A stretch of 64,000 nucleotides of DNA from Ruminococcus sp. (GTDB lineage: Bacteria; Bacillota; Clostridia; Lachnospirales; Lachnospiraceae): NCBI GenBank assembly GCA_023663085.1, contig JAMPIB010000005.1, positions 1 to 64,000 of the forward strand, read 5' to 3'. Each line of letters opens with the position of its first letter. Positions within the stretch are counted from its first letter, which is position 1. Shown here in pieces: positions 1-64,000 of the stretch. A program made the position numbers and the translations under genes. The notes under the pieces were generated by a model that worked only from the letters and a program-made list of their open reading frames with translations, was not told the DNA's origin and did not search any database.

Positions 1-109
1 ATAAGGAATGTAATTAATATATCTAAGATAACATTTTGCTGAATAATGTATTCTTTAAAAACTTATTTAAAATTAATAGATAGTTGATAAAGGAGTTCCA
101 TAACAGATT

Positions 110-202
110 ATGCAGCTGGAAACAAACTACTGTGATTTGGATTTAGCAAAAAAAGCGGATATTTTGTATCAATTAATACAAAATATCAATAAACAGATAT
201 GA
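110..202 (+). pseudogene. 30-codon ORF, probable tail of a lost gene
   Basis: An ATG at 110 opens 30 codons that end in a TGA overlapping the ATG of the next ORF (ATGA at 199-202). An AGGAG lies at 91-95, rather far from the ATG. A stop at 101-103 closes the frame just upstream. The stop-start overlap is what one expects from the end of a coupled gene, so this may be the last piece of a deleted gene. I do not recognise the family. The rest of 1-198 is AT-rich and holds nothing else I can support. Confidence 0.3.
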
Positions 203-642
203 GGCATAAAATGGATTCTAAGTGGAGTAATATAAAGCTGATCATAAGTGATTTCGACGGAGTTATGACGGATAATCGCGTCTTGATTGATGAAGTCGGA
301 AAGGAGTCCGTTTTTGTAAGCAACGCTGATGGACAGGCCATTCACATTTTATGCTCTATGGAAATAGATTTGGCTATTATATCCACAAAAACAAACAGCG
401 TTGTCAGAAAACGGGCCGAGAAACTGAAAGTTGAATACATCCAGAGTGTTTCTGACAAAGCAGCTTGTCTAAAGAACTATTCTATTGAAAAAAATTCTGT
501 TACAAATATTGCCTACATAGGAAATGATGTTAATGATTATGAAGCAATGATAAGTGGTCAAGGATATTGCAGATTACATGACTATGACAAATGGCAGATA
601 TAGGTTATACGGGAGATTACGGAGATAATCCGTTCCTCCTAG
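199..642 (+). pseudogene. KdsC-like HAD phosphatase, broken near the C-terminus
   Basis: The reading frame shows the KdsC/NeuA-tail type of HAD phosphatase: the nucleophile motif DFDGVMTDN near residues 18-26, the threonine motif IISTK near 59-63, and the loop IGNDVNDYEAM near residue 107. The frame meets TAG at 601-603. Reading on in the same frame gives VIREITEII and a second TAG at 640-642, which closely resembles the normal KdsC C-terminus (G-VIRE-x-x-E). About ten residues that family members have before this tail are missing. I read this as a gene damaged by a small deletion plus a stop. Enzymes of this family remove the phosphate from Kdo-8-P or nonulosonate-9-P. It converges on the ABC transporter gene; the two stop codons overlap. 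Confidence 0.7.
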
Positions 643-2471
643 AAATGTTCCCCTAACACCTCCTCTTTATTTCTAATTTTAACGGCTTTATCTACAACCT
701 CATAAATTACATCACAATTTTTGATAGTAGTCAATCTATGCGCTACAATAACAAGCGTTACCTGTCCCTGCAAAGCATCGATTGCTGACATAACCGCCGC
801 TTCTGTCTCATTATCAAGCGCTGATGTAGCTTCATCCAACACCATAATTTCAGGTCTGTGATACAATGCTCTTGCAATCGCAATCCTTTGTCTCTGTCCG
901 CCTGAAAGCCGTATTCCCCTATCGCCTACCGTAGTATTGATTCCATTCGGAAGTGTATCAATAAATTCCAAAAGTTCAGCTCGTTCCAATGCATCTCTTA
1001 CTAACTCTTCGTCTATCTCATCTATTTCTTCACCAAAAGCTATATTCTCTTTAATACTACCTGAAGTTAGAAATACTGTTTGCGGCACATATCCTACCAA
1101 ACTTGCCCACTCGTCCGGAATTTTTGTAATATCAGTACCATCAATTAATATTGTTCCTTCTTGTGGTACAAGTAAACCAAGCATAATATCTGCAAGTGTG
1201 GATTTGCCGACGCCGGATGAACCTATCAAAGCCACCGACTGCCCTTTTTTTACCTCTAGATTCATATGCTCCAATATGTTATCAGTATTATCATTATAGC
1301 GAAATGTGATATTATTGAGCGTTAACGATGTTTCAAAAGAAAGTCGGTTATTATATGAGACAGAATTCTTTTCCTTTTTTTTTGTTTTTGCAATTATTCC
1401 AGATGATGCAGACTGTACAAAAATCTGTTCCGGATGATGCATGGCATATTGATTAGTTTCAACCAGATTGTTATACACGGAATCAACTCCTGGTATACTT
1501 CCCAAAACCTGATTTAAAGATGCAGAAATCCTACCCAGTGACGGAAGAATACGAAATGCACCTATAGCGAATGCGGCAAGTACAGCAATAAAATCTGCCG
1601 ATCTGTCACCTCCAATAACTCTTACAGCTACCATTGCCAGCAACCCTGATACACATAGTCCTTCTATAATATATGCCGGTGCTTCTGCCCCTATAATTTG
1701 TTTACTCTGTGCCAACTGCATCTGTATCTGATTATTTTCATAGCTTTCTACAAAATGCCTTTGCTTGCGTAAAATCAATACATCCTTTATTCCTTCAAAT
1801 GCCTCATACGATGCCTGTGCGGCATTAGCAGCAAAAGTACTGTATTTTATGCCTGCTTTATACATATTTTTCCGAAACACACAATAAATCAATAGTAAGC
1901 ACATCCCTGACATAAAGGCAAGCATAAGCGATAATTCCCAATCCGCAAAAAACATAAATATACATATTAATATAATTGTTATAAAATCAGATAAGAAGCG
2001 AAAACCGGCATACAAAACCTGATATACCTGAACTGTATCATTAGAAATTCCTCTGTTTAATTCACCATAATTCTTTTGTAAAAAAAATTGATATCCTCTA
2101 CTCATATATGATTCCATCATATGTATAGATACCTCTCTTTGGATTTTGCAGGCAAATTTAATACGAATCCATGATAAAAAAATAAAAAAGGCGTTTTTAA
2201 AAAGATATACGCCTATAACACCGCCAATAGTAAGAATAATCAATTCATTATACTCTAAACATACTATTAAAGAAAACTTTTGGGCAATACTGCTGTTTAA
2301 AAGCTGCTCAGGATCTAAGATCATATTCACTACCGGAATAATGACCGATACGCCAAGACACTCAAAACCCGAACCTAAACAGGTCAATACAAAAACAATA
2401 ACACATAATAATTTTTGAGGACGATTCAGAATATATAACATCTTTTTCCATATATTTACCAATTTACGCAC
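639..2471 (-). CDS. ABC transporter, MsbA/PglK-type flippase (permease + ATPase)
   Basis: A 610-residue half-transporter. The N-terminal half has hydrophobic helices starting near residue 20 and again near 80, 160, 180 and 260-300. The C-terminal ATPase has Walker A GSSGVGKST near 416, signature LSGGQRQR near 520 and Walker B IMVLDEATSALD near 535. Family members of this fold move lipid-linked oligosaccharides or lipid A across the inner membrane, so a role in exporting a lipid-linked glycan is inferred from context. Its ATG directly follows the stop of the cyclase-like gene, with no gap. It is the last gene of the minus-strand run and is a clear paralogue of 38784-40541, with the same order of motifs and similar N-terminal sequence, but a more AT-rich codon use. 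Confidence 0.93.
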   Translation of the reverse strand: MRKLVNIWKKMLYILNRPQKLLCVIVFVLTCLGSGFECLGVSVIIPVVNMILDPEQLLNSSIAQKFSLIVCLEYNELIILTIGGVIGVYLFKNAFFIFLSWIRIKFACKIQREVSIHMMESYMSRGYQFFLQKNYGELNRGISNDTVQVYQVLYAGFRFLSDFITIILICIFMFFADWELSLMLAFMSGMCLLLIYCVFRKNMYKAGIKYSTFAANAAQASYEAFEGIKDVLILRKQRHFVESYENNQIQMQLAQSKQIIGAEAPAYIIEGLCVSGLLAMVAVRVIGGDRSADFIAVLAAFAIGAFRILPSLGRISASLNQVLGSIPGVDSVYNNLVETNQYAMHHPEQIFVQSASSGIIAKTKKKEKNSVSYNNRLSFETSLTLNNITFRYNDNTDNILEHMNLEVKKGQSVALIGSSGVGKSTLADIMLGLLVPQEGTILIDGTDITKIPDEWASLVGYVPQTVFLTSGSIKENIAFGEEIDEIDEELVRDALERAELLEFIDTLPNGINTTVGDRGIRLSGGQRQRIAIARALYHRPEIMVLDEATSALDNETEAAVMSAIDALQGQVTLVIVAHRLTTIKNCDVIYEVVDKAVKIRNKEEVLGEHF

Positions 2472-3110
2472 TTAAATATCCCCCTCGGACAAAACAATCC
2501 TTACTGGTGCACCATCTGCTCCAACAATATTAATCGGAAAACAAAACATCTGATAAGTTCCTTCTCTTACTTTTGTTAAATCTAAAGCCTCTGCAATCAG
2601 TATCTCGTGAGATAATAAAATACCGTGTACACTTTCTCCTGTAATACGCTTTTCCTTTGGCCGTTCAATCGTCATATAGTCTATACATACCATTTTAATC
2701 TTCTTTTCTACCAAATATTCTGCCGCCGCATAATCCAACGTAATATAATCTGTCAATATGATATCTTCATGAAAAATATTTGAATTATCTGTTTTTAATA
2801 TAATAATATCGTTTTTTTCTATATCATATTTCATTAATATATCGCATGTTATTTCATTATATCCCTGCAAATCAAGCACTTTTGCAATTCCGGTCATTGC
2901 CTCCAGCGAAAGCTGATCTATCGTTTTACCATCAGTGATAAAATGGCTCGGAGCATCTATATGAGTTCCTGTATGTGTCCCCAGTACAATTGATGAGACA
3001 TTGGCACTATCACCTTTTTCCAAGTCTTGCACTCTCTCAAATACAAACTGAGGGTTATTGGGATAAATAGCCATATCGGCTGTATATGGATAACTAACAT
3101 CTATCAACAT
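2472..3110 (-). CDS. Cyclase-family metal-dependent hydrolase (kynurenine formamidase-like)
   Basis: A 212-residue protein with the family signature HTGTHIDAPSH near residues 46-56, whose His and Asp residues bind the metal in kynurenine formamidase and related cyclase proteins. Usual family length is 200-260, so it looks complete. Known members cleave N-formyl or similar amide and ester bonds on small molecules. The substrate here is unknown; context suggests an intermediate of the neighbouring sugar or acid pathway. It overlaps the upstream epimerase gene by 17 bases and abuts the ABC transporter, which implies translational coupling. An enzyme of this class is not a usual part of capsule loci. 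Confidence 0.85.
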   Translation of the reverse strand: MLIDVSYPYTADMAIYPNNPQFVFERVQDLEKGDSANVSSIVLGTHTGTHIDAPSHFITDGKTIDQLSLEAMTGIAKVLDLQGYNEITCDILMKYDIEKNDIIILKTDNSNIFHEDIILTDYITLDYAAAEYLVEKKIKMVCIDYMTIERPKEKRITGESVHGILLSHEILIAEALDLTKVREGTYQMFCFPINIVGADGAPVRIVLSEGDI

Positions 3111-3969
3111 TTTCTTCTATCTCCCGTATACATTCTATTATACCTTGTCCTAAATCATGATAACAATCACTTACCACCTTATAATTCGTATGCGGTTTAT
3201 ATGTATAAGGTGTGACGTTATAATGCAGTTCTGACTTCTCTGCATCATAAATTACTTCCAGCTTCTTATCCAGGATTTCCCCAAGAAGCACCATAATCTG
3301 TTTTCTAGTATACCTTTCTTGTCCTGTCAATTGCAAGTGCTGATTGATATACTTATTGTTCAATATATCAACACTTAATTTGGCTGCATCCGCTACATGA
3401 ATATATTCTCTCATGTCTTCCTCTGTTCCAAAACAATGAATTATATTTCCTGACAGCGCCTTCTCTATCATCTTTTTCATTCCATTATTTTTGTCAGCTC
3501 TCGGACCATATAAAGAACCATAACGCAACACCGTATATTCTAAATTAAATCTTCTCTCATATTCTTCTATATAAATTTCTGCAGACTGTTTACTGCATCG
3601 ATAAAAACCGCCCTTTTCACTATTTGCATAAAAAGAACTGGCATATATAAAGCGTTTTATATTATGCTCAACACAGGCATCCATAATATTACAAGTACCT
3701 ACTACATTTAGTAAAACTGTATCCACCGGCTTGGTTGATGCATCATCCAAATCTGCAATTCCCGCATAATTATAAACATAATCACAGCCAGCAATCGCAG
3801 CATTAACTTGCCCTCTGTCTAAAATATCTCCGATTATCATTGTTTGGCCATCTTGCAAATATCCAGATCTTATTTTATCAAAGACAATAACTTCATATCC
3901 CCGACTCAATAATTCATCCGCAACATAACTTCCAAGGAAACCGGATCCACCAAATACTACTGCTTTCAT
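3094..3969 (-). CDS. NAD-dependent sugar epimerase/dehydratase (extended SDR)
   Basis: A 291-residue extended SDR. The Rossmann motif GGSGFLGSYVADELL begins at residue 8 (GxxGxxG), and the catalytic YxxxK is seen as YRCSK near residue 123. A C-terminal substrate domain follows (TYKPHTNYKVVSD). The family acts on nucleotide sugars as 4-epimerase, dehydratase or reductase; the exact reaction cannot be read from the sequence. Its ATG at 3969 directly abuts the stop of the HAD gene at 3970, and its end overlaps the cyclase gene, so the three are probably co-translated. Somewhat short compared with GalE (about 330). Confidence 0.88.
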   Translation of the reverse strand: MKAVVFGGSGFLGSYVADELLSRGYEVIVFDKIRSGYLQDGQTMIIGDILDRGQVNAAIAGCDYVYNYAGIADLDDASTKPVDTVLLNVVGTCNIMDACVEHNIKRFIYASSFYANSEKGGFYRCSKQSAEIYIEEYERRFNLEYTVLRYGSLYGPRADKNNGMKKMIEKALSGNIIHCFGTEEDMREYIHVADAAKLSVDILNNKYINQHLQLTGQERYTRKQIMVLLGEILDKKLEVIYDAEKSELHYNVTPYTYKPHTNYKVVSDCYHDLGQGIIECIREIEENVDRC

Positions 3970-4611
3970 TTACATTCCCTCTAATATTCCTTCCATCTGC
4001 AGTAAATCGTCTACTTTATATGGAATATCTTTAAAAACATCTATATTATCTTCTGTTTTTCGTCCAATAAACATAAGCCCTGTATTATAAGCCGCATTTT
4101 TATCCGTTGATGCATCACCTACAAATACCATTTCTTCTTTTAAGTATCCATATTCACGACAAATTGTTTCAACAATTTCTTCTTTCTTCATTGGCGTACC
4201 ATAGATTCGCTTAAAATACTGCGATAGTTTCCTGCCCTCCACAACTTGTCTAAGTTCCTCTTCAGGAGTTCCAGATGCTATATACATATCATATTTCAAA
4301 TAATTTCTCTCTAAAAACTCTTTTGCACCTGTCACAAATGGACAGTCCATAACACGTGAAAATACAATATCAGAAAACCTGTCCGCAAGTTTCTGTTCTA
4401 TTTCCTCAGAATATGGCAGTTTCAATATCTCCTCTATAAAATATCTAAATTTCACATGTCTTGAAATTCCCATATGCGTCATATGATATGTCACAAAGGC
4501 ATCTGCCTGCTGTCTCGGATAATCTTTGACTACATCCGCAAACGCCTCTGTCTTAATCTTAGCAGATTCCAAAATAACACCATCAAAATCAAATACTATC
4601 GCCTTAATCAT
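3970..4611 (-). CDS. HAD-superfamily phosphatase, beta-phosphoglucomutase/PGP-like
   Basis: A 213-residue HAD enzyme with motif I DFDGVILES at residues 8-16, a helical cap, motif II SGTP near 117, Lys in the PMKKEE segment and motif IV VGDASTD near 163. This subgroup removes phosphate from small sugar phosphates or glycolate/glycerate phosphates, or isomerises sugar phosphates. It overlaps the 2-hydroxyacid dehydrogenase gene by 8 bases, so the two are probably used together, for example oxidation of a phosphorylated hydroxy acid followed by dephosphorylation. The substrate is not known. Confidence 0.85.
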   Translation of the reverse strand: MIKAIVFDFDGVILESAKIKTEAFADVVKDYPRQQADAFVTYHMTHMGISRHVKFRYFIEEILKLPYSEEIEQKLADRFSDIVFSRVMDCPFVTGAKEFLERNYLKYDMYIASGTPEEELRQVVEGRKLSQYFKRIYGTPMKKEEIVETICREYGYLKEEMVFVGDASTDKNAAYNTGLMFIGRKTEDNIDVFKDIPYKVDDLLQMEGILEGM

Positions 4612-5515
4612 AATCTATCCCTAAACCTTTAAATAAGTTCTGCACAGCCTCCATCTCCATAACTACACGGCCTTCCTTTGCACTGGAAGAAATATGAGGT
4701 GTCAGAACAATATTATCCAACTCACATAGCCTACCCTGATAAGGTTCTTCACTATACACATCGAGCGCGGCACCCTGTATTTGTTTATTCTTTAGTGCAT
4801 CATATAACGCCTCTTCATCGATAAATTTCCCTCTGGAGGTATTGATAAGAAATGCACCCTTTTTCATTCTCGGAATATCTTCCGCCCCAATAATATAGGT
4901 ACCTTCGTCGCAGCTTGAAGCATGTATGGATACAATATCGGCCCATGCAAGAAGTTCTTCTTTTTTCATATATGCATATTCATTTTTCATGTCACACACA
5001 TCAGTATATGCTATCTCAACCCCAAATGCACTTAAAAGTTCAGCTACTTTATGCCCTATTCTTCCACACCCAATAATGCCAACACGCTTTCCACTCAGCA
5101 TAAAACCTGTCATTTTGTTCCAAGTTCCAGCCTTTAACTCATTACTCATATTAGATACATTTTTAAGCACATCTAACATGATTGTTACTGTCAGTTCTGC
5201 TACAGAATTCACCGGTGCATTAGGCGTATTATACAATTTTATATTCAACTCCTGACATGCATCTTGATCCACATTATCCATTCCAACACCGCATCTTGAA
5301 ATCACTTTAATATTGGGACGTACTTCTAACGCTTCTCTTGTTATGTTTTCAACACCTGCTATTACCGCATCAACATCGGCAGTCAGCTCAATAAATTCCT
5401 CTGTTGTAAGTTTTCTTCCATAAGGATTTAATATAACCTCACATTTGTTCCGACATACTCGCAAAGGTTCACTATCTGCCTTGCCAAAAGAACTGGTTGA
5501 AATTAATACTTTCAT
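4604..5515 (-). CDS. D-2-hydroxyacid dehydrogenase, phosphoglycerate dehydrogenase family
   Basis: A 303-residue protein with the SerA/2-hydroxyacid dehydrogenase layout: N-terminal substrate lobe, NAD motif GIIGCGRIGHKVAELL near residues 146-161, catalytic Arg in SRCGVGMDNVD, Glu in the EEPYQG region, and His in TPHISSSA near the end. It lacks the C-terminal ACT domain of SerA, so it is unlikely to be the housekeeping serine enzyme. It probably reduces or oxidises a 2-keto/2-hydroxy acid that feeds the neighbouring pathway. It has a good upstream RBS (GGAGAAG) and overlaps the downstream HAD phosphatase gene. Confidence 0.88.
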   Translation of the reverse strand: MKVLISTSSFGKADSEPLRVCRNKCEVILNPYGRKLTTEEFIELTADVDAVIAGVENITREALEVRPNIKVISRCGVGMDNVDQDACQELNIKLYNTPNAPVNSVAELTVTIMLDVLKNVSNMSNELKAGTWNKMTGFMLSGKRVGIIGCGRIGHKVAELLSAFGVEIAYTDVCDMKNEYAYMKKEELLAWADIVSIHASSCDEGTYIIGAEDIPRMKKGAFLINTSRGKFIDEEALYDALKNKQIQGAALDVYSEEPYQGRLCELDNIVLTPHISSSAKEGRVVMEMEAVQNLFKGLGIDYD

Positions 5516-5539
5516 AAATCTTCTCCTGATATGTTATTT

Positions 5540-6387
5540 TTACTTTCTAATAATTTTCCATGCATCAAATCTATGTTCCAAATTATCATACTTTTCCATA
5601 TCCATATCGGCCATAATGTCACGGTCATTCTTATAATAAGCCCAGAATAAATCATTTTTATAATACATTTTATAAGTATCTTCTATATGTATTACTTCAG
5701 TAACATTCTCAGACAAATATTCCCCTACACTGTCACCAAATGTCTTTTCGCTAATATTATCTTCCGGCTCTTCACATGGTAATAATCCTATCTTTCGCCG
5801 CAGCATATTGGCATATGCCATATTCACATATTTGGAACGATAATTTGAATCGTCAATAATGATAACGGAGCCACTTCTCATAAGTGATAACACCTGCTTT
5901 GTTTCCGCGAGCAAATTATCTATTGTATGTTCACTGTCTAAAAAACAAGCTGATACACCATTTTCCGCAATTTCCTGTATTTCATTTAACACCGTTATTC
6001 CCGCATACTCTGATGTACTTATTGTGGCAACAGGACACCACATTTCCCATATACTCTTTTCCTGAAATATTCTTAAAATAGTATCCTGAATTACAGTCCT
6101 CAAAAAAAACAATTTACTTCCATTTGTATCCCACGTATATAATTTCCCATGGTTTTTCATGGCAAACCAAAACAATACAATAGTACTTGCGCCAGACCCA
6201 GTCTCAACATATATAGCCCCATTACCCCCCCCATATTAAAAAGAACATCATAAATAGCTAAAAATTCGGAATCCGGAATTGAATTACACCATCTCGGTAA
6301 CATACGCTTAACAGATAATAAAAATTTTTTTTCTTCCTCAGTATTCTTTATGATTGTTTCTTTATCTCCTAAAATGAAATCATACAT
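5540..6387 (-). pseudogene. Class I SAM methyltransferase split by a frameshift at a G8 tract
   Basis: Two overlapping frames make one protein of about 282 residues. The first frame (from ATG at 6387) reads to a run of eight G on the minus strand (6225-6232), after which it loses meaning. The second frame from there reads GNGAIYVETGSGASTIV, the SAM-binding glycine motif, then FLDSEHTID and VIIIDDSNYRS, and ends at 5540. In the second frame a TAA at 6236-6238 closes the path upstream, so a shift at the tract is required: one more G, or a -1 slip, restores MGGGNGAIYVETGSG. The cause may be a true mutation, slippage used as an on/off switch, or a sequence error. It lies 16 bases below the SDR gene. 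Confidence 0.8.
6225..6232. repeat. G8 homopolymer at the methyltransferase frameshift
   Basis: Eight C on the plus strand, eight G in the coding strand of the methyltransferase. Nine G, or six, would join the two parts of the gene in frame. Confidence 0.9.
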
Positions 6388-6403
6388 TTTATATTCTCCT
6401 TAT

Positions 6404-7135
6404 CTAAATAAAATCTCCACCATCTAAAGTAATAATCTGACCCGTCAAAAAGGCTGCCTCCTCCGACAAAAGATATCTTGTCAAGCCGGCAAACTCCTCC
6501 TTTGTACCGGCTCTTTTTAAGGGTACATATAAAGCTCTTTCCTCTAACTCTTTAGAAGTTCTTTTCATTCTATCCGTATGAAATTTAGTATCCATATATC
6601 CGGGGGCAATAGCATTTACCAATATTTTATATTTTGCCATGTTCTTTGCCAACCCTTTTGTTGCACATTCTAATGCCGCTTTTGCCATTCCATATCCCAT
6701 GGAAAAACTTCCTCCACCATGCTGCGCTGAAGCTGTTGAAACAAAAACAATTCTCCCGCCATTTGAAGTCATATATGGAAACGCATATTTTGCTAAAAGA
6801 AATGGAAATATAGTATTCAATGAATAGTCTGTTTCCATATCCTTATAGGATAACTCAGACCAATGGCAATTTCTATTTATATCTCCCATTAGCACTAACA
6901 GATTGTCAATACCAGCCGCCCATTCCACATAATCATGAATTAAATTTTTGCAATCTTCTTCATTCATAATCACCTGTTGAAACAATTTAACATGATTCCT
7001 GAATTCATATTCTTCTAACACTTTCTTATTATGTGCCCAGTGCAACCCCAATAAGTGCATGTCATGAACCAGAATCGGAATCAATTCTGATGCCAGATCA
7101 CTGCTTGCACCGATAACCAATGTTTTTTTCACCAT
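6404..7135 (-). CDS. SDR-family oxidoreductase (FabG-like)
   Basis: A 243-residue classical SDR. The cofactor motif VIGASSDLASEL starts at residue 7, the catalytic Ser is in VFVSTASAQ near 132, the YxxxK is YGMAK near 149-153, and the typical VNAIAPGYMDT follows at about 175. The C-terminus LTGQIITLDGGDFI is the standard FabG-like end. It should oxidise or reduce a hydroxyl or keto group with NAD(P)H. SDRs of this type take part in several CMP-nonulosonate and related glycan pathways, but the substrate here cannot be named. Separated from the upstream TIM-barrel gene by 24 bases. Confidence 0.92.
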   Translation of the reverse strand: MVKKTLVIGASSDLASELIPILVHDMHLLGLHWAHNKKVLEEYEFRNHVKLFQQVIMNEEDCKNLIHDYVEWAAGIDNLLVLMGDINRNCHWSELSYKDMETDYSLNTIFPFLLAKYAFPYMTSNGGRIVFVSTASAQHGGGSFSMGYGMAKAALECATKGLAKNMAKYKILVNAIAPGYMDTKFHTDRMKRTSKELEERALYVPLKRAGTKEEFAGLTRYLLSEEAAFLTGQIITLDGGDFI

Positions 7136-7159
7136 TTTCTTATCCTTTATAAGTCCATT

Positions 7160-7960
7160 TCAATAATATAACTCCACATACTCCATACTCTGTTCAATAC
7201 AATCTCTGTACTTATCAGTCATCCTCATCTCAATGCTGACATATCCAGAATAATCAATTTTCTGCAACATTTCTCCAATCTTTTTATGATAGTCAGCAGC
7301 AATACCTATTTGCTGCAAATTTGGATCGTTTATATGAAAATGTCGAATATACTCTTTACAATCCAGAATAATTTTCTCAATCTTTGTATTCTCCGCTGTA
7401 ATTGCTTTTGCGTCCAAATGAAGTCCAAATCCTTCACTATTTACTTTTCTGACTAACTCTAATCCCTCGCTATGCGTATTTATAAAATTAGTTTCCTTCT
7501 TTGTTAAAGGTTCTATAAGAATCTTAATTTTATTCTTCAATGCATATTCTGCCACTTCCTGTATAACCGCTACCGCAATATCCATTGCCTGACCATATTC
7601 ATATTTCCTCCTATCTCGCACCAAAGGTGAACCCAAAATCATCACTTTGCTATCCAGATCAACGGCCAAATCGACCAATTCTTTCATATAATCTTGGAAT
7701 GCTTGTTGCTCCAACTTTGTTCCAAATAATTTAGGTTCTTGAATCCCCCAAAAAAGAGAATGTAGGGAACATATCTTTAAATCATATCCCAATATTTTTT
7801 CTTTATATTTTCTTCTCTCCTGAGAGGATATTCTACGGAAATCTTCCCAAATTCTACTCGGTGCCACTTCTATTGCATCCCAATGTCGCTGCCGTAATTT
7901 TTTCAGCACCCATTGTTCATCCTCCTGCGGCCACGCTATATTTGAAATTGACTTAAGCAT
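7160..7960 (-). CDS. Sugar-phosphate isomerase/epimerase (xylose isomerase-like TIM barrel)
   Basis: A 266-residue protein of the AP-endonuclease-2/IolE/hydroxypyruvate isomerase fold. Visible family marks are WDAIEVAPSR near residue 28, ICSLHSLFWG near 68, ILIEPL near 149 (metal-ligand Glu), FGLHLDAKAI near 177 (Asp), HFHINDPN near 207 (His) and YVSIEMRM at the end (Glu). These residues form the divalent-metal site in the family. Members isomerise or epimerise sugars, inosose or hydroxy-keto acids. In this place it may supply the carbon skeleton for the CTP-activated product made by the NeuA-like neighbour. Confidence 0.85.
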   Translation of the reverse strand: MLKSISNIAWPQEDEQWVLKKLRQRHWDAIEVAPSRIWEDFRRISSQERRKYKEKILGYDLKICSLHSLFWGIQEPKLFGTKLEQQAFQDYMKELVDLAVDLDSKVMILGSPLVRDRRKYEYGQAMDIAVAVIQEVAEYALKNKIKILIEPLTKKETNFINTHSEGLELVRKVNSEGFGLHLDAKAITAENTKIEKIILDCKEYIRHFHINDPNLQQIGIAADYHKKIGEMLQKIDYSGYVSIEMRMTDKYRDCIEQSMEYVELYY

Positions 7961-8004
7961 ATCGCCATATTCCTTATCTACCTTTTAAAATCTTTTACAT
8001 AGTC

Positions 8005-8985
8005 CTATGATTTCTTTATCTGCGCTGTACGCCATGGGCAGCCGTTACAATCTTCTATTTCATGGCTTTTTCCTTCCATATGCAGCTTGCGTGTCTGCAT
8101 CAATTTCTCGTCGTGCCAACAGTCATATATGGAACGTTCATTGACATTTCCAAGACACAACCCTCGCATATCATCATTGTTACAGCCAAAAATTGTCCCA
8201 TCCCACTCAATCGTCATTCTCTGCCAAAGCTGCGGACATGCCCAATCACCACGAAGTTCCGTGTTTCGGCACGATTCATCTTTAAAATCAATGGCTGCGA
8301 CTTCGTCAGCATACTCTTTCCATGTATTGACATACTTATCCAGATCAAGCTCCGGCAATTTCACAGTTTGAATTCTGATTTTCGGATAAGTCACATGATA
8401 TTCTTCTTTCAGTCTCCGCAATGTTTGTATATTAGCTAAAACCGTGTCTAATTTTGCCCCGACTCTGACCGCTTCATACTCTTCTGTATTCGTTCCATCT
8501 ATCGATATCGATATTCTATCAAGATGTGCCTGAATCAGTTTTCGGCTGACGTCCTCTGTCAACAACATCCCATTTGTATTGAAATAGATATCAAGCACAC
8601 CTCGTTCTTTTGCATATTTTACCATTCTGGGAACATCTTTATTGATCAGTGGCTCACCCCTGTAACTCAGCTTTAACCCCCACAACCGTTCATCCGGGTC
8701 TTCAGAAAATTGATCCATAACTTTCTTGAATGTGTCAAACGAAAGATTTCCAAGCTGATTCTTTTGCAGAAGCGGTAATTTATCGCAAAAAGTACAACGC
8801 AGATTGCATAGACTGGATGCCTCTATGTCCAAATGCAATGGTAACTCCCTAAGATAAAACTGTTTTGGATACTGCATCCAGGCTTCTCTATATTTTAAAT
8901 ATTCTTCAGATGCATTCTCCGGCTGATTATTTCCTGCTAAAGATTCAAAATTTGAATTTGGTTTAATCGTTATCTTTGCCATCAT
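8005..8985 (-). CDS. Radical SAM enzyme with SPASM domain
   Basis: A 326-residue protein. The radical SAM cluster motif CxxxCxxC is present as CNLRCTFC (Cys60, Cys64, Cys67). A C-terminal SPASM region has Cys at CRNTELRGDWAC, IFGC, GLC and DCNGCPW, matching ligands for auxiliary Fe-S clusters. ATG ATG at the start follows AGGAGAAT; the second ATG (8982) has the better spacing. SPASM enzymes do peptide maturation, sugar dehydration or dehydrogenation. No precursor peptide is visible nearby, so a sugar or small-acid substrate is more likely. It sits 6 bases below the cytidylyltransferase gene, so the two are tightly linked. Confidence 0.93.
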   Translation of the reverse strand: MMAKITIKPNSNFESLAGNNQPENASEEYLKYREAWMQYPKQFYLRELPLHLDIEASSLCNLRCTFCDKLPLLQKNQLGNLSFDTFKKVMDQFSEDPDERLWGLKLSYRGEPLINKDVPRMVKYAKERGVLDIYFNTNGMLLTEDVSRKLIQAHLDRISISIDGTNTEEYEAVRVGAKLDTVLANIQTLRRLKEEYHVTYPKIRIQTVKLPELDLDKYVNTWKEYADEVAAIDFKDESCRNTELRGDWACPQLWQRMTIEWDGTIFGCNNDDMRGLCLGNVNERSIYDCWHDEKLMQTRKLHMEGKSHEIEDCNGCPWRTAQIKKS

Positions 8986-8991
8986 ATTCTC

Positions 8992-9744
8992 CTATTTTGC
9001 ATATGGCAGGCTGTCCTCTGTAAAACCATGCATCTTTAACCAGGTTTCTGCTAAAGGCATCTGCCATTCATAGTCAACATCAACACCGCCCCATTGCTTG
9101 ATCGGATAAATCTTTTGTCCCATCCACCGCTGTGGTAGGATTCCATAATTTAAATCATCTAAACATCTGGGTCTGACCACCGATAAACAAACATCTGCAA
9201 AATACGTATCTCCCTGATCATCTCTATCACAACTTATTTTCATATCTTCCGGATAACACTCAAATGGAATAAAGGGATGTAATAATCCATCTTCTCCTAT
9301 TTTTCTGGCCCGTACTGTAGAATACATATTATATTTTGATACAGTGACCGCAGAATCAAGATCTGGATGGTCTCTCAAAACCTTAATTCCTTCATCAATC
9401 TGTTCCGGCAATACACACGGCGCGTTACAATGTAATAATACCATAAATTCAATATCTTTTCCTAATTCATTCTGAATATATTTATATCCATGCACAAAAG
9501 CATCTTCACCATGTGCTTCTTTAGTACATAAATAATCCGGACGTTTAATAATATTTACACCATGTTTCTCCCCTATATCCATAATATCCGGTGAGTCAGT
9601 TGATATATATACTTCATCTACTTCTGAAGCATGTATTGCCGCTAACAATGGATACTCCATAAAGGCCCGTCCCATAACGGGATAAGTGTTTTTCCCCGGG
9701 AATCCTACGCTTCCCTGTCTTCCAATCAATAATGCTGCTACCAT
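8992..9744 (-). CDS. Acylneuraminate cytidylyltransferase-like (NeuA/PF02348 family)
   Basis: A protein of about 250 residues with the nucleotide-binding start LLIGRQGSVGFPGKN, a variant of the NeuA motif ARGGSKGIPRKN, followed by EVYISTDSPDI near residue 46 and the acidic YFADVCLS region. The family moves CMP from CTP onto the anomeric OH of sialic, legionaminic, pseudaminic or Kdo-type acids. I prefer the ATG at 9744 over the one at 9750, because AAGGAG lies seven bases before it. No NeuB-type synthase is in the window, and the glycine-rich loop differs from true sialate enzymes, so the acceptor may be a different acid. Confidence 0.85.
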   Translation of the reverse strand: MVAALLIGRQGSVGFPGKNTYPVMGRAFMEYPLLAAIHASEVDEVYISTDSPDIMDIGEKHGVNIIKRPDYLCTKEAHGEDAFVHGYKYIQNELGKDIEFMVLLHCNAPCVLPEQIDEGIKVLRDHPDLDSAVTVSKYNMYSTVRARKIGEDGLLHPFIPFECYPEDMKISCDRDDQGDTYFADVCLSVVRPRCLDDLNYGILPQRWMGQKIYPIKQWGGVDVDYEWQMPLAETWLKMHGFTEDSLPYAK

Positions 9745-9761
9745 AATCATTCTCCTTCCTC

Positions 9762-10586
9762 TTATACTTTTTCACATATGATTCCTTCATACATTATCTC
9801 TGCATCTTTATAATTGCTAAAGTAAAAACCCAACAACGTAGCTGGACTGCACTCTTCAAGCTTTCCTGATTTCGTCTTTGCAACCCAAAACTCTCTATTA
9901 ATCTGAAATAAATCTTTCAATAGTCTTTCGTGTTCTTTCAAAGAACGGATATATCCCCAAAAAACAACCTCCCTCTTATCTTTTTTTAATTCATGTGAGA
10001 AATTTATAATATTTTCATGCAGAAAATTTCTCCATTGTGCCGCAGTATCAATCATAATGAATTTCCCATGTGGTTTTAGTATTCTTAAAATATTAGCAAC
10101 TTGTCTTTTATAATCTCTATCATCTAAAGCATACATTACAAAATTAGAGAATACAATATCGTATGTATCAGCAGGTAATTCATCTAACGTACTGGTTACC
10201 CATGTTTTAGGCAATATCCCCCCCCTATTCAAATAATCATAGGATTCTTTCTGACATTCCTGCAATTCAATATCATATCCACCTCTAATAAATGGTTCTT
10301 CTACAATTCCAATTCCGCATCCTACCGATAGTAATTTAGGTTTTTCTATTTTCATATTGAGAGTAAGTCTATCGACCACCTCTTTCAACCAATTAGAATA
10401 TTCCCTTTTCTCATTAAGCCAGCTTTCCTGAAAACGATAGTGATTTTCCTTCAACTTTTCATAAAACATAGCATAAAAATCCGCACTGGCAATTTCTTCA
10501 ATTTTCATTCCTTTTTTCTGCGCTATCTGAGTCAGCGAAATATCCTGCCAAACATTCTGCCATAATTTGTATCTTAATTTTGGCAT
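9762..10586 (-). CDS. Class I SAM-dependent methyltransferase
   Basis: A 274-residue methyltransferase. The SAM motif I is LLSVGCGIGIVEEPFI near residues 87-102, with a later acidic residue in IELQEC and the post-I motif DIVFSNFVMYAL near 146. The family adds methyl groups to sugars or small molecules. It contains an eight-G tract in frame (10218-10225), encoding RGGIL, which is intact here but prone to slippage. It lies 7 bases below the unassigned gene 10594-11781 and 17 bases above the cytidylyltransferase gene. Confidence 0.85.
   Translation of the reverse strand: MPKLRYKLWQNVWQDISLTQIAQKKGMKIEEIASADFYAMFYEKLKENHYRFQESWLNEKREYSNWLKEVVDRLTLNMKIEKPKLLSVGCGIGIVEEPFIRGGYDIELQECQKESYDYLNRGGILPKTWVTSTLDELPADTYDIVFSNFVMYALDDRDYKRQVANILRILKPHGKFIMIDTAAQWRNFLHENIINFSHELKKDKREVVFWGYIRSLKEHERLLKDLFQINREFWVAKTKSGKLEECSPATLLGFYFSNYKDAEIMYEGIICEKV
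10218..10225. repeat. G8 homopolymer inside an intact methyltransferase gene
   Basis: Eight C on the plus strand, in frame (codons AGG GGG GGG ATA). A one-base slip would cut the protein after about 120 of 274 residues. Confidence 0.9.
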
Positions 10587-10593
10587 AACATAT

Positions 10594-11781
10594 TCAACCT
10601 CCCTTTTCTGTTATTTCCTTTATTTTATCTTCTACTATTTCAATGAACAATTTATCAGGGGTTCCAGGACGCTTAATATATTCACTTATATACTGCTGTG
10701 CTGTTTTCTCTTCTATTTTATGAATATATTCCCACGGCATCTGAGCCATTTCCTCTACGTCCATATTACATGGTGTAATACCAAAATATTGGTAACTTGG
10801 CAAAACCCAACTATTCCACATATTATACTCTTTAAAATCATCATCAATAAGTACTAATATTTTCTTCTTATACAAAAGTACAAAGGATACTGCAGTTGAC
10901 CACTGCATGATGACAAACTTACATCTTGCAACAAGTTCCTGTGTTTTGTTATAAATGATTTTCCTTTTATACAATACATCTTCCGCATACTTTGTATGAG
11001 GATGTCCTGCAACTACTATTGGCAAATGATAATGCTCTTCTATCCTATCCAATACCGCTTCTATCTTATTTGCAACCTTTGCCCCTTTACCATACCACGG
11101 GTCTTTATATTGACCTAATGCACTATCTTGGTCTAAGCTGCCAAAACCACCATCTATATACACAATGCATTCTTCCAATACATTTTGAGAATGTTCTCTT
11201 GATTCCAGATATCTATCATAATCAAAAGCATGTATATATATCTTTTTATCATCGGGTATAAAATTTAACCACATATCTTCTATAGGTACACCCAAAAAAG
11301 CATATTGCGGCAAATGCCTCTGAAAACATTTCACGGCCAACTCAACGTCAATCTCACGCCAACAGCATCTTGCTAAAAGATTCTTTAACACCACAATGTA
11401 ATGTATAATAGTATTATTTTTGTCTATGATATTATTTGTCTCACTTACCTGCAATATTTTTCCGGTACCAGCTAATATAAAATAACTACAGTTATATCGC
11501 GCCATAGCATATATATATCTTGTTTTCTTATATTCAGGAAAAATGTAAATTGCATTCCGATTTTTTTTTACATTTTTCATAAATTCCCCGAATGAAAACT
11601 TATATATATTTTTGCCTTGATATAAACCTGCACTAATATCTAAATTTACTTTTTTAGTATAGCCATCATTTACTAACCATATTTCAACAAAATATCCCTT
11701 ATCTGCCAAATAATCCGCACCATACCGGTGATAATCTCTTAACGTAAACATATAATTATATATAAAGATGACTTTCTGCAT
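10594..11781 (-). CDS. Unassigned, GT-B-like / polysialyltransferase-like protein
   Basis: A 395-residue soluble protein I cannot place firmly. The N-terminus (KVIFIYNYMFTLRDYHRYG) and the C-terminal half, with IVVAGHPHTKYAEDV near 285 followed by CKFVIMQWSTAVSFVLLYKK near 320, recall GT-B transferases of the polysialyltransferase or CDP-glycerol-transferase kind, where an HP-like motif and a Ser-Thr pair bind the nucleotide sugar. A role as glycosyltransferase is therefore an inference. It is strongly AT-rich (many ATA codons). If the cytidylyltransferase makes a CMP- or CDP-linked donor, this is a candidate user of it. Confidence 0.55.
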   Translation of the reverse strand: MQKVIFIYNYMFTLRDYHRYGADYLADKGYFVEIWLVNDGYTKKVNLDISAGLYQGKNIYKFSFGEFMKNVKKNRNAIYIFPEYKKTRYIYAMARYNCSYFILAGTGKILQVSETNNIIDKNNTIIHYIVVLKNLLARCCWREIDVELAVKCFQRHLPQYAFLGVPIEDMWLNFIPDDKKIYIHAFDYDRYLESREHSQNVLEECIVYIDGGFGSLDQDSALGQYKDPWYGKGAKVANKIEAVLDRIEEHYHLPIVVAGHPHTKYAEDVLYKRKIIYNKTQELVARCKFVIMQWSTAVSFVLLYKKKILVLIDDDFKEYNMWNSWVLPSYQYFGITPCNMDVEEMAQMPWEYIHKIEEKTAQQYISEYIKRPGTPDKLFIEIVEDKIKEITEKGG

Positions 11782-11814
11782 ATTCTTTACTCCCTATCCT
11801 TAGTAACCACCTAT

Positions 11815-13512
11815 TTAATCTTCTAACAAAACCCTAACTGTCTCTTTATCTGCCTTTGTTAAATATCGATGATCTGACAAATCTAATGCTTCACATGACT
11901 TTTCTACAAAAATTTCAATAGCTCTCATAATATCTTCCGTATCATGTGCCACAATATATCTTTTTCCTTCCCATTCAGATGGTAAATATGTCAGCACAAT
12001 CTCCGAAGATAACGATATGATTATAACGTTTTTCCCCGACAAGACAGTTTCATATGTTGTTGTTGATGCGCATGTCAAAACAACATCCACCATTTGTACT
12101 ATACTATCAAAGTCACCATTTATAAATTCATATTCTATTTCCAACTCATTATAGCCATAATCATTAAGTGTATACGTAGCTTTTGTTGGATGATTTTTTA
12201 ACAAAATCTTTAATTGTCTCTTCTCCAGAAAATCTTTTAATTCGCTTAATACTTTTAATATCCGATAAGCTGTCTCTGGAAAATATGGTAATGCTACTAA
12301 TATCCTTTTCTGTTTTCTCGTCCCATTATTTACTTTTTGTTCATAAATCCTCTGCATTCTAAACGATGGAACAATAATGGTTTTAACTGTATCTGAAAAC
12401 TGCTTCACCACTTTCTCAAAAATCTGAGCCGCAACACCTATTTTTTGTGGAACCACTTTATATTTCTGCTGCATATAGGAAGGTGCAATCTGGAGCCACC
12501 TAGCATCAAGAGGATACGCTGCATATCCGACACTGTTTTTATCAATATAATTCTGTCGAAACGACATAAATAATCCTAATGAACTTGGCTGTCCTTCATA
12601 CCATCCTATTAAACTTTTTATATCTATATTTTTATTTTTGATTCGTTGTATAAAATAATAATTTAAAATCCCATATAATGAATTTTTGGAGTGAAGGCTC
12701 TGCATAATATCAGCATTTACAATCTCTGTAACATCGATCCCTTGAAAGACCTTGGCAGATTTACAATATTTTCTACAATAAAACGGAAATACTGTTGCTT
12801 TAATGTAATCAAAGAGTTTTAAATAATTCTCCCTATAAATAAATTTATATTGTTTGCTTTCTACCATACAACGTATTAATTCTTTAATCGTCATATCACT
12901 ATTCAAAAATAAATATGGTAAAAAAAATATTTTTTCTTCTGTAAAATTTAATATATCAGCAAAGTCTCTTGCCTTATATTCACCTGTGGAAAAGCATGTT
13001 GAAAAAACATCTGTTTCAATTAATATCGATTCCCCAGAGAGAAGTGGCGATTCCCGCTTAGTCTGCTTTCTTACTATATTTCTTAATCTTACCTGTTCTG
13101 TAATATTTATAAAGTTTCTTATAATCCCATTAATAAAGATATATTTATCTATATTATGAGAATGCTCCACTTCAATTTTTATTTTGTAATTTTTTCGCTT
13201 TATATATCTCTTTAAAGTAATTTCTATTTCTTTAGCAGGTACTTTTATTTTTTTAATTTCCTGCCCTTTTTCAATCATCTCAATAGCCAATATAGTTATA
13301 CAGATTTGCTTATACGCTGCTGATAAAAAAATATTTCTACTGGAAAACTGGTTTACCCACCAAAACACTTCCTTTCCCCATACATCGCTTAGTTCATCAA
13401 CAAATTGAGTATACGCTTTACTATATATATCAAATATTTCATTCATACGTTTAGTACTATTCAACGACATATTACATAAATCTAAAACACCAGTTTGCAT
13501 CTCTCCCATCAT
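11815..13512 (-). CDS. Large unassigned protein with a GT-B-like C-terminal half
   Basis: A 565-residue protein. The first 350 residues show no motif that I recognise. The C-terminal part reads KRILVALPYFPETAYRILK near 405, LKILLKNHPTKATY near 440, and VDVVLTCASTTTYETVLSG near 485. This matches the pattern of capsule/CDP-glycerol-type GT-B transferases (KxHP, then S/T-rich loop with a following Glu). A nucleotide-sugar transferase with a long N-terminal extension is likely. Its ATG overlaps the stop of rfbG (ATGATG). It is among the most AT-rich genes of the window, suggesting transfer. Confidence 0.55.
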   Translation of the reverse strand: MMGEMQTGVLDLCNMSLNSTKRMNEIFDIYSKAYTQFVDELSDVWGKEVFWWVNQFSSRNIFLSAAYKQICITILAIEMIEKGQEIKKIKVPAKEIEITLKRYIKRKNYKIKIEVEHSHNIDKYIFINGIIRNFINITEQVRLRNIVRKQTKRESPLLSGESILIETDVFSTCFSTGEYKARDFADILNFTEEKIFFLPYLFLNSDMTIKELIRCMVESKQYKFIYRENYLKLFDYIKATVFPFYCRKYCKSAKVFQGIDVTEIVNADIMQSLHSKNSLYGILNYYFIQRIKNKNIDIKSLIGWYEGQPSSLGLFMSFRQNYIDKNSVGYAAYPLDARWLQIAPSYMQQKYKVVPQKIGVAAQIFEKVVKQFSDTVKTIIVPSFRMQRIYEQKVNNGTRKQKRILVALPYFPETAYRILKVLSELKDFLEKRQLKILLKNHPTKATYTLNDYGYNELEIEYEFINGDFDSIVQMVDVVLTCASTTTYETVLSGKNVIIISLSSEIVLTYLPSEWEGKRYIVAHDTEDIMRAIEIFVEKSCEALDLSDHRYLTKADKETVRVLLED

Positions 13513-14570
13513 CTATCTCCAAAATAATTTTCTATCTGATTATCCATACACTTAATTATATCCCCATTATTCATATATATCCAATCCCATTCCGCCACCT
13601 TTTGAACCGCTGTACTAACATCCCATCTAGGATTCCAGCCGATTACATTTTTTATTTTAGAATTATCCAATTTCAAGCAATTTGCTTCATGTGGTCCACA
13701 CGCCTGAACACATTCCCATTTAGGCATTTCCCCCGAAAGTTTTCGCCATTGTCTGCAAAATTCATCCACAATACATTCAGTATTCCAACAACAGACATCA
13801 TCCGGTCCGACATTATAACACCCCGACTTGGTCACATCTTTATACTGGCTCTCTTCAATCATTATATATGCACTAAGAGCTTCCAGAACATGCTGATAAG
13901 GTCTGATAGATAATGGATTCCGCACAAGAATAGTTCTCCTATCCTGCACTGCCCGAAAGCAATCCGGTATAATCCTATCTCTCGCAAAATCTCCGCCACC
14001 TATCACATTTCCAGCTCTGGCCGTAGAAATACTGATATCCCTATTATAAAAAAAAGAATTAATATAACTTTCTGTCACAAGTTCTGAACAAGATTTGCTA
14101 TTAGAATACGGATCATACCCATTCAATTCCTCATTTTCCCGGTAACTCCAACACCATTCCCTGTTTTTATAGACTTTATCTGTTGTAACATTAACAACAG
14201 ACTTAACAGCTTCACAGCTACGAATGCTCTCCAGTAGATTTACCGTTCCCATAACATTGACATGATAAGTATATACCGGATCCACATAAGACTCCCTTAC
14301 AATCGGTTGTGCCGCCAAATGAAATATGATCTCAGGCTGAATCTCCTGCATGTAAGCACTTAACCCATTTAAATCACGAATGTCTCCTATATAGGATTCC
14401 ATCTCCTGACTCATACCACAAAGATCAAATAAACTAGGTGTTATATTCGGTTCCAATGCATAACCATATATTTTCGCTCCCATATGCATTAATATACGAC
14501 AAAGCCATGTCCCCTTAAATCCTGTGTGCCCTGTTATTAATACTTTTTTATTATAATAACTATTCATCAT
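13509..14570 (-). CDS. rfbG: CDP-glucose 4,6-dehydratase
   Basis: A 353-residue extended SDR that fits RfbG well in length and motifs. The start KKVLITGHTGFKGTWLCRIL carries the NAD site and the FKG variant typical of CDP-glucose dehydratases. Catalytic YxxxK is YSNSK near residue 155, and VNVTTDKVYKN holds the Thr-Asp-Lys set. It converts CDP-glucose to CDP-4-keto-6-deoxyglucose in the cytosol. It follows the aminotransferase gene after 3 bases and belongs with the cytidylyltransferase at 16241-17014. Confidence 0.93.
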   Translation of the reverse strand: MMNSYYNKKVLITGHTGFKGTWLCRILMHMGAKIYGYALEPNITPSLFDLCGMSQEMESYIGDIRDLNGLSAYMQEIQPEIIFHLAAQPIVRESYVDPVYTYHVNVMGTVNLLESIRSCEAVKSVVNVTTDKVYKNREWCWSYRENEELNGYDPYSNSKSCSELVTESYINSFFYNRDISISTARAGNVIGGGDFARDRIIPDCFRAVQDRRTILVRNPLSIRPYQHVLEALSAYIMIEESQYKDVTKSGCYNVGPDDVCCWNTECIVDEFCRQWRKLSGEMPKWECVQACGPHEANCLKLDNSKIKNVIGWNPRWDVSTAVQKVAEWDWIYMNNGDIIKCMDNQIENYFGDR

Positions 14571-14573
14571 ATA

Positions 14574-15692
14574 TTATCCCTGTAAAAATCCCATAATCCC
14601 ATCACAAACTTCGTACACATCATCATCACTTAATTCAAAATGCAGCGGCAGACATAATATTTCTTCAAAAATTTTATCAGATATAGCCATTGCACCTTTA
14701 TCCATCCGAAATAGTGAAAACAGGTGATTGGGGATATAACTGATTCCGGTTTCTATATCGCACTCCTGAAGACGCTTTTTAAGTTCATCTCTTCTGCCCT
14801 CTAATACTCTGATTGGAAACATAAATGGCGCTACAACATCATAATCCATCTTCATAAGCTTTATTCCTTTGACATCCTTTAACCGCGTTGCATATAGTTT
14901 ACACAGCTGCCTTCTTCTGATGATAAATAAATCAATTTTCTTTAATTGTTCGCAGCCTATTGCTGCATTAATATTGCTCATATGATACCGATATCCTATC
15001 GTATTCACATCATATATCCAACTGCGTTCCTTCCAGTTTTTGGTGTGCATAGTCTTTCTGTCAATGCCAAGAAGCCGTTTCATTCTGCTTTGTTCCAAAA
15101 TCTTCTCGTCCGAAGTAACAATACATCCTCCTTCTCCACAGGTGATCACCTTGATGGAATCAAAACTAAAACAGGTTATATCTCCAAATGCCCCTATCTT
15201 TCTTCCTTTGTATGTAGAGCCTATTGCATGTGCCGCATCTTCTACGATTCTAATTCCGGTGTTTTCTTTTATCTTTAGAAGTTCATCCATATCACAAGGG
15301 TTTCCCGAATAATGCACTGGCATGATTACCTTTGTTCTCGGCGAAATTTTTCTCTTAACATCCTCTATATCCATCAAAAAAGTATCCTGATCCACCTCGC
15401 AAAGTATTGGTGTTGCTCCACACATTTCGACAGCCTGAACCGATGCCACAAATGTAAAAGAAGGAACAATGACTTCATCACCTGTTCCAACCCCCAAAGC
15501 ACTCAACGCCAGATGCAACGCAGATGTACCCGTATTCGTCGCAACCACTTCCGCACTTGTCCCCAAATACTCTTTTAACGCATTTTCAAATTCATTTACT
15601 TTATATGCTAATCCAAAATATCCATACGCAAATGCCTCTTTTACTGCAGCCAGTTCTTCCTCTCCCAGACATCCTCTCGCAACCTTTATCAT
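14574..15692 (-). CDS. DegT/DnrJ/EryC1-family sugar aminotransferase
   Basis: A 372-residue PLP enzyme. The PLP lysine is present as Lys181 in SFDSIKVITCGEGG, and VEDAAHAIGSTYKGRKIG gives the cofactor Asp. The length of 372 and the lysine separate it from the CDP-sugar dehydrase RfbH/AscC (about 437 residues, with His in place of Lys). The likely reaction is transamination of the CDP-4-keto-6-deoxyhexose made by RfbG, perhaps after epimerisation, giving a CDP-4-amino-4,6-dideoxyhexose. Placed between rfbG and the RmlC-like gene with short gaps. Confidence 0.9.
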   Translation of the reverse strand: MIKVARGCLGEEELAAVKEAFAYGYFGLAYKVNEFENALKEYLGTSAEVVATNTGTSALHLALSALGVGTGDEVIVPSFTFVASVQAVEMCGATPILCEVDQDTFLMDIEDVKRKISPRTKVIMPVHYSGNPCDMDELLKIKENTGIRIVEDAAHAIGSTYKGRKIGAFGDITCFSFDSIKVITCGEGGCIVTSDEKILEQSRMKRLLGIDRKTMHTKNWKERSWIYDVNTIGYRYHMSNINAAIGCEQLKKIDLFIIRRRQLCKLYATRLKDVKGIKLMKMDYDVVAPFMFPIRVLEGRRDELKKRLQECDIETGISYIPNHLFSLFRMDKGAMAISDKIFEEILCLPLHFELSDDDVYEVCDGIMGFLQG

Positions 15693-15711
15693 CGTTTTCC
15701 TCCTGTTTTAA

Positions 15712-16236
15712 TTAAGTATCTATTCCGTCAAATAACGGTAATCCTGCATCCTTATCAGAAAGAATAGGAGTCTCAATTCCCCAATCGTATCCAAAGCTAT
15801 TCCATCTGATTCCCACATCATATTTACTAACATTAACCTCCGTTGCCATATACATAACAACAGAATCCTTTAACACCCGATAACCATGCGCAACACCTTT
15901 AGGAATATAGATTGCCTTCGTATCCTCTCCGTCTAATTCAATAGAATAAACACCCCCATAAGTAGGTGAATTCTCACGAAGATCTAAAAGAACATCCAAA
16001 ACCGTACCCACAATTACAGATACCAGTTTCTCGCACGCTGCCGGTTCCACCTGCAGATGCATACCCCTGATAACATCCTTTTTCGATTTCGTGAACCAGG
16101 TCTCTTTAAAGTCTACATTAATGCCAGCCGGCATAAGGGAAACAGAAAAAGGCTTTACCAATTCTCCTCTATTATCAGGAAACCTCATCCCATCTATAAT
16201 ATATACTCCTGATAAATTACATTCTTTTATTGCCAC
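15712..16236 (-). CDS. dTDP-4-dehydrorhamnose 3,5-epimerase-like (RmlC cupin)
   Basis: A 174-residue cupin of RmlC size. Seen are RFPDNRGELVKPFS near 18, the catalytic His in VIRGMHLQ near 56, LDVLLDLRENSPTYG near 82 and IPKGVAHGYRVL near 108. Family members epimerise C3 and/or C5 of 4-keto-6-deoxy sugars. Because it lies inside a CDP-hexose module, the substrate is probably CDP-4-keto-6-deoxyglucose, as for the AscE-type enzymes of Yersinia. No dTDP-sugar genes (RmlA, RmlB, RmlD) are visible. Confidence 0.88.
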   Translation of the reverse strand: MAIKECNLSGVYIIDGMRFPDNRGELVKPFSVSLMPAGINVDFKETWFTKSKKDVIRGMHLQVEPAACEKLVSVIVGTVLDVLLDLRENSPTYGGVYSIELDGEDTKAIYIPKGVAHGYRVLKDSVVMYMATEVNVSKYDVGIRWNSFGYDWGIETPILSDKDAGLPLFDGIDT

Positions 16237-16240
16237 AATA

Positions 16241-17014
16241 TTACCACACTTTCCAAAACGCTTTGTTATCCTGCCACAATTTTTCCAAATACTTCATTTC
16301 TCGTTCTGTATCCATACAAGCCCAATTACCCTTATGTCTATACACTGAAACCTGTCCCTTTTCAGCCATTTGGGCTAAGGGGCCAAATTCAAAATCACAA
16401 TTTTCATCCTCAGTCAGATAATCAAACATTTCCCTGTTAAATACCATGAAACCGCCATTAATGATCCCCTGTGATACTTGAGCCTTTTCCTTAAATTCTG
16501 TTACCAAATTCCCCTCTGCTTCAATCTCTCCAAATTGTGACTGCGGATGAACACCAGTCAAAGTTAATATAGTATTTTGCATTTTGTGAAACGCGAGCAG
16601 TTCATTAATATCAATATCCGCAATTCCATCTCCATAAGTCATAAAATTAATATCATCATCTATAAATTTCTCTATTCGTTTAATTCTTCCACCCTTTAAA
16701 GTATCCCGCCCCGTATCGGCTACTGTCACTTTCCAATCAGTTTCCTGATTGCAATTATAATACTCAATAGAACCGTCAGACAAATTTATCGTAAAGTCAG
16801 ATATATTACTATCATAATGAATAAAATAGTCTTTAATTACATTTACTTTATATCCTCCGCATATAACAAAATCACGAATGCCATAATGTGCATATATTTT
16901 CATAATATGCCATAAAATAGGTCGCCCACCAATCTCCAACATTGGTTTAGGAATATTCTCGGTCAAATTACCCAAACGACTTCCCAAACCTCCTGCTAAA
17001 ATAATCGCTTTCAT
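16241..17014 (-). CDS. rfbF: Glucose-1-phosphate cytidylyltransferase
   Basis: A 257-residue nucleotidyltransferase very close to RfbF in length and sequence: AIILAGGLGSRLGNLTENIP at residue 3, KPMLEIGGRPILWHIMK after it, and later the acidic metal residues in FMTYGDGIADI near 128. It joins CTP and glucose-1-phosphate to give CDP-glucose, the entry step to CDP-dideoxy or amino-dideoxy sugars. It overlaps the upstream GT2 gene by 4 bases and stands 4 bases above the RmlC-like gene. Confidence 0.95.
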   Translation of the reverse strand: MKAIILAGGLGSRLGNLTENIPKPMLEIGGRPILWHIMKIYAHYGIRDFVICGGYKVNVIKDYFIHYDSNISDFTINLSDGSIEYYNCNQETDWKVTVADTGRDTLKGGRIKRIEKFIDDDINFMTYGDGIADIDINELLAFHKMQNTILTLTGVHPQSQFGEIEAEGNLVTEFKEKAQVSQGIINGGFMVFNREMFDYLTEDENCDFEFGPLAQMAEKGQVSVYRHKGNWACMDTEREMKYLEKLWQDNKAFWKVW

Positions 17015-18054
17015 CTTTTCTTACCTCTTACATCATAACTGCAGATACAACATAATGCCCATAGAAAGCCTTCTTTATATCCCAACAGCCATTTCAGATT
17101 TCTATAATGTGATGTTATGTATTTCCATAACAACCGAATATCTCTATGTATCTGGGTTGTACAAATATCCCATAAAACAAACTGTGCACATAAATATTCA
17201 TCTGTATCCTTTTGCTTAATATTTACACCTATTAATTCCGCATGCCTTTCCATCAGTTCAATAAAACGTTCTATATCTTTGCATCCCAGCATTGCTTCAG
17301 CATTTGCTTTTAACAGGATATCCTGATACTTTTTTTCTAAACCAATATGTTCCATGTATATTTTTTTAAGGGCATTCTCCTCCGTTTTCACCAAATCATT
17401 TGAATCCGTTTGCGTCAACTGAGCAGCATGAACCCTATAACCTACCAGTTTCTCTGGCAATACATATAATTCGTATTTTTCCGAAACCGCTAATGACATA
17501 TGATAATCTTGACAATGTTGAAACTTTTCATATCTGATTCCTGCATTCTCAAGTTCTTTTCTACGAAACATAAAGGCCGAATGAATTAAACAATAGTTTT
17601 TATATAAGAGTGAGAACTTTAATGCGTATTTTCCATAAATAGGCGACTTAGAGCCTTCATACCTTTTTCCTTCTATTATCGTATACCCTTCACAACCGCA
17701 AAGCATGACATCCTCATGTTCTTCCATATATTGCACTTGTTTTTCAAGCCGCTGTGGTTCACATACATCATCGCTGTCTAATCTGGCAATATATTTTCCT
17801 CTTGCCAAACTCACACCTCTCTGGAGACTATAAAGCAATCCTTTATTTTCTTCATTTATATATACATGAAAACGCTCATCATTCATCTGCTCTACAATCT
17901 CAATGGAATGATCCGTTGAACAGTTATCAATAATGATCACTTCAAAATTTTTATATGTTTGATTTTGCAGACATGTCAGTGCTTCCTGAACATATAATTC
18001 ACTGTTATACATTGGCATAACTACCGATATCAATATCTTTTCATCAGAAAACAT
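17011..18054 (-). CDS. Glycosyltransferase family 2
   Basis: A GT-A transferase of about 347 residues: LISVVMPMYNSELYVQEALT at the start, DNCSTDHS near 45 and the DxD-like RLDSDDVCEP near 90. It would transfer one sugar from a nucleotide donor to the growing lipid-linked glycan on the cytosolic face. The open frame continues to a GTG at 18072, but the ATG at 18054 has GAGAG before it and fits the promoter found at 18090-18118, so I use it. First gene of the CDP-hexose block, coupled to rfbF. Confidence 0.9.
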   Translation of the reverse strand: MFSDEKILISVVMPMYNSELYVQEALTCLQNQTYKNFEVIIIDNCSTDHSIEIVEQMNDERFHVYINEENKGLLYSLQRGVSLARGKYIARLDSDDVCEPQRLEKQVQYMEEHEDVMLCGCEGYTIIEGKRYEGSKSPIYGKYALKFSLLYKNYCLIHSAFMFRRKELENAGIRYEKFQHCQDYHMSLAVSEKYELYVLPEKLVGYRVHAAQLTQTDSNDLVKTEENALKKIYMEHIGLEKKYQDILLKANAEAMLGCKDIERFIELMERHAELIGVNIKQKDTDEYLCAQFVLWDICTTQIHRDIRLLWKYITSHYRNLKWLLGYKEGFLWALCCICSYDVRGKKR

Positions 18055-18089
18055 CTCTATTCTCTCTTTCACTTCTTACAGCTAATGGC

Positions 18090-18118
18090 ATTTTACCATA
18101 TATTTTAAGCAATTACAA
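18090..18118 (-). promoter_or_regulatory. Sigma-A-like promoter ahead of the CDP-hexose block
   Basis: On the minus strand TTGTAA (18113-18118), a 17-base spacer and TAAAAT (18090-18095). Five of six matches in the -10 box and four of six in the -35 box. It lies in one of the few gaps near 100 bases in this run and would start a transcript about 30 bases before the ATG at 18054. Confidence 0.55.
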
Positions 18119-18169
18119 GAAATATGGGGTACAGCCAATAATTTGTTCAGTCACTTTAAATCCATATCT

Positions 18170-19063
18170 TCATTTCAACATTTTTATCCACGCCTTTATA
18201 ATCTGTATTAAAAAAGTTTTATTTTGACTATATAAATGATTTTTATAGCATACATACATTAAATCTATAAGAAGACTTTGATTAATTTTTCTTACAATAC
18301 ACCAGCCTTTGCCGTCATTCAATGTTTTTAATTCAGTGATGGCATTTATTACCTCTAAATAATCTTTTATCTTCCTCTGATTAAAACTGACCATAGTTAT
18401 AGAATCATTCCTACAACGCCTTTGATAAAACATTCTTGGAATATACATAACTCTATTGGCTAATGTCATAATTCTACAATGAAATTCATTATCTTCAAAA
18501 TAAACTCTGGGCAGAAACTTTACATTATTTTCTTTTAAAAATGCCAAAGAACAATATACAAAACAGGCGGACGGCTCATAAATTTCCATATAATATTTTT
18601 TCATAAAATCTATTCCTGAATAAATTGCATTGCGCTCTTTTACAGCCTCATGCCGATCATCAAAATTAGGTAAAATTGGCGTTCTTTCATTTGAGTCTTG
18701 AAAATTCAACGCATCAAACAAAACAATATCCAGATTATTTTCTGATGCGTATTTATAGCAAGTTTCCAATGTATCCTCAATTATATAGTCATCAGAATCC
18801 AGAAAATATATATACTTTCCTCTTGCTGATTTTATACCAACGTTTCTTGTATATCCTAAACCATGGTTTTCTTGTGATAAAACAATTAAGTCAGAGTATT
18901 TTTTTTGCAATTTCAAAAGTTTATCATAACTATCATCTGTCGAACCGTCATTGATTGCTATTACTTCTATCTCTTTCTGAGTCTGATCAAAAACGCTCGT
19001 AATACACTCTTCCAAATATGGACTTGTATTATATACCGGAATAATCACTGTTGTTTTTATCAT
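18170..19063 (-). CDS. Glycosyltransferase family 2
   Basis: A 297-residue GT-A protein: TTVIIPVYNTSPYLEECITS at residue 4, INDGSTDDS near 38 and the metal-binding FLDSDDYI near 90. The C-terminal domain includes YFEDNEFHCRI near 175, like the ED pair of GT2 enzymes that add side-chain sugars. The gene lies 27 bases below the asparagine synthase gene and is followed by a 115-base gap that carries a promoter-like site. AT-rich codon use, many ATA and AAT codons. Confidence 0.9.
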   Translation of the reverse strand: MIKTTVIIPVYNTSPYLEECITSVFDQTQKEIEVIAINDGSTDDSYDKLLKLQKKYSDLIVLSQENHGLGYTRNVGIKSARGKYIYFLDSDDYIIEDTLETCYKYASENNLDIVLFDALNFQDSNERTPILPNFDDRHEAVKERNAIYSGIDFMKKYYMEIYEPSACFVYCSLAFLKENNVKFLPRVYFEDNEFHCRIMTLANRVMYIPRMFYQRRCRNDSITMVSFNQRKIKDYLEVINAITELKTLNDGKGWCIVRKINQSLLIDLMYVCYKNHLYSQNKTFLIQIIKAWIKMLK

Positions 19064-19090
19064 ATTCTATCCACCATCACCGATACTTTT

Positions 19091-20941
19091 TCATATAGCT
19101 TTCAAAAAATACCTCTCCCATAAATACGGCATCAACATTTCCCAGGCTTTCTCTCCTTCGGAATATGAGGTTTCACTACTCATAATCACCTTATCTACCA
19201 TGTCTTTTGTCCGCACAGGATCAACTACCTTACTCTGTTTAAAATCCAAACCTGCTACTGTATCCTGCATCCATTCTCTCCACGGTCCTTTCATCCATTC
19301 TACTATGGGTGTATTAAAACCTATTTTACTCTTCCTTTCCACTATTCCTTTCGGCATAATATCCTTTAGTGCGTCTCGTATAATGCTTTTTGAATATCCG
19401 CCATGCAGTTTTGCCTTCCATGAAATAGAAAACGCAAACTGTACAAGTCTATAATCCAAAAAGGGCATCCTGATTTCTACTCCTGACGCCATGCTGTACC
19501 GATCATAATTGCGAAGCAGCGTAGGTAGTATTGATGTGTGGGTTGAATTATATAAGACTTTTTCAAAATGCCCCAGTTTATTAAAATCCTCCTGACACTC
19601 CCGATCGATCAACCTGTCCCATGTAGGTACATGTAATATTTTCTTCGCCAGATGCCTTACGATAAAATCGATATAGCATTTTCCATATGACTGCTGTTTT
19701 GCTGCAATTGCTTTAGAAGTCATACCAAAATATGTTGTCAGAATTTGCTTAATAGAAGTCTTATCGACCCCTACATCCAAAAGGGCATATATCATATCTC
19801 CCGGATATCCGCCAAAAAGTTCATCCGCTCCATGCCCGTCCAATGTAACAGTCACTCCGTTTTGTTTAATCTGGCTATATAATTGCATCATCGGTACAGG
19901 ACTCGTAATATAAATATCTTCAAAATCATATATATAGTCCGGCAATTTATTCAAACCGGTTACCGGATCGATCACTACTTCTGTACTCTCTATATTCAGA
20001 TAGTCTGTTACTTCTCTTGCATAATATGTCTCATCCAGCATTGTCCCTGGAAATGCAGCCACAAAGGCATGTTGAAAATCATGATTAACCCGCGCCCCTG
20101 CACCTTTTTTAATAATATCTGCCATTGCGCATATTGTAGCGCTTGAATCCAGACCGCCGCTGAGAGCCGTTCCGATCGTCACATCACTTCTCATGCGTAT
20201 TTTACAGGCATCCAAAAATAACTCTCTGAACATTTCAGTCTGTTCTTCGTATCTATCTGGAACATGCATTAAGTTTTCCAACGTTTTCCACCATCGTTTA
20301 ATATGCATTCCATTTTTATCAACATACGCATAATGACCCGCTGGCAATCTGCTAATTTCATTAAGCAGGCAGGCTTCTGTCGCTTCATAATTAAAATATT
20401 GATTGATATCTTTTAGAATATTATAATTAGGTGTAACAGAAGGCAGGACAGGCGTCAGTGCCTTCATTTCCGAGGCAAAAGCAATACCCTCCGCTATTTT
20501 GGTATAGAAAAGCGGTTTTACGCCAAAACGATCTCTGGCAAGAAAAAGAGTTTTTTCATATCTGTCATATATGGCAAAGGCCCACATTCCATTAAATTTA
20601 TCAAGACATTTCTCTTTCCATTCTATATAAGCATTCAAAACCACCTCTGTATCTGTATTACTGCGAAAACAGTAACCTGCCGCTTGCAATTCTTCCCGCA
20701 ATTCAATAAAATTATATACTTCTCCATTATAAACAATAAAATACCTTTCATCTGCGGTTGCCATTGGCTGTTTTCCAGTATCAGATAAGTCTAAAATAGA
20801 AAGACGTCTATGTGCAAGACCACACAGATCATCTTTCCATATGCCGCTGCCATCAGGCCCTCTGTGCCTGATTTTTTCCATACATTGCGTTATTTTTTCT
20901 TCTGATATATTTAAATTATAAGTTCCAAATATGCCGCACAT
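19091..20941 (-). CDS. asnB: Glutamine-hydrolysing asparagine synthase-type amidotransferase
   Basis: A 616-residue protein of full AsnB length. It begins MCGIFG, so Cys2 is the free N-terminal nucleophile of the class II glutaminase. The synthetase half has ALSGGLDSSATI near 260, the ATP pyrophosphatase loop, and HGADELFGGYP near 370. In glycan loci such proteins (WbpS type in Pseudomonas O-antigen loci) amidate the carboxyl group of uronic acids; because a uronate-forming dehydrogenase lies at 27888-29219, that role is an attractive inference. Ordinary asparagine synthesis cannot be excluded. Confidence 0.88.
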   Translation of the reverse strand: MCGIFGTYNLNISEEKITQCMEKIRHRGPDGSGIWKDDLCGLAHRRLSILDLSDTGKQPMATADERYFIVYNGEVYNFIELREELQAAGYCFRSNTDTEVVLNAYIEWKEKCLDKFNGMWAFAIYDRYEKTLFLARDRFGVKPLFYTKIAEGIAFASEMKALTPVLPSVTPNYNILKDINQYFNYEATEACLLNEISRLPAGHYAYVDKNGMHIKRWWKTLENLMHVPDRYEEQTEMFRELFLDACKIRMRSDVTIGTALSGGLDSSATICAMADIIKKGAGARVNHDFQHAFVAAFPGTMLDETYYAREVTDYLNIESTEVVIDPVTGLNKLPDYIYDFEDIYITSPVPMMQLYSQIKQNGVTVTLDGHGADELFGGYPGDMIYALLDVGVDKTSIKQILTTYFGMTSKAIAAKQQSYGKCYIDFIVRHLAKKILHVPTWDRLIDRECQEDFNKLGHFEKVLYNSTHTSILPTLLRNYDRYSMASGVEIRMPFLDYRLVQFAFSISWKAKLHGGYSKSIIRDALKDIMPKGIVERKSKIGFNTPIVEWMKGPWREWMQDTVAGLDFKQSKVVDPVRTKDMVDKVIMSSETSYSEGEKAWEMLMPYLWERYFLKAI

Positions 20942-20996
20942 ACATCTTCCTCATATCGCCACATCATCGTTATACCGTATACTTATTTCGAATTAC

Positions 20997-21584
20997 TCAT
21001 CCTTTAAGTTTCTTCAATACAACCGCTGGATTTCCGCCTACCATCGTATACGGCGGGACATCCTCTGTCACCACACTTCCAGCCGCTACAATACTTCCTT
21101 CTCCAATCGTCACCCCTTTTAAAACAATGGCATGACAGCCTATCCATACATCACTCTCTATTGTAACAGTCTTTGAATTTAATTCAAGATTTTTAGGATG
21201 TCCTTTAGTAACAATCTCTACATAATGGTCATGGCGTGCTTTAGCGTCTATGGGATGTGTGTTATTATTAATAATAAAAACATCTTTTGCAATCAATACT
21301 CTATCGCCGACCACTAAGTCCCCTCCTGAACTCCATAATGTACTTCTTTCACCAAGATAACACCAATCTCCCATAACCAGTTTTCCCGGCCCGGACATAT
21401 TGATCATTTCACCTCTTATATGGCAGTTTTCTCCTATACATATTTCTTCCGCCGTTTTATCCGTTGTAACCGAAGCGGAACGGTAAAACCATGTATTTCT
21501 TCCTACAGTGCATTGGCGTCGAAACTTTCTATTGAGTTCCTTCTCATATAAGCGATCTATTACCCAAAACAACTTAAGCAACAT
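20997..21584 (-). CDS. Left-handed beta-helix acetyltransferase
   Basis: A 195-residue hexapeptide-repeat acyltransferase. The repeats appear in IGENCHIRGEMINMSG, VMGDWCYLGERSTLWSSGG and VTIESDVWIGCHAIVLKGVT, and the end GGNPAVVLKKLKG is the usual one. The catalytic His is likely the one in IINNNTHPID near 112. It would transfer an acetyl group from acetyl-CoA to a sugar hydroxyl or amine, as in WbbJ/NodL types. It could N-acetylate the amino sugar of the CDP module, though that is only a guess. Next to a 55-base gap with no clear promoter. Confidence 0.88.
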   Translation of the reverse strand: MLLKLFWVIDRLYEKELNRKFRRQCTVGRNTWFYRSASVTTDKTAEEICIGENCHIRGEMINMSGPGKLVMGDWCYLGERSTLWSSGGDLVVGDRVLIAKDVFIINNNTHPIDAKARHDHYVEIVTKGHPKNLELNSKTVTIESDVWIGCHAIVLKGVTIGEGSIVAAGSVVTEDVPPYTMVGGNPAVVLKKLKG

Positions 21585-21613
21585 TCCTTTTTTCTCCCTG
21601 TAAAGAACTTATA

Positions 21614-22525
21614 TTAACTCAACATATCCTTCATAATCTGCATTTTCCCCATAATACCATGTTTTCTATATATTGCCTTGGCGGTCTGTTTTCTGATTAG
21701 TGCATTTTCTTTGATGTTGTTTTCAAATTTCATTTTTTCTATTTCGTTTTCCTGCTTATATATTTGGAAATTTGTCTGCTTCGTTCCACAGTGTTCTCCA
21801 CTTCCGTCAAATCCTGCATTCTGAACCAACGAAACACCCGGATATAAAGTCAACCCACCTTTTTTAAAAACTGTCCAGTACCATTTAATTGCCCAGGAAT
21901 TGATTTTTGCGTCCTTTAGCTGCATCTGTAATAATCTGTAATATGGATAACTATAATCATAATCAAACTGTTTTCTTAACCTATGATCTCTTTGAAGTGA
22001 TTCCCAACCTTTACATTCTGGATCATATTGATCCCATCTATCCTTCCATGTTGCCCAAGACCATGATGAGGTAATCTTTAAAAAACAAGTGTCGATGTCC
22101 TTTAATCCTTCTCTAAAATAAGAATAACCCGTAATTGAATATACTTGTGGCTCATCTTGATAGATATCTAATCCCATATTCATATATTTTAAAAATTGTT
22201 TATCTGTTATTAGATCATCTTCTAATACGATTACCTTTTTATACTGATTGACAATCTCAGTAACGCCAGATACAACAGATTTTGCCAAACCATAGTTTTC
22301 TTTTCTTTCTTTTACCACTACTCTTTTAAAACCTGTAATTTTACCAATGTATTCACGTACTTCATTCACCTTATTAATATCTTCTGCCTTTTTGGCGCCA
22401 TCAGCAAAAATAAACAATTCACTCTGCTCTGCCAGTAAATTGTTTCGTAAAGCATCAACTGTATGTCGTGTATGCTCCGGCCTATTATAAACAAATAAAA
22501 CAATTGGAGCCAAATTACTCGTCAT
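21614..22525 (-). CDS. GT-A family glycosyltransferase
   Basis: A 303-residue protein of a GT2-like group: PIVLFVYNRPEHTRHTVDAL at residue 7, ELFIFADGAK near 36 and the metal site VIVLEDDLIT near 95, followed by CFLKITSSWSWATWKDRW near 145. These motifs match the sugar transferases found in many gut Firmicute and Bacteroidetes capsule loci. Donor and acceptor cannot be read. Gap of 19 bases to the upstream epimerase gene. Confidence 0.85.
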   Translation of the reverse strand: MTSNLAPIVLFVYNRPEHTRHTVDALRNNLLAEQSELFIFADGAKKAEDINKVNEVREYIGKITGFKRVVVKERKENYGLAKSVVSGVTEIVNQYKKVIVLEDDLITDKQFLKYMNMGLDIYQDEPQVYSITGYSYFREGLKDIDTCFLKITSSWSWATWKDRWDQYDPECKGWESLQRDHRLRKQFDYDYSYPYYRLLQMQLKDAKINSWAIKWYWTVFKKGGLTLYPGVSLVQNAGFDGSGEHCGTKQTNFQIYKQENEIEKMKFENNIKENALIRKQTAKAIYRKHGIMGKMQIMKDMLS

Positions 22526-22544
22526 TACCGCACTTCCTTTTTCC

Positions 22545-23441
22545 TTACCCTTCTCTTCGCGCCCATTCTATATAGTTTTCGATTCCTTCTTTCATAGAAA
22601 CCTTATTATGATATCCGAGTTCTTTTATTCTGCCAATATCGGCTCTCCAGACATCCGGATCTCCACTTCGCGTCATATGATTAAAGACTACTTTGTTTTC
22701 TCCACACAAATATTCAGAAAAAATATGTGCTATTTCGTATATGGTATTGGATTCTCCGTTCGCCACATTAAAAACCGGCTGCCGGCTGCTGATATCTGCA
22801 TTCAAAATAATCTCTATGCTCTGCATGAGATCATCTATATAAATAAAATCCCTCGCTTCATCTCCCGTTCCAAATAATTCAATTTTCTTATCCTTTTTAT
22901 ATTTTTGAAACATATCCCACATAATCTGTTTTCTTAACCCCGGGCCATATACGGAGAAAATACGCAGGATACGGATGTCCATATCATAAATATGACGATA
23001 GTATTCAGCAATTTCTTCACACATTTTTTTATGCAGACCATAAGGGGAAATGGGTCTTGTTTCCGCTGTTTCTGAAATTGGAAGTACCTTAGCATTACCA
23101 TATACGGCAGCGCTGGAAAGAAAAATCGTCGTGCTTTCTCTGTTAATGCGGCGCATACTCTCCAATAAAGCATAAAAAATCTGTACACTACTATCAAAAT
23201 CTTCTATGGGATTTTTCAATGACTTAGAAACGTCCGCGCCTCCCGCAGCATGTAATACAATGTCGGGATCAATTTCTGAAAGTACATCAGGAAATTCCTC
23301 AGACCTCATATCTAAAATATATGTTCTGTCACCAGTCTCTCCTGCCGCATCTATCCCATATATAACATAGTTTTTCTCAAAATATTTTTTAGCAGCATTT
23401 CCGATAAAACCATTAATTCCTGTTATTAACATTTTTTTCAT
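22545..23441 (-). CDS. NAD-dependent nucleotide-sugar epimerase/dehydratase
   Basis: A 298-residue extended SDR: MLITGINGFIGNAAKKYF (GxxGxxG) at residue 4, FLSSAAVYGNA near 108 and catalytic YxxxK as YGLHK near 134. The region GTGDEARDFIYIDDL near 193 is typical of GalE/RffG-like enzymes. It could be a 4-epimerase or a reductase. Only 4 bases separate it from the preceding GT4 gene, so the two are likely expressed together. Confidence 0.88.
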   Translation of the reverse strand: MKKMLITGINGFIGNAAKKYFEKNYVIYGIDAAGETGDRTYILDMRSEEFPDVLSEIDPDIVLHAAGGADVSKSLKNPIEDFDSSVQIFYALLESMRRINRESTTIFLSSAAVYGNAKVLPISETAETRPISPYGLHKKMCEEIAEYYRHIYDMDIRILRIFSVYGPGLRKQIMWDMFQKYKKDKKIELFGTGDEARDFIYIDDLMQSIEIILNADISSRQPVFNVANGESNTIYEIAHIFSEYLCGENKVVFNHMTRSGDPDVWRADIGRIKELGYHNKVSMKEGIENYIEWARREG

Positions 23442-23445
23442 ATTA

Positions 23446-24582
23446 TTATTTTAACGCCCTGGCTAATTCCTCCGCATATTTTTGGGAATCCCTGTGAAAA
23501 CGGGACAATCCCTTTGACAAATCATCCTCGCTTTTTTCATGAAGAAGCAGTTCTACTTTATTTAACAAATCTTCTGCATCTGTACGTTTAAACAGAACAC
23601 ACTTTTCATATTTCTGCTCTTCATGTACCGGTAAATCTGATAAAATCACTCTTTTATCCAATACTTTAGCATCCTCTAAAACTGTGCCCCAGCCTTCAAA
23701 AAGTGAAGGTTGAATTAAAAAAGCAGCGTTTTTCATAATGACCAACTGCTCTTTACGTTCTAAAAATCCCAGATTTTCAGTCACCTGCGAAATATCTTCT
23801 CTTGCAAAATATTTTTTCAGTTTCTCCGTATATTCCCTGTTTCGGTAATCATTCATTTGTCCTGTAAAAACGAAAATCACATTTTCCAATTTCCGGGAAA
23901 GATATTGTTCTATCATTTCCAAAACTACAATATGGTTTTTATGCTGCCAGAACTGATTGGGAATATAAATATATTTCTGCTGATATAGATTATATTTTGT
24001 AAGTGTTTCCCTCTCCTCAGACTCAGTAATTCCCAACACTTCATCTTCTATATTGGACGTAAAATGGACTACCATACATTTACATTTATGTTTTTTATAC
24101 TGCATCAGGAAATCTTTTTTTGCATCATTTGAACTTAAGACTAATGTATTTTTCTGCTTTGCCATATATTTTGCACCGCCATCACGCATTTTTAATTCAA
24201 AATCAGAAAAATACTGCGGCAGATGCAAATACTGAAAATCTGCAATCCACATAATCACTTTTTTGACAATAAGCCGTTCGACCAGATTCAACGACAGGCC
24301 GTACCAATAATCAATTTTATGGCGATGCACATACCATACCAGATATATACTGTTCAAATAACTGTTTCCATAATTGATCTCTACAAGTTTAATGCGGTTT
24401 CCGTATTTTTGGAAAACAGGAGCATTCGCCGGTGATGTCAGAACGTGAATCTCATATTCATCCCTTAATTCTTCGCTATGCAGTATCAGATTAATCATAT
24501 TATGGGCATAATATACGCCGCCCATCCAATTATTGATACTTGAAACGTTAAATGCAATTTTTTTTCGTTTATCTTTTTTCAA
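23446..24582 (-). CDS. Glycosyltransferase family 4 (GT-B)
   Basis: A 378-residue GT-B transferase: WMGGVYYAHNMINLIL at about residue 19 is the glycine loop, and the C-terminal donor site has IQPSLFEGWGTVLEDAKVL near 290, with the EGWG form of the E-x7-E motif. IWIADFQYLHLPQYFS near 116 follows the family. It adds a sugar with retained configuration. It overlaps the upstream methyltransferase gene by 4 bases. Confidence 0.88.
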   Translation of the reverse strand: MKKDKRKKIAFNVSSINNWMGGVYYAHNMINLILHSEELRDEYEIHVLTSPANAPVFQKYGNRIKLVEINYGNSYLNSIYLVWYVHRHKIDYWYGLSLNLVERLIVKKVIMWIADFQYLHLPQYFSDFELKMRDGGAKYMAKQKNTLVLSSNDAKKDFLMQYKKHKCKCMVVHFTSNIEDEVLGITESEERETLTKYNLYQQKYIYIPNQFWQHKNHIVVLEMIEQYLSRKLENVIFVFTGQMNDYRNREYTEKLKKYFAREDISQVTENLGFLERKEQLVIMKNAAFLIQPSLFEGWGTVLEDAKVLDKRVILSDLPVHEEQKYEKCVLFKRTDAEDLLNKVELLLHEKSEDDLSKGLSRFHRDSQKYAEELARALK

Positions 24583-25379
24583 GATTTTTCCTCATACTTA
24601 CTTAAAATAGTTTTCATATCCTGCTCCGCCAGTCCATGCTGCCGTCTTGCAAAATACCCAAGATATTGAATCAGTTTAAATACCTTTGATTTTATTAAAA
24701 TATTAAACTGCACAGAATTAATTTTATGTTCCGAAAACAAATGCATCCCATCACTGATCTTATAATAAAAAACATGAAACTTCCTGGCTATATACTCCAA
24801 TGTCCGCTGACTGTAAAAGCCAATATGCTGCCCCGTCTCCGGCACATAATACCACCATTTTTCAAAATCTTTATACGCAAAATCCTGATCGTATATCAGC
24901 GTAGAAAACAAAACCGATCTTGAAATTGTAAATAAATGTGTAATTTCTTCTATTGGTCTGTCAAAATGTTCAAATAATTCAAATGCCGTAATCAATTCTA
25001 TTTTCTCTTGTCTCTTATATTCAAAACCTCTTGCCGCATAATTGTCCGAATATTTATCATACCATAACCAGTTATATCCCAGGTCACGCATCATCCTTGT
25101 GAAAATGCCATATCCGCCGCCGTAATCCAAAAATGAAGCCTTTGTATCAAAGAAATTATGAACAATGGCATTCGCTGTCAGGACATTATCTATTGTCCTC
25201 TGCATCATTCCAGTATCAATGTTAGTAATGGAATCCGTATATGCTTCTTCCAGCCAATATGGCTCCTCTGTATACACAAACCCGCATACAGGACATTGAT
25301 AGTAGGAAATCGTATATTTATGCATTATTTTTCCCTGAAAGATTTTTTTACCCATATCAGCACAAATTGGACAGATCAT
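24579..25379 (-). CDS. Methyltransferase with N-terminal Cys4 zinc-ribbon-like element
   Basis: A 266-residue protein. Two CxxC pairs (CPIC at residue 3 and CPVC at about 28) look like a small zinc site. The SAM domain then shows FLDYGGGYGIFTRMMRD near 82 and ELITAFELFEHF near 126. The layout resembles sugar C-methyltransferases and related Methyltransf_23 proteins with a metal-binding head, though the true TylC3 family is longer (about 400). The methyl acceptor is not known. Overlaps the next gene (GT4) by 4 bases. Confidence 0.82.
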   Translation of the reverse strand: MICPICADMGKKIFQGKIMHKYTISYYQCPVCGFVYTEEPYWLEEAYTDSITNIDTGMMQRTIDNVLTANAIVHNFFDTKASFLDYGGGYGIFTRMMRDLGYNWLWYDKYSDNYAARGFEYKRQEKIELITAFELFEHFDRPIEEITHLFTISRSVLFSTLIYDQDFAYKDFEKWWYYVPETGQHIGFYSQRTLEYIARKFHVFYYKISDGMHLFSEHKINSVQFNILIKSKVFKLIQYLGYFARRQHGLAEQDMKTILSKYEEKS

Positions 25380-25424
25380 AAAGCATAATTCCTTTCCGCC
25401 ATACGTTGTATCCCACTCTAAATT

Positions 25425-26153
25425 CTACCTTGAAGAATGTTTTCCAAACCATGTACGCCCAATACAATAAAAATACCACTTCAAATATTTGGGCATCCAT
25501 TTCCACATATGAAAATTAGAAGTTCCTTCTGTTCTGTCAAACCACTCGGAAGGTACTTCCGCTATCCTATATCCCTGTGTATATGCTTTCACCGTAATCT
25601 CCAGCCCAATTTCAAACCCGCCGCTGCTTTCTATGGTTAAACTATCCAATAACCGCTTGCTATACATTTTAAAGCTATTCGTTACATCATGGGTTGGTAT
25701 TCTTGTCAAGTAGTGCAGACTCAATCCGGCGGTCCGTGAAAAAAGACTTTTCAGAAATGGCCCTCCGTTTTGCTTACCGCCTTTCATATAACGGGAACCG
25801 CACACCAGATCGAACCCTTCATCCATTTTGGCCGCCATAGCATCTACAACGTCCAACCTGTCGCTTAAATCCGCCATAACAACCAGAACCTTATCGTATT
25901 CCGCACTTTTGAAACCGGTAATGATCGCATTCAGTACACCGCGCCCCAGTTCATTCTTTATCTGGCGGATTGTAAAATCATAATCATCCGCAATTTGAAC
26001 AACTACCGGCAACGTGTCGTCTTCATCAAAATCATAAATAACGGAAACCCTTTTTTCAGTTTTTATCTCTTTGTCTATTTCATCAAAAAGTCTTTTTATA
26101 TTACCAGCCTCATTGTATACAGGCGCTATGACATCTATCATTTTTACATCCAT
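25425..26153 (-). CDS. DPM1-like GT2 (polyprenyl-phosphate sugar synthase type)
   Basis: A 242-residue GT2 without membrane helices: IDVIAPVYNEAGNIKRLFDE at the start, IYDFDEDDT near 40 and VVMADLSDRLD near 90, then CGSRYMKGGKQNG near 117 and THDVTNSFKMYSK near 155. This is the pattern of dolichol-phosphate-mannose synthases and their bacterial relatives. Such enzymes load a sugar on undecaprenyl phosphate for later use by GT-C proteins on the outer face; the GT-C-like protein 29234-31033 could be its partner. Confidence 0.85.
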   Translation of the reverse strand: MDVKMIDVIAPVYNEAGNIKRLFDEIDKEIKTEKRVSVIYDFDEDDTLPVVVQIADDYDFTIRQIKNELGRGVLNAIITGFKSAEYDKVLVVMADLSDRLDVVDAMAAKMDEGFDLVCGSRYMKGGKQNGGPFLKSLFSRTAGLSLHYLTRIPTHDVTNSFKMYSKRLLDSLTIESSGGFEIGLEITVKAYTQGYRIAEVPSEWFDRTEGTSNFHMWKWMPKYLKWYFYCIGRTWFGKHSSR

Positions 26154-26184
26154 TCCAAATGTTCTGTAATAAGACCACTTTTTC

Positions 26185-27204
26185 TCATATATTTCCTAAA
26201 TCTATCTGGCTTGTAATCCAGGGAATGACCTCATCCAATGTAGTGCTTAAATCTGTATCGGCCGTAAATCCCAGTATCTCCTTGGCCTTTGTGACATCGG
26301 GCACACGTTTCTGCACATCATACTGGAACGCCGGATCAGACACAAAAGAAAATGGCTTGTCCCCATTTATTTTCTTCCATATCATCTGTGCTAATTCTTT
26401 TACTGTTGTAGACACAGGTGTGGAAAGATTGAAATCCTCATTAACTGCCTTATCTGATTCTACGCACATACGTATACCGCGGGCCAAATCTCCTCCATAC
26501 GTATAATGTCTGATCTGTTCTCCGCTCCCCAAAATATGTAGCGGATTCTGTCCTTTATAGACCTTCTGTACCAGATCAGGAACCACATGGCTCATAGCCA
26601 GCTTCACGTTTCCGGATAAAATTTCTTTCTCATTTTTTGCTCTTTGTTCTCCGGTTCCAACACAATTAAACGGCCGGATAATCGTATAAGGAAGTTTATA
26701 TTGTTCCCATGCCCCCTTGGCAAAATATTCACACGCAAGTTTCTGAAATCCATATGTTGACAGCGGAGGCGGGCAAGTTAATTCATACCCTTCTTTGCTC
26801 GGATATTCATGGCAGCTTTCAAACACCATAGAAGATGACAAAACATTAATCTTATCTAAATGCCGATTTTGATGCGCCCATATTGCAGCGTCAAAAGTTG
26901 AAGCAATGATCCTTTCATTTTCCGCCAGAAGATCATAAGCATAAGTATGAAAATAAGTAATTCCGCCAATCATTGCCGCGATTGCAATGACCTGATCACA
27001 ATCTTCTATGATTTCTTTCATCAGGGAAACATCTTTAGCGTCTCCTTCCACAAACGTATAATCCGGGTTATGGTCATAACTTTTTTCAATTTTTCCATAT
27101 TTGCTGTAATTATCGATTCCTATTACCTGATGTCCATGCTTCAAAAGTTCATCTACCAGATATCCTGCTACAAATCCTGCCGATCCTGTTACCAAAATCT
27201 TCAT
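26185..27204 (-). CDS. NAD-dependent epimerase/dehydratase
   Basis: A protein of about 339 residues, extended SDR: ILVTGSAGFVAGYLVDELL at the start, VLSSSMVFESCH near 120, catalytic YxxxK as YGFQK near 150, and IIRPFNCVGTGEQ near 175. Members of this group act on GDP-mannose or UDP-sugars. The open frame extends to a TTG at 27210, but ATG at 27204 has AAGGAG nine bases ahead and is preferred. The product is probably the substrate of the downstream DPM1-like or glycosyltransferase genes. Confidence 0.87.
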   Translation of the reverse strand: MKILVTGSAGFVAGYLVDELLKHGHQVIGIDNYSKYGKIEKSYDHNPDYTFVEGDAKDVSLMKEIIEDCDQVIAIAAMIGGITYFHTYAYDLLAENERIIASTFDAAIWAHQNRHLDKINVLSSSMVFESCHEYPSKEGYELTCPPPLSTYGFQKLACEYFAKGAWEQYKLPYTIIRPFNCVGTGEQRAKNEKEILSGNVKLAMSHVVPDLVQKVYKGQNPLHILGSGEQIRHYTYGGDLARGIRMCVESDKAVNEDFNLSTPVSTTVKELAQMIWKKINGDKPFSFVSDPAFQYDVQKRVPDVTKAKEILGFTADTDLSTTLDEVIPWITSQIDLGNI

Positions 27205-27223
27205 TGCCAAACTCTCCTTTTTA

Positions 27224-27901
27224 TCAAATTCTATTTACTTTCTGCAAAATAATGAAACTTTGTTCACCAAATACCATTCCGCTTAAGGGCATAAGTTTTA
27301 AATATAAATTAACGATCCAGCCGGCCTGCGGCAGTCTGCTTTTGGTTGTAAAAGGTAAAAAACGGGGAATACATTTCTTTACGGTATATCCATACAACAT
27401 CGCCGCCTCAATAATCGACTTTTCCGTAATGGGTGTTATATGATCATAAAAATCCCAATATTTCCCGCCGACATAGCGTATATTAGGCGTCAATATCCAA
27501 ACTTGTCCACCCGGTTCCAGTAACTCATATTCCGTCTTAAGGAGCATGCTGATTTCCTGTTTCGTAATATGTTCTAAAAAGTTACTCATAAAGAAAATAG
27601 ATACAGACTCTTCTTTTAAATATTCTTTCAGATTATTAATGCTGCCAACAACTGTCTTAATCTCTGGTAAAGCATATTTCGCAACATCCGGATTCACATC
27701 TATGGCAACTTTATCGCACTGGCAATGAATATTATTGATAAATTCGCAATAGCCTGCCGCCACATCCACGATTCGTTTCGTCTCTGACGGCAGATACCTT
27801 GCCAAATATCTGCATACCTCTCCCCAGATGCCTTTTTTTGTATTCACCTCTTTATCATCAAATCTGTTATGATATAACTCCTGATTATTATTGCCAGCCA
27901 T
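27224..27901 (-). CDS. Class I SAM-dependent methyltransferase
   Basis: A 225-residue methyltransferase. Motif I is RIVDVAAGYCEFINNI near residue 43, then VAIDVNPDVA near 66, SIFFMSNFLEHI near 100, and ELLEPGGQVWILTPNIRYV near 128. It may methylate a sugar hydroxyl of the glycan. Its start overlaps the end of the nucleotide-sugar dehydrogenase by 14 bases, right after a G8 tract in that gene. The pairing with a uronate-forming enzyme hints at a methylated uronate or methyl ester. Confidence 0.85.
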   Translation of the reverse strand: MAGNNNQELYHNRFDDKEVNTKKGIWGEVCRYLARYLPSETKRIVDVAAGYCEFINNIHCQCDKVAIDVNPDVAKYALPEIKTVVGSINNLKEYLKEESVSIFFMSNFLEHITKQEISMLLKTEYELLEPGGQVWILTPNIRYVGGKYWDFYDHITPITEKSIIEAAMLYGYTVKKCIPRFLPFTTKSRLPQAGWIVNLYLKLMPLSGMVFGEQSFIILQKVNRI

Positions 27902-29219
27902 TTACTATCCCCCCCCGAGTGGTCAAATTTCCCAATGTGGATATTTTAACGCCTTCGCAATAATGTAATTCTGTGCACACTCCCCAGGCATCCAAAATCT
28001 CAAAACTTCTTTCCGGCGTATTCAGGAATACCGGATTTTCAGTAATAGCTGCATATCTTTTATGATTATTCAAAACCAGAAGCAAAGAGGCATCCGCACA
28101 GGCGTCATATAAACTCTCATAATAATTTCCAAATCCAAGCGCCCGCATTTCTTCAGGCAATGCACAAAAGTCATGCAAATTCATATAATAGCCTTCATCT
28201 TTCAACTTCTTTGCAATATAAACAGAACTGGAACCACGCAGATCGGATGTTTCCGGCTGTCCTTTGAAAGCCATGCCGCTTACTGCAATTCTTTTTCGTT
28301 CATCCGGTTTGCCGATTTTCTCTTTTACCCAGTCTACTACGATATCTTCCATGGACTCATTAAATTTACGTGCCGCCAGAATAAAATCGCGACTGTCACA
28401 CTCCGGCATATTATTGATCAGTATATAGGCGTCCTTTTCCAGACAAGGCCCCGCTACAAAACCAGGTTTCGCTATATTGCTTCGCGCATAACCATAATTA
28501 GCATGTTCTATTGCCGCCATACCGTCAACATTAAACTTCTGTGCCGCCATACAGAAGGCGTTTCCAATCGCAAACGTCATATCTCTGTATGTATTACAAT
28601 ATAACTTGATCAGTTCCGCTTCTTCCAAAGACTGTGCTTCTACAACACAAGGCGTTATTTTTCTGAAAAGTCTTTGCGCAATTTCCAAAGCGGCCGACGT
28701 ATTCCCGCTTATCACCTGCGGCAGATGTGTCAATTCTTCTACTGCCTTGCCTTCAAGCGTTCTCTCTGGACACATGGCTACAAGAATATCTTCTATTCCT
28801 TTTTCACACATCCCGGCCAGATAAGGCAGTACAACATTCCTTGTAGTTCCAACAGAAACGGTGCTTCTTAATATCACCAGCTGTGTACCATCATAAACTT
28901 TTCTGATAGATTCTAACGCCGACTTAATATAACTGAAATTCGGTTCTTTTGTTCCTGCTACCAATGGAGTACCTACTGTTACAATAAATGCGTCATACTT
29001 TATATCATCCGAAAAGGAATCTGCCACATACAATGTCTTACCGTTATTTCTTTTGATCAGATTATCTAATCCGGGCTCATAAAAATGTGCTTTGTTATCC
29101 TTCAAGCATTCCCTGATATGTTGGTTAATTTCAATCCCATATACGTTAATTCCATTAGTTGAGGCCGCTACAGCCAATGTTAATCCCACATATCCAAGTC
29201 CAATTATTCCTATATTCAC
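27888..29219 (-). CDS. Nucleotide-sugar dehydrogenase (UDP-glucose/UDP-ManNAc 6-dehydrogenase family)
   Basis: A 443-residue protein with NAD motif IGIIGLGYVGLTLAVAAS at residue 3, the catalytic cysteine in VAGPCLEKDAYIL near 253, and the C-terminal UDP-binding domain (KRIAVSGMAFKGQPETSDLR near 305). It oxidises the C6 alcohol of a UDP-hexose to a carboxylate in two steps with 2 NAD. Its features lean to the WecC/VipA side more than to UDP-glucose Ugd, but I would not fix the substrate. The last codons include a G8 tract at 27909-27916. Confidence 0.9.
   Translation of the reverse strand: MNIGIIGLGYVGLTLAVAASTNGINVYGIEINQHIRECLKDNKAHFYEPGLDNLIKRNNGKTLYVADSFSDDIKYDAFIVTVGTPLVAGTKEPNFSYIKSALESIRKVYDGTQLVILRSTVSVGTTRNVVLPYLAGMCEKGIEDILVAMCPERTLEGKAVEELTHLPQVISGNTSAALEIAQRLFRKITPCVVEAQSLEEAELIKLYCNTYRDMTFAIGNAFCMAAQKFNVDGMAAIEHANYGYARSNIAKPGFVAGPCLEKDAYILINNMPECDSRDFILAARKFNESMEDIVVDWVKEKIGKPDERKRIAVSGMAFKGQPETSDLRGSSSVYIAKKLKDEGYYMNLHDFCALPEEMRALGFGNYYESLYDACADASLLLVLNNHKRYAAITENPVFLNTPERSFEILDAWGVCTELHYCEGVKISTLGNLTTRGGIVNGWQ
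27909..27916. repeat. G8 homopolymer at the end of the sugar dehydrogenase gene
   Basis: Eight C on the plus strand, coding CGG GGG GGG ATA near the C-terminus. Loss of one base gives a stop at once (GGA TAG); gain of one adds a new tail across the overlap with the next gene. Effects on function should be small because only the last residues change. Confidence 0.9.
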
Positions 29220-29233
29220 ACCAATGCCCTCAT

Positions 29234-31033
29234 TTAATACTCCGCCGATATCTCAATTCCATCCGGTACTTCAAAACGAACAAACTGAATATCTTTCCAC
29301 GAATCGTCTGCTTTATAATATGAATCAGCTATATTATAATAAATTTCATCCTTATCTACAAGCAGATTTATACTATCAGTAAAACTTTTCCCTTCCGAGT
29401 TTACAAATTCTACCGCAACCGTCATCTGCTCTTCTACATGCGAATATCTGATCTTGATCAGATTTTCATACTTTGTCGGCAAGGTATGATAAAATTTATA
29501 AATATCTCTGCCGGCAGTTCCCGGATATTGGATTATAATCTCATAATACTTTGCCAGTTCACCAATTAAAGAGGAGGGTAAAGGTTCTACTAATGTCGTA
29601 TAATTATCCTGCTGTAAAAAATCCGTATAAAATGTTTCATCATAAGGCGCTATTATCATCATTGCCTTTCTGTCAGCATAATACGGCAGCGTCGCAATAG
29701 CGTATTCCCCTTGTGTAACGATCCTTTCATCCGGTTCGGTAATTGATCCAACATAACTGCCAAGAGCGATCAACCAGTCTGCGTCCGCCCCCCGCTCTTC
29801 TTTCGTAATTGCATATTTCAAATATACGGCATTCGTCCTGCCTTCAGCAAATATAATAACAAATACAAGGACCAAAACCCCTGTCTTTCCCCAATTACCC
29901 GCAGAAAAGAGTTTCTCAATCCCCGTAAACAACATAACCCCATAGATCATACTCAACATGGGCGTCAACGCAATAAAATAATAATCATGAAAATCATATA
30001 AATTAAACAGTATAAATATCGTTAATATAGAGGCGGCAGTACAACTGATCACTATACTCAGATTTCTTCTTTTTCCCAGAAACAAATACAATAATATAAG
30101 ACATCCTGCAACCGGCACTCCCCCTATATACTGTACCAGACGTCTCAAAACAATGCTCCAGTTAGATATTTGAAGTTTTTGTTCCATTGTTCCATAATTC
30201 CAGCTTCGCAATGCCTCTGAAGTGAATTCACTCGTAAAAACAGATTGTTCCTTGACCGCATCCGCATACCTGATCCAGCAAACTCCGGATATTACCGGCA
30301 AAATACATAATACTGCCAAAATGATGATACGTACCTTATTCCTGCCTATATATGCAAAAATAGTATGCAGAGTAAATTTTCCAGAATATTTAATGATTTC
30401 TTCATAAAAATATCTGATGATCAAATATGCCAGAAAGAAAATATAGGGAAACATGGTCGTGACTTTTAACAAATACCCCATACATCCAAATAATAACGTA
30501 ATAATAATAGTCTTCTTTCCCTTTACAAGCCATGAATATAATCCCCATACATAGATCAATGCAAATAAAACAGACATATAATCAATCATCGCCGCTCTGC
30601 TCCACAGTATTGTAAACGGCGCAAACAGATATATCAGGCAGCTGCAATATGCGCTCTTTTTATCTATGACAAGGTCCGCTACCTTTTTCAGCACAAACAC
30701 CGACAAATAAAAAGTGGCCAGACTGACCAGCCTGCACCAGACGTCAATATTTGTCTTATGCAATATTTTCATGATAAAATACACTACCGACTGATAAATC
30801 GGGAATTCCAAAGGAAACCGCCATGGATGTCCAAGAATCGGTGTCTCATACTGCAGCAGGCTCCAACCATCATCGAAATAATTTTGAATTGTTATAGCTG
30901 TCTGAGTCTGACGCGCTGAATGCATATCAGCTCCCAGAGGAAACCAGAGATTCTGAATCCTCAACAAAACTGATACCAACAAGACAATACCGATTATTAT
31001 CCATTCCCTGTATTTCTTTAATATATTCACCAC
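29234..31033 (-). CDS. GT-C membrane glycosyltransferase-like protein (ArnT/PMT type)
   Basis: A 599-residue integral membrane protein with a first helix at about 10-28, then the loop LGADMHSARQTQTAITIQNY near 34, where an Asp in the first outer loop is the metal/catalytic residue of GT-C enzymes. Ten or more further helices follow up to about residue 420, and a 170-residue C-terminal domain lies outside. Such enzymes take a sugar from polyprenyl phosphate and add it to an acceptor on the outer face. The DPM1-like gene 25425-26153 could supply the donor. Confidence 0.82.
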   Translation of the reverse strand: MVNILKKYREWIIIGIVLLVSVLLRIQNLWFPLGADMHSARQTQTAITIQNYFDDGWSLLQYETPILGHPWRFPLEFPIYQSVVYFIMKILHKTNIDVWCRLVSLATFYLSVFVLKKVADLVIDKKSAYCSCLIYLFAPFTILWSRAAMIDYMSVLFALIYVWGLYSWLVKGKKTIIITLLFGCMGYLLKVTTMFPYIFFLAYLIIRYFYEEIIKYSGKFTLHTIFAYIGRNKVRIIILAVLCILPVISGVCWIRYADAVKEQSVFTSEFTSEALRSWNYGTMEQKLQISNWSIVLRRLVQYIGGVPVAGCLILLYLFLGKRRNLSIVISCTAASILTIFILFNLYDFHDYYFIALTPMLSMIYGVMLFTGIEKLFSAGNWGKTGVLVLVFVIIFAEGRTNAVYLKYAITKEERGADADWLIALGSYVGSITEPDERIVTQGEYAIATLPYYADRKAMMIIAPYDETFYTDFLQQDNYTTLVEPLPSSLIGELAKYYEIIIQYPGTAGRDIYKFYHTLPTKYENLIKIRYSHVEEQMTVAVEFVNSEGKSFTDSINLLVDKDEIYYNIADSYYKADDSWKDIQFVRFEVPDGIEISAEY

Positions 31034-31062
31034 GCTATCACTTCCCTTATAACCTCATGATT

Positions 31063-32154
31063 TTATCCAGAAATATCTCCCAAAAACCGTCTTACTCTTT
31101 TCCCAATCTTTGCCTTATCATACTTTTTCTTTTCATCACGATCAACATCATAATCTCTTTTAAAAAACTCTGTTTCTGCCAGTTCTTCTATGTCCTGATA
31201 GCCTATTCCCCTGATTTGATTCTCCTGTAATAATTGTTTTGGTGCAATCGCTATGGTATCCAAAAATACACACTCTTGCAGTACTCCGGAAGTTCTGCAT
31301 TGATACTGTCCCATATCATACGGAAGTACCGCATATTTTGCTTTTGCTATTGCATGATAATAATCCTCTTCTGTCAAAATAGCATCCTCTACTGTAATAT
31401 TGGACTTCTTAATCTCCAATATATGTTGATACTGTTCCTTATCATAAAAATATCCCCGAATTTCCAGCGGGAATCCATTTCGGTTAAATGCTTTTACAAG
31501 CGGAGACACCTGCTTATATGGAGACATCGTTCCTACACACACGACTTTATCTTCTTTGTCAGTTTCTTGATATCTTTCATATTTTTGCGCATCATAATAA
31601 TAATCCGGAATGTACAAAATCGGTTTTTTTAAATCTTTGAAACCTCTTTGCGTACTGATGATCGCATCTGCCTTTCGAAAACCAGCATAATAAATATAAT
31701 TCAGGATACGTCCAAGTATACTCTGTCCAAATGAATTCTGGTAAATCTGTATAATAATTTTCGGATATTTTTTCCTTCCCAATTTTGAAGGAATAAAAAG
31801 CAGCATATATAATGCAAGAAAAAAATCTGTCCGATAGAACCACATTATGTCATAATCCCGATTTTGAAATACCTGGGCAAGATTATAAAACAACTTAAAT
31901 TTATCACACACCCTTTTTCGGACAGACTTCAGATTTTCCATACAGATATCGTATTTAAGAGTATATATCTTATGATACGTTTTCGACTGCGCGTTGGTAA
32001 TCTTACGTACCAGACATGGCGATAATGCCGCACTGATCTCATAATAACCCTCGATCAACCCTTTATACTCTTTTAAAACTTTACTGGAATGCCCTACTTC
32101 TTCCCCGGCCAGATTACAGGTACCATAATAATCCACCAATAATACTTTCTTCAT
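31063..32154 (-). CDS. GT-B glycosyltransferase (GT4-like)
   Basis: A 363-residue protein. The second half has the GT-B donor lobe: VVCVGTMSPYKQVSPLVKAF near 205, LEIRGYFYDKEQY, AILTEEDYYHAIAKAKYAVL near 260, and GQYQCRTSGVLQECVFLDT near 285 in place of the usual E-x7-E. The N-terminal lobe is less typical, with a hydrophobic helix near 112. A transferase role is well supported by the layout, the sugar is not known. Confidence 0.78.
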   Translation of the reverse strand: MKKVLLVDYYGTCNLAGEEVGHSSKVLKEYKGLIEGYYEISAALSPCLVRKITNAQSKTYHKIYTLKYDICMENLKSVRKRVCDKFKLFYNLAQVFQNRDYDIMWFYRTDFFLALYMLLFIPSKLGRKKYPKIIIQIYQNSFGQSILGRILNYIYYAGFRKADAIISTQRGFKDLKKPILYIPDYYYDAQKYERYQETDKEDKVVCVGTMSPYKQVSPLVKAFNRNGFPLEIRGYFYDKEQYQHILEIKKSNITVEDAILTEEDYYHAIAKAKYAVLPYDMGQYQCRTSGVLQECVFLDTIAIAPKQLLQENQIRGIGYQDIEELAETEFFKRDYDVDRDEKKKYDKAKIGKRVRRFLGDISG

Positions 32155-32168
32155 AAAATAAACCTTTT

Positions 32169-33146
32169 CTACTTTTTATGAGTCCATTTAAATTTATTAA
32201 TCCCAATTAACCTTGAGAAAAAAACACGAAACCATGGACAAATCAGTGTAATAACATTTAATAGATGATAACAAAACATATACAACTGCTGCCCTTGCAC
32301 AAGTGGTTCCTCTTTCCACGGTGATCTTTTGGCATAATATTCATATTGTTTGCGATACTTATTATGGTTTCCCTCAATCCACGGCCTTTCATCCCCCATA
32401 TAATGAATGATCGCAGGCTTACGCAATATCTGCGCATAAACATCTTTTGAAGGAATATCATAGGCAGGTTGAAGTTTTTTCACAAAATAACGTGGAAAAT
32501 ACGGTAGATTCGTAGACAGATTATAGGTGTAATCTAATGCTGAAATTTTATTTTTGCAGCAATGGTTAATAATGTCCTGATCGTTATAGTCCAACTGTCC
32601 ATTCATGGCCTGATAATAATCCATAAAAACAGTCTCCAGATCCATTGAACGCCACAGTTCCAAATTGATCAAAAGAACACCTGCATTATAATATGTTTCA
32701 CTCGCATTGAGACCAATCCGTCTTTTTTTATCAACCGGCATATATAACTCAGGAACCGCGGCAACATAGTTTTGTCCGAAGGGAAGACTCTCCAATTCTT
32801 CAATTGAACCATTTACAATAATATCACAATCCAGATATAAAACACGCTTTCTCTCTTCCGGAATATATCTGCATAAAAACAACCTTGATAATACAATAGG
32901 ATGAAAACCCGAAGTATTAAACGTAAACGGAATTAATTTCCCAAATTCTGAAATATCAATAAATTCTATCGTCCGCTGATAATGTTTCGCAATCGCGCAT
33001 AATTTTCTTCTGTTTTCAGAGTTTATATTCTGTGAAAGAATATATACGATGATCTCGTTAATATTCTGGTTATTGTGAAAAAGTGACAGCATCGATATCC
33101 CTAAATATTTTGCATAATCGTTATTTGACGCATAAACGATATTCAT
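32169..33146 (-). CDS. Glycosyltransferase family 8
   Basis: A GT8 enzyme of about 325 residues: NIVYASNNDYAKYLGISMLS at the start, the metal-binding VLYLDCDIIVNGS near 100, the Asn-Asp pair YNAGVLLINLELW near 160, DYNDQDIINHCC near 190, and HYMGDERPW near 260. The family includes LPS galactosyl- and glucosyltransferases such as LgtC and WaaJ. The frame extends to a TTG at 33161, but the ATG at 33146 has GTGGAG at good distance. First gene after the composition change near 33.2 kb. Confidence 0.92.
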   Translation of the reverse strand: MNIVYASNNDYAKYLGISMLSLFHNNQNINEIIVYILSQNINSENRRKLCAIAKHYQRTIEFIDISEFGKLIPFTFNTSGFHPIVLSRLFLCRYIPEERKRVLYLDCDIIVNGSIEELESLPFGQNYVAAVPELYMPVDKKRRIGLNASETYYNAGVLLINLELWRSMDLETVFMDYYQAMNGQLDYNDQDIINHCCKNKISALDYTYNLSTNLPYFPRYFVKKLQPAYDIPSKDVYAQILRKPAIIHYMGDERPWIEGNHNKYRKQYEYYAKRSPWKEEPLVQGQQLYMFCYHLLNVITLICPWFRVFFSRLIGINKFKWTHKK

Positions 33147-33198
33147 ATCCATTCTCCACAATAATTTTCATCAACATCCAATATTTTCCTACTTAGTT

Positions 33199-33227
33199 AT
33201 TTTCCCACAATCATAGAAATTAGTCAA
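33199..33227 (-). promoter_or_regulatory. Sigma-A-like promoter at the start of the AT-rich block
   Basis: On the minus strand TTGACT (33222-33227), 17 bases, GAAAAT (33199-33204): five and four of six matches. Transcription would begin near 33192, about 45 bases before the GT8 start codon. It lies within the longest gap of the left part (33147-33268). I see no rho-independent terminator in this gap. Confidence 0.55.
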
Positions 33228-33268
33228 CAATTATGAAGATATTTTGAAAGCCTCATGAATTGTAATCA

Positions 33269-34075
33269 TTAAATCTCATTCGACTTCTCTCCATTCCGAT
33301 AAAAAAACTCTATCATTCCGGCAATCTTCTTCGGCCAGAATTTGCAGAACATCGCATAATCCTCTTTCGAGCGGTCGTGATCTGCAATAATTGCCGTTGT
33401 CGCCGAATCTTCATGTATCCTGTGAAACATCAGGATATCCGTGCAGTAAACAAAAGAACCTTTCCGTCTTGAAATCTTCTCCCATGCCTGCCAGTCCACG
33501 TTACTCCGGTAGCCGGGTTCAAAGATCACGTCGGGGAGGTTTTCTTTCACATACGTTACGGAGGGACAACATATCGGTGAACCGAAAGAGAGTATCCTTC
33601 TTCTGACGAAGCGGCTCCTCTGTAATATGGCAGCGCGCAGCGGTAAGAGCATGATACGTTTGACATTTAAAAGTTTGTTATCCGTTACTCTTTTTCCCTC
33701 TCTGATCTCGCCGTAGTCTGCAAAGGATATCAAGGGGGTTCTGGCACGGTTTATCTTTTCTAAGTTTTTCCGGGCAAAGTCGGGCTCGTAGATATCATCC
33801 TGATGCGCCAGGGTGACGATCTTAGCGTCGGCCTTCCGATAGCCGAAATTCCAGTCCTCAGCAATCCCTTTGGGGCCGTTATTGACGTAATATTCAAGTC
33901 GGTATTTTTCTGTCAGCGCCTCGATATGGCCGTTAGGGGTAGAAGTCACGACAATGATTTTCGCCGGCACGCTCTGCTTTAGAAGTGAAAGGATACACTC
34001 CTCCAGATACGGGCTTTCCCCATAGGCGCACAGTACAAATGTATATTCCGATATATCATATTGATTTCTGTTCAT
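33269..34075 (-). CDS. Glycosyltransferase family 2
   Basis: A 268-residue GT2: EYTFVLCAYGESPYLEECIL near residue 10, VVTSTPNGH near 42 and TLAHQDDIYEPDFARKNL near 87 as the metal site. The protein has an insertion of basic residues near 150 (RFVRRRILSFG). It adds a sugar to the lipid-linked intermediate. This is the first gene on the GC-richer side. Its end is followed by the 122-base gap containing the promoter-like element. Confidence 0.87.
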   Translation of the reverse strand: MNRNQYDISEYTFVLCAYGESPYLEECILSLLKQSVPAKIIVVTSTPNGHIEALTEKYRLEYYVNNGPKGIAEDWNFGYRKADAKIVTLAHQDDIYEPDFARKNLEKINRARTPLISFADYGEIREGKRVTDNKLLNVKRIMLLPLRAAILQRSRFVRRRILSFGSPICCPSVTYVKENLPDVIFEPGYRSNVDWQAWEKISRRKGSFVYCTDILMFHRIHEDSATTAIIADHDRSKEDYAMFCKFWPKKIAGMIEFFYRNGEKSNEI

Positions 34076-34111
34076 AATCGTGTTTATTTCCCGCCGCTTT
34101 CCGTTTCTTGC

Positions 34112-34489
34112 TTATGAATCTTCGCGTGTCGTTTCCTTATCCTGTTCCAGTTCTCTGATCCGTTTATCCAGGATACCGAGTTCCTGCACAAGCTGTCGTA
34201 TCTTCATATTCTGTCTGGAGGCAATGGATGTCAGCGCCATCATGATCATCAGCATAAAGGCGATACAGATGATGAACAGGCCGTTCATATTATCTTCAAT
34301 ACCAAGTATATGAATTATATAACTTAGCAGTTCCGGATAGATCACCAGAATCCCCAGCACCGCACCGGACAGAAGCCACAGCAGCGTATATTTCAGATTC
34401 AGCGCTCTCTGTTTCAGAAAATACAGGATAATAATAAAATAACATATCACGGCGACGATCAGCGTGACTCTCAAACTCGAAGGAATCAT
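34112..34489 (-). CDS. DUF2304-family small membrane protein
   Basis: A 125-residue protein with three hydrophobic segments, near residues 8-25, 35-60 and 68-88, followed by a charged helix (MKIRQLVQELGILDKRIREL) that may form a coiled coil. This matches the DUF2304 family, often encoded beside polyprenyl-phosphate glycosyltransferases of the DPM1 type. Its start is 2 bases after the stop of such a gene. The function is not proven; it may help place or flip the polyprenyl-linked sugar. Confidence 0.8.
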   Translation of the reverse strand: MIPSSLRVTLIVAVICYFIIILYFLKQRALNLKYTLLWLLSGAVLGILVIYPELLSYIIHILGIEDNMNGLFIICIAFMLMIMMALTSIASRQNMKIRQLVQELGILDKRIRELEQDKETTREDS

Positions 34490-34491
34490 GT

Positions 34492-35235
34492 TCAGCCTCT
34501 CCTTATTCCGTAACTTAACCGGCAGACAAGGATTGCCAGTGTCACTTTAATCATATAATACACGGATTTTCTGAAGGTAATGGAACTGTTCCCGCCTTCT
34601 CTGGCCCGCATCTGAACCGGTACTTCCATGATCCGTCCTCTGTTCATGATCGCGGTAACAATGGCCTCCGGTTCCGGATAATCCGTCGGATAATCATTTA
34701 CATAAATATTGATAAAGCGTTTATTGACCGCCCGGTATCCGCTTGTTACATCCATGATCTTCTTTCCGGTCGTAAGGCGGATCAGAAAACTTAAGAATTT
34801 AATGCCGGCTCTTCTGATGGCGGAAGACTGAAAGCCTTCTTTTTCCAGAAAACGGGAACCGATCACAATATCCGCCTTATTATCTAAAAGCGGCGCGATC
34901 ATATCATTCAGATAGGCGATATCGTGCTGTCCATCACCATCCATTTGTACTGCAATATCGTAATCGTTTCGCTTAGCATAAATATATCCTGTCTGTACAG
35001 CCCCGCCTATCCCCAGATTGATCGGCAGATCCAGATATTGAAATTGCCGCCTCCCGCAGATTTCCAGCGTGGAATCTCTGGAACCGTCATTAATGATCAG
35101 ATAATCAATAGCCAGCCGTTTATCAATAACTCCTGCCGCGGTCTGCGCCAGCAGATGGTCTATCACCTCGGCAATATTGGCTTCTTCGTTATAGGCCGGA
35201 ATAATGATCAGAACTTTAATATCTTTTTTATCCAT
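34492..35235 (-). CDS. DPM1-like GT2 (polyprenyl-phosphate sugar synthase type)
   Basis: A GT2 of about 247 residues: VLIIIPAYNEEANIAEVIDH at the start, LIINDGSRDST near 48, the metal site VQMDGDGQHD near 95 and DIVIGSRFLEKEG near 120. An alternative ATG at 35247 exists; the one at 35235 has a GGGG stretch before it. Like other DPM1 types it should make undecaprenyl-phosphate-linked sugar for a GT-C partner. The adjacent DUF2304 and GT-C-like genes form a compact trio with it. Confidence 0.87.
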   Translation of the reverse strand: MDKKDIKVLIIIPAYNEEANIAEVIDHLLAQTAAGVIDKRLAIDYLIINDGSRDSTLEICGRRQFQYLDLPINLGIGGAVQTGYIYAKRNDYDIAVQMDGDGQHDIAYLNDMIAPLLDNKADIVIGSRFLEKEGFQSSAIRRAGIKFLSFLIRLTTGKKIMDVTSGYRAVNKRFINIYVNDYPTDYPEPEAIVTAIMNRGRIMEVPVQMRAREGGNSSITFRKSVYYMIKVTLAILVCRLSYGIRRG

Positions 35236-36734
35236 GGTAATCCCCATTCTTTCAGTAACAGATACAGACTGCAGTAAAAGATGCCCATAGCGTATACCAT
35301 ATATCTTTGCAGGCCGATAAATACCAGATTGATGATACCGACCATCATAACGATAAACCCTATGGTAACAAGCGCAAATACCGCCGCTTTTTTATCTTCA
35401 CGCTTTCTCATACAGTATATCACTCCTGCCATGGTGATGGCAAACAGGAACAGGGTAACCATATGGCAAAGAAGGTATATCCTTTCTATCTGGAAAAAAA
35501 CGCTGCTGATAAAACCGGATATCATCAGCCGTATCGTATGATACAGATATCTGCCGAAATGCTTTCCTAAAACCCTCATACCAAGTTCTCTGACTGCCTG
35601 TGCAGTATTCAGGGAAACATCGGGATTTTCCTGCAGATAGGCCGCCACCTCTCCATAGGCTACGCCCGCGATCTCATCTTTTACCAGATCCTGCCATATA
35701 TACAGATCCTGTCTGGCATATACATAGCGGTACTGCAATTCATCCGTCGAGGCATATACTCTGCGGAATATTTCCTGCATCTGCGGCGTATCGAACAGTT
35801 CAACGTCTTCTTCATCAGCCTCATAGAACCCTCTGATGACGATAAGGTGCGTCATCTGGGACATGGACGCATCCTGTGCCGCCTGCGCTGTGTCTTCCGT
35901 CTGTTGTTCTGCCTGAACTGCATCTTCTGTCTGCGCATCCGCCGCTTCTTCCGGAGCATCCGCCGCCTCCTGCCCCGTATCGCTGATGACCGGCAGCGCA
36001 TAGGCCAGATAGCAGGCCCGCATCTGGTAAATAAAAATGAGCAATACGCCGGCTCCGATCACGCCCGCGCACAGATTTATCACCATCCTGCCCCACAGGG
36101 CGGCTTTTTTTCCGGATTTTATCTTTTTCATTCTTACAAATTCCACACAGATAAAAAAGACAGCCGTCACGATCAGAAGGAAGACGAGCTGGCTTCTGAT
36201 AAGCCCCATGAAAACCGCCAGCAGCACAGCCGCAAGGAGCCATTTTCTCTGCTGTTTAAAAACATATTGCAGAATAAAGATAAAATAAATATAAATAAGC
36301 GCATAGGCGATACTTTCGGTCATGATCTGGTGAGTGATCCAGACTCTCGGCAGTTCTATCGAAAAGGGCAGCATCGTACAAAGATAACAAAAAAGGGTTT
36401 CTATAAACCGCAGCCGAAATATCCTTTGCAGATACAATACAAAGGCCATCGTACAAAAGATAGCGGCCAGCGACTGTATCACGACCACCGCATCTATATA
36501 AAGACCTTCTCCAAAGATACATCTGGCCATCCATAAAAACAGGGGATAAAGCGGCATAACACCGCTGTTTTGCATAGTCGGATGCAGATAAAACAAAGAA
36601 TCCTTTTCGATCACGACCCATTCCTGTCCCGGAACCAGATAGACCGCGAGTCCTATCATAAATAAAACAAGTATCCGAAACCATTGTTTTGCAAACAGGG
36701 CGCTTATGTTTTTATAAAACGTCTTTTCCTGCAT
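35208..36734 (-). CDS. GT-C-like multi-helix membrane protein with an Ala/Glu-rich loop
   Basis: A 508-residue protein with about ten helices: near residues 18-32, 75-100, 140-158, 165-205, 220-240 and several beyond 410. Between about residues 250 and 290 there is a low-complexity stretch rich in Ala, Glu, Asp and Gln (units such as EEAADAQTEDAVQ) that would lie outside the membrane. The overall plan looks like the GT39/ArnT group. It overlaps the DPM1-like gene, so it probably uses that lipid-linked sugar. No standard catalytic motif is clear to me, so the assignment is by context and topology. Confidence 0.65.
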   Translation of the reverse strand: MQEKTFYKNISALFAKQWFRILVLFMIGLAVYLVPGQEWVVIEKDSLFYLHPTMQNSGVMPLYPLFLWMARCIFGEGLYIDAVVVIQSLAAIFCTMAFVLYLQRIFRLRFIETLFCYLCTMLPFSIELPRVWITHQIMTESIAYALIYIYFIFILQYVFKQQRKWLLAAVLLAVFMGLIRSQLVFLLIVTAVFFICVEFVRMKKIKSGKKAALWGRMVINLCAGVIGAGVLLIFIYQMRACYLAYALPVISDTGQEAADAPEEAADAQTEDAVQAEQQTEDTAQAAQDASMSQMTHLIVIRGFYEADEEDVELFDTPQMQEIFRRVYASTDELQYRYVYARQDLYIWQDLVKDEIAGVAYGEVAAYLQENPDVSLNTAQAVRELGMRVLGKHFGRYLYHTIRLMISGFISSVFFQIERIYLLCHMVTLFLFAITMAGVIYCMRKREDKKAAVFALVTIGFIVMMVGIINLVFIGLQRYMVYAMGIFYCSLYLLLKEWGLPWIKKILKF

Positions 36735-36737
36735 TCT

Positions 36738-37904
36738 TCACTCTGCCCTTTCTTCTTTGTATCTTTTCAGTATCTTCTCCACCTGCTCATAATAAGTCTC
36801 GAACTGAAAATCCTCTTTTACATGCTGATAGGCCGCCGCGCCCATCCTGACGAGGACTTCTTTATCCTCTATAATTTTTTTTATTTTCTCTTTCAGGTCT
36901 TCTTTGTCATTATCTTTAAATACATAGCCGGTTATCCCGTCCTTGATATAACCTGCCGTGCCGTTATTGCTGCCGCTGATGGCTGGCAGGGAAAAGGCCA
37001 TCGCCTCCAGATGGGAAACGGCCGCCGGTTCTCCGGTACTCGGCAGCACAAAGAGATCGGCCCGTCTGTATTGTTTTTCCACGGCCGCTTTATCAAGGTT
37101 CGTCAAAAGAGTGACCGCGCTTTCTAACTTATGTTCTTTCACATAAGTACTGACCTTTTCGTAATATTCTTCATGAAAACGGTTCGACATCTCGCCGGCG
37201 ATGACCAGATGCAGCGGATATCCGCAAAGCAGTTCTTCCACCGCTTCTATCATCATCTGTAGATTTTTGCGCTTCTGATATTTCCCGATGCAGAAAATAT
37301 TGATGCGCCCATCCGCAAAATAGGTTTTCTCGCGGGGACCCGCCTGGGGTTCCATCAAAAAGGGCGTCAGATATGCGTTCTTATCCCTCACCAGACCTGT
37401 ATGATCTATCCCTATGGCCTCTACCGGGGTGATCCGGCATTCGGGTGTCAGTCTCCAGACCAGTTTATGCGCTGCGTTCAGTTCTTTGGCTTTTTCCCAT
37501 AAAGGCGTCTGGTTATAGAGAATGGCCGGGATCTTATAATGCTTACACAGGGCGTTCATACAGATCGTATACAGGGACCGCTCCCGCAAAATGGCCACAT
37601 CCGGCCGAAAGGCCCTGATATATCCGGCCAGTTTTATCATCGGCGGAAAACCGCATTTCAGCTTCATGTCCACGGCCGCAGGGTCATTTTTTCTGAAAAT
37701 ATTGACATACAGATAGTCAAATACTCTGAAAAGTCCGGAATAGCCGATAATATCCGGTTCTACATACGTATAGTCTTCCACCCTGCCGGCATACTGGCTT
37801 ATGAACCTGACCTCATGACCGTTTTCTATCCACCCTTTCATAATGGTGGTCTGATTCGTATGATATCTGTGAGACATATACAGAACTTTCATGCTGATAA
37901 CCAT
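36738..37904 (-). CDS. Glycosyltransferase family 4 (GT-B)
   Basis: A 388-residue GT4: VLYMSHRYHTNQTTIMKGWI at the start, RPDVAILRERSLYT near 105, NIFCIGKYQKRKNLQMMIEA near 205, and the donor site FVLPSTGEPAAVSHLEAMAF near 290 with E-x7-E spacing, followed by GTAGYIKDGITGYVF. A second ATG at 37892 (residue 5) is a possible start. It moves a sugar from a nucleotide donor. Three bases separate it from the membrane protein downstream. Confidence 0.9.
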   Translation of the reverse strand: MVISMKVLYMSHRYHTNQTTIMKGWIENGHEVRFISQYAGRVEDYTYVEPDIIGYSGLFRVFDYLYVNIFRKNDPAAVDMKLKCGFPPMIKLAGYIRAFRPDVAILRERSLYTICMNALCKHYKIPAILYNQTPLWEKAKELNAAHKLVWRLTPECRITPVEAIGIDHTGLVRDKNAYLTPFLMEPQAGPREKTYFADGRINIFCIGKYQKRKNLQMMIEAVEELLCGYPLHLVIAGEMSNRFHEEYYEKVSTYVKEHKLESAVTLLTNLDKAAVEKQYRRADLFVLPSTGEPAAVSHLEAMAFSLPAISGSNNGTAGYIKDGITGYVFKDNDKEDLKEKIKKIIEDKEVLVRMGAAAYQHVKEDFQFETYYEQVEKILKRYKEERAE

Positions 37905-37917
37905 GCCTTTCTTCCGC

Positions 37918-38787
37918 TCACGCGTTCACACGTTTTTTGATCTGTTCGAGATATTTCCGGTAACCGGCCTCCTGATTGGCCTTATCCCCAATTACGTCAT
38001 GCTTGGCGATTGCATCTTTATGCTGCGCCTGATGCAGATACCACTCATACTCCATATCGAGATTGCCGATATCGAGGGCTCTGTATCCTTCCAGAAACAG
38101 TCTCTCGACCAGAAACTTGGCCGCTACCCCCAGGGAAACAAGAAAGAGCCTGTCCTTCGGATATGCCCTGCAGCAGGCGAGCAGTTCATCCAGCTTTCCG
38201 TAGGCGTCGCTGCTTGGCCCGATGATCCTCTCCACGCTCCCGGCGCTGTCTAACAGATCGTTACCCACGCCGTTATGCGTTCTTTCCCCTTCTACGATAA
38301 CAATATCTTTGTCTCTCCAGATCTCCCGGATTCTCTCCGCCTGCTGCCTGCATACTTTCTTATCTTCCATGGCGTAATAGAATCTGGAGACGGATGTATT
38401 ATAATATATCCTGTCCGGGTTACAGTATCTTTCATAAACTTTGCGCGAAAAAAGCAGGTGGTCTTTCCAGAACTGTCTGCTCTCTTTCCGGTAAAAAGAC
38501 AGGTCCCCGAATATCTCCGGGATCGTGACCAGCATGTCCTCGTGCTCATATGCCAGCAATCTCTTCAAACCCTCGACGATCTCAGGTTCCACCTGCTGTA
38601 ATTTCAAGCTCCTGCCGCGGATCATCGTGATCTCCCCGTCTCCGAATCTTATCATACTCTTATCCGTACAGATCAGTTCTTCTATCGTTTCCTCAACGCT
38701 GTGCACTTTCAGAGAGCATTTTTTTATACCCGCCCGGTAGAGCAGATAATCAATCTGTGCCAAAATATCTTTTATCAGTCTTTTCAT
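37918..38787 (-). CDS. GT-D fold glycosyltransferase (SP_1767/DUF1792 family)
   Basis: A 289-residue protein with the family mark SMIRFGDGEITMIRGRSLKL near residue 40, where the DGE is the metal/nucleotide site of the GT-D fold. Later motifs: VTIPEIFGDLSF, SRFYYAMED, DIVIVEGERTHNG near 175, IIGPSSDAYGK and FLVSLGVAAKFLVERLF near 208. The prototype DGT1 acts on glycoprotein-bound glycans of streptococci; here a role in the polysaccharide is likely. It overlaps the ABC exporter gene by 4 bases. Confidence 0.87.
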   Translation of the reverse strand: MKRLIKDILAQIDYLLYRAGIKKCSLKVHSVEETIEELICTDKSMIRFGDGEITMIRGRSLKLQQVEPEIVEGLKRLLAYEHEDMLVTIPEIFGDLSFYRKESRQFWKDHLLFSRKVYERYCNPDRIYYNTSVSRFYYAMEDKKVCRQQAERIREIWRDKDIVIVEGERTHNGVGNDLLDSAGSVERIIGPSSDAYGKLDELLACCRAYPKDRLFLVSLGVAAKFLVERLFLEGYRALDIGNLDMEYEWYLHQAQHKDAIAKHDVIGDKANQEAGYRKYLEQIKKRVNA

Positions 38788-40541
38788 TTCAGCACATCCT
38801 CTTTCTTCCTGCTCTCTACTCTGCCGTCTCCGACTTCATAGATCACATCGGCATTGCGTATGGTCGTCAGCCTGTGGGCAATGATTATCATCGTCTTTTC
38901 GCCGTGCAGGTGTTCTATCGCCTCCATAACGGCCGATTCCGTATCATTATCCAGAGCCGAAGTCGCTTCATCCAGGATCAGTATCTCCGGGTCGTGGTAA
39001 AGCGCTCTGGCAATACCGATACGCTGTCTCTGTCCGCCGGATAATCTGACACCTCTGTCACCTACAAAAGTATCCAGTCCTTCGGGCAGACTGTCAACAA
39101 AATCATACAACTGCGCCTGTTTCAGGGCATTAACGACTGCCTGTTCGTCGATTTCCTTCTCATCAATCCCAAACGCCACGTTATTGCGGATCGTATCATC
39201 CGATAAATAGATTGTCTGCGGTATATAGCCAATTTCTTTCTGCCAGGTGGACAGATTTTTATATACGTTCATGCCGTCGGCATAAATTTTTCCATACTGC
39301 GGCTTCAAGAGTCCCAACAGGATATCCGCCATAGTAGACTTCCCTGCGCCGGAGGCTCCGATAAAGGCTGCCGTCTGTCCTTTCTGGATCACAAAATCGG
39401 CATGTTCGATCACGTCCGTATCGCCATCGGGATAACGGTAAGTCACATCCTTTACTTCAATCCTGTCTGTCAGTTTCCACGCCTCGTTTCGGCCCTGCGT
39501 ATCTGTTCCCGCATCCGCAGATATATTCAACTCCTCTACTTCCCGCAGGTCGTTATAGATGAGTTCTAACGAGGGCATTGCATAGAGCACCGCCGATAAA
39601 TGTTCATTGATCCTGCCGACCGAAGGCAGAAGACGGAAAGCAGCAACCGCAAATACGGCGAGCTGGGGAACAAAATCAATCAGATCCTTCTGTCCGAAGA
39701 AAATCTTGAAAATAACGGCCAGAAGCAGGCCCATCATGCTGACCATTTCAATGATATATTTCGGCACCACGCCAATCAGCCGGTTCAGCCGCAGTACTCT
39801 GACGTATCTGGCAAAATAGCCATCATAATGCTCGATAAAACTTTCTTCCCTGTTTAAGACCTTGATCTCCTTGATACCGCCCAGAGACTGGTTCATCCAC
39901 TGATAGATCTTGGATTTATGCTGCTGGCCTTCCCGGCCCCACGCACTGGAATATTTTTTGGATATCATGGAAAAAAAGGCCAGACAGAGGATCAGCAGTC
40001 CCACGACAATTACCGTAATAGAATGGCTCACGATATAAAGATAAATGCCGATCGCTATGCAGACGCATATCTCCGCCACCATTTCCATAAGGTGGATGAT
40101 ACCCTTGGCAAACTGATCCGTATCTTCCTGCATACTCCTCTGCAATACCGAAATGTTATTGTTCAGATGAAAAGTATAAGGTTCTTTCATATAAGCCTTT
40201 AACAGATCCGTGGAAATTGTTCTCTGGATGCGGTAGGAAAATTTATAAATGGCATTCTTCTCCACAATGGTATAGACATCCTTCACCACATAGATGACGA
40301 TGATCCCGCCCGCGAGAAAGGCCAGAAAATATTCTATGCTCTGAAAGGAAAACAGCGTATACAGATAAGAGATCACGCCGCTTTCGTCTATGGCCTCCGG
40401 ATTCATGATCAGATCAATAAAGGGCGAAAAAACGGAAACCGCCAGTAATTCCAGAAAACTTCCGATCACCACGGCTATCATCAGGAAAAATATCTTTACT
40501 TTGTCTTTCGCTGTGAAAATATAATTTAACTTGCTAAACAT
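38784..40541 (-). CDS. ABC transporter, MsbA/PglK-type flippase (second copy)
   Basis: A 585-residue half-transporter: helices in the first 310 residues, Walker A GASGAGKST near 393, signature LSGGQRQR near 497 and Walker B ILILDEATSALD near 515. It shares the plan and much sequence with 639-2471, for example IGYIPQTIYLSDDTIRNNVA here and VGYVPQTVFLTSGSIKENIA there. It probably flips a lipid-linked glycan from the cytosolic to the outer side. GGAAGG lies eight bases before the ATG. The upstream gap is filled with 10-base tandem repeats. Confidence 0.93.
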   Translation of the reverse strand: MFSKLNYIFTAKDKVKIFFLMIAVVIGSFLELLAVSVFSPFIDLIMNPEAIDESGVISYLYTLFSFQSIEYFLAFLAGGIIVIYVVKDVYTIVEKNAIYKFSYRIQRTISTDLLKAYMKEPYTFHLNNNISVLQRSMQEDTDQFAKGIIHLMEMVAEICVCIAIGIYLYIVSHSITVIVVGLLILCLAFFSMISKKYSSAWGREGQQHKSKIYQWMNQSLGGIKEIKVLNREESFIEHYDGYFARYVRVLRLNRLIGVVPKYIIEMVSMMGLLLAVIFKIFFGQKDLIDFVPQLAVFAVAAFRLLPSVGRINEHLSAVLYAMPSLELIYNDLREVEELNISADAGTDTQGRNEAWKLTDRIEVKDVTYRYPDGDTDVIEHADFVIQKGQTAAFIGASGAGKSTMADILLGLLKPQYGKIYADGMNVYKNLSTWQKEIGYIPQTIYLSDDTIRNNVAFGIDEKEIDEQAVVNALKQAQLYDFVDSLPEGLDTFVGDRGVRLSGGQRQRIGIARALYHDPEILILDEATSALDNDTESAVMEAIEHLHGEKTMIIIAHRLTTIRNADVIYEVGDGRVESRKKEDVLK

Positions 40542-40559
40542 GCTCCTGCCCTTCCCGCC

Positions 40560-40624
40560 TATCTTTGCTTATCTTTGTTTATCTTTACTTATCCCTGCTT
40601 ATCTTTACTTATCTTCGCTTATTC
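40560..40624. repeat. Tandem array of a 10-base unit between two genes
   Basis: About six imperfect copies of ATCTTTRCTT in a row, running from the gap upstream of the ABC gene into the last codons of the upstream membrane protein gene. The coding strand reads AAGATAAGYA units, each carrying a TAA. Unit length is not a multiple of three, but most of the array lies outside reading frames. Confidence 0.8.
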
Positions 40625-42392
40625 CGGTAGAACTTACCACTTCCTGCGTATAAGTATCAAATACGCCCGTATCATCATTTCTTGCAAAAGTCCTCGTAAA
40701 CAGACCGTTATAGGACAATGCGCAGATCACGGCCGCTGCTGCCGCAAAAGCGGCCATCTTTTTTTGCAGAGCCTTACCGCATTCTGACTGCCAGCCGTTT
40801 CGCGCGATCTCTTCTTTTTTCCCAAGCAGCCACACACGCCACTGTCCGTATCCGCGTATACATAACGGTATCAGTATCGGAAAATAGACCATGGCGGAAA
40901 GACTCTGCGCCTCCATACAGAACATATGCGCCAGAACGCCGCCGATAAACGTGACCGGCAAAAGCAGTTCCCGGACGCTGCTGCTTTTCAGACCGAATAA
41001 TGCGTATAAAAAAGTCCCTGTCAGGATCCAGGTCTGTATCAGATTGGCGAACAGGATATAAAGATAGCGCCCGTTCCCCTTAAGGATCCAGTCCATGCCG
41101 CCTCTTCCTTCCCGCCCATCCAGCATCAACAGAGACTGGAAGGTAGGATTATTCCATTGAGAAGCCGTCTTTTTGGCAAAGAACCCGACCGTATAGCGGG
41201 GATTATGGAGAAAATTGGACAGAACCTTCTTTAAATCTCTGACCGCTGCTTCTTCCGTCTCCTCATAATCATATCCATGATCTTCATAAAGCGACGTATG
41301 ATAGCCGTTATACCAGCCCGGCCCCAATACGCCTCTGCCATCTTCCTGCAGCCCCATCACCGCGCAGGCTATCATCGGGATCCCCGTCACTTCCTCATCA
41401 TGATTGATATGCGCCAGATACTTATTGACACCGATCCGGCAGGTCATGAAACAGAGTACGATAGCGCCGGCCAGCATCAGTTTACGGACTATTCTCTTTC
41501 TCCCGACCGATGCCGGCGGAAGCATGCTGAACAATAAATATAAAACTTCCGCTATCATAAAGATAACGTAATTGGGCTTGAGCAGCGCTGCTATGCCGAT
41601 GCTGAATCCGCTGATAAGAGCAAGCATCCCCCCCCTCTTCGATTTTTCATCATATAAGAGAAGGGTATAAAAGGAAAGCATCGCAAATGCCATTCCGCCC
41701 ACAGTTCCATAAAGCAGCATCGTAAACAGCAGATACGGGAAAAAGAAGAGTCCCAGAAGGGAAACGGCAATTCCATAGCGATGATCTTTTCCCCATAAAA
41801 TATCGCTTATCTTACCATACAGATAATAAGAAAGCACGATCCACAGCGCATTCACCAACTGGAAGGCCATGTAATTATCTTCGCCAAACAGTACGAACAA
41901 TATCTGAAAATACAGGATGATCCCCATTTGAAAAGGGTACCTGAATAAATAGGCTCCTTTTTCCAGAGGCGACAGATCCCCGTGCCGCAGAGCCACCGCC
42001 GCATCCAGTACTTTACGCGGATCCGATTTGGGTTCATAGCCGCCCGCCAGAACCATGGCCGCAGCCACGATGCCGGCCACGATACAGATCATGAGCGGCA
42101 GATATTTTTTATCCAGAATCCGGCCTTTCATGCGTCCCGCCGTTCCTGCCCCCTTTATCAATACAAAGGTGGTCAGGACAAATAAAAGGATATGTTGTAA
42201 ATAATGATCGCGTATATAAAAAGTATGGGTAAAGTTCACGGCTTCTTCACCGGAATAATCCAGATACCGATAACCGCCGAGATAGCAGGTGCTGAAAATA
42301 CTGGCAATGAGCAGATAGCCGGTTATCACGATAAACAGAAGCCATACCGCTCTTTTTATCCACTCTGCATAATTTATCTTCTCATCTGCCAT
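40605..42392 (-). CDS. Multi-spanning membrane protein, GT39/GT-C-like
   Basis: About 595 residues from the ATG at 42392, which has AAGGAG six bases before it; the open frame reaches 42416. A first helix at about 14-35 is followed by a loop, a helix at 65-78, then YEPKSDPRKVLDAAVALRHG near 117, a likely outer loop, and ten more helices. The plan fits GT39-type transferases that use lipid-linked sugars, though a clear catalytic pair is not seen. It overlaps the acyltransferase gene by 11 bases. It carries an in-frame G8 tract (41628-41635). Its last codons lie in the 10-base repeat array. Confidence 0.7.
   Translation of the reverse strand: MADEKINYAEWIKRAVWLLFIVITGYLLIASIFSTCYLGGYRYLDYSGEEAVNFTHTFYIRDHYLQHILLFVLTTFVLIKGAGTAGRMKGRILDKKYLPLMICIVAGIVAAAMVLAGGYEPKSDPRKVLDAAVALRHGDLSPLEKGAYLFRYPFQMGIILYFQILFVLFGEDNYMAFQLVNALWIVLSYYLYGKISDILWGKDHRYGIAVSLLGLFFFPYLLFTMLLYGTVGGMAFAMLSFYTLLLYDEKSKRGGMLALISGFSIGIAALLKPNYVIFMIAEVLYLLFSMLPPASVGRKRIVRKLMLAGAIVLCFMTCRIGVNKYLAHINHDEEVTGIPMIACAVMGLQEDGRGVLGPGWYNGYHTSLYEDHGYDYEETEEAAVRDLKKVLSNFLHNPRYTVGFFAKKTASQWNNPTFQSLLMLDGREGRGGMDWILKGNGRYLYILFANLIQTWILTGTFLYALFGLKSSSVRELLLPVTFIGGVLAHMFCMEAQSLSAMVYFPILIPLCIRGYGQWRVWLLGKKEEIARNGWQSECGKALQKKMAAFAAAAAVICALSYNGLFTRTFARNDDTGVFDTYTQEVVSSTGISEDK
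41628..41635. repeat. G8 homopolymer inside a GT-C-like gene
   Basis: Eight C on the plus strand, in frame (AGG GGG GGG ATG). A one-base slip would truncate the protein in its middle. Confidence 0.9.
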
Positions 42393-43449
42393 CTGCTTCT
42401 CCTTCCGCACCCGCATGATTTAACGTCTGTGCTTTTCTTCTCCCCACCAGATACATCACATAAGATACCGCCAGCGATGCGCACAATGTAAACCAAAACA
42501 GCCGCAGACCGTTTTCACGATATCCACTGATAAATGTCCGGTAAGAAAATTTAAAGATCATATGCACGAAATAAATATTCATGCTCATTTTTCTAAAAAA
42601 GACCGTATCCCTTTTCACCGTAAAACTTATGGCAAAGAGCATCAGGAAAAAGGCCGCCGGCAGCAGCATCAGATACATATCCGACTCTCTTACATATCCT
42701 GCCTTCTCCAAAGCGAATACTTCTACGCCGAGTAACGCTATGGACGCAATCAGGCACAGGGCGGCACTCCAGCTTTTGATGCGCATTTCCTTCCCGGCGA
42801 TCCACGTTCCCATATAGAGGAAAATGCTTCCGAAAAAGATACCGTTCCGACAGGTCACCATGGCCATTTTGACCAGTTTCATCAGTTTCCACAGCAGGCC
42901 ATCCAGCGGTACCATTTTAACAAGCAGGCCAAAATAGGACTGTGTCAAAAGCCCCATACAGAATAACAGGAAGACGATAACGGCACAGCCGCGCTCTCCC
43001 GCATATTTTCTCAGAAAATATACAATGATAAGTCCCACCGCCGCCGCAGGCAGATACCACAACTGCGCATACGAACCGACCAGAAAAAAATCCCTGACCA
43101 CCGCCAGCAGATCATATTTCAACCCCGTCTCGGAAATGACAATCTTGTCATATATGATGATGGGCAGATAAACCGCTGTCCAGATACCATACAGGATAAG
43201 GAGTTTTCTGATATACGGGGCGAGGATCCTGCGCCCGGTTCCCCGGCCCGCCTGCCGGATCTGCTTTTCCAGCAGAAAGCCGGTAACCGTAAAGAAAAAC
43301 GGAACAGACACCCTGCCGATGATATCGGCGCTCCAGATATTGAGCGTATCATGGATGCCGGACAGGGGATGTGTATGCAGTACTACTACAAACAGTGCCA
43401 TTATGAACTTCATGATGTCAATGCCGCGATAGCAGACTTTGTTTTCCAT
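42382..43449 (-). CDS. Acyltransferase family 3 (OafA/YrhL type)
   Basis: A 355-residue membrane protein with about ten helices. YRGIDIMKFIMALFVVVLHT near residue 8 carries the conserved His of the family, and RVSVPFFFTVTGFLLEKQIR near 45 holds the R-x10-G pattern. Family members move acetyl or other acyl groups from the cytosol to sugars on the outer face of the membrane. It probably O-acetylates the glycan. Overlaps the downstream GT-C-like gene by 11 bases; gap of 52 bases to the radical SAM gene without a clear promoter. Confidence 0.9.
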   Translation of the reverse strand: MENKVCYRGIDIMKFIMALFVVVLHTHPLSGIHDTLNIWSADIIGRVSVPFFFTVTGFLLEKQIRQAGRGTGRRILAPYIRKLLILYGIWTAVYLPIIIYDKIVISETGLKYDLLAVVRDFFLVGSYAQLWYLPAAAVGLIIVYFLRKYAGERGCAVIVFLLFCMGLLTQSYFGLLVKMVPLDGLLWKLMKLVKMAMVTCRNGIFFGSIFLYMGTWIAGKEMRIKSWSAALCLIASIALLGVEVFALEKAGYVRESDMYLMLLPAAFFLMLFAISFTVKRDTVFFRKMSMNIYFVHMIFKFSYRTFISGYRENGLRLFWFTLCASLAVSYVMYLVGRRKAQTLNHAGAEGEADGR

Positions 43450-43501
43450 ACCCGTTCCCTGTTTCTTTCCCGCTTCTTTCCTGTGTTTTCCCTGATCTTT
43501 C

Positions 43502-44509
43502 TTAACTTTTGGTAATAAACTTATTCTCTTTCAGACTGTACTTGCCGCCCTTTAAGAACTTGTGTTTGATCACCCACCAGCCAGGCACCCAGATATATTT
43601 ATGCATGGCCGGAGAAGCGCTCCCTATCATCCAGCAGTTCCGGTCGCAGTTTTTCGTACAGGCTCTGACTTCCTGCGCCTGCTCCGAGTTCCACAATTCG
43701 TCCCAGCTCTGCGTGCGCAGATTGCCCATGACGGCCTTTTTTTCCATGCCGTTACAGGGAATGACATCGCAGAACGGGTCGATAAAAAACGCATCCTTAG
43801 ACATATCGCAGGGCAGCAGCCTTTTATTGCCGTAAATATAATTGATCAGTCCATGGTTAAAATAGGCGCGGAACCATTTCTTCGGCGACCTGCTTTTTAA
43901 CAACTCATTGATCAACTTCTCAAAATTCTGCGCCACTTTATATTTGTCATTGATCTTATTATCCGTCTTTCTGAAATAAAAAGAATTATGCAGCGTGGCC
44001 GTCGCAAATTCCATGCCCATATCGTTGGCAATATGATAAAGCGGCACTAAGTCCTCACAGTTCATATCCTGTACCGTCATGCCGAATCCCACGTCCGGAT
44101 GCTTCATCTCCACTAACGTCTTAAGCGTCGTATAACCTCTGTTAAATCCATCGGGGATGCCTCTTATGGCGTCATTGGTCTTTTGCAGTCCTTCGATACT
44201 GATCCGGATTCCCACCCTGGGAAATTCTTTACAAAGCGCAATGATCCTCTCCGTAAAATAGCCGTTCGTGGAAATGACAATCCTGTCAGATTTCTTGTAC
44301 AGTTCTCTGACGATATCCGGTATATCCTGTCTGATAAAAGGTTCGCCTCCGGTTATATTGGTAAAAGCCATCTCCGGCAGTTTTTTAATATCTTCTAACG
44401 TAATCTCCTCTTCCGGCCTCGTCGGGTCGCGGAAACAGTCGCACATATTACAGTGTGCGTTGCAGCGGTAGGTTACGATGACAGTGCCATATAAAGTTCT
44501 TCTTCCCAT
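43502..44509 (-). CDS. Radical SAM enzyme with SPASM domain
   Basis: A 335-residue protein. CxxxCxxC is seen as CNAHCNMC (Cys16, Cys20, Cys23). NITGGEPFIRQDI near 50 is the GGEP SAM-binding motif, and a SPASM tail carries Cys in LLPCDMS, FCDVIPCNG and ACTKNCDRNCW. Radical SAM enzymes of this size in glycan loci may oxidise or dehydrate a sugar or modify a lipid-linked glycan; no peptide substrate is visible. It is not closely similar to the other radical SAM protein at 8005-8985. 31 bases to the upstream GT4 gene. Confidence 0.93.
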   Translation of the reverse strand: MGRRTLYGTVIVTYRCNAHCNMCDCFRDPTRPEEEITLEDIKKLPEMAFTNITGGEPFIRQDIPDIVRELYKKSDRIVISTNGYFTERIIALCKEFPRVGIRISIEGLQKTNDAIRGIPDGFNRGYTTLKTLVEMKHPDVGFGMTVQDMNCEDLVPLYHIANDMGMEFATATLHNSFYFRKTDNKINDKYKVAQNFEKLINELLKSRSPKKWFRAYFNHGLINYIYGNKRLLPCDMSKDAFFIDPFCDVIPCNGMEKKAVMGNLRTQSWDELWNSEQAQEVRACTKNCDRNCWMIGSASPAMHKYIWVPGWWVIKHKFLKGGKYSLKENKFITKS

Positions 44510-44540
44510 ACGCCTATACGGACTCCTTTCCCGGATTTTT

Positions 44541-45773
44541 CTACTTCCGATATGCCCATTCTATTATTTTACCACAATATTCCTCAGTTGTATCGAAATT
44601 TATATTTTTACAGTTTTCTTTATATTTTTCGCAGATCTCCGGGCGATTCCAGAGCCGGGCTGTTTTTTCGCACAAAGCGGCTGCGTTCCCGGCCTCAAAG
44701 AGTTCTCCTGTTATGCCATCCTGTAATAATTCCGGTGTGCCGCCAAGAGATGAGGCGATCATCGGCGTACCGTACAGCTGCGATTCCATCACCGAGAACG
44801 GGCAGTTTTCATACCACTCCGATGGATAGAGGGAAAATGCGGCTCCGGCGATCAATTTCTTTAAGGCTCCGCCTCTGATAAAACCAACGTTTTGTATATT
44901 GGGCACGCGGGAGACTTCCTCCATGAGCGGGCCTGTCCCTGCAAACACAAACGACACATCTGTCATTTCCTTGCAGACCCGCAGCAGCGTCTTTACCCCT
45001 TTTTCTTCGGAGAAGCGCCCGAAATAGAGTACGTAACGCTCCGGCAGACGGGATTTTATCGTCTCCCAGGCACCGATCTCTTCTTCGTCTTCTATGGGTG
45101 TCACGAAGTTATGGAGCATGATGGTCTTTTTTTGCAGTACAGGATCTGTGTCCAACTGTTTTTTCATAAAAGCGCTGGGACAGATGATGGTATCTACCAG
45201 AGCATAACTTTTCCGTTTTCTATAATACAGCGCCTCCATGGTGCCAAGCAGGCTTCTGATACGGGAGTTATGGATACACCGGTTCTGTGTGCAGGCGCCG
45301 AACTTCCCTCCGCGGCAGGCAAAACAGAGTGCGCCGGAAGAAGGGATCATCATCATATGATTCGGGCAGACCCACTGATAGTCATGCGCCGTATAAACAA
45401 TCCGCACGGGTTTCTTATTCATTTTCTCATACGCTTTTATCTCATAAAGAATGGATGGGGTGATCTGAAAATTAATATTATTCAGATGCACGACATCCGG
45501 CGCGAAATCATCCAGAACTGGCCGTATCTTTCTTCTGGCCTCACTGGAGTAAATGATCTTGAACGGATATAAAAGTTTCTGCAGTTTTCCGCTGTGAAAA
45601 TCCATACTGGCAGTATAGCTTTCCGCGCGGTTCCCTACAATCCTTCCCGCATGTTCCATGCCGAAATACTGCACCTCGTGGCCCATTTTTACCAGCGCTT
45701 TCCCAAGTTCAAAAATATAAGTCTCCGATCCGCCGTTCGGATACAGAAATTTGTTGACAAGCAGAATCTTCAT
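44541..45773 (-). CDS. Glycosyltransferase family 4 (GT-B)
   Basis: A 410-residue GT4: ILLVNKFLYPNGGSETYIFE at the start is the glycine loop, TAHDYQWVCPNHMM near 130, RYVLYFGRFSEEKGVKTLLR near 245 and FSLYPSEWYENCPFSVMESQ near 310 as the donor site. A cysteine-rich part (CFACRGGKFGACTQNRC near 153) may bind a metal; this insert is found in a known subset of GT4 enzymes. ATGA overlap with the fused GT26-GT4 gene upstream. Confidence 0.92.
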   Translation of the reverse strand: MKILLVNKFLYPNGGSETYIFELGKALVKMGHEVQYFGMEHAGRIVGNRAESYTASMDFHSGKLQKLLYPFKIIYSSEARRKIRPVLDDFAPDVVHLNNINFQITPSILYEIKAYEKMNKKPVRIVYTAHDYQWVCPNHMMMIPSSGALCFACRGGKFGACTQNRCIHNSRIRSLLGTMEALYYRKRKSYALVDTIICPSAFMKKQLDTDPVLQKKTIMLHNFVTPIEDEEEIGAWETIKSRLPERYVLYFGRFSEEKGVKTLLRVCKEMTDVSFVFAGTGPLMEEVSRVPNIQNVGFIRGGALKKLIAGAAFSLYPSEWYENCPFSVMESQLYGTPMIASSLGGTPELLQDGITGELFEAGNAAALCEKTARLWNRPEICEKYKENCKNINFDTTEEYCGKIIEWAYRK

Positions 45774-47734
45774 TTTGCTCCCCCATTCCGTCCCTTTCTC
45801 TGGTAAACCTGCAAAGTCTCTTTCACGACATCATCCCAGTTATATTTTTTACAGATAAAATCGCTGCTTTGCCTCTTATAACTTTCCACGATCTCAGGAT
45901 GCGCCAGCAGGTACTCCAGCTTCTTTCGCAGGTCTTTTACATCGCCTTTTTTAAATGTAAACGCCTTATCCTCCACTACTTCCATATTTTCGCAGATATC
46001 GCTGACCAGACAGCAACAGCCGAAACTCATCGCTTCTAAGAGGCTGATCGCCATGCCCTCCACATCGCTTGGCAGAACAAAGGCGTAAGCATTGGAATAC
46101 AGTTCTTCCAGCGTCTGTCCCTGCACAAAGTCCGTCATGATGATGTGGTCGTCCTGTGCGGCCATGCGGTGCACTTTCTCCATGTATTCCACCGCCTGGC
46201 TGGCGCCGCCCGCAATGACCAGTTTCTTATCCGTCTTCATCTGCCGGAAAGCCTCGATCAGATAGTGCACGCCCTTTTCCGGTACGATCCTCGCCAGAAA
46301 CAGGAAATAACCATCTTTTTGCAGGCCGAATTTCTCCGTGATCAGTTCCGGTTCCCGTTTCTGCGGTCTGTCAATGGCATTGGGAATAAATACCGTCTCC
46401 CGGCCATACGTATCTTTAAAATATTTTCTGACATTTTCTGACAAAACAATGACTTCATCCGCATACTTAGCGGCCATCTTTTCTCCGAACTTAATGATAA
46501 AAGAGGCAAAGTTTCCCCACTTCGATCTCTGCCAGTCCAGTCCGTGGATGGTGACAATTACTCTTTTGCCAAACAGCTTCGGTATCCACAACACCGCACA
46601 CGGGCCTTCCGCATGATAGTGAAGAATATCATACGGTGTAAAAAGCGCGCGCATCGTTGCCAGAAAAGAATAAACGATGGCGTTTAATTTAGAACTTCTG
46701 AAGGTCGGAATGATACGGATACGCACGTTTTTATAATATTTCCTGTCTCCGCGCCCGTATTCTTCATCATATTTTTTCCCCGATACATGATGTCCATACC
46801 TGTTGTAGGCATCCACTTTATGTCCCAGCGCTGCCAGACGCACGGAAAGCTGCTCCACCACGATCTCCACGCCGCCTTCCCGTGAAGGTATGCGCTTATG
46901 GCCGATCATGGCGATCCGCAGGTGTCTACCTCTTTTTACCCGCCTTCCTCCTGTCTCTGCGCCGCCGCGCTTTTTCTGCTTTTCTAACTGTCTTGATTCT
47001 TTATGCGTATAATAAAGAAAGGCAAAATTCGTATTCAAATATCTGGGAATCATCCGCCTGGGATCCTGAAAAATGCGGTATACCCATTCCAGACACAATT
47101 TCTGCATCCACATCGGCGCACGCTTCACGCATCCCGCCAGAAAATCAAAGGCCGCGCCGACGCCGATCATCAGGGAATGAATACGTTCCCTGTGCTGGTA
47201 CATCCAGATCTCCTGTTTCGGCGCGCCGAGCGCCACCCACACAAAATCAGGTTTCGCCCCATTGATGCGCTCTATAACCTGCTCATCTTCTTCGGCACTC
47301 AACTCCCGGTACGGCGGAGAATACATACCGGCGATCTGCAGACCGGGATAAGCCGCCAGAAGTTTTTCCCTAAGCTGTGTCAACGTGTGCTGCGAACCGC
47401 CGTAGAAATAATGCGTATAGCCTTTTTCCAGAGAGAGTCTGAAAATCTCCGGCATCAGATCCGGCCCCGGTACTCTTTTGGCATCTTTATAGCCTCTGGC
47501 ACGGCTGACGATAGATAACGGCTGCCCATCCGGCAACGCCATGGCCGCACTGTTCTGGACCTTTCTGTAATTTTCGTCCCGATAGGCCGTGACCGTCGTA
47601 TGCACATTGGACACACAGATATAGCTGCCCTTTAATTCTTCCAGATGCGAAGTAATGTAACGGACTGTTTTATCCATATCCGTCACGTTGATCCTCGTTT
47701 TTAATATCTCGCAATATTGCAGTTCTTCCTTCAT
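45770..47734 (-). CDS. Fusion of a GT26 (TagA/WecG/CpsF) and a GT4 glycosyltransferase
   Basis: One frame of about 654 residues holds two transferases. Residues 1-245 are a TagA/WecG/CpsF domain: ALPDGQPLSIVSRARG near 66, RVPGPDLMPEIF, VWVALGAPKQEIWM near 167 and IGVGAAFDFLAG. A basic linker follows (KKRGGAETGGRRVKRG near 265). Residues 280-654 are a GT4: SREGGVEIVVEQLSVRL near 296 and AFVLPSDVEGMAISLLEAMS near 560. I start at the ATG 47734, coupled to the upstream stop by ATGA; the 103 codons before it overlap the end of the polymerase gene in another frame and have no family similarity. The two halves would add successive sugars. Confidence 0.88.
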   Translation of the reverse strand: MKEELQYCEILKTRINVTDMDKTVRYITSHLEELKGSYICVSNVHTTVTAYRDENYRKVQNSAAMALPDGQPLSIVSRARGYKDAKRVPGPDLMPEIFRLSLEKGYTHYFYGGSQHTLTQLREKLLAAYPGLQIAGMYSPPYRELSAEEDEQVIERINGAKPDFVWVALGAPKQEIWMYQHRERIHSLMIGVGAAFDFLAGCVKRAPMWMQKLCLEWVYRIFQDPRRMIPRYLNTNFAFLYYTHKESRQLEKQKKRGGAETGGRRVKRGRHLRIAMIGHKRIPSREGGVEIVVEQLSVRLAALGHKVDAYNRYGHHVSGKKYDEEYGRGDRKYYKNVRIRIIPTFRSSKLNAIVYSFLATMRALFTPYDILHYHAEGPCAVLWIPKLFGKRVIVTIHGLDWQRSKWGNFASFIIKFGEKMAAKYADEVIVLSENVRKYFKDTYGRETVFIPNAIDRPQKREPELITEKFGLQKDGYFLFLARIVPEKGVHYLIEAFRQMKTDKKLVIAGGASQAVEYMEKVHRMAAQDDHIIMTDFVQGQTLEELYSNAYAFVLPSDVEGMAISLLEAMSFGCCCLVSDICENMEVVEDKAFTFKKGDVKDLRKKLEYLLAHPEIVESYKRQSSDFICKKYNWDDVVKETLQVYQRKGRNGGAK

Positions 47735-49314
47735 AAGCGCCGCTCCCTGTCTGTTATCATTACTGTTCCCGCGCCAATAAACACCCCGGCCAGTCCGCCG
47801 ATCAGGATACTGCCCACATAATAACGAACGCTCTCCAGTCTGACCGCATTGCCTTCTACAACCTGCATGGGCGTTTCCGCGTCCTGATAATTCATGATAC
47901 GATATCCGGCATAATCGGCATCCTCCGCACTCTCCAGATATACGGAAGATTTTTCCACCCAGTCCGTATAAGAGCGCGGCATAACATAGCCTTTCGGCTC
48001 TTGATACAGTATGGCGCAGAATATAACGCCGATCAGCATACATACCGCAACCGCCGCCAATATCCGTTTACGATGCTCCCGCCGTATTTTCCGGAAAAAT
48101 GCCGGCAGATCCCATTGCAAAAATGACATCTTTGTCACTTTTTCCAGTATTCTTTGCATTATATTTTCCAGTTTCTCTCTTATAGAAGAAAACAGGCAGA
48201 ACTCTTCTTCCCCTTCTTTTTGCCGGAATAAAAGTTCTCCCAGAAACAACAGCGTGATATTCTTAAACGAAGTATTAAAGAGCAGCGGTTCCGTATAGCC
48301 TGCCCCCAGAAAGCAGAGGATCATCACCAGTTCTCTTGTCTTCTGTTTCTTCGTATAGTCGGCGATCAGCAGCAGATACGCCGCCATGAGCAGCACAAAG
48401 GGAATAATACCATAATGGATGAACGCCCAGATATAAGAACTGTCTATCGACAGATAATATTGTATCTGCGCCAGATAAGACATCTTTACGCCAAACAGGC
48501 TCATACACTCCGGTACAAGATAAAAGCTGGCGATATTGATCCTCGTATTGACAAGTTCGTTCAGACGGATCAGCGGCTGTGCAAAACGACTGTCATAAAG
48601 CATAAAGGGAAGGGCAAAAGAGATAAATATGATCCCCGGCAGTACCAGATTCGCCAGTATTTTCTCCAGCAGGCAAAATCTCGGCCGCAGCTTCACATAC
48701 AGACTCCCCAGCAAAAGAACTGTCACAATTGCAAATCCCGTATAACTGATGGAATAAAGAAAAACAAGCACGTTACCAAGCATCAGTATCACAAAATGCC
48801 GGACCTTAAACTTGTCCGCCAGTTCATAGAGGATAAGCGCACATAATGTCAGATAAGTGATATGCAGGATATTCGGATGAGTAAAGCCCAGGCTCCAGCG
48901 GAAAATAAAACCCAGACCGAGTTTCTGCGCCACGCGGTAGACCGTATGTTCCAGTCTTGTAAAAGAGATAAGACATAATACGACCGCGCAGGCGGACCAC
49001 ACCCACAGTCCGAGACGGAAAACTTTTTGCAGGGAAATATTTTTCATACCGAGTATCAGAAACATGATGACTATGATCCCCAGTTCCAAAGAATGCACGT
49101 AAACGAGACCGGTCAGGCAGATGAGAAAAAGTACCGCCGCCCACTGGCGCTTTGTATAAGAAGATAATAGAATTTTCAACCCCCCGCACAACAGGGCCGG
49201 TATCACGAGCAGGGCAAATAATTTCTGCCCCTCATATAAACCAAGCCCCTTGGCTATGGAGAGTAAGATAAAAAATCCGAAATATAAAGTTTCATCCAGA
49301 GTAAGTTTTTTCAT
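47731..49314 (-). CDS. Wzy-like polymerase/O-antigen ligase-type membrane protein with two-helix tail
   Basis: About 527 residues from the ATG at 49314, which has AGGAG seven bases before it; 108 more open codons upstream overlap the hydrolase gene and look non-coding. Eleven or so helices precede residue 400, with an outer loop near 225-300 as in Wzy proteins. After a charged segment come a helix near 417-437, about 60 residues that would lie outside (starting EPKGYVMPRS), and a last helix near 498-520 with MITDRERRL inside. The helix-loop-helix tail recalls a shortened Wzz/CapA-type chain-length domain. It ends in an ATGA overlap with the fusion gene. Confidence 0.78.
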   Translation of the reverse strand: MKKLTLDETLYFGFFILLSIAKGLGLYEGQKLFALLVIPALLCGGLKILLSSYTKRQWAAVLFLICLTGLVYVHSLELGIIVIMFLILGMKNISLQKVFRLGLWVWSACAVVLCLISFTRLEHTVYRVAQKLGLGFIFRWSLGFTHPNILHITYLTLCALILYELADKFKVRHFVILMLGNVLVFLYSISYTGFAIVTVLLLGSLYVKLRPRFCLLEKILANLVLPGIIFISFALPFMLYDSRFAQPLIRLNELVNTRINIASFYLVPECMSLFGVKMSYLAQIQYYLSIDSSYIWAFIHYGIIPFVLLMAAYLLLIADYTKKQKTRELVMILCFLGAGYTEPLLFNTSFKNITLLFLGELLFRQKEGEEEFCLFSSIREKLENIMQRILEKVTKMSFLQWDLPAFFRKIRREHRKRILAAVAVCMLIGVIFCAILYQEPKGYVMPRSYTDWVEKSSVYLESAEDADYAGYRIMNYQDAETPMQVVEGNAVRLESVRYYVGSILIGGLAGVFIGAGTVMITDRERRL

Positions 49315-49343
49315 GCCATCTCCTATATCTGCCACTAACTTTT

Positions 49344-50447
49344 TCAATCCTTCAACATCAGCGCCACTCCCAGCGCCCACGGATAATCGCCGTAGCGCTG
49401 CGGGTACTGCGCGAAACCTTCGCATTCTCCCAGACAATCGTAAACTCTGCCGTTTTTCGTAGATTTCTGTATGGCTTTTATGCCTTTGGCCAGCGCCTCC
49501 TGATACCTGTCCCCCTGCAAAGTGCGCATCCTGATACCTTCCTGCAGGGCATAACAGATCATGGCTGTAGCGGAAGTATCCGCCGGGCCTTCCAGTGCCT
49601 GTAACTGCCAGGAAAAATAACCGTCTTTTCTCTGCCATACCAGAACGGCATCCAGCAGATTACAATAGGCGTCTTTCAGACGATCCAGACCGTATACGGT
49701 AGACATACAGCCAACCATACCGCGCAGCAGCCAGCCGACCGAACGCCCCCAGCCGATGATACCGTATTTGTTGCCCGTTACCACATCATAACCATGATAC
49801 GGCAGTCCTGTTGCCGCGTCCGTACCGTATGCCACGAAATTGGCGATCTGTTTGACGGCCAGTTCCATACTGACATCAATGTCATAAAGTCTGCCGTATT
49901 CGTACAGAAAAGGACAGGTCAGTCCGGCCGAATCAACGAAAATATGTCCGTTTTTCTGACCCGCACGATAGGGGAAGGAACCTGTTTCATCCGTGGGATA
50001 AGCGAACGCATAATCGACCAGACGGGTAAGCGCACTCTGGTACTGTGCGATATTCTTCTCATTTACGATATCGTTCTCCCTATGCTCTTTTTCATATTCT
50101 TTACAGATGCCGAGCACGACTTCTCCGGCCAGCAGGTCATCCAGATAATAGATGGGGCACTGTTTTTTGATCCATCTGGTAAAGTAGGCGGATAGAGCCA
50201 TCTCTATTTTCTGTACCAGAAACGCTTCTGTCTCGCCTTCTGCGTCACGCGCATCCAGCAGTTCCTGCCGGCAATGCCACAATCCGGCCGCGAGAAGACC
50301 TGTCGGCCAGAAAATATAATCTTCTTCCGCAATGGACTGTCTGAGGATATATTTTTTTACAGTACGCTTTAATCTGGTCTTGTGATCCCAGAGTCCGTAG
50401 GAAAGCAGTTCCTCGCAGGCCGTTCTTATCAAATCCACTTTATCCAT
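49344..50447 (-). CDS. Glycoside hydrolase family 88/105-like protein
   Basis: A 367-residue protein of the alpha6-barrel unsaturated-glucuronyl/rhamnogalacturonyl hydrolase type. Family marks are FVDSAGLTCPFLYEYGRLYD near 170, GLPYHGYDV near 210 and YGIIGWGRSVGWLLRGMVGC near 225, the last matching the WGRGNGW motif. Length fits YteR (about 370). No signal peptide is seen, so it probably acts in the cytosol. A hydrolase of this type is unusual in a biosynthesis locus; it might recycle wrong or returned oligosaccharide, or act on unsaturated uronates. 24 bases to the flippase gene upstream. Confidence 0.8.
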   Translation of the reverse strand: MDKVDLIRTACEELLSYGLWDHKTRLKRTVKKYILRQSIAEEDYIFWPTGLLAAGLWHCRQELLDARDAEGETEAFLVQKIEMALSAYFTRWIKKQCPIYYLDDLLAGEVVLGICKEYEKEHRENDIVNEKNIAQYQSALTRLVDYAFAYPTDETGSFPYRAGQKNGHIFVDSAGLTCPFLYEYGRLYDIDVSMELAVKQIANFVAYGTDAATGLPYHGYDVVTGNKYGIIGWGRSVGWLLRGMVGCMSTVYGLDRLKDAYCNLLDAVLVWQRKDGYFSWQLQALEGPADTSATAMICYALQEGIRMRTLQGDRYQEALAKGIKAIQKSTKNGRVYDCLGECEGFAQYPQRYGDYPWALGVALMLKD

Positions 50448-50471
50448 ATATATCCCCCATTTCCTACACTA

Positions 50472-52007
50472 CTATGATCTCCGTGGCAGTTTCCGGCGTA
50501 CAATTTCCCACAGATAGGCAAACTCCTCCGTCTTCCGGAACAGGCATAAAAACGCCAGATTGTATACCACTGTAATGACCGCCGCCATAACGATAAACAC
50601 AGGGATACCCATCTGCGCCAGCAAAAGATTCTTTACCGGTATCAGTACGATAACTACACAGGCTATCGTCCCCATATATTTCAGAGAGTCCTTAAAATAG
50701 TTCATGGTATTCTGCGCAAAGCAGTCTTTGTAAATGATGAACGGCTGGATCAGATTGGCCATGATCCCCGAAACGACAGTTCCCACATAAACCCCGGCCA
50801 GACCGATCCATTTGATGCCTATGATGGAGATCACAAGGTTCACGCCGCCCTGGATAAGCGCCAGATAGCGGTCTTTCTCCACAACGCCGGCCGCAATTTT
50901 AAAATTAACCAATACAGTCCGGCTGCCTTTTAAATAAAAATCTATCAGGATCAGGGATAACACCGTCTGTCCCAGCTCCCACGATCCATCCAGCCATATC
51001 CCCGTGACAAACGGCGACAAAAGCAGGAAAAAACCGCTGAAGGCATAACCGTAAAGCCAGCAGGCCACGAAACGGTACACTTTAAATACCCCGTACTGCT
51101 TTTCTTTGGACTCTGTGGCTACCAGATTGCCGAGACCCGAAACGATGGAGTTAAAGATGATATTGATAAAGTTCGCTGCATAAGTAATGATATACGTATA
51201 ATTCCCTACCAGACCGACCAGGTCCAGATTGAGGAAATAAGTGATGATGATGTTATCCGTGGAAAGTCTGGCCACATCGCCTATTTTATGAAACATCATC
51301 GCCTTCGTCTTGGTGACGACAGTATCTATCTCTTCTTTTTTCAGTTTCTCTACTTTCCGCTCCCGCAGATAAGGATAGAGACGGTTAAAATAAATGCTGA
51401 CCGCTATTTTCTGCAGCAGTTCAATAGCCGCCTGCATCAGCAGATAGAGCAGGAAGTTCTTCGTAAGCAGCAGTACAACGATCTGAAAGGCAACCGTGAC
51501 CATTCTGGTGATGGTCGTGATGGTCGTCTGGATATAATTTTTCTGTTCAGCATTGGCCAGACTGTATTTATAGGCCACAAAATAGGAACTGACCGTATTA
51601 AAAAGAAAAATAAGATAATAGATCATCAGTTCCCGCACGGAGATACTGCCTCTTTTATCCGCCGTGATCAGCTGCGGTAAAAAGGGCGTCAGCGCCAGTC
51701 CCACGGCGGCGATCACTCCCGCTATGACCAGATAGGCCCTTTTATAAAGCTGCATATAGGACTTTATTTTTTCCCTGTCGCCAGCGGCTACGGGTTTATA
51801 TAAACTGTAATTGATAGCCGTGCCGATTCCCAGTTCCGCCAAAGATAGCATCCCCAGGATGTTCGTATATAAGTCATTCACGCCGAGCAGAGTCTTGCCA
51901 AGAGTCCGGATAAATACGGTCTTTTGCCAGAATCCCAAAAGCAGGATGATGATGTTGCTGATATATCCGAAGAAAATATTTTTCTCCGCCTGTTTTACTC
52001 TGCCCAT
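50472..52007 (-). CDS. Wzx-type oligosaccharide flippase
   Basis: About 511 residues with 12-14 helices, the MATE/Wzx plan: FFGYISNIIILLLGFWQKTV at residue 10, GVNDLYTNILGMLSLAELGI near 40 and a C-terminal bundle. It moves undecaprenyl-diphosphate-linked repeat units across the membrane. The ATG at 52007 has AAAGG seven bases before it and is preferred to one at 52094, which would overlap the pyruvyltransferase gene. Together with polymerase and initiating transferase it completes a Wzx/Wzy system. Confidence 0.92.
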   Translation of the reverse strand: MGRVKQAEKNIFFGYISNIIILLLGFWQKTVFIRTLGKTLLGVNDLYTNILGMLSLAELGIGTAINYSLYKPVAAGDREKIKSYMQLYKRAYLVIAGVIAAVGLALTPFLPQLITADKRGSISVRELMIYYLIFLFNTVSSYFVAYKYSLANAEQKNYIQTTITTITRMVTVAFQIVVLLLTKNFLLYLLMQAAIELLQKIAVSIYFNRLYPYLRERKVEKLKKEEIDTVVTKTKAMMFHKIGDVARLSTDNIIITYFLNLDLVGLVGNYTYIITYAANFINIIFNSIVSGLGNLVATESKEKQYGVFKVYRFVACWLYGYAFSGFFLLLSPFVTGIWLDGSWELGQTVLSLILIDFYLKGSRTVLVNFKIAAGVVEKDRYLALIQGGVNLVISIIGIKWIGLAGVYVGTVVSGIMANLIQPFIIYKDCFAQNTMNYFKDSLKYMGTIACVVIVLIPVKNLLLAQMGIPVFIVMAAVITVVYNLAFLCLFRKTEEFAYLWEIVRRKLPRRS

Positions 52008-52027
52008 AACATGCCTTTCTTTCTTCG

Positions 52028-53212
52028 TTACGCTTCTTTTACCTGCTGCCAGATCTTTAAAACTTCCTGACCGGCCGCCCTTGACTGCTCGCAATATTCC
52101 GGCATGATGCGCTGCAGCCTCTCCCGGATCTCATCTTCGTGTTCCAGCAGCCACTCATAGGCTCCGAGTAATTCTTCCGGCTCCTGCAATGCCTGCACCG
52201 GCAGGACATAATGCTCTTCCTGTCCGAACAAGTCTCTGGCAATCCCCAGCGCCTTGACGGAATACCCGACCACCAGCGTCGGCACGCAGCTTGAATAGGC
52301 CGCGATCGTGGCATGCGTCCTCGCCCCGATAAAGGCTCTGCACTGTGAGATGATATATTTTAATTTCTGACAGGACATGTCCGAAAAAAGCACGACCCTC
52401 TCTTCGTCCTCATATCCCTTGTAAAGCTCCTGCAGCGTAAGTCTGTCGTCATTGTAGTTCCACATCACATGCGGTATCAGTGCGATATGGTCATCACTCG
52501 TCTGTAAGATATGATCGATCAGCCTGCGGTAATTATGCAGCGTGATCCCCTCCACTTTTTCATAGCGCACGATCATGGGGCTGATGTTGATACCTATCGT
52601 CCGGCCCGGCACAAACCCCTCCGGCAGGTCAATTTCTTCCGGTTCCAGAGAAAAAGCAGGGTCTGGAAAATATTTTACGTTATCGACGATACCCGCATTT
52701 TTTAACGCCTGATCGGTAATGGATTCCCGCGGCGTGATCAGCGCATAGCGCTTCATATCGGCGACCACTTCCGGTTCTTTTAATAATTCCGGCTCTATGG
52801 ATACGCCCCATAAAATCGTCTTAGACCCGGCCCTGTTAAATGTACTGTTGGCCACGATAGCCTCTTTTTTGGACAATTCATAGCAGTACAGATCCCCGCC
52901 AATGGAAAGATAGAGCGGCGCGCGGTTTTTGCCAAGTACTTTACGGAAACGGTATCGCATGAACGATTCGGGGTCATGAAAAATGGCCCGCCACGCATAA
53001 TACCAGACATGCGCGAAAAAATGCTCCGCAATCTTTTTTTCCTGTAAGATATCGCACAACGGTTCTAACGAATAAAACCTGTCTTCTTTTTCACTGTTGG
53101 TCACAAGCAGCCTGGGGACGTCTCCCAGCATATGGCAGGTACTGTTTACAATGGCTTCACAGCCATGATTCCCGCTGCCGCCGTGCATGTACATGACAAT
53201 TCTGTTATCCAT
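52028..53212 (-). CDS. Polysaccharide pyruvyltransferase
   Basis: About 394 residues from the ATG at 53212; 15 extra codons upstream overlap the next gene. The motif YMHGGSGNHGCEAIVNS at about residue 8 and the later RTHATIAAYSSCVPTLVVGY near 305 are those of the CsaB/PssM/WcaK family (PF04230). It adds a pyruvate ketal from phosphoenolpyruvate to a sugar of the repeat unit, giving it negative charge. It lies between a GT2 gene and the flippase gene, with short gaps, so the ketal is likely added before export. Confidence 0.88.
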   Translation of the reverse strand: MDNRIVMYMHGGSGNHGCEAIVNSTCHMLGDVPRLLVTNSEKEDRFYSLEPLCDILQEKKIAEHFFAHVWYYAWRAIFHDPESFMRYRFRKVLGKNRAPLYLSIGGDLYCYELSKKEAIVANSTFNRAGSKTILWGVSIEPELLKEPEVVADMKRYALITPRESITDQALKNAGIVDNVKYFPDPAFSLEPEEIDLPEGFVPGRTIGINISPMIVRYEKVEGITLHNYRRLIDHILQTSDDHIALIPHVMWNYNDDRLTLQELYKGYEDEERVVLFSDMSCQKLKYIISQCRAFIGARTHATIAAYSSCVPTLVVGYSVKALGIARDLFGQEEHYVLPVQALQEPEELLGAYEWLLEHEDEIRERLQRIMPEYCEQSRAAGQEVLKIWQQVKEA

Positions 53213-53228
53213 TCTCACACGATTCCTT

Positions 53229-54266
53229 TCAACTCTGCACCCTGCCTTTTTTATCATAGCTTTTTATGATCTTTCGCAGTATTTTCAGCAGCATTGTATT
53301 CGGATACTGCATACCGAGATACAACAGGGCGTTGGATCTGTTTCTTATGGATACCGGCGTACTGACAATTTTCTCCCGCACTCCGGCATTCATATAAATA
53401 TCCTGTATCCTGCGGACATAATTCTTCCCAGGATTACGCAGTTCGTTTTTCATGACAAGCATCATCATATAACAATATTCCCTGCGCAGAGCCGCTTCGC
53501 CGTCTGTGACATTTTTCTCGCGGACGATACGCTCCATGATCTGATACCATGTTTCCACATCCTCCGCCATGCCGGCATTATAGCCATGGACGATGGAATC
53601 TTCCACATACCGGTAATGATAAAACAGCGCCTCTTCCATGATTACGATCCGTCTGCTGCCCAGCAGGGCCGGATAGATCAGTTCAACGTCATCTCCCATA
53701 CGCAGTTTCGTATCATAATACGTTTCATTTCCTTCAAAGACCGACTTTTCACAGAGTTTCATACACCGTGATAACGGTATGATCCTGACTTCGCTGCCGA
53801 TCAGTTTATCCTTGATCTCCTTTTGCAGTTTCATACCTTCATAGACCCCCGGTTTTAACGGCGATATCACGGAAACAGTTTCCTTTTGCTTCTCCAGTAC
53901 GTGATTACAGCAGACGATCTCTCCTCTCTGCCCGTTTAGACGCGCCGCCATTTCCTTAAGCATCTCTTTGCTGACATGATCGTCACTGTCAACAAACATA
54001 TAATAATCGCCCTCTGCGTTCTGCATTCCCGTCAGTACAGCCGCCATCGGCCCGCCGTTAGGCTGATGGAATACACGGACACGCTCATCAGAAGCGGCAT
54101 AACGCTCGCAGATCTCCCCGCTGCCATCCTCCGAGCCATCATCCACCAGTAAGATCTCCGTATTCTGATAAGTCTGCTGCAGGATGCTGTCTATACACTG
54201 TTCCAGATAATCACATTTATTATATACCGGTACGATCACACTGATCTTATATTTTTCTTTTTTCAT
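53229..54266 (-). CDS. Glycosyltransferase family 2
   Basis: A 345-residue GT2: ISVIVPVYNKCDYLEQCIDS near residue 8, LLVDDGSEDGS near 38, the metal site YMFVDSDDHVS near 88 and a C-terminal domain with DTKLRMGDDVELIYPALL near 185. This is the CpsI/EpsJ-like layout. The conserved GDD in the second domain is often part of the acceptor site. It lies 16 bases from both neighbours (pyruvyltransferase, GT11). Confidence 0.92.
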   Translation of the reverse strand: MKKEKYKISVIVPVYNKCDYLEQCIDSILQQTYQNTEILLVDDGSEDGSGEICERYAASDERVRVFHQPNGGPMAAVLTGMQNAEGDYYMFVDSDDHVSKEMLKEMAARLNGQRGEIVCCNHVLEKQKETVSVISPLKPGVYEGMKLQKEIKDKLIGSEVRIIPLSRCMKLCEKSVFEGNETYYDTKLRMGDDVELIYPALLGSRRIVIMEEALFYHYRYVEDSIVHGYNAGMAEDVETWYQIMERIVREKNVTDGEAALRREYCYMMMLVMKNELRNPGKNYVRRIQDIYMNAGVREKIVSTPVSIRNRSNALLYLGMQYPNTMLLKILRKIIKSYDKKGRVQS

Positions 54267-54282
54267 CCTGTAATGCCTTTCT

Positions 54283-55209
54283 CTATAAAACTTTTCCCTG
54301 CGGTGTTATCAATGTCCAGCCGGCCCACAATTCCTTCATCTGCTCCGGGATGCAGATCTGTGTATTTTTATGGATGGAAGGACGTATCATGATCTTGTCC
54401 GCATACGGATTCAGCCTCGCCCCCCAGAAACTGAAAGTACTGTTGGCACAGATATTATGCCGGCAATGACTCATCAGCATGATATCATAAAAGCTGTCCT
54501 TTCCCTGATTCCAGTCGATAACCGTAAATTCGTCTCCCCGATAGTGTTCCCGCACATAAGGGATATCATCGGAAAACAGATAAAACCTGGCATCCGGAAA
54601 ACGTTCTTTCATATAGGTTACTGCACTCTCATAATAAGTATCTTTACAGATATTGCCAAAAAGTGTTTTATTCACATCATCCAGATAGTCGCCCCGTCTG
54701 ATATGGAGGCTGACCGAATCCGTGTGCGCCATTTCTTCCATGATCTGTTCATTTTTATGCTGCAATCCTTCGTCCACACTTTGGGGAAAACGGATGTCTT
54801 TCCGCAGCCTGCCCAGAATATCGGCATAGTATTTTTCACAGGCCCAATATCCGACCAGATATTTGTTGCGGAAGGAAAAAATATTCTCATGATACATATC
54901 GCTTTCCGTAAAAACCGGATTACCGGCCGGGTACAGTTTCCGCTTTAACTTACTGACAAAACTTTCATCCTCTTCCCACAATCTGCCCAGCAGGCCGCGG
55001 ATTTCTTCCTCAGAAGCCGACTGGTATGTTATGCCCTGCAGATAATCAAGTTCCAGTTCACGCTTCGTAAGTCCCGCTTTTGACTCCGGCATATCCGCAA
55101 ACCAGGAAATGTCCAGTCTGACCTCTTTTCCCTCCGCTTTCAACTTTCTATACAGGGCATACTGCTGCAGCTGATTGCCCAGACCGCCCATGATTCTGAC
55201 TATTATCAT
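54283..55209 (-). CDS. Alpha-1,2-fucosyltransferase-like (GT11)
   Basis: A 308-residue GT11: MIIVRIMGGLGNQLQQYALY at the start is the family N-terminal motif, VSLHIRRGDYLDD near 163 the GDP-binding HxRRGDY motif, and HNICANSTFSFWGARLNPY near 255 the last one. Family members transfer L-fucose from GDP-fucose, with inversion, to the 2-OH of galactose. No GDP-fucose synthesis genes (gmd, fcl) are certain in the window, so they must be elsewhere or another donor is used. Confidence 0.92.
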   Translation of the reverse strand: MIIVRIMGGLGNQLQQYALYRKLKAEGKEVRLDISWFADMPESKAGLTKRELELDYLQGITYQSASEEEIRGLLGRLWEEDESFVSKLKRKLYPAGNPVFTESDMYHENIFSFRNKYLVGYWACEKYYADILGRLRKDIRFPQSVDEGLQHKNEQIMEEMAHTDSVSLHIRRGDYLDDVNKTLFGNICKDTYYESAVTYMKERFPDARFYLFSDDIPYVREHYRGDEFTVIDWNQGKDSFYDIMLMSHCRHNICANSTFSFWGARLNPYADKIMIRPSIHKNTQICIPEQMKELWAGWTLITPQGKVL

Positions 55210-55245
55210 ATCCGTTCTTTCCTCTCCGCCTTATACTTCCTGTCC

Positions 55246-56262
55246 TTACCTGTCTCGTTTCCCCGCCTCTTTTATATGATACAGGAAAAGATATAACGCC
55301 GGCATATGGGCAAACAGCCCGGTCTTTATCTTATATCCTGTGGAAAGTCCCGCGTATGCCCCCGGCACGCACAGCGCCTGCTTTAACCTGCTGTGGCATA
55401 TTCCGGTATAGCGGCTGTTCTCACGCCGCCCGCAGGCAGGCAGCCCCGCGATCTTCCCAGCCGTGAGCATGATCCCCATGATAAGGAGCGTTGTAGCCTG
55501 TACATAAAGATCTTCTTTGCCATCTATCTCCCGGATCTTATCCCGCGCAATCTCCCAGCAGGTGATCTGATCCATATAACGGGGACTAAAGCGCCTGTTC
55601 ATGGCGCCGTTCGGATTCTGAAAATAACCGTATCCCGGATACGCCGACTCAGCGACCTTTCCAGCCCCGGACAGCACGTCCAGCACAAAGAGCAGGTCTT
55701 CCCCGATAGAAAGCTCCCTGCGGAAACGGACATGCGCTAACGCTTCTTTTTTATATAACTTGCTCCAGCAGCGGCTGTTTCCCTGAAGAACAGCATTTCT
55801 GACATATGTGTCAGGTGTATAAGTCCGCCATTCCACGCCCGCCTGTCCACCATCTTTTCCAACGGCATGTTCCTGCCACTGTGCTTCGCTCTCCCATGTA
55901 AAAAAGCGGCAGCCCGCCATATCGCTTGCCGTCTTCACGATACCTTCATATAAAACATCCAGCATCCTGTCATGCAGTCTGTCATCTGCATCCACAAATG
56001 TCACATAATCGCCGGCGGCCGCCTGCAGACCTGTATTTCGCGCCACCGAAACCCCGTCGTCATTCGTCGTTATCACGCTGATATTATCATACGTTTCCTG
56101 CAACTGCTCACAGACTCTGCCTGTCCCATCCGTAGAACCGTCATTTATAATGATGATCTCCAGATTCCGGTATGTCTGTTTCTCGATACTTTCAATACAG
56201 CCGGAAAGACAGGTTTCTCCGTTATAGACCGGCACGATAACGCTTATCAATGCTTTTTCCAA
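55246..56262 (-). CDS. Glycosyltransferase family 2
   Basis: A 338-residue GT2: ALISVIVPVYNGETCLSGCI at residue 4, IIINDGSTDGTG near 37, TFVDADDRLHD near 90 and RELSIGEDLLFVLDVLSG near 187. The C-terminal part is rich in Gly and Ala with one hydrophobic stretch (MGIMLTAGKIAGL) that could touch the membrane. Two bases separate it from the GT4 gene. One of several GT2 enzymes acting on the repeat unit. Confidence 0.91.
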   Translation of the reverse strand: MEKALISVIVPVYNGETCLSGCIESIEKQTYRNLEIIIINDGSTDGTGRVCEQLQETYDNISVITTNDDGVSVARNTGLQAAAGDYVTFVDADDRLHDRMLDVLYEGIVKTASDMAGCRFFTWESEAQWQEHAVGKDGGQAGVEWRTYTPDTYVRNAVLQGNSRCWSKLYKKEALAHVRFRRELSIGEDLLFVLDVLSGAGKVAESAYPGYGYFQNPNGAMNRRFSPRYMDQITCWEIARDKIREIDGKEDLYVQATTLLIMGIMLTAGKIAGLPACGRRENSRYTGICHSRLKQALCVPGAYAGLSTGYKIKTGLFAHMPALYLFLYHIKEAGKRDR

Positions 56263-56264
56263 TA

Positions 56265-57329
56265 CTATGCCTCCTGCATAAGACCTTCATAGATTTTCAG
56301 CAGTTTTGCCATATTATCCTCTATCGAAAATTCGTTTTCCGCTTTCCGGCGTGCACACTGTCCGAGACGGCTGCACAAATTGGCATCGCCTAAGAGCCTG
56401 AGCAGGACTTTTTCCAGTGTCTGCGTATCCTGCGGCCTTACAAAAAGCCCGGTCACGTCATCCGTTATCATCTCCGGGATCCCGCCCGTCTTAGAAGCCG
56501 CAACTGCACAGGCATAGGCCATTGCCTCCAAAATAGACACCGACTGCCCTTCAAAATAGGATGGCAGTACGAAAATATCACATTCCTGTAAATATCTCTT
56601 CTTTTCTTCCCCGCTGATCCAGCCTAAATCCGTCACATAAGCAGAAAGCGCCGCGGCTTTGTTTTTTAACTTGGCATCCTCCCAGATGCCGCCCAGATAC
56701 AGATGCACGTCTGCATACTGCTTTTGCAGGGCAGGCATGACCGCAAGCAGTTCTTCAATACCTTTCGCCTTACACAGTCTGCCCAGAAAAAGTATCTTAT
56801 GGAGACCGTATTGTTTCTCTATCTGCTGCGGGATGCGGATGGAGTCCGGGAAAACGATGATCTTTCCTTCTTCGATCAGCGTGGCGAAGAAGGACTTCCA
56901 GGCCGAACCGAGTACGAGAAATACATCTCCCATGGAAAGGACTTTCTGTACGCGCCGCCTGCCGCTTTCTGACAACTCTTTATGATAAAACTCCTCAAAA
57001 TTCCCGCCATGCTGGTGAATGATTATTTTTTTATGAAAAAAATGCGCCGTCCGGATAAACAGAGATTTCCGGTAATAACTGGAATCCGAAGCCATATTCA
57101 CATGCACGATATCATAAGCGGAGAGTCTGACCAGAAAAAGAAGATAGGCTTTCAGCGCCTGTAACAGCTTCTTTATCTTCGAGCCTTCCACCATCGTAGC
57201 GATATAACATAACTCCACCATACGGTCAAGACCGGCATCATAGTAATTATTCACGACCCCCGATATCCCGCCGTGAACGCTGCGGGCCGGGCCGATCATC
57301 AACACTTTGGGCTTTTTTTCCGTAACCAT
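56265..57329 (-). CDS. Glycosyltransferase family 4 (GT-B)
   Basis: A 354-residue GT4: KVLMIGPARSVHGGISGVVN at residue 8, IIIHQHGGNFEEFYH near 100, HKILFLGRLCKAKGIEELLA near 178, and the donor site FVLPSYFEGQSVSILEAMAY near 252. The start codon follows the stop of the initiating transferase gene with no gap, so it may add the second sugar of the repeat unit. No unusual feature. Confidence 0.92.
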   Translation of the reverse strand: MVTEKKPKVLMIGPARSVHGGISGVVNNYYDAGLDRMVELCYIATMVEGSKIKKLLQALKAYLLFLVRLSAYDIVHVNMASDSSYYRKSLFIRTAHFFHKKIIIHQHGGNFEEFYHKELSESGRRRVQKVLSMGDVFLVLGSAWKSFFATLIEEGKIIVFPDSIRIPQQIEKQYGLHKILFLGRLCKAKGIEELLAVMPALQKQYADVHLYLGGIWEDAKLKNKAAALSAYVTDLGWISGEEKKRYLQECDIFVLPSYFEGQSVSILEAMAYACAVAASKTGGIPEMITDDVTGLFVRPQDTQTLEKVLLRLLGDANLCSRLGQCARRKAENEFSIEDNMAKLLKIYEGLMQEA

Positions 57330-58742
57330 CTATTTTGAACCTTTCCCCGTCAGAACGACCCACACGGTCTGCACCAGTATCTTGATATCCAGACCCAGCG
57401 TCCAGTTATCAATATATTCCAGATCATATTTGACCACATCATCAAAATCGACGATCTCGCTGCGCCCGCTGATCTGCCACAGGCCGGTCAGTCCCGGCGT
57501 CATACTGATGCGCCTCCTGTAATGAGAATTGTATTTTTCAAATTCATCTTCCGTCGGCGGCCTTGTCCCGACCAGACTCATATCGCCTTTTACAATATTA
57601 AAAAACTGCGGCAGTTCGTCGATGCTCGTCTTACGGATGAATTTCCCTACTTTGGTGATACGCGGGTCATTTTCCATCTTAAACATCAATCCCTGCATTT
57701 CGTTTAACGATTCCAGTTCCTTCTTACGCGCTTCAGCATCCATGTACATGGAGCGGAATTTATATATTTTAAAGCGTCTGCCGTTCTTGCCGATACGGGT
57801 CTGTGCAAATAACACCGGCCCCGGAGAGTCTATCTTGATCGCCAGCGCCACAAACGGCGTTATCACAATCGTAATAACCAGACCAACCAGTCCGCCCGCG
57901 ATGTCGATCAGACGCTTTATCATCATCCTTCGGTAGTCAAAGTGATTGATAGAATAGGTAACGACCGTATAACCGGCAAATTTCCCGACCCGGATCTCCT
58001 TCTGCGGTCTGTCTATGATATCAATGTTAAAATGACAGGCTATGCCCATGGATTCCAGATCATAGATGATATGCTTCACATACTCATTGTCTTCATCCGG
58101 CAGATTGATGAACACTTCATCAAGCGGCATCTGTCTGGCCATTTCCAGCATATCCTCCCTGCCTGCCGTCACTTTTATGCCATCGATGATAACGCCCCTC
58201 CTGTCGGCATCCACACAGGCTAAGGCCACAATTTCGTATTCGATATCCAGATTCTGCCGCAGGCGGCTGATGGTTTTTTGTAAGACCGCATCTTTGGCTA
58301 TGACCATGATCTTTACGACATTAGACTGCGCCGTAAAGTAAGCCCGCAGTACTTTTTTCATAAAAAGGCGTACCAGCCAGACGACGATAAGGTCAAAGAC
58401 GGTAAAATAGCCCCATACGCTTCGGGAAAACAATTCTCCGCGCCGGATCATGAACAGAAAACTGGCTATCGCCAGCGCCATGAAGATATTGAACTTTAAT
58501 ACCGCCATAAATTCCACGAATATGCCGCGTTTGATAAAATCCCGGTTCCAGTCGAGCAGAAAGCTGTAGATCGTGCAGAACAACAAAAAACAGATGTAGA
58601 CCAGAAAATGGATCTCCGGTTCCATGACTCTGCTGAATTTACCGTAACGTATTAAAATGGCGATGATATAAGAGACCGTTATGCTGAGCAGATCCGCGAA
58701 TAACAGCAGATAGCTCTCTACGATAGTTTTTTTACGGTTCAT
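57330..58742 (-). CDS. Polyprenyl-phosphate sugar-1-phosphate transferase, initiating enzyme (WbaP/CpsE type)
   Basis: A 470-residue protein: four or five helices in residues 1-135, a Rossmann-like segment near 145-245, a helix near 285, then the catalytic bacterial sugar transferase domain with SPGPVLFAQTRIGKNGRRFK near 315, YKFRSMYMDAE, TSIDELPQFFNIVKGDMSLV near 385 and TPGLTGLWQISGR near 425. It places a sugar-1-phosphate on undecaprenyl phosphate and so begins the repeat unit. It is preceded by a good promoter-like site. Confidence 0.95.
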   Translation of the reverse strand: MNRKKTIVESYLLLFADLLSITVSYIIAILIRYGKFSRVMEPEIHFLVYICFLLFCTIYSFLLDWNRDFIKRGIFVEFMAVLKFNIFMALAIASFLFMIRRGELFSRSVWGYFTVFDLIVVWLVRLFMKKVLRAYFTAQSNVVKIMVIAKDAVLQKTISRLRQNLDIEYEIVALACVDADRRGVIIDGIKVTAGREDMLEMARQMPLDEVFINLPDEDNEYVKHIIYDLESMGIACHFNIDIIDRPQKEIRVGKFAGYTVVTYSINHFDYRRMMIKRLIDIAGGLVGLVITIVITPFVALAIKIDSPGPVLFAQTRIGKNGRRFKIYKFRSMYMDAEARKKELESLNEMQGLMFKMENDPRITKVGKFIRKTSIDELPQFFNIVKGDMSLVGTRPPTEDEFEKYNSHYRRRISMTPGLTGLWQISGRSEIVDFDDVVKYDLEYIDNWTLGLDIKILVQTVWVVLTGKGSK

Positions 58743-58787
58743 AACGCCTGTTATCCTTTCTCCTGATCCATTACCATACTTCCCTAA

Positions 58788-58816
58788 ATGTTACCATGCC
58801 ATGAAGCGGCGGTCAA
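58788..58816 (-). promoter_or_regulatory. Sigma-A-like promoter ahead of the initiating transferase gene
   Basis: TTGACC (58811-58816), 17 bases, TAACAT (58788-58793) on the minus strand; five and four of six matches. The -35 box contains the stop codon of the gene upstream. Transcription would begin near 58781, some 40 bases before the ATG at 58742, which has AGGAGAAAGG ahead of it. Confidence 0.5.
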
Positions 58817-60054
58817 GTTTTCGCCTCTTCCTTCGTCATATATGCCCCCATCATCATGAGCAGGAAGTTCCTGCCGATATAAATGGAAAACAGATGCGCC
58901 TCCATTATCGTATAAACCGCCAGAACAACGAATATCACCAGCCCGAAGGCGTCTCTTTTTTGATAAAAGCGCCACAGCAGGAGCAGACAGGCCATACAAT
59001 ACAAAATACCCGGTATCACGCCGTAACGGTAGAACAGTTTCACCCAGCCCATATCAAAATAATAGGACATATGCGCTGGCGCAGAAAAGGCTGACCAGGT
59101 TTCCAGCGAGCCATCGTTATCCTCGGAATCGGTGAGCGAAATGATACGGCCGTTAAAATGTTCATCTATCCACAAAAGTCCCACCACATGGTCGTCTATT
59201 TCCATATCCTGCTGGCCGTATTCAAATTGCGGATCCCCGTAATAGGTCTGCCGCCACATAGCCTCCCGTACCCGCGGCGCATTCGCCGCCGCATCCACGG
59301 AAAAAGCCAGACAGCATAAAAACAACGCGCCCCCGCAGAGATAGATAAATTTTTTCTCCCGCAGGCGCCCGCAGTACGTTACCAGAAAAGTCCCCGCCAG
59401 CAGCGCGCTCGTACAGAGCATGGCCGTCTTGGAATCCGTGAGCAGATAAAGACCGGCATTTAATAACATCAAAAACAGGTAACTATACCATTTCATCCAT
59501 CCGGAAAATACATAGATCCCTAACGCGGTCAGCATAAGAAACATGCAGGAGAGCGCGTTCGGATGCCCCATTCCCAGCGTATAACGCGTCTCTTCCACGC
59601 CGATCCTGTGCAGTGCGTCAAATTCCCTTCCGTAATCCATGGAAAGGCTCGCCGCACCATAAATACCCGTCACCGCCAGAAAGACAATGACCATACATCC
59701 CGCCAGTGTCACATAAAAAGCATAGCGCAGCATCTGCTTTAACGATAATCCCTTGCAGGCCGCCACAAAAGTCACGACACGTATCACGTCGTTTTTTCCC
59801 GTGACCCGGTAGGAGATCAACGAAACGACTCCCAGAAACAGATAGACGCCGATTTCCCGAAACGTATACTCCGTAGCCAGCACCTTTAACAGAAAAAGTA
59901 CAAACGTCAGGCGGAAAAGCTGGCCTTCGAGGGGATTTATGTAGTTGCTCTTATCAACGATGACCATAACCAGTTCGATGGTCAGACCGATATAGAAGAG
60001 AAGCTGGGGAACGTTCTTTTCCCACAGTTTATCCCGAAATCTACGGATTTTCAC
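58813..60054 (-). CDS. Wzy-like polymerase / O-antigen ligase-type membrane protein
   Basis: A 413-residue protein with about ten helices, two of them near 50-75 and several between 160 and 245, and a large outer loop near 255-330 that holds acidic residues (QFEYGQQDMEIDD). The segment GHPNALSCMFLMLTALGI near 165 resembles the GHPNxxG segment of Wzy/ligase proteins. It likely joins repeat units on the outer face. Its own gap upstream (60055-60111) is filled by a 14-base tandem repeat. It is the first of two polymerase-like genes. Confidence 0.8.
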   Translation of the reverse strand: MKIRRFRDKLWEKNVPQLLFYIGLTIELVMVIVDKSNYINPLEGQLFRLTFVLFLLKVLATEYTFREIGVYLFLGVVSLISYRVTGKNDVIRVVTFVAACKGLSLKQMLRYAFYVTLAGCMVIVFLAVTGIYGAASLSMDYGREFDALHRIGVEETRYTLGMGHPNALSCMFLMLTALGIYVFSGWMKWYSYLFLMLLNAGLYLLTDSKTAMLCTSALLAGTFLVTYCGRLREKKFIYLCGGALFLCCLAFSVDAAANAPRVREAMWRQTYYGDPQFEYGQQDMEIDDHVVGLLWIDEHFNGRIISLTDSEDNDGSLETWSAFSAPAHMSYYFDMGWVKLFYRYGVIPGILYCMACLLLLWRFYQKRDAFGLVIFVVLAVYTIMEAHLFSIYIGRNFLLMMMGAYMTKEEAKT

Positions 60055-60070
60055 CTGTTTTTGTCCTTTC

Positions 60071-60118
60071 TATCTGTGAATATTTATCTGTGAATATTTA
60101 TCTGTGAATGATTATCTG
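60071..60118. repeat. Tandem 14-base repeat in an intergenic gap
   Basis: Three copies of TATCTGTGAATATT (the third ends GAT) plus a partial fourth, just upstream of the Wzy-like gene and touching the stop codon of the GT17 gene. Confidence 0.85.
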
Positions 60119-61050
60119 AAACCTCTCACGACTTTCCCATACACCTTACGGAGCATCTGCCTAAGCGCCAGTTCACACTTCTTGCAGGCAATCCACCCCT
60201 TACTGACTTTCGGCGCCAGCAGATACTCATATTCCTGCATATTTTCCCGCAGATACGCCGGATAAGTCTCGTCGATCTCCACTCTGACAAACTGCGCGTT
60301 CCTGTCGAAAATATCTTCTCCGCATAACAGCCTGTCTACTGCCTCTTTTAAATAACGGGGTTTATTATATTCCTGATGCGCCGCGGCCTGCACTTTCTCA
60401 CCGATACGCCGGGAAACATCCTTTTCCCCGCTCCCGCCCATATAACCGAAATGCCAGCCGCCATCTGCGACCCGGATGCTGGCGGGATCAAGTGGAGAAA
60501 CTTCCCGCAGATATACAATGCCCTCCTGCGGCAGATTTCCGAAACTGCATACCTTTGTCCCCAGCCACTGTTTCTTCGTAACACCGGGAAATTCGCCGGT
60601 GATGGAAAGCAGATTGCCGGATATCTCTTCCATATTCAGGAAACAGTAAAACATCCTCTGCGCAAAGTGGTATATTTTAGAATCGTCAAAATCCGAGAGT
60701 ACTTCCATTAATACTCTGGGATTGGGTATCTCATCCACATCACTGAAAATAACGATATCGTCCGCCTTACATTCTCCCATGGCCCGGATCAACTGGTTTT
60801 TCTGGAATTTGTCGCGCTCATGTGTCGTCACCCCGCTCATCGGCGAATCCTCCACCGCCACATAAAGTATCTTATCTGCAAACTCCGCGAACAGTTCCCG
60901 GTTCCCAGCAAAAACCAGCGGTTTCGGTTCGCCGGAAAATGTCACCGACGCCTCTTCTATTACAAACTTATCCACATAGGGCGCCATAATGTGCATACGC
61001 AGTTTTAGGATATCCAGTTCATTAAAAAAAGGAATACAATCATATATCAT
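60112..61050 (-). CDS. Glycosyltransferase family 17-like
   Basis: A 312-residue protein: MIYDCIPFFNELDILKLRMH at the start, VDKFVIEEASVTFSGEPKPL near 28, DIVIFSDVDEIPNPRVLMEV near 97 with the DVD metal site, and WHFGYMGGSG near 195. These motifs are those of GT17, known for eukaryotic bisecting GlcNAc-transferase (MGAT3) and for bacterial relatives in capsule loci. It probably adds a beta-linked GlcNAc or related sugar. No signal or membrane segment. Confidence 0.88.
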   Translation of the reverse strand: MIYDCIPFFNELDILKLRMHIMAPYVDKFVIEEASVTFSGEPKPLVFAGNRELFAEFADKILYVAVEDSPMSGVTTHERDKFQKNQLIRAMGECKADDIVIFSDVDEIPNPRVLMEVLSDFDDSKIYHFAQRMFYCFLNMEEISGNLLSITGEFPGVTKKQWLGTKVCSFGNLPQEGIVYLREVSPLDPASIRVADGGWHFGYMGGSGEKDVSRRIGEKVQAAAHQEYNKPRYLKEAVDRLLCGEDIFDRNAQFVRVEIDETYPAYLRENMQEYEYLLAPKVSKGWIACKKCELALRQMLRKVYGKVVRGFR

Positions 61051-61071
61051 AATCCGCTACCTGTATCTTTC

Positions 61072-61830
61072 TTATGGTCTGCGGCTGCGCCGCCAGAATA
61101 AAAACGGTCTGATGCAGTCTTTCATCTTTCGCCATCTGCGTTTCCACGGATTGAAAAAACGCGGATACTGCGCATTGCGTCCCCGCCACTTATGGAACAG
61201 GAACGGTTTCTCGATCTCCATGATCTCCGGGATCATATGCTCATGTCCGAAATATCTGGCCGTTTCGATCGGCGCAAAACGCATACCGGCTTCTTCTATC
61301 ACATTCTTGTATTTACAGCAGAGAAAAGTATCTTCGTTATAATTGCCATCTTCCATCTTCTCCCATGGCAGATGCGCCTGCCTGGGAAACTCCAACAGTC
61401 TTTTACTGCGGATGGAAACGCTGTTGCCGACCCTGCAGATCTCGCCTTTGGCGTCCCGGTAGGCATAGTCGTTTGTCGGCAGCGGCCACGGCGAACCAAT
61501 ATAATCATAATCCAGAAATTCCTCCCGCCAGCTCTCCGGATGCACCACGAAACCATCGTAATGCACTAACAGAACATAATCCGTATCAATGTAATCGGCC
61601 AGTTCATAGACCATTTTATAATTAAAAGCGTCGATATCAGACAGTTTCGAGGTGTGTTTATAATGTATCTCCTTTGGCAGAAACAACGGTTTTCTGTGCG
61701 TGATCAGAACTACTTCACCAAAATCTATGCCCCGCATACTGTATTCTAACGCCTTTATCGTCTCATATAGATTGACACTCGTCATCGCCGCCAGCGTGAC
61801 ATTCGGAAGCTGCAATTTATTTGATCCCAT
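61072..61830 (-). CDS. DUF5672-family protein, probable glycosyltransferase
   Basis: A 252-residue soluble protein: LPNVTLAAMTSVNLYETIKA at residue 8, FGEVVLITHR near 38, YVLLVHYDGFVVHPESWREE near 83, YDYIGSPWPLP near 110, and IRSKRLLEFPR near 138 followed by NEDTFLCCKYKN. The pattern corresponds to DUF5672, whose members look like GT-A transferases with the DG pair as metal site. Function not proven. It stands in pair with the GT17 gene (21-base gap). Confidence 0.8.
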   Translation of the reverse strand: MGSNKLQLPNVTLAAMTSVNLYETIKALEYSMRGIDFGEVVLITHRKPLFLPKEIHYKHTSKLSDIDAFNYKMVYELADYIDTDYVLLVHYDGFVVHPESWREEFLDYDYIGSPWPLPTNDYAYRDAKGEICRVGNSVSIRSKRLLEFPRQAHLPWEKMEDGNYNEDTFLCCKYKNVIEEAGMRFAPIETARYFGHEHMIPEIMEIEKPFLFHKWRGRNAQYPRFFNPWKRRWRKMKDCIRPFLFWRRSRRP

Positions 61831-61860
61831 TTTTTCTTTCCCCTGACTTTACAATGTTAT

Positions 61861-61880
61861 ATAATAACATGCGTTATTAT
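61861..61880. promoter_or_regulatory. Perfect 8-base inverted repeat with 4-base centre
   Basis: ATAATAAC-ATGC-GTTATTAT in the gap between two genes, overlapping a perfect TATAAT on the minus strand (61876-61881), but with no good -35 box. A second, overlapping inverted repeat ATGTTAT-ATA-ATAACAT lies at 61854-61870. It could be an operator; it is too AT-rich and lacks a T tract on one side only, so a terminator is less likely. Confidence 0.35.
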
Positions 61881-61883
61881 ATT

Positions 61884-63488
61884 CTACTGTGACGCCTCTT
61901 CGCGAAGCCTGACCGAATCTTTATGATAATAAGCGGCAACCGCCAGATTCAGCCAGTATCCTTCTTCTTCTGTCAGATCTTCAAAAGCAAACAGCGCGGG
62001 CTTTGCAGAAAACGGTTCCAGTATGACTTCCCGGACAGAGGCATCCACATACAGTTCATGCCGCTCCATTGCCTGCGCATAATAGGTCTGCGCCTCGCCT
62101 TTGGCCAGAGAACGCAGCGCGGAAATGCCCGTATACGTATTCTTATCTCCCGTCATGATCCATATGATAAAAACAAGCGCAAGCACCGCCATCGTCAGCA
62201 CATTTCCCGTCTTATCCAGAAAACCGCCAAAGAGAGCGCCGGCGGAAGTGCCCTGCTCGATCTGTTCCGCCTGTTCTGTCCGGTCTTCCTGCTTTGTCCG
62301 CTCCGCCGCCTCTTTATGGCTGTTCCAGCCAAACCAGTATATCGTCAGCATGAACAGACAAAGGTAATAGACCATCTGGATAATATTATCCACTCTGGAA
62401 ACCCCGGCCGTACCCATCGCATACAGAGTCGGCGTAAACATTGCCGCCAGAACACAGAAGGCCCCCAATGTCACCCATACAGGATAGCGAAAAGAACCGG
62501 CAGCCCGTGCGGCGATCCGCCGGAAAACCGGCAGCAGGGCGATCCACATCATAATCGTAAACACATTCGTCCAGCGGATGATAAAAACAACGGCATAGTA
62601 AAACGATAAAATAACGGCTGTTATTGGCGAGTAGGTGGCCTCCAGTTGAGTACTCGCCCGCATTCCGTTTCCCGGAGCCAGAATATTGCACAAAAATCCT
62701 GCCGTAAAAAGCAGATATGGCAACAGTACATAAACGGTTTTCTTTCTTCTGGTCAAAAAGGTAAAAAGGAGCATTGCCAATAATAAGATCTCCGCCTGCA
62801 GCCCCGTCACCAGATTGCCGCCGCCAACGATCACCGCAATGACCGACGCCGCGGCCGCCTTCCCAAACGGCCGGCCCTTTTTTTCAGACCAGATGCAGGC
62901 GGAGACAAGCGTCAACGTAAAAAACAAAAGCGATTCCATAAAGATATAATGGATCGCGCCGTTATACCAGTAAATCCCCTCAAAAGGAGCCTCCATTATC
63001 TGATAATACATAAAAAGCAGCATAAGCAACACAAAAGATACCCATTTTTTCCCACAGCCGAGCCAATGTATCAGAAGCTGTCTTCCCAGCAAAAAAACGG
63101 ATACCGCGAACAGACCGATGGTAATGATTGGTACGATAAAGGCGGCTTCATAATAAAAGTTCATCGGACACATCGCCATAAGAAAGCAGGAGGCATAAGT
63201 TCCCTGCCAGATCTGATACGCCGTCTTTACCTGCTCTGACGCCGCCTGCACGGCCTGCATAAAGGAGCCTGTCGCCACCCAGGCATCATGCACCGGCACG
63301 CCGTAATTATAATCGTCAATACACATGACGCTGTATCTGCCGAGTATCAGAACCGGCAGAATGGATAACAGGAACAGGATGAGCGCACCGATTGTCATTT
63401 TTCGCTCAGAGATCTTGTTTATAGCAGTAAGCAGCCTGTCTCCGCACTGTTTCAAAAATGCGGTCATCTTCCGATCAGTTTTCTGCAT
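61884..63488 (-). CDS. DUF6056-like multi-spanning membrane protein
   Basis: About 534 residues from the ATG at 63488; another ATG at 63467 overlaps the upstream stop as ATGA, and the choice is open. Twelve or so helices begin near residue 30. The first outer loop SVMCIDDYNYGVPVHDAW near 55 has the acidic pair, followed by QIWQGTYASCFLMAM near 95, which matches the DDY...WQG pattern of DUF6056 and GT-C-type proteins. A stretch rich in Glu, Gln and Thr near 405-425 is in a loop. Probably a lipid-linked-sugar-dependent transferase, by analogy only. Confidence 0.68.
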   Translation of the reverse strand: MQKTDRKMTAFLKQCGDRLLTAINKISERKMTIGALILFLLSILPVLILGRYSVMCIDDYNYGVPVHDAWVATGSFMQAVQAASEQVKTAYQIWQGTYASCFLMAMCPMNFYYEAAFIVPIITIGLFAVSVFLLGRQLLIHWLGCGKKWVSFVLLMLLFMYYQIMEAPFEGIYWYNGAIHYIFMESLLFFTLTLVSACIWSEKKGRPFGKAAAASVIAVIVGGGNLVTGLQAEILLLAMLLFTFLTRRKKTVYVLLPYLLFTAGFLCNILAPGNGMRASTQLEATYSPITAVILSFYYAVVFIIRWTNVFTIMMWIALLPVFRRIAARAAGSFRYPVWVTLGAFCVLAAMFTPTLYAMGTAGVSRVDNIIQMVYYLCLFMLTIYWFGWNSHKEAAERTKQEDRTEQAEQIEQGTSAGALFGGFLDKTGNVLTMAVLALVFIIWIMTGDKNTYTGISALRSLAKGEAQTYYAQAMERHELYVDASVREVILEPFSAKPALFAFEDLTEEEGYWLNLAVAAYYHKDSVRLREEASQ

Positions 63489-64000
63489 CTTCTTTTCACC
63501 CCGCGCACCACTTTTGCAAGGTACGCCTTTCCATATATATATTTCCCGTGCAGCGTCATCCATTGCAGCCGCAGTCCCGTCGGTCTTACATTGATGCGTG
63601 CGTATTTACGGGAAGTCTTCTTATAACGGGACAGTTCCTCGCGGCACTGTGTATCGCTGTAGACTCTGCCGCGTCTGTCCATATAGTGCCAGCCGGCATA
63701 GATATTCTGTTCTGATGCCCAATACCCATCCGATACATTATGTCTTGCCCAGTATTTCGGCGCCAGAATATACTGCACCGTATCGCTGGTAAAGGCCGGG
63801 AAATAGGCAAACGAGGAATTGGCCAGCAGTAGATAACAGGCGTTTTTTAATATACTGTAGTCTTTCGCCAGATCAAAATTATAAGCGGGAATCCCCGGCA
63901 GGATTTTCCCTGCTTCTTTGACATCATTGGTAATTATCATAAATTCCATGGCGGGATTGATCCTGCGCATCTGCTTCATACCCTGTATCCAGTATTTTTT
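63464..64000 (-). CDS. GT11-like glycosyltransferase, C-terminal part (cut by the window edge)
   Basis: The frame is open to the right edge, so only about 178 C-terminal residues are seen. FMIITNDVKEAGKILPGIPA and KNACYLLLANSSFAYFPAFT are like the final motifs of GT11 fucosyltransferases (NSSFS-x-W). A conserved-looking WHYMDRRGRVYSD and a very basic tail follow. Without the N-terminus the HxRRGDY motif cannot be checked. It overlaps the next gene by 4-25 bases, depending on the start used there. Confidence 0.65.
   Translation of the reverse strand, partial: KKYWIQGMKQMRRINPAMEFMIITNDVKEAGKILPGIPAYNFDLAKDYSILKNACYLLLANSSFAYFPAFTSDTVQYILAPKYWARHNVSDGYWASEQNIYAGWHYMDRRGRVYSDTQCREELSRYKKTSRKYARINVRPTGLRLQWMTLHGKYIYGKAYLAKVVRGVKRRCRKLIGR

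Follow-up and report, generated by a model that had tools for sequence, protein, structure and literature searches.

The window, i.e. the complete stretch of 64,000 nucleotides of Ruminococcus sp. DNA that was analysed, harbours one tightly packed set of minus-strand genes, which consists of ten genes and the gene of an ABC exporter. In transcription order, and together with the two putative glycosyltransferase genes preceding them, the features are:

11815..13512, minus strand: GT565, putative glycosyltransferase of the GT-B type, no match in Pfam or NCBIfam, low-confidence model resembling GT-B folds in the PDB
10594..11781, minus strand: GT395, putative glycosyltransferase, no match in Pfam or NCBIfam
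9762..10586, minus strand: MT1, methyltransferase (PF13489), accessory
8992..9750, minus strand: NeuAL, cytidylyltransferase of the NeuA/KdsB fold (PF02348), separate clade, 252 residues
8005..8985, minus strand: radical SAM/SPASM protein with a single auxiliary cluster (twitch-type) domain, candidate BtrN-like dehydrogenase (cysteine pattern, BtrN profile match)
7160..7960, minus strand: xylose-isomerase-like TIM barrel (PF01261), accessory, candidate ketose epimerase
6404..7135, minus strand: classical SDR reductase (PF13561), ketone-reducing slot
5540..6387, minus strand: MT2, methyltransferase, accessory, frame broken in a G8 tract
4604..5515, minus strand: DH2, D-2-hydroxyacid dehydrogenase (PF02826), phosphoglycerate-dehydrogenase-like
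3970..4611, minus strand: HAD-IA phosphatase (PF13419)
3094..3969, minus strand: the module's extended-SDR (NAD) epimerase/reductase (PF01370)
2472..3110, minus strand: cyclase/kynurenine-formamidase-like metal hydrolase (PF04199)
639..2471, minus strand: ABC exporter (PF00005 and PF00664), last gene of the run

The positions of the open reading frames and the family profile matches confirmed the genes that a sequence-only reading had named at these places, as well as their tight packing: the intergenic gaps comprise 0-44 bases, and there are two overlaps of 8 and 17 bases. That reading spoke of a nine-gene pathway; its list actually contains ten genes plus the ABC gene. It also names the second methyltransferase, MT2, whose reading frame is interrupted at a run of eight G (C on the plus strand, positions 6225-6232). 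GT395 is also found near NeuAL at two further loci (L032, L034). The predicted structure of GT565, which is of low confidence (pLDDT 62.6), resembles GT-B folds; naming a donor sugar from this model was dropped, as the model is too weak.

NeuAL matches PF02348 (CTP_transf_3) with 47.4 bits, the cut-off being 22.6 bits. Five NCBIfam models match as well, all far below their curated cut-offs (PseF: 54.3 versus 205.7 bits). Orthologs from 18 loci are 51-93% identical; in the database records, these loci are labelled Lachnospiraceae, Omnitrophota, Geobacter, Chloroflexi, Gemmatimonadetes and others, giving about eight phylum-level groups by the names in the records, many of which are metagenome assemblies. 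In a phylogenetic tree, NeuAL forms a clade of its own (32 rows, SH-aLRT 100) apart from the canonical synthetases. The closest PDB folds of its predicted structure (pLDDT 88.3) are CMP-Neu5Ac, CMP-Pse, CMP-Kdn and CMP-Kdo synthetases (Foldseek; top match 6ifd, E 2.1e-17). When aligned with canonical rows, R176, D224 and D226 are invariant in 33 rows; R176 corresponds to Arg165 of the Neisseria CMP-sialate synthetase and D224/D226 to Asp209/Asp211. According to the excerpted account of the Neisseria enzyme, these aspartates are metal ligands, and Arg165 contacts the carboxylate in docking and abolishes activity when mutated (PMC2901514). R176 itself sits in the loop 173-178, where the NeuAL model is least certain (pLDDT <50). 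NeuAL resembles the CMP-nonulosonate and CMP-Kdo synthetases NeuA, PseF and KdsB in its predicted fold, the carboxylate arginine and the pair of metal-binding aspartates. It differs by its separate clade, by Asp at the positions of Gln166 and Asn175 and by an insertion of about six residues relative to the canonical rows, and a NeuB or KdsA partner was not found on the contig. An assignment as ordinary sialate, legionaminate or pseudaminate synthetase was rejected on account of the separate branch and the missed PseF cut-off; in this respect the comparison of sequences sides with the sequence-only reading, which had expected an enzyme of another kind. A plasmid search returned 30 records (the best 20 of the 30 at 24-37% identity), and a search of viral contigs gave no match. 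A joined three-protein query, with scoring limited to two candidates per genome, was run over 398 genomes of the phylum; at E 1e-22, it found NeuAL in no genome but that of the window.

Recurrence of the gene set was assessed in 35 NeuAL loci, namely 18 training loci from which the profiles were built and 17 held-out loci not used for the profiles. The partners recur in the held-out loci: the radical SAM protein in 13, the epimerase in 13, DH2 in 9, the HAD phosphatase in 8 and the SDR in 7. For all 35 loci, the numbers are 25 (epimerase), 24 (DH2), 19 (HAD) and 15 (SDR), where some of the contigs behind the DH2 and HAD counts are short. None of 11 comparison stretches exceeded the thresholds for the radical SAM protein, DH2, HAD, module epimerase, SDR, TIM barrel or cyclase. 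Because the set is found in other bacterial groups and the comparison stretches stayed below threshold, the association is more than chance. The Lachnospiraceae loci keep the tight order NeuAL, radical SAM protein, SDR or HisC-like aminotransferase, DH2, HAD, epimerase. Two genes are outside the common core: the TIM barrel occurs in 2 of the 18 training loci and the cyclase in 7 of them, and both are at 0 of 17 in the held-out set. An eighth cyclase is located farther out at the Geobacter locus L044, and a weak cyclase match (109 bits) comes from L084. Hence, the genes do stay together elsewhere, where their scattering had been named as one refutation of the sequence-only reading; the TIM barrel and the cyclase, which had been counted in the set, drop out.

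The cysteines 60/64/67 and 250/268/313/316 of the radical SAM protein are invariant in 23 rows and constitute the radical SAM triad and one four-cysteine auxiliary cluster, as in BtrN-like dehydrogenases. The top PDB match of its profile is BtrN (4m7t, E 8.6e-25; next other protein 8.1e-13), with which the four twitch cysteines align. These sequence features make the protein a candidate BtrN-like secondary-alcohol dehydrogenase. BtrN is the radical SAM alcohol dehydrogenase of butirosin biosynthesis, and its substrate is a cyclitol amine. By analogy, some NeuAL loci would combine a ketone-forming step with a neighbouring aminotransferase; unlike BtrN, the protein has a surface-polysaccharide setting, and 14 of 30 loci have an SDR and no HisC-like aminotransferase. 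Among these 30 loci, 11 have only the aminotransferase, one has both and four have neither (Fisher p 4.8e-4). An example is L046, whose NeuAL is 90% identical to that of the window and which has HisC where the sister loci L032-L034 carry the SDR; L097 has the radical SAM gene and neither SDR nor HisC. A similar alternation relates the radical SAM protein to a Gfo/Idh dehydrogenase (radical SAM only 21, Gfo/Idh only 5, both 1, neither 3; p 0.002), which apparently replaces it at other loci and is not found in the window's run. At L039, the Gfo/Idh protein has a match to 3q2k (E 1.5e-71), which we take to be WlbA; a further likeness to WlbA-type enzymes is the putative ketone-forming step. The alternations had been noticed before testing, the thresholds were set afterwards, and over independent pairs on supported branches the pattern is not significant (4 pairs, median p 0.25). 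SDR, Gfo/Idh proteins and epimerases are large families, which counts against the module reading set out below. Judged by eye from the translations, L039 also encodes polyketide-synthase-like proteins, and L016 and L103 encode flagellin.

Of the remaining enzymes, DH2 matches 1wwk (E 1.4e-51), and its residues R74, R228, E257 and H274 are invariant in 24 rows. Likewise invariant are D8, D10, S113, K143, D166 and D170 of the HAD phosphatase (19 rows), for which no solved relative was found at E 1e-6 or better, and S111, Y123 and K127 of the module epimerase (25 rows). The TIM barrel reaches 98 bits with the IolO model (cut-off 300) and matches 2zvr (TM_0416; E 2.2e-13), presumably IolO itself; the cyclase matches 8hmo (E 2.1e-32).

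As a whole, the gene set looks like an undescribed route to a CTP-activated acidic building block of the cell-surface sugar coat; searches of open-licence PubMed Central papers listed no description of such a module. We regard the chances as about even that the run is a transferable module for a CMP-activated acidic sugar of a surface polysaccharide. In this scheme, the BtrN-like enzyme would oxidise one secondary alcohol to a ketone, the step for which a Gfo/Idh dehydrogenase apparently serves elsewhere. In the window, the SDR would reduce the ketone, probably inverting that carbon, and the TIM barrel would perhaps epimerise the neighbouring one; in sister loci the HisC-like enzyme would aminate the ketone instead. 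DH2 may oxidise a phosphorylated 2-hydroxy acid to the 2-keto acid, and the HAD phosphatase would then remove the phosphate, completing the acid end. These two reactions are the weakest step: HAD is present in 3 of 12 loci with HisC versus 15 of 18 without, and in view of these numbers and the overall DH2 and HAD counts the DH2-HAD scheme is not general as drawn. Judging from its fold, clade and residues, NeuAL would transfer CMP to a carboxylated sugar of a hitherto undemonstrated kind; the glycosyltransferases and the ABC exporter would act after this activation. The earlier proposal of a new CTP-activated acid or sugar as a glycan cap is partly supported: the genes stay together, the cytidylyltransferase has its separate clade and a conserved carboxylate and metal site, and DH2 and HAD recur. 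Its inclusion of the TIM barrel and the cyclase in the set and the NeuB-free rule are not upheld as stated.

The latter follows from the distribution of PEP-dependent enzymes. No PEP-condensing enzyme was found on the window's contig, nor a NeuB-type synthase within the gene cluster itself; the contig begins at the window start, such that one flank is out of view. The genome's sole NeuB match (PF03102, E 2.5e-85) comes from a different contig (C77), where it immediately follows a canonical NeuA, and the sole PF00793 match is a 364-residue open frame on C80, which we infer to be a DAHP synthase and not KdsA. The Kdo pathway was discarded, as no KdsA was recognised in the genome. A phosphonate pathway was set aside as well, since PepM (PF13714) gave no match in the genomes of the window, L032, L034 and L046 (G000, G596, G597, G608); PF13714 matches occur in 13 of 17 NeuAL genomes searched, 10 of them over the cut-off, and the Lachnospiraceae loci L035 and L036 are included. 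The absence of NeuB therefore holds for the window and its contig and is weak as a rule: 32 of 34 NeuAL genomes tested contain a strong NeuB, which in 16 of 23 lies on the same contig within 25 kb of NeuAL (6-21 kb away).

These frequencies make the tailoring of a nonulosonic acid a live rival, although we judge it somewhat unlikely: NeuB elsewhere would supply the acid, the radical SAM protein and the SDR (or aminotransferase) would alter a side-chain carbon, and NeuAL would activate the product. In a sample of the phylum of G609 (labelled Omnitrophota in the records), a strong NeuB is present in 15 of 15 genomes with NeuAL versus 118 of 230 without (p 7.6e-5); NeuAL and NeuB both reside in polysaccharide loci, and that alone could link them. 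The genome of L046 (G608), a close kin of the window, and G606 have only weak NeuB matches, at places where PF00793 also matches, but both genomes may be incomplete. A further NeuA of canonical type, which argues against NeuAL as a mere NeuB partner, is present in 13 of 17 NeuB stretches (two are weak, 36 and 46 bits, and some rows had served to build the canonical profile); in the other four, a motif scan found none either. At L103, a radical SAM ortholog without NeuAL is placed inside an island with NeuB and NeuA. As a precedent, the excerpted report describes how EpaA, a CTP_transf_3 domain joined to an aldo-keto reductase, and the SDR EpaB convert pseudaminic to 8-epipseudaminic acid (PMC12053666). 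The likeness comprises a CTP_transf_3 protein and an SDR-type oxidoreductase acting on an acidic sugar and encoded away from the NeuB pathway; unlike NeuAL, EpaA is fused to an aldo-keto reductase, and a radical SAM protein, a 2-hydroxyacid dehydrogenase and a HAD phosphatase are not among the parts described in those excerpts (PMC12053666). Tailoring also leaves no obvious job for DH2 and HAD. The frequency of NeuB near NeuAL points to a nonulosonic-acid link, which the module reading does not need.

We hold to be doubtful a bolder reading, in which a CMP-activated ulosonic acid would be made independently of PEP, with NeuB or KdsA needed at no step. Here, DH2 would oxidise C2 of a phosphorylated aldonic acid and HAD would take off the phosphate; the radical SAM dehydrogenase would oxidise a further carbon, followed by inversion or amination, and NeuAL would activate the product. 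An HpcH-like aldolase at L037 was rejected as a general source of the skeleton, since it was found at a single locus, with a score slightly under its cut-off.

Improbable, in our estimate, is that the CTP-activated compound is a hydroxy, amino or cyclitol acid joined by a phosphodiester, as in the type A glycan of C. difficile. HisC-like aminotransferases and HAD phosphatases recur, the BtrN substrate is of the cyclitol type, and at three loci GAPDH-like and FAA-hydrolase-family genes take the place of the radical SAM gene. For the type A glycan, CDP-threonine has been suggested, and the genes cd0241-cd0244 similarly provide a nucleotidyltransferase, a phosphatase-like protein and a methyltransferase for a surface glycan, as far as the excerpts describe them (PMC10714395). 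CD0242, compared by description only, is likened there to phosphocholine cytidylyltransferase and not to NeuA (PMC10714395), whereas the NeuAL model has the fold of CMP-ulosonate synthetases and the carboxylate arginine is kept. Still less credible are two or more side-by-side pathways, with NeuAL, radical SAM protein and SDR making one residue and DH2, HAD and epimerase another: L089, L090 and L091 have NeuAL and the radical SAM protein without DH2 or HAD, and L042, L047, L049 and L098 have NeuAL, DH2 and HAD without the radical SAM protein, but the gene order in Lachnospiraceae is tight and a second NeuAL copy at L038 is fused to DH2. Ordinary activation of legionaminate, pseudaminate, sialate or Kdo by NeuAL, suggested by its general placement in Pfam and NCBIfam, can practically be dismissed given the five missed cut-offs, the separate clade and the distinct NeuA-NeuB pair elsewhere in the genome.

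In the bacterial groups named above, NeuAL is the marker of a conserved and as yet uncharacterised pathway. Under either of the two leading readings, if true, surface glycans would gain a new acidic monosaccharide, and the PEP-independent reading would overturn the rule that PEP condensation is the first step towards CMP-activated keto acids. For the BtrN-type radical SAM enzyme, the module provides a testable candidate role in polysaccharide synthesis.

The window's minus strand carries all genes that the sequence-only reading had named in a pathway around a NeuA-like cytidylyltransferase. In transcription order, the run consists of two putative glycosyltransferases (GT565, GT395), a methyltransferase (MT1), the cytidylyltransferase of NeuA/KdsB fold (NeuAL, a name also used for its orthologs), a radical SAM enzyme, a TIM barrel, an SDR, a second methyltransferase (MT2), a D-2-hydroxyacid dehydrogenase (DH2), a HAD-IA phosphatase (HAD), an epimerase, a cyclase and an ABC exporter. 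Intergenic spacing is 0-44 bases, with overlap in two gene pairs. The reading frame of MT2 shifts at a G8 tract on the coding strand (window 6225-6232), a sign of either phase variation or misassembly. Window position 1 is the end of contig C55, and the locus is visible on one side. Two neighboring features are:

13509-17014, upstream of the run and adjoining the module: genes for a dehydratase, a DegT aminotransferase, an RmlC-like epimerase and a nucleotidyltransferase, read as a CDP-sugar set
199-603, plus strand: a HAD fragment resembling KdsC, scoring 70 of 180 bits with the NCBIfam model KDN-9-phosphatase and 63 of 107 with the KdsC family

Because the CDP-sugar genes and several glycosyltransferase genes lie upstream of the run, the locus was taken for a surface-polysaccharide locus. 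The HAD fragment at the contig start, whose C-terminal end is apparently broken, looks like a remnant of another acidic-sugar gene. Elsewhere in this genome (L016, contig C22, 203-5178), a flagellin-like gene was seen by eye next to nucleotidyltransferase-, HAD-, racemase- and methyltransferase-like genes and another radical SAM enzyme; these genes may form a further small-molecule glycan island.

Among 200 sampled genomes of the family, the window's own being one of them, none of the others contained a close NeuAL relative (best other match 2.6e-17, 26% identity). Scanning named bacterial genomes with the window protein gave 18 loci at 51-93% identity, among them the near copies L039 and L040, with titles naming Lachnospiraceae, Deltaproteobacteria, Chloroflexi, Gemmatimonadetes, Omnitrophota, Elusimicrobia, Geobacter, Rhodospirillales, KSB1 and one unplaced bacterium. 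With a profile built from 17 of these loci (threshold E 1e-40, center genomes counted), matches were found in 3/297 genomes of the phylum of G606 (Geobacter), 15/245 of that of G609 (Omnitrophota) and 6/398 of that of G607 (Rhodospirillales); the last six include one outlier (1.9e-52) and one fragment. In a tree of 52 rows, from which three fragments and one near copy had been removed beforehand, a branch with an SH-aLRT of 100 separates the 32 NeuAL rows from all others. NeuAL is a new clade within a known cytidylyltransferase family. NeuA-like proteins in L100 (9567), L011 (9656) and L093 (8082) branch beside this clade, outside it, and are possibly sister families with other substrates.

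The predicted NeuAL structure (pLDDT 88.3) has CMP-Neu5Ac, CMP-Pse, CMP-Kdn and CMP-Kdo synthetases as best solved folds. For the Neisseria CMP-sialate synthetase, PMC2901514 reports that Arg165 touches the sugar carboxylate in docking, that its mutant is inactive, and that Asp209 and Asp211 are the metal ligands. The NeuAL residues aligned with them, R176, D224 and D226, do not vary across 33 NeuAL rows. NeuAL has Asp in place of Gln166 and of Asn175; the substrate is therefore read as an acid with a different sugar part. The R176 loop is the least certain stretch of the model.

Partner profiles were trained on the scan loci plus the window and applied to 17 held-out loci from the three-phylum search (outlier L100, below the NeuAL threshold, was dropped; fragments L095 and L099 were counted). 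Within 10 kb of NeuAL, these loci contained the epimerase and the radical SAM enzyme in 13/17 cases each, DH2 in 9/17, HAD in 8/17, SDR in 7/17, a HisC-like aminotransferase and a B12-binding radical SAM protein in 6/17 each, NeuB in 5/17 and Gfo/Idh in 1/17; the cyclase profile found none (0/17). For the 18 training loci the counts were DH2 15, epimerase 12, HAD 11, radical SAM 10, SDR 8, cyclase 7, Gfo/Idh 6, HisC 5 and TIM barrel 2, with NeuB in 0/18 at the 100-bit threshold (L034 has one at 66 bits). Of the set predicted to stay together, NeuAL, the radical SAM enzyme and DH2 do recur, but the TIM barrel was not found (0/17 held-out loci). In 11 comparison stretches (eight at canonical or distant NeuA genes, three further ones from the window's genome), no match reached threshold for DH2, HAD, the module epimerase, the radical SAM enzyme, SDR, TIM barrel or cyclase. 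The module is real and conserved; no description of it was found in open-licence PubMed Central papers. In L038 (10690-12525), a second, divergent NeuAL copy is fused to DH2. In a variant titled Omnitrophota or KSB1 (L047-L049), NeuAL is preceded by GAPDH-like and FAA-hydrolase-family genes; a divergent DH2 is present in 3/3 loci and the module HAD in 2/3, and the radical SAM enzyme was not found in these three. In L039 (Gemmatimonadetes), polyketide-synthase-like proteins were seen by eye just past the module (13532-20738), and the acid perhaps decorates a secondary metabolite there.

Two positions of the module appear to alternate in content. Counts were made on 30 loci, leaving out truncated L043 and L086, fragments L095 and L099, near copies L033 and L040, and outlier L100; the pattern had been noticed before testing and thresholds were fixed afterwards. 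SDR alone occurs in 14 loci, the HisC-like aminotransferase alone in 11, both in one (L094, SDR 92 bits) and neither in 4 (Fisher p 4.8e-4). The radical SAM enzyme alone occurs in 21, Gfo/Idh alone in 5, both in 1 and neither in 3, the variant loci L047-L049 (p 0.002). HAD is present in 13/15 SDR loci versus 3/12 HisC loci (p 0.002). The best tree requires at least 8 changes each for SDR and HisC. Supported branches offer only 4 independent pairs, on average 2.7 changing in opposite directions, 0.0 changing the same way and 1.3 without difference (median p 0.25). The clearest single case of a swap is L046 (NeuAL 90% identical to the window's), where HisC lies between radical SAM and DH2, in the slot held by SDR in L032-L034.

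The original argument leaned on the absence of NeuB. This absence holds for the visible part of the locus, the genome's single NeuB match lying on another contig (C77), immediately after a canonical NeuA, but not for most of the genomes searched: the window's genome carries a strong NeuB (E 1e-30 or better), as do 14/16 further NeuAL genomes and 17/17 more, hence 32/34, a count leaving out the genomes of L033 and L040 and outlier G1165. No strong NeuB was found in G606 and G608, whose weak matches coincide with PF00793 matches. The window's genome has a single PF00793 match (contig C80) and no PepM match. In the phylum sample of G609, strong NeuB occurs in 15/15 NeuAL genomes versus 118/230 others, and it lies within 25 kb of NeuAL on the same contig in 16/23 genomes with comparable positions. 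The module may thus tailor a nonulosonic acid. EpaA/EpaB, as described in PMC12053666, are a precedent. In L103 (G345), an island that lacks NeuAL combines a radical SAM ortholog (9019-10014, 326 bits) with NeuB, a canonical NeuA and a gene that by eye looks flagellin-like. Since 13 of 17 NeuB stretches also encode a separate canonical NeuA (weak in two, at 36 and 46 bits; none found in G980, G1119, G919 and G1020), NeuAL is mostly dispensable for activating the product of that NeuB.

In the route proposed here, the product would be an acidic sugar activated with CMP, and one of its carbons would pass through a ketone stage. BtrN, reported to oxidize the 2-deoxy-scyllo-inosamine alcohol to a ketone and to bind an auxiliary cluster by four cysteines (PMC9012708), is the best solved relative of a nine-sequence radical SAM profile (E 8.6e-25; next other protein 8.1e-13), and its four twitch cysteines align with the module profile. 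The only invariant cysteines in 23 rows are the triad C60, C64, C67 and C250, C268, C313, C316. Because the module enzyme matches other radical SAM models in NCBIfam, all under cut-off (best 111.7 of 380 bits), we infer, rather than assign, a BtrN-like dehydrogenase. DH2 resembles phosphoglycerate dehydrogenase, and Arg228, Glu257 and His274, invariant in 24 rows, are read as its catalytic set; the phosphatase-type site of HAD is intact in 19 rows. DH2 would oxidize a phosphorylated 2-hydroxy acid, and dephosphorylation would then yield a 2-keto acid without PEP. This step, derived from family chemistry, could be wrong, and is doubtful as a general rule because HAD is rare in HisC loci. The pathway is provisionally regarded as a novel version of an already known type.
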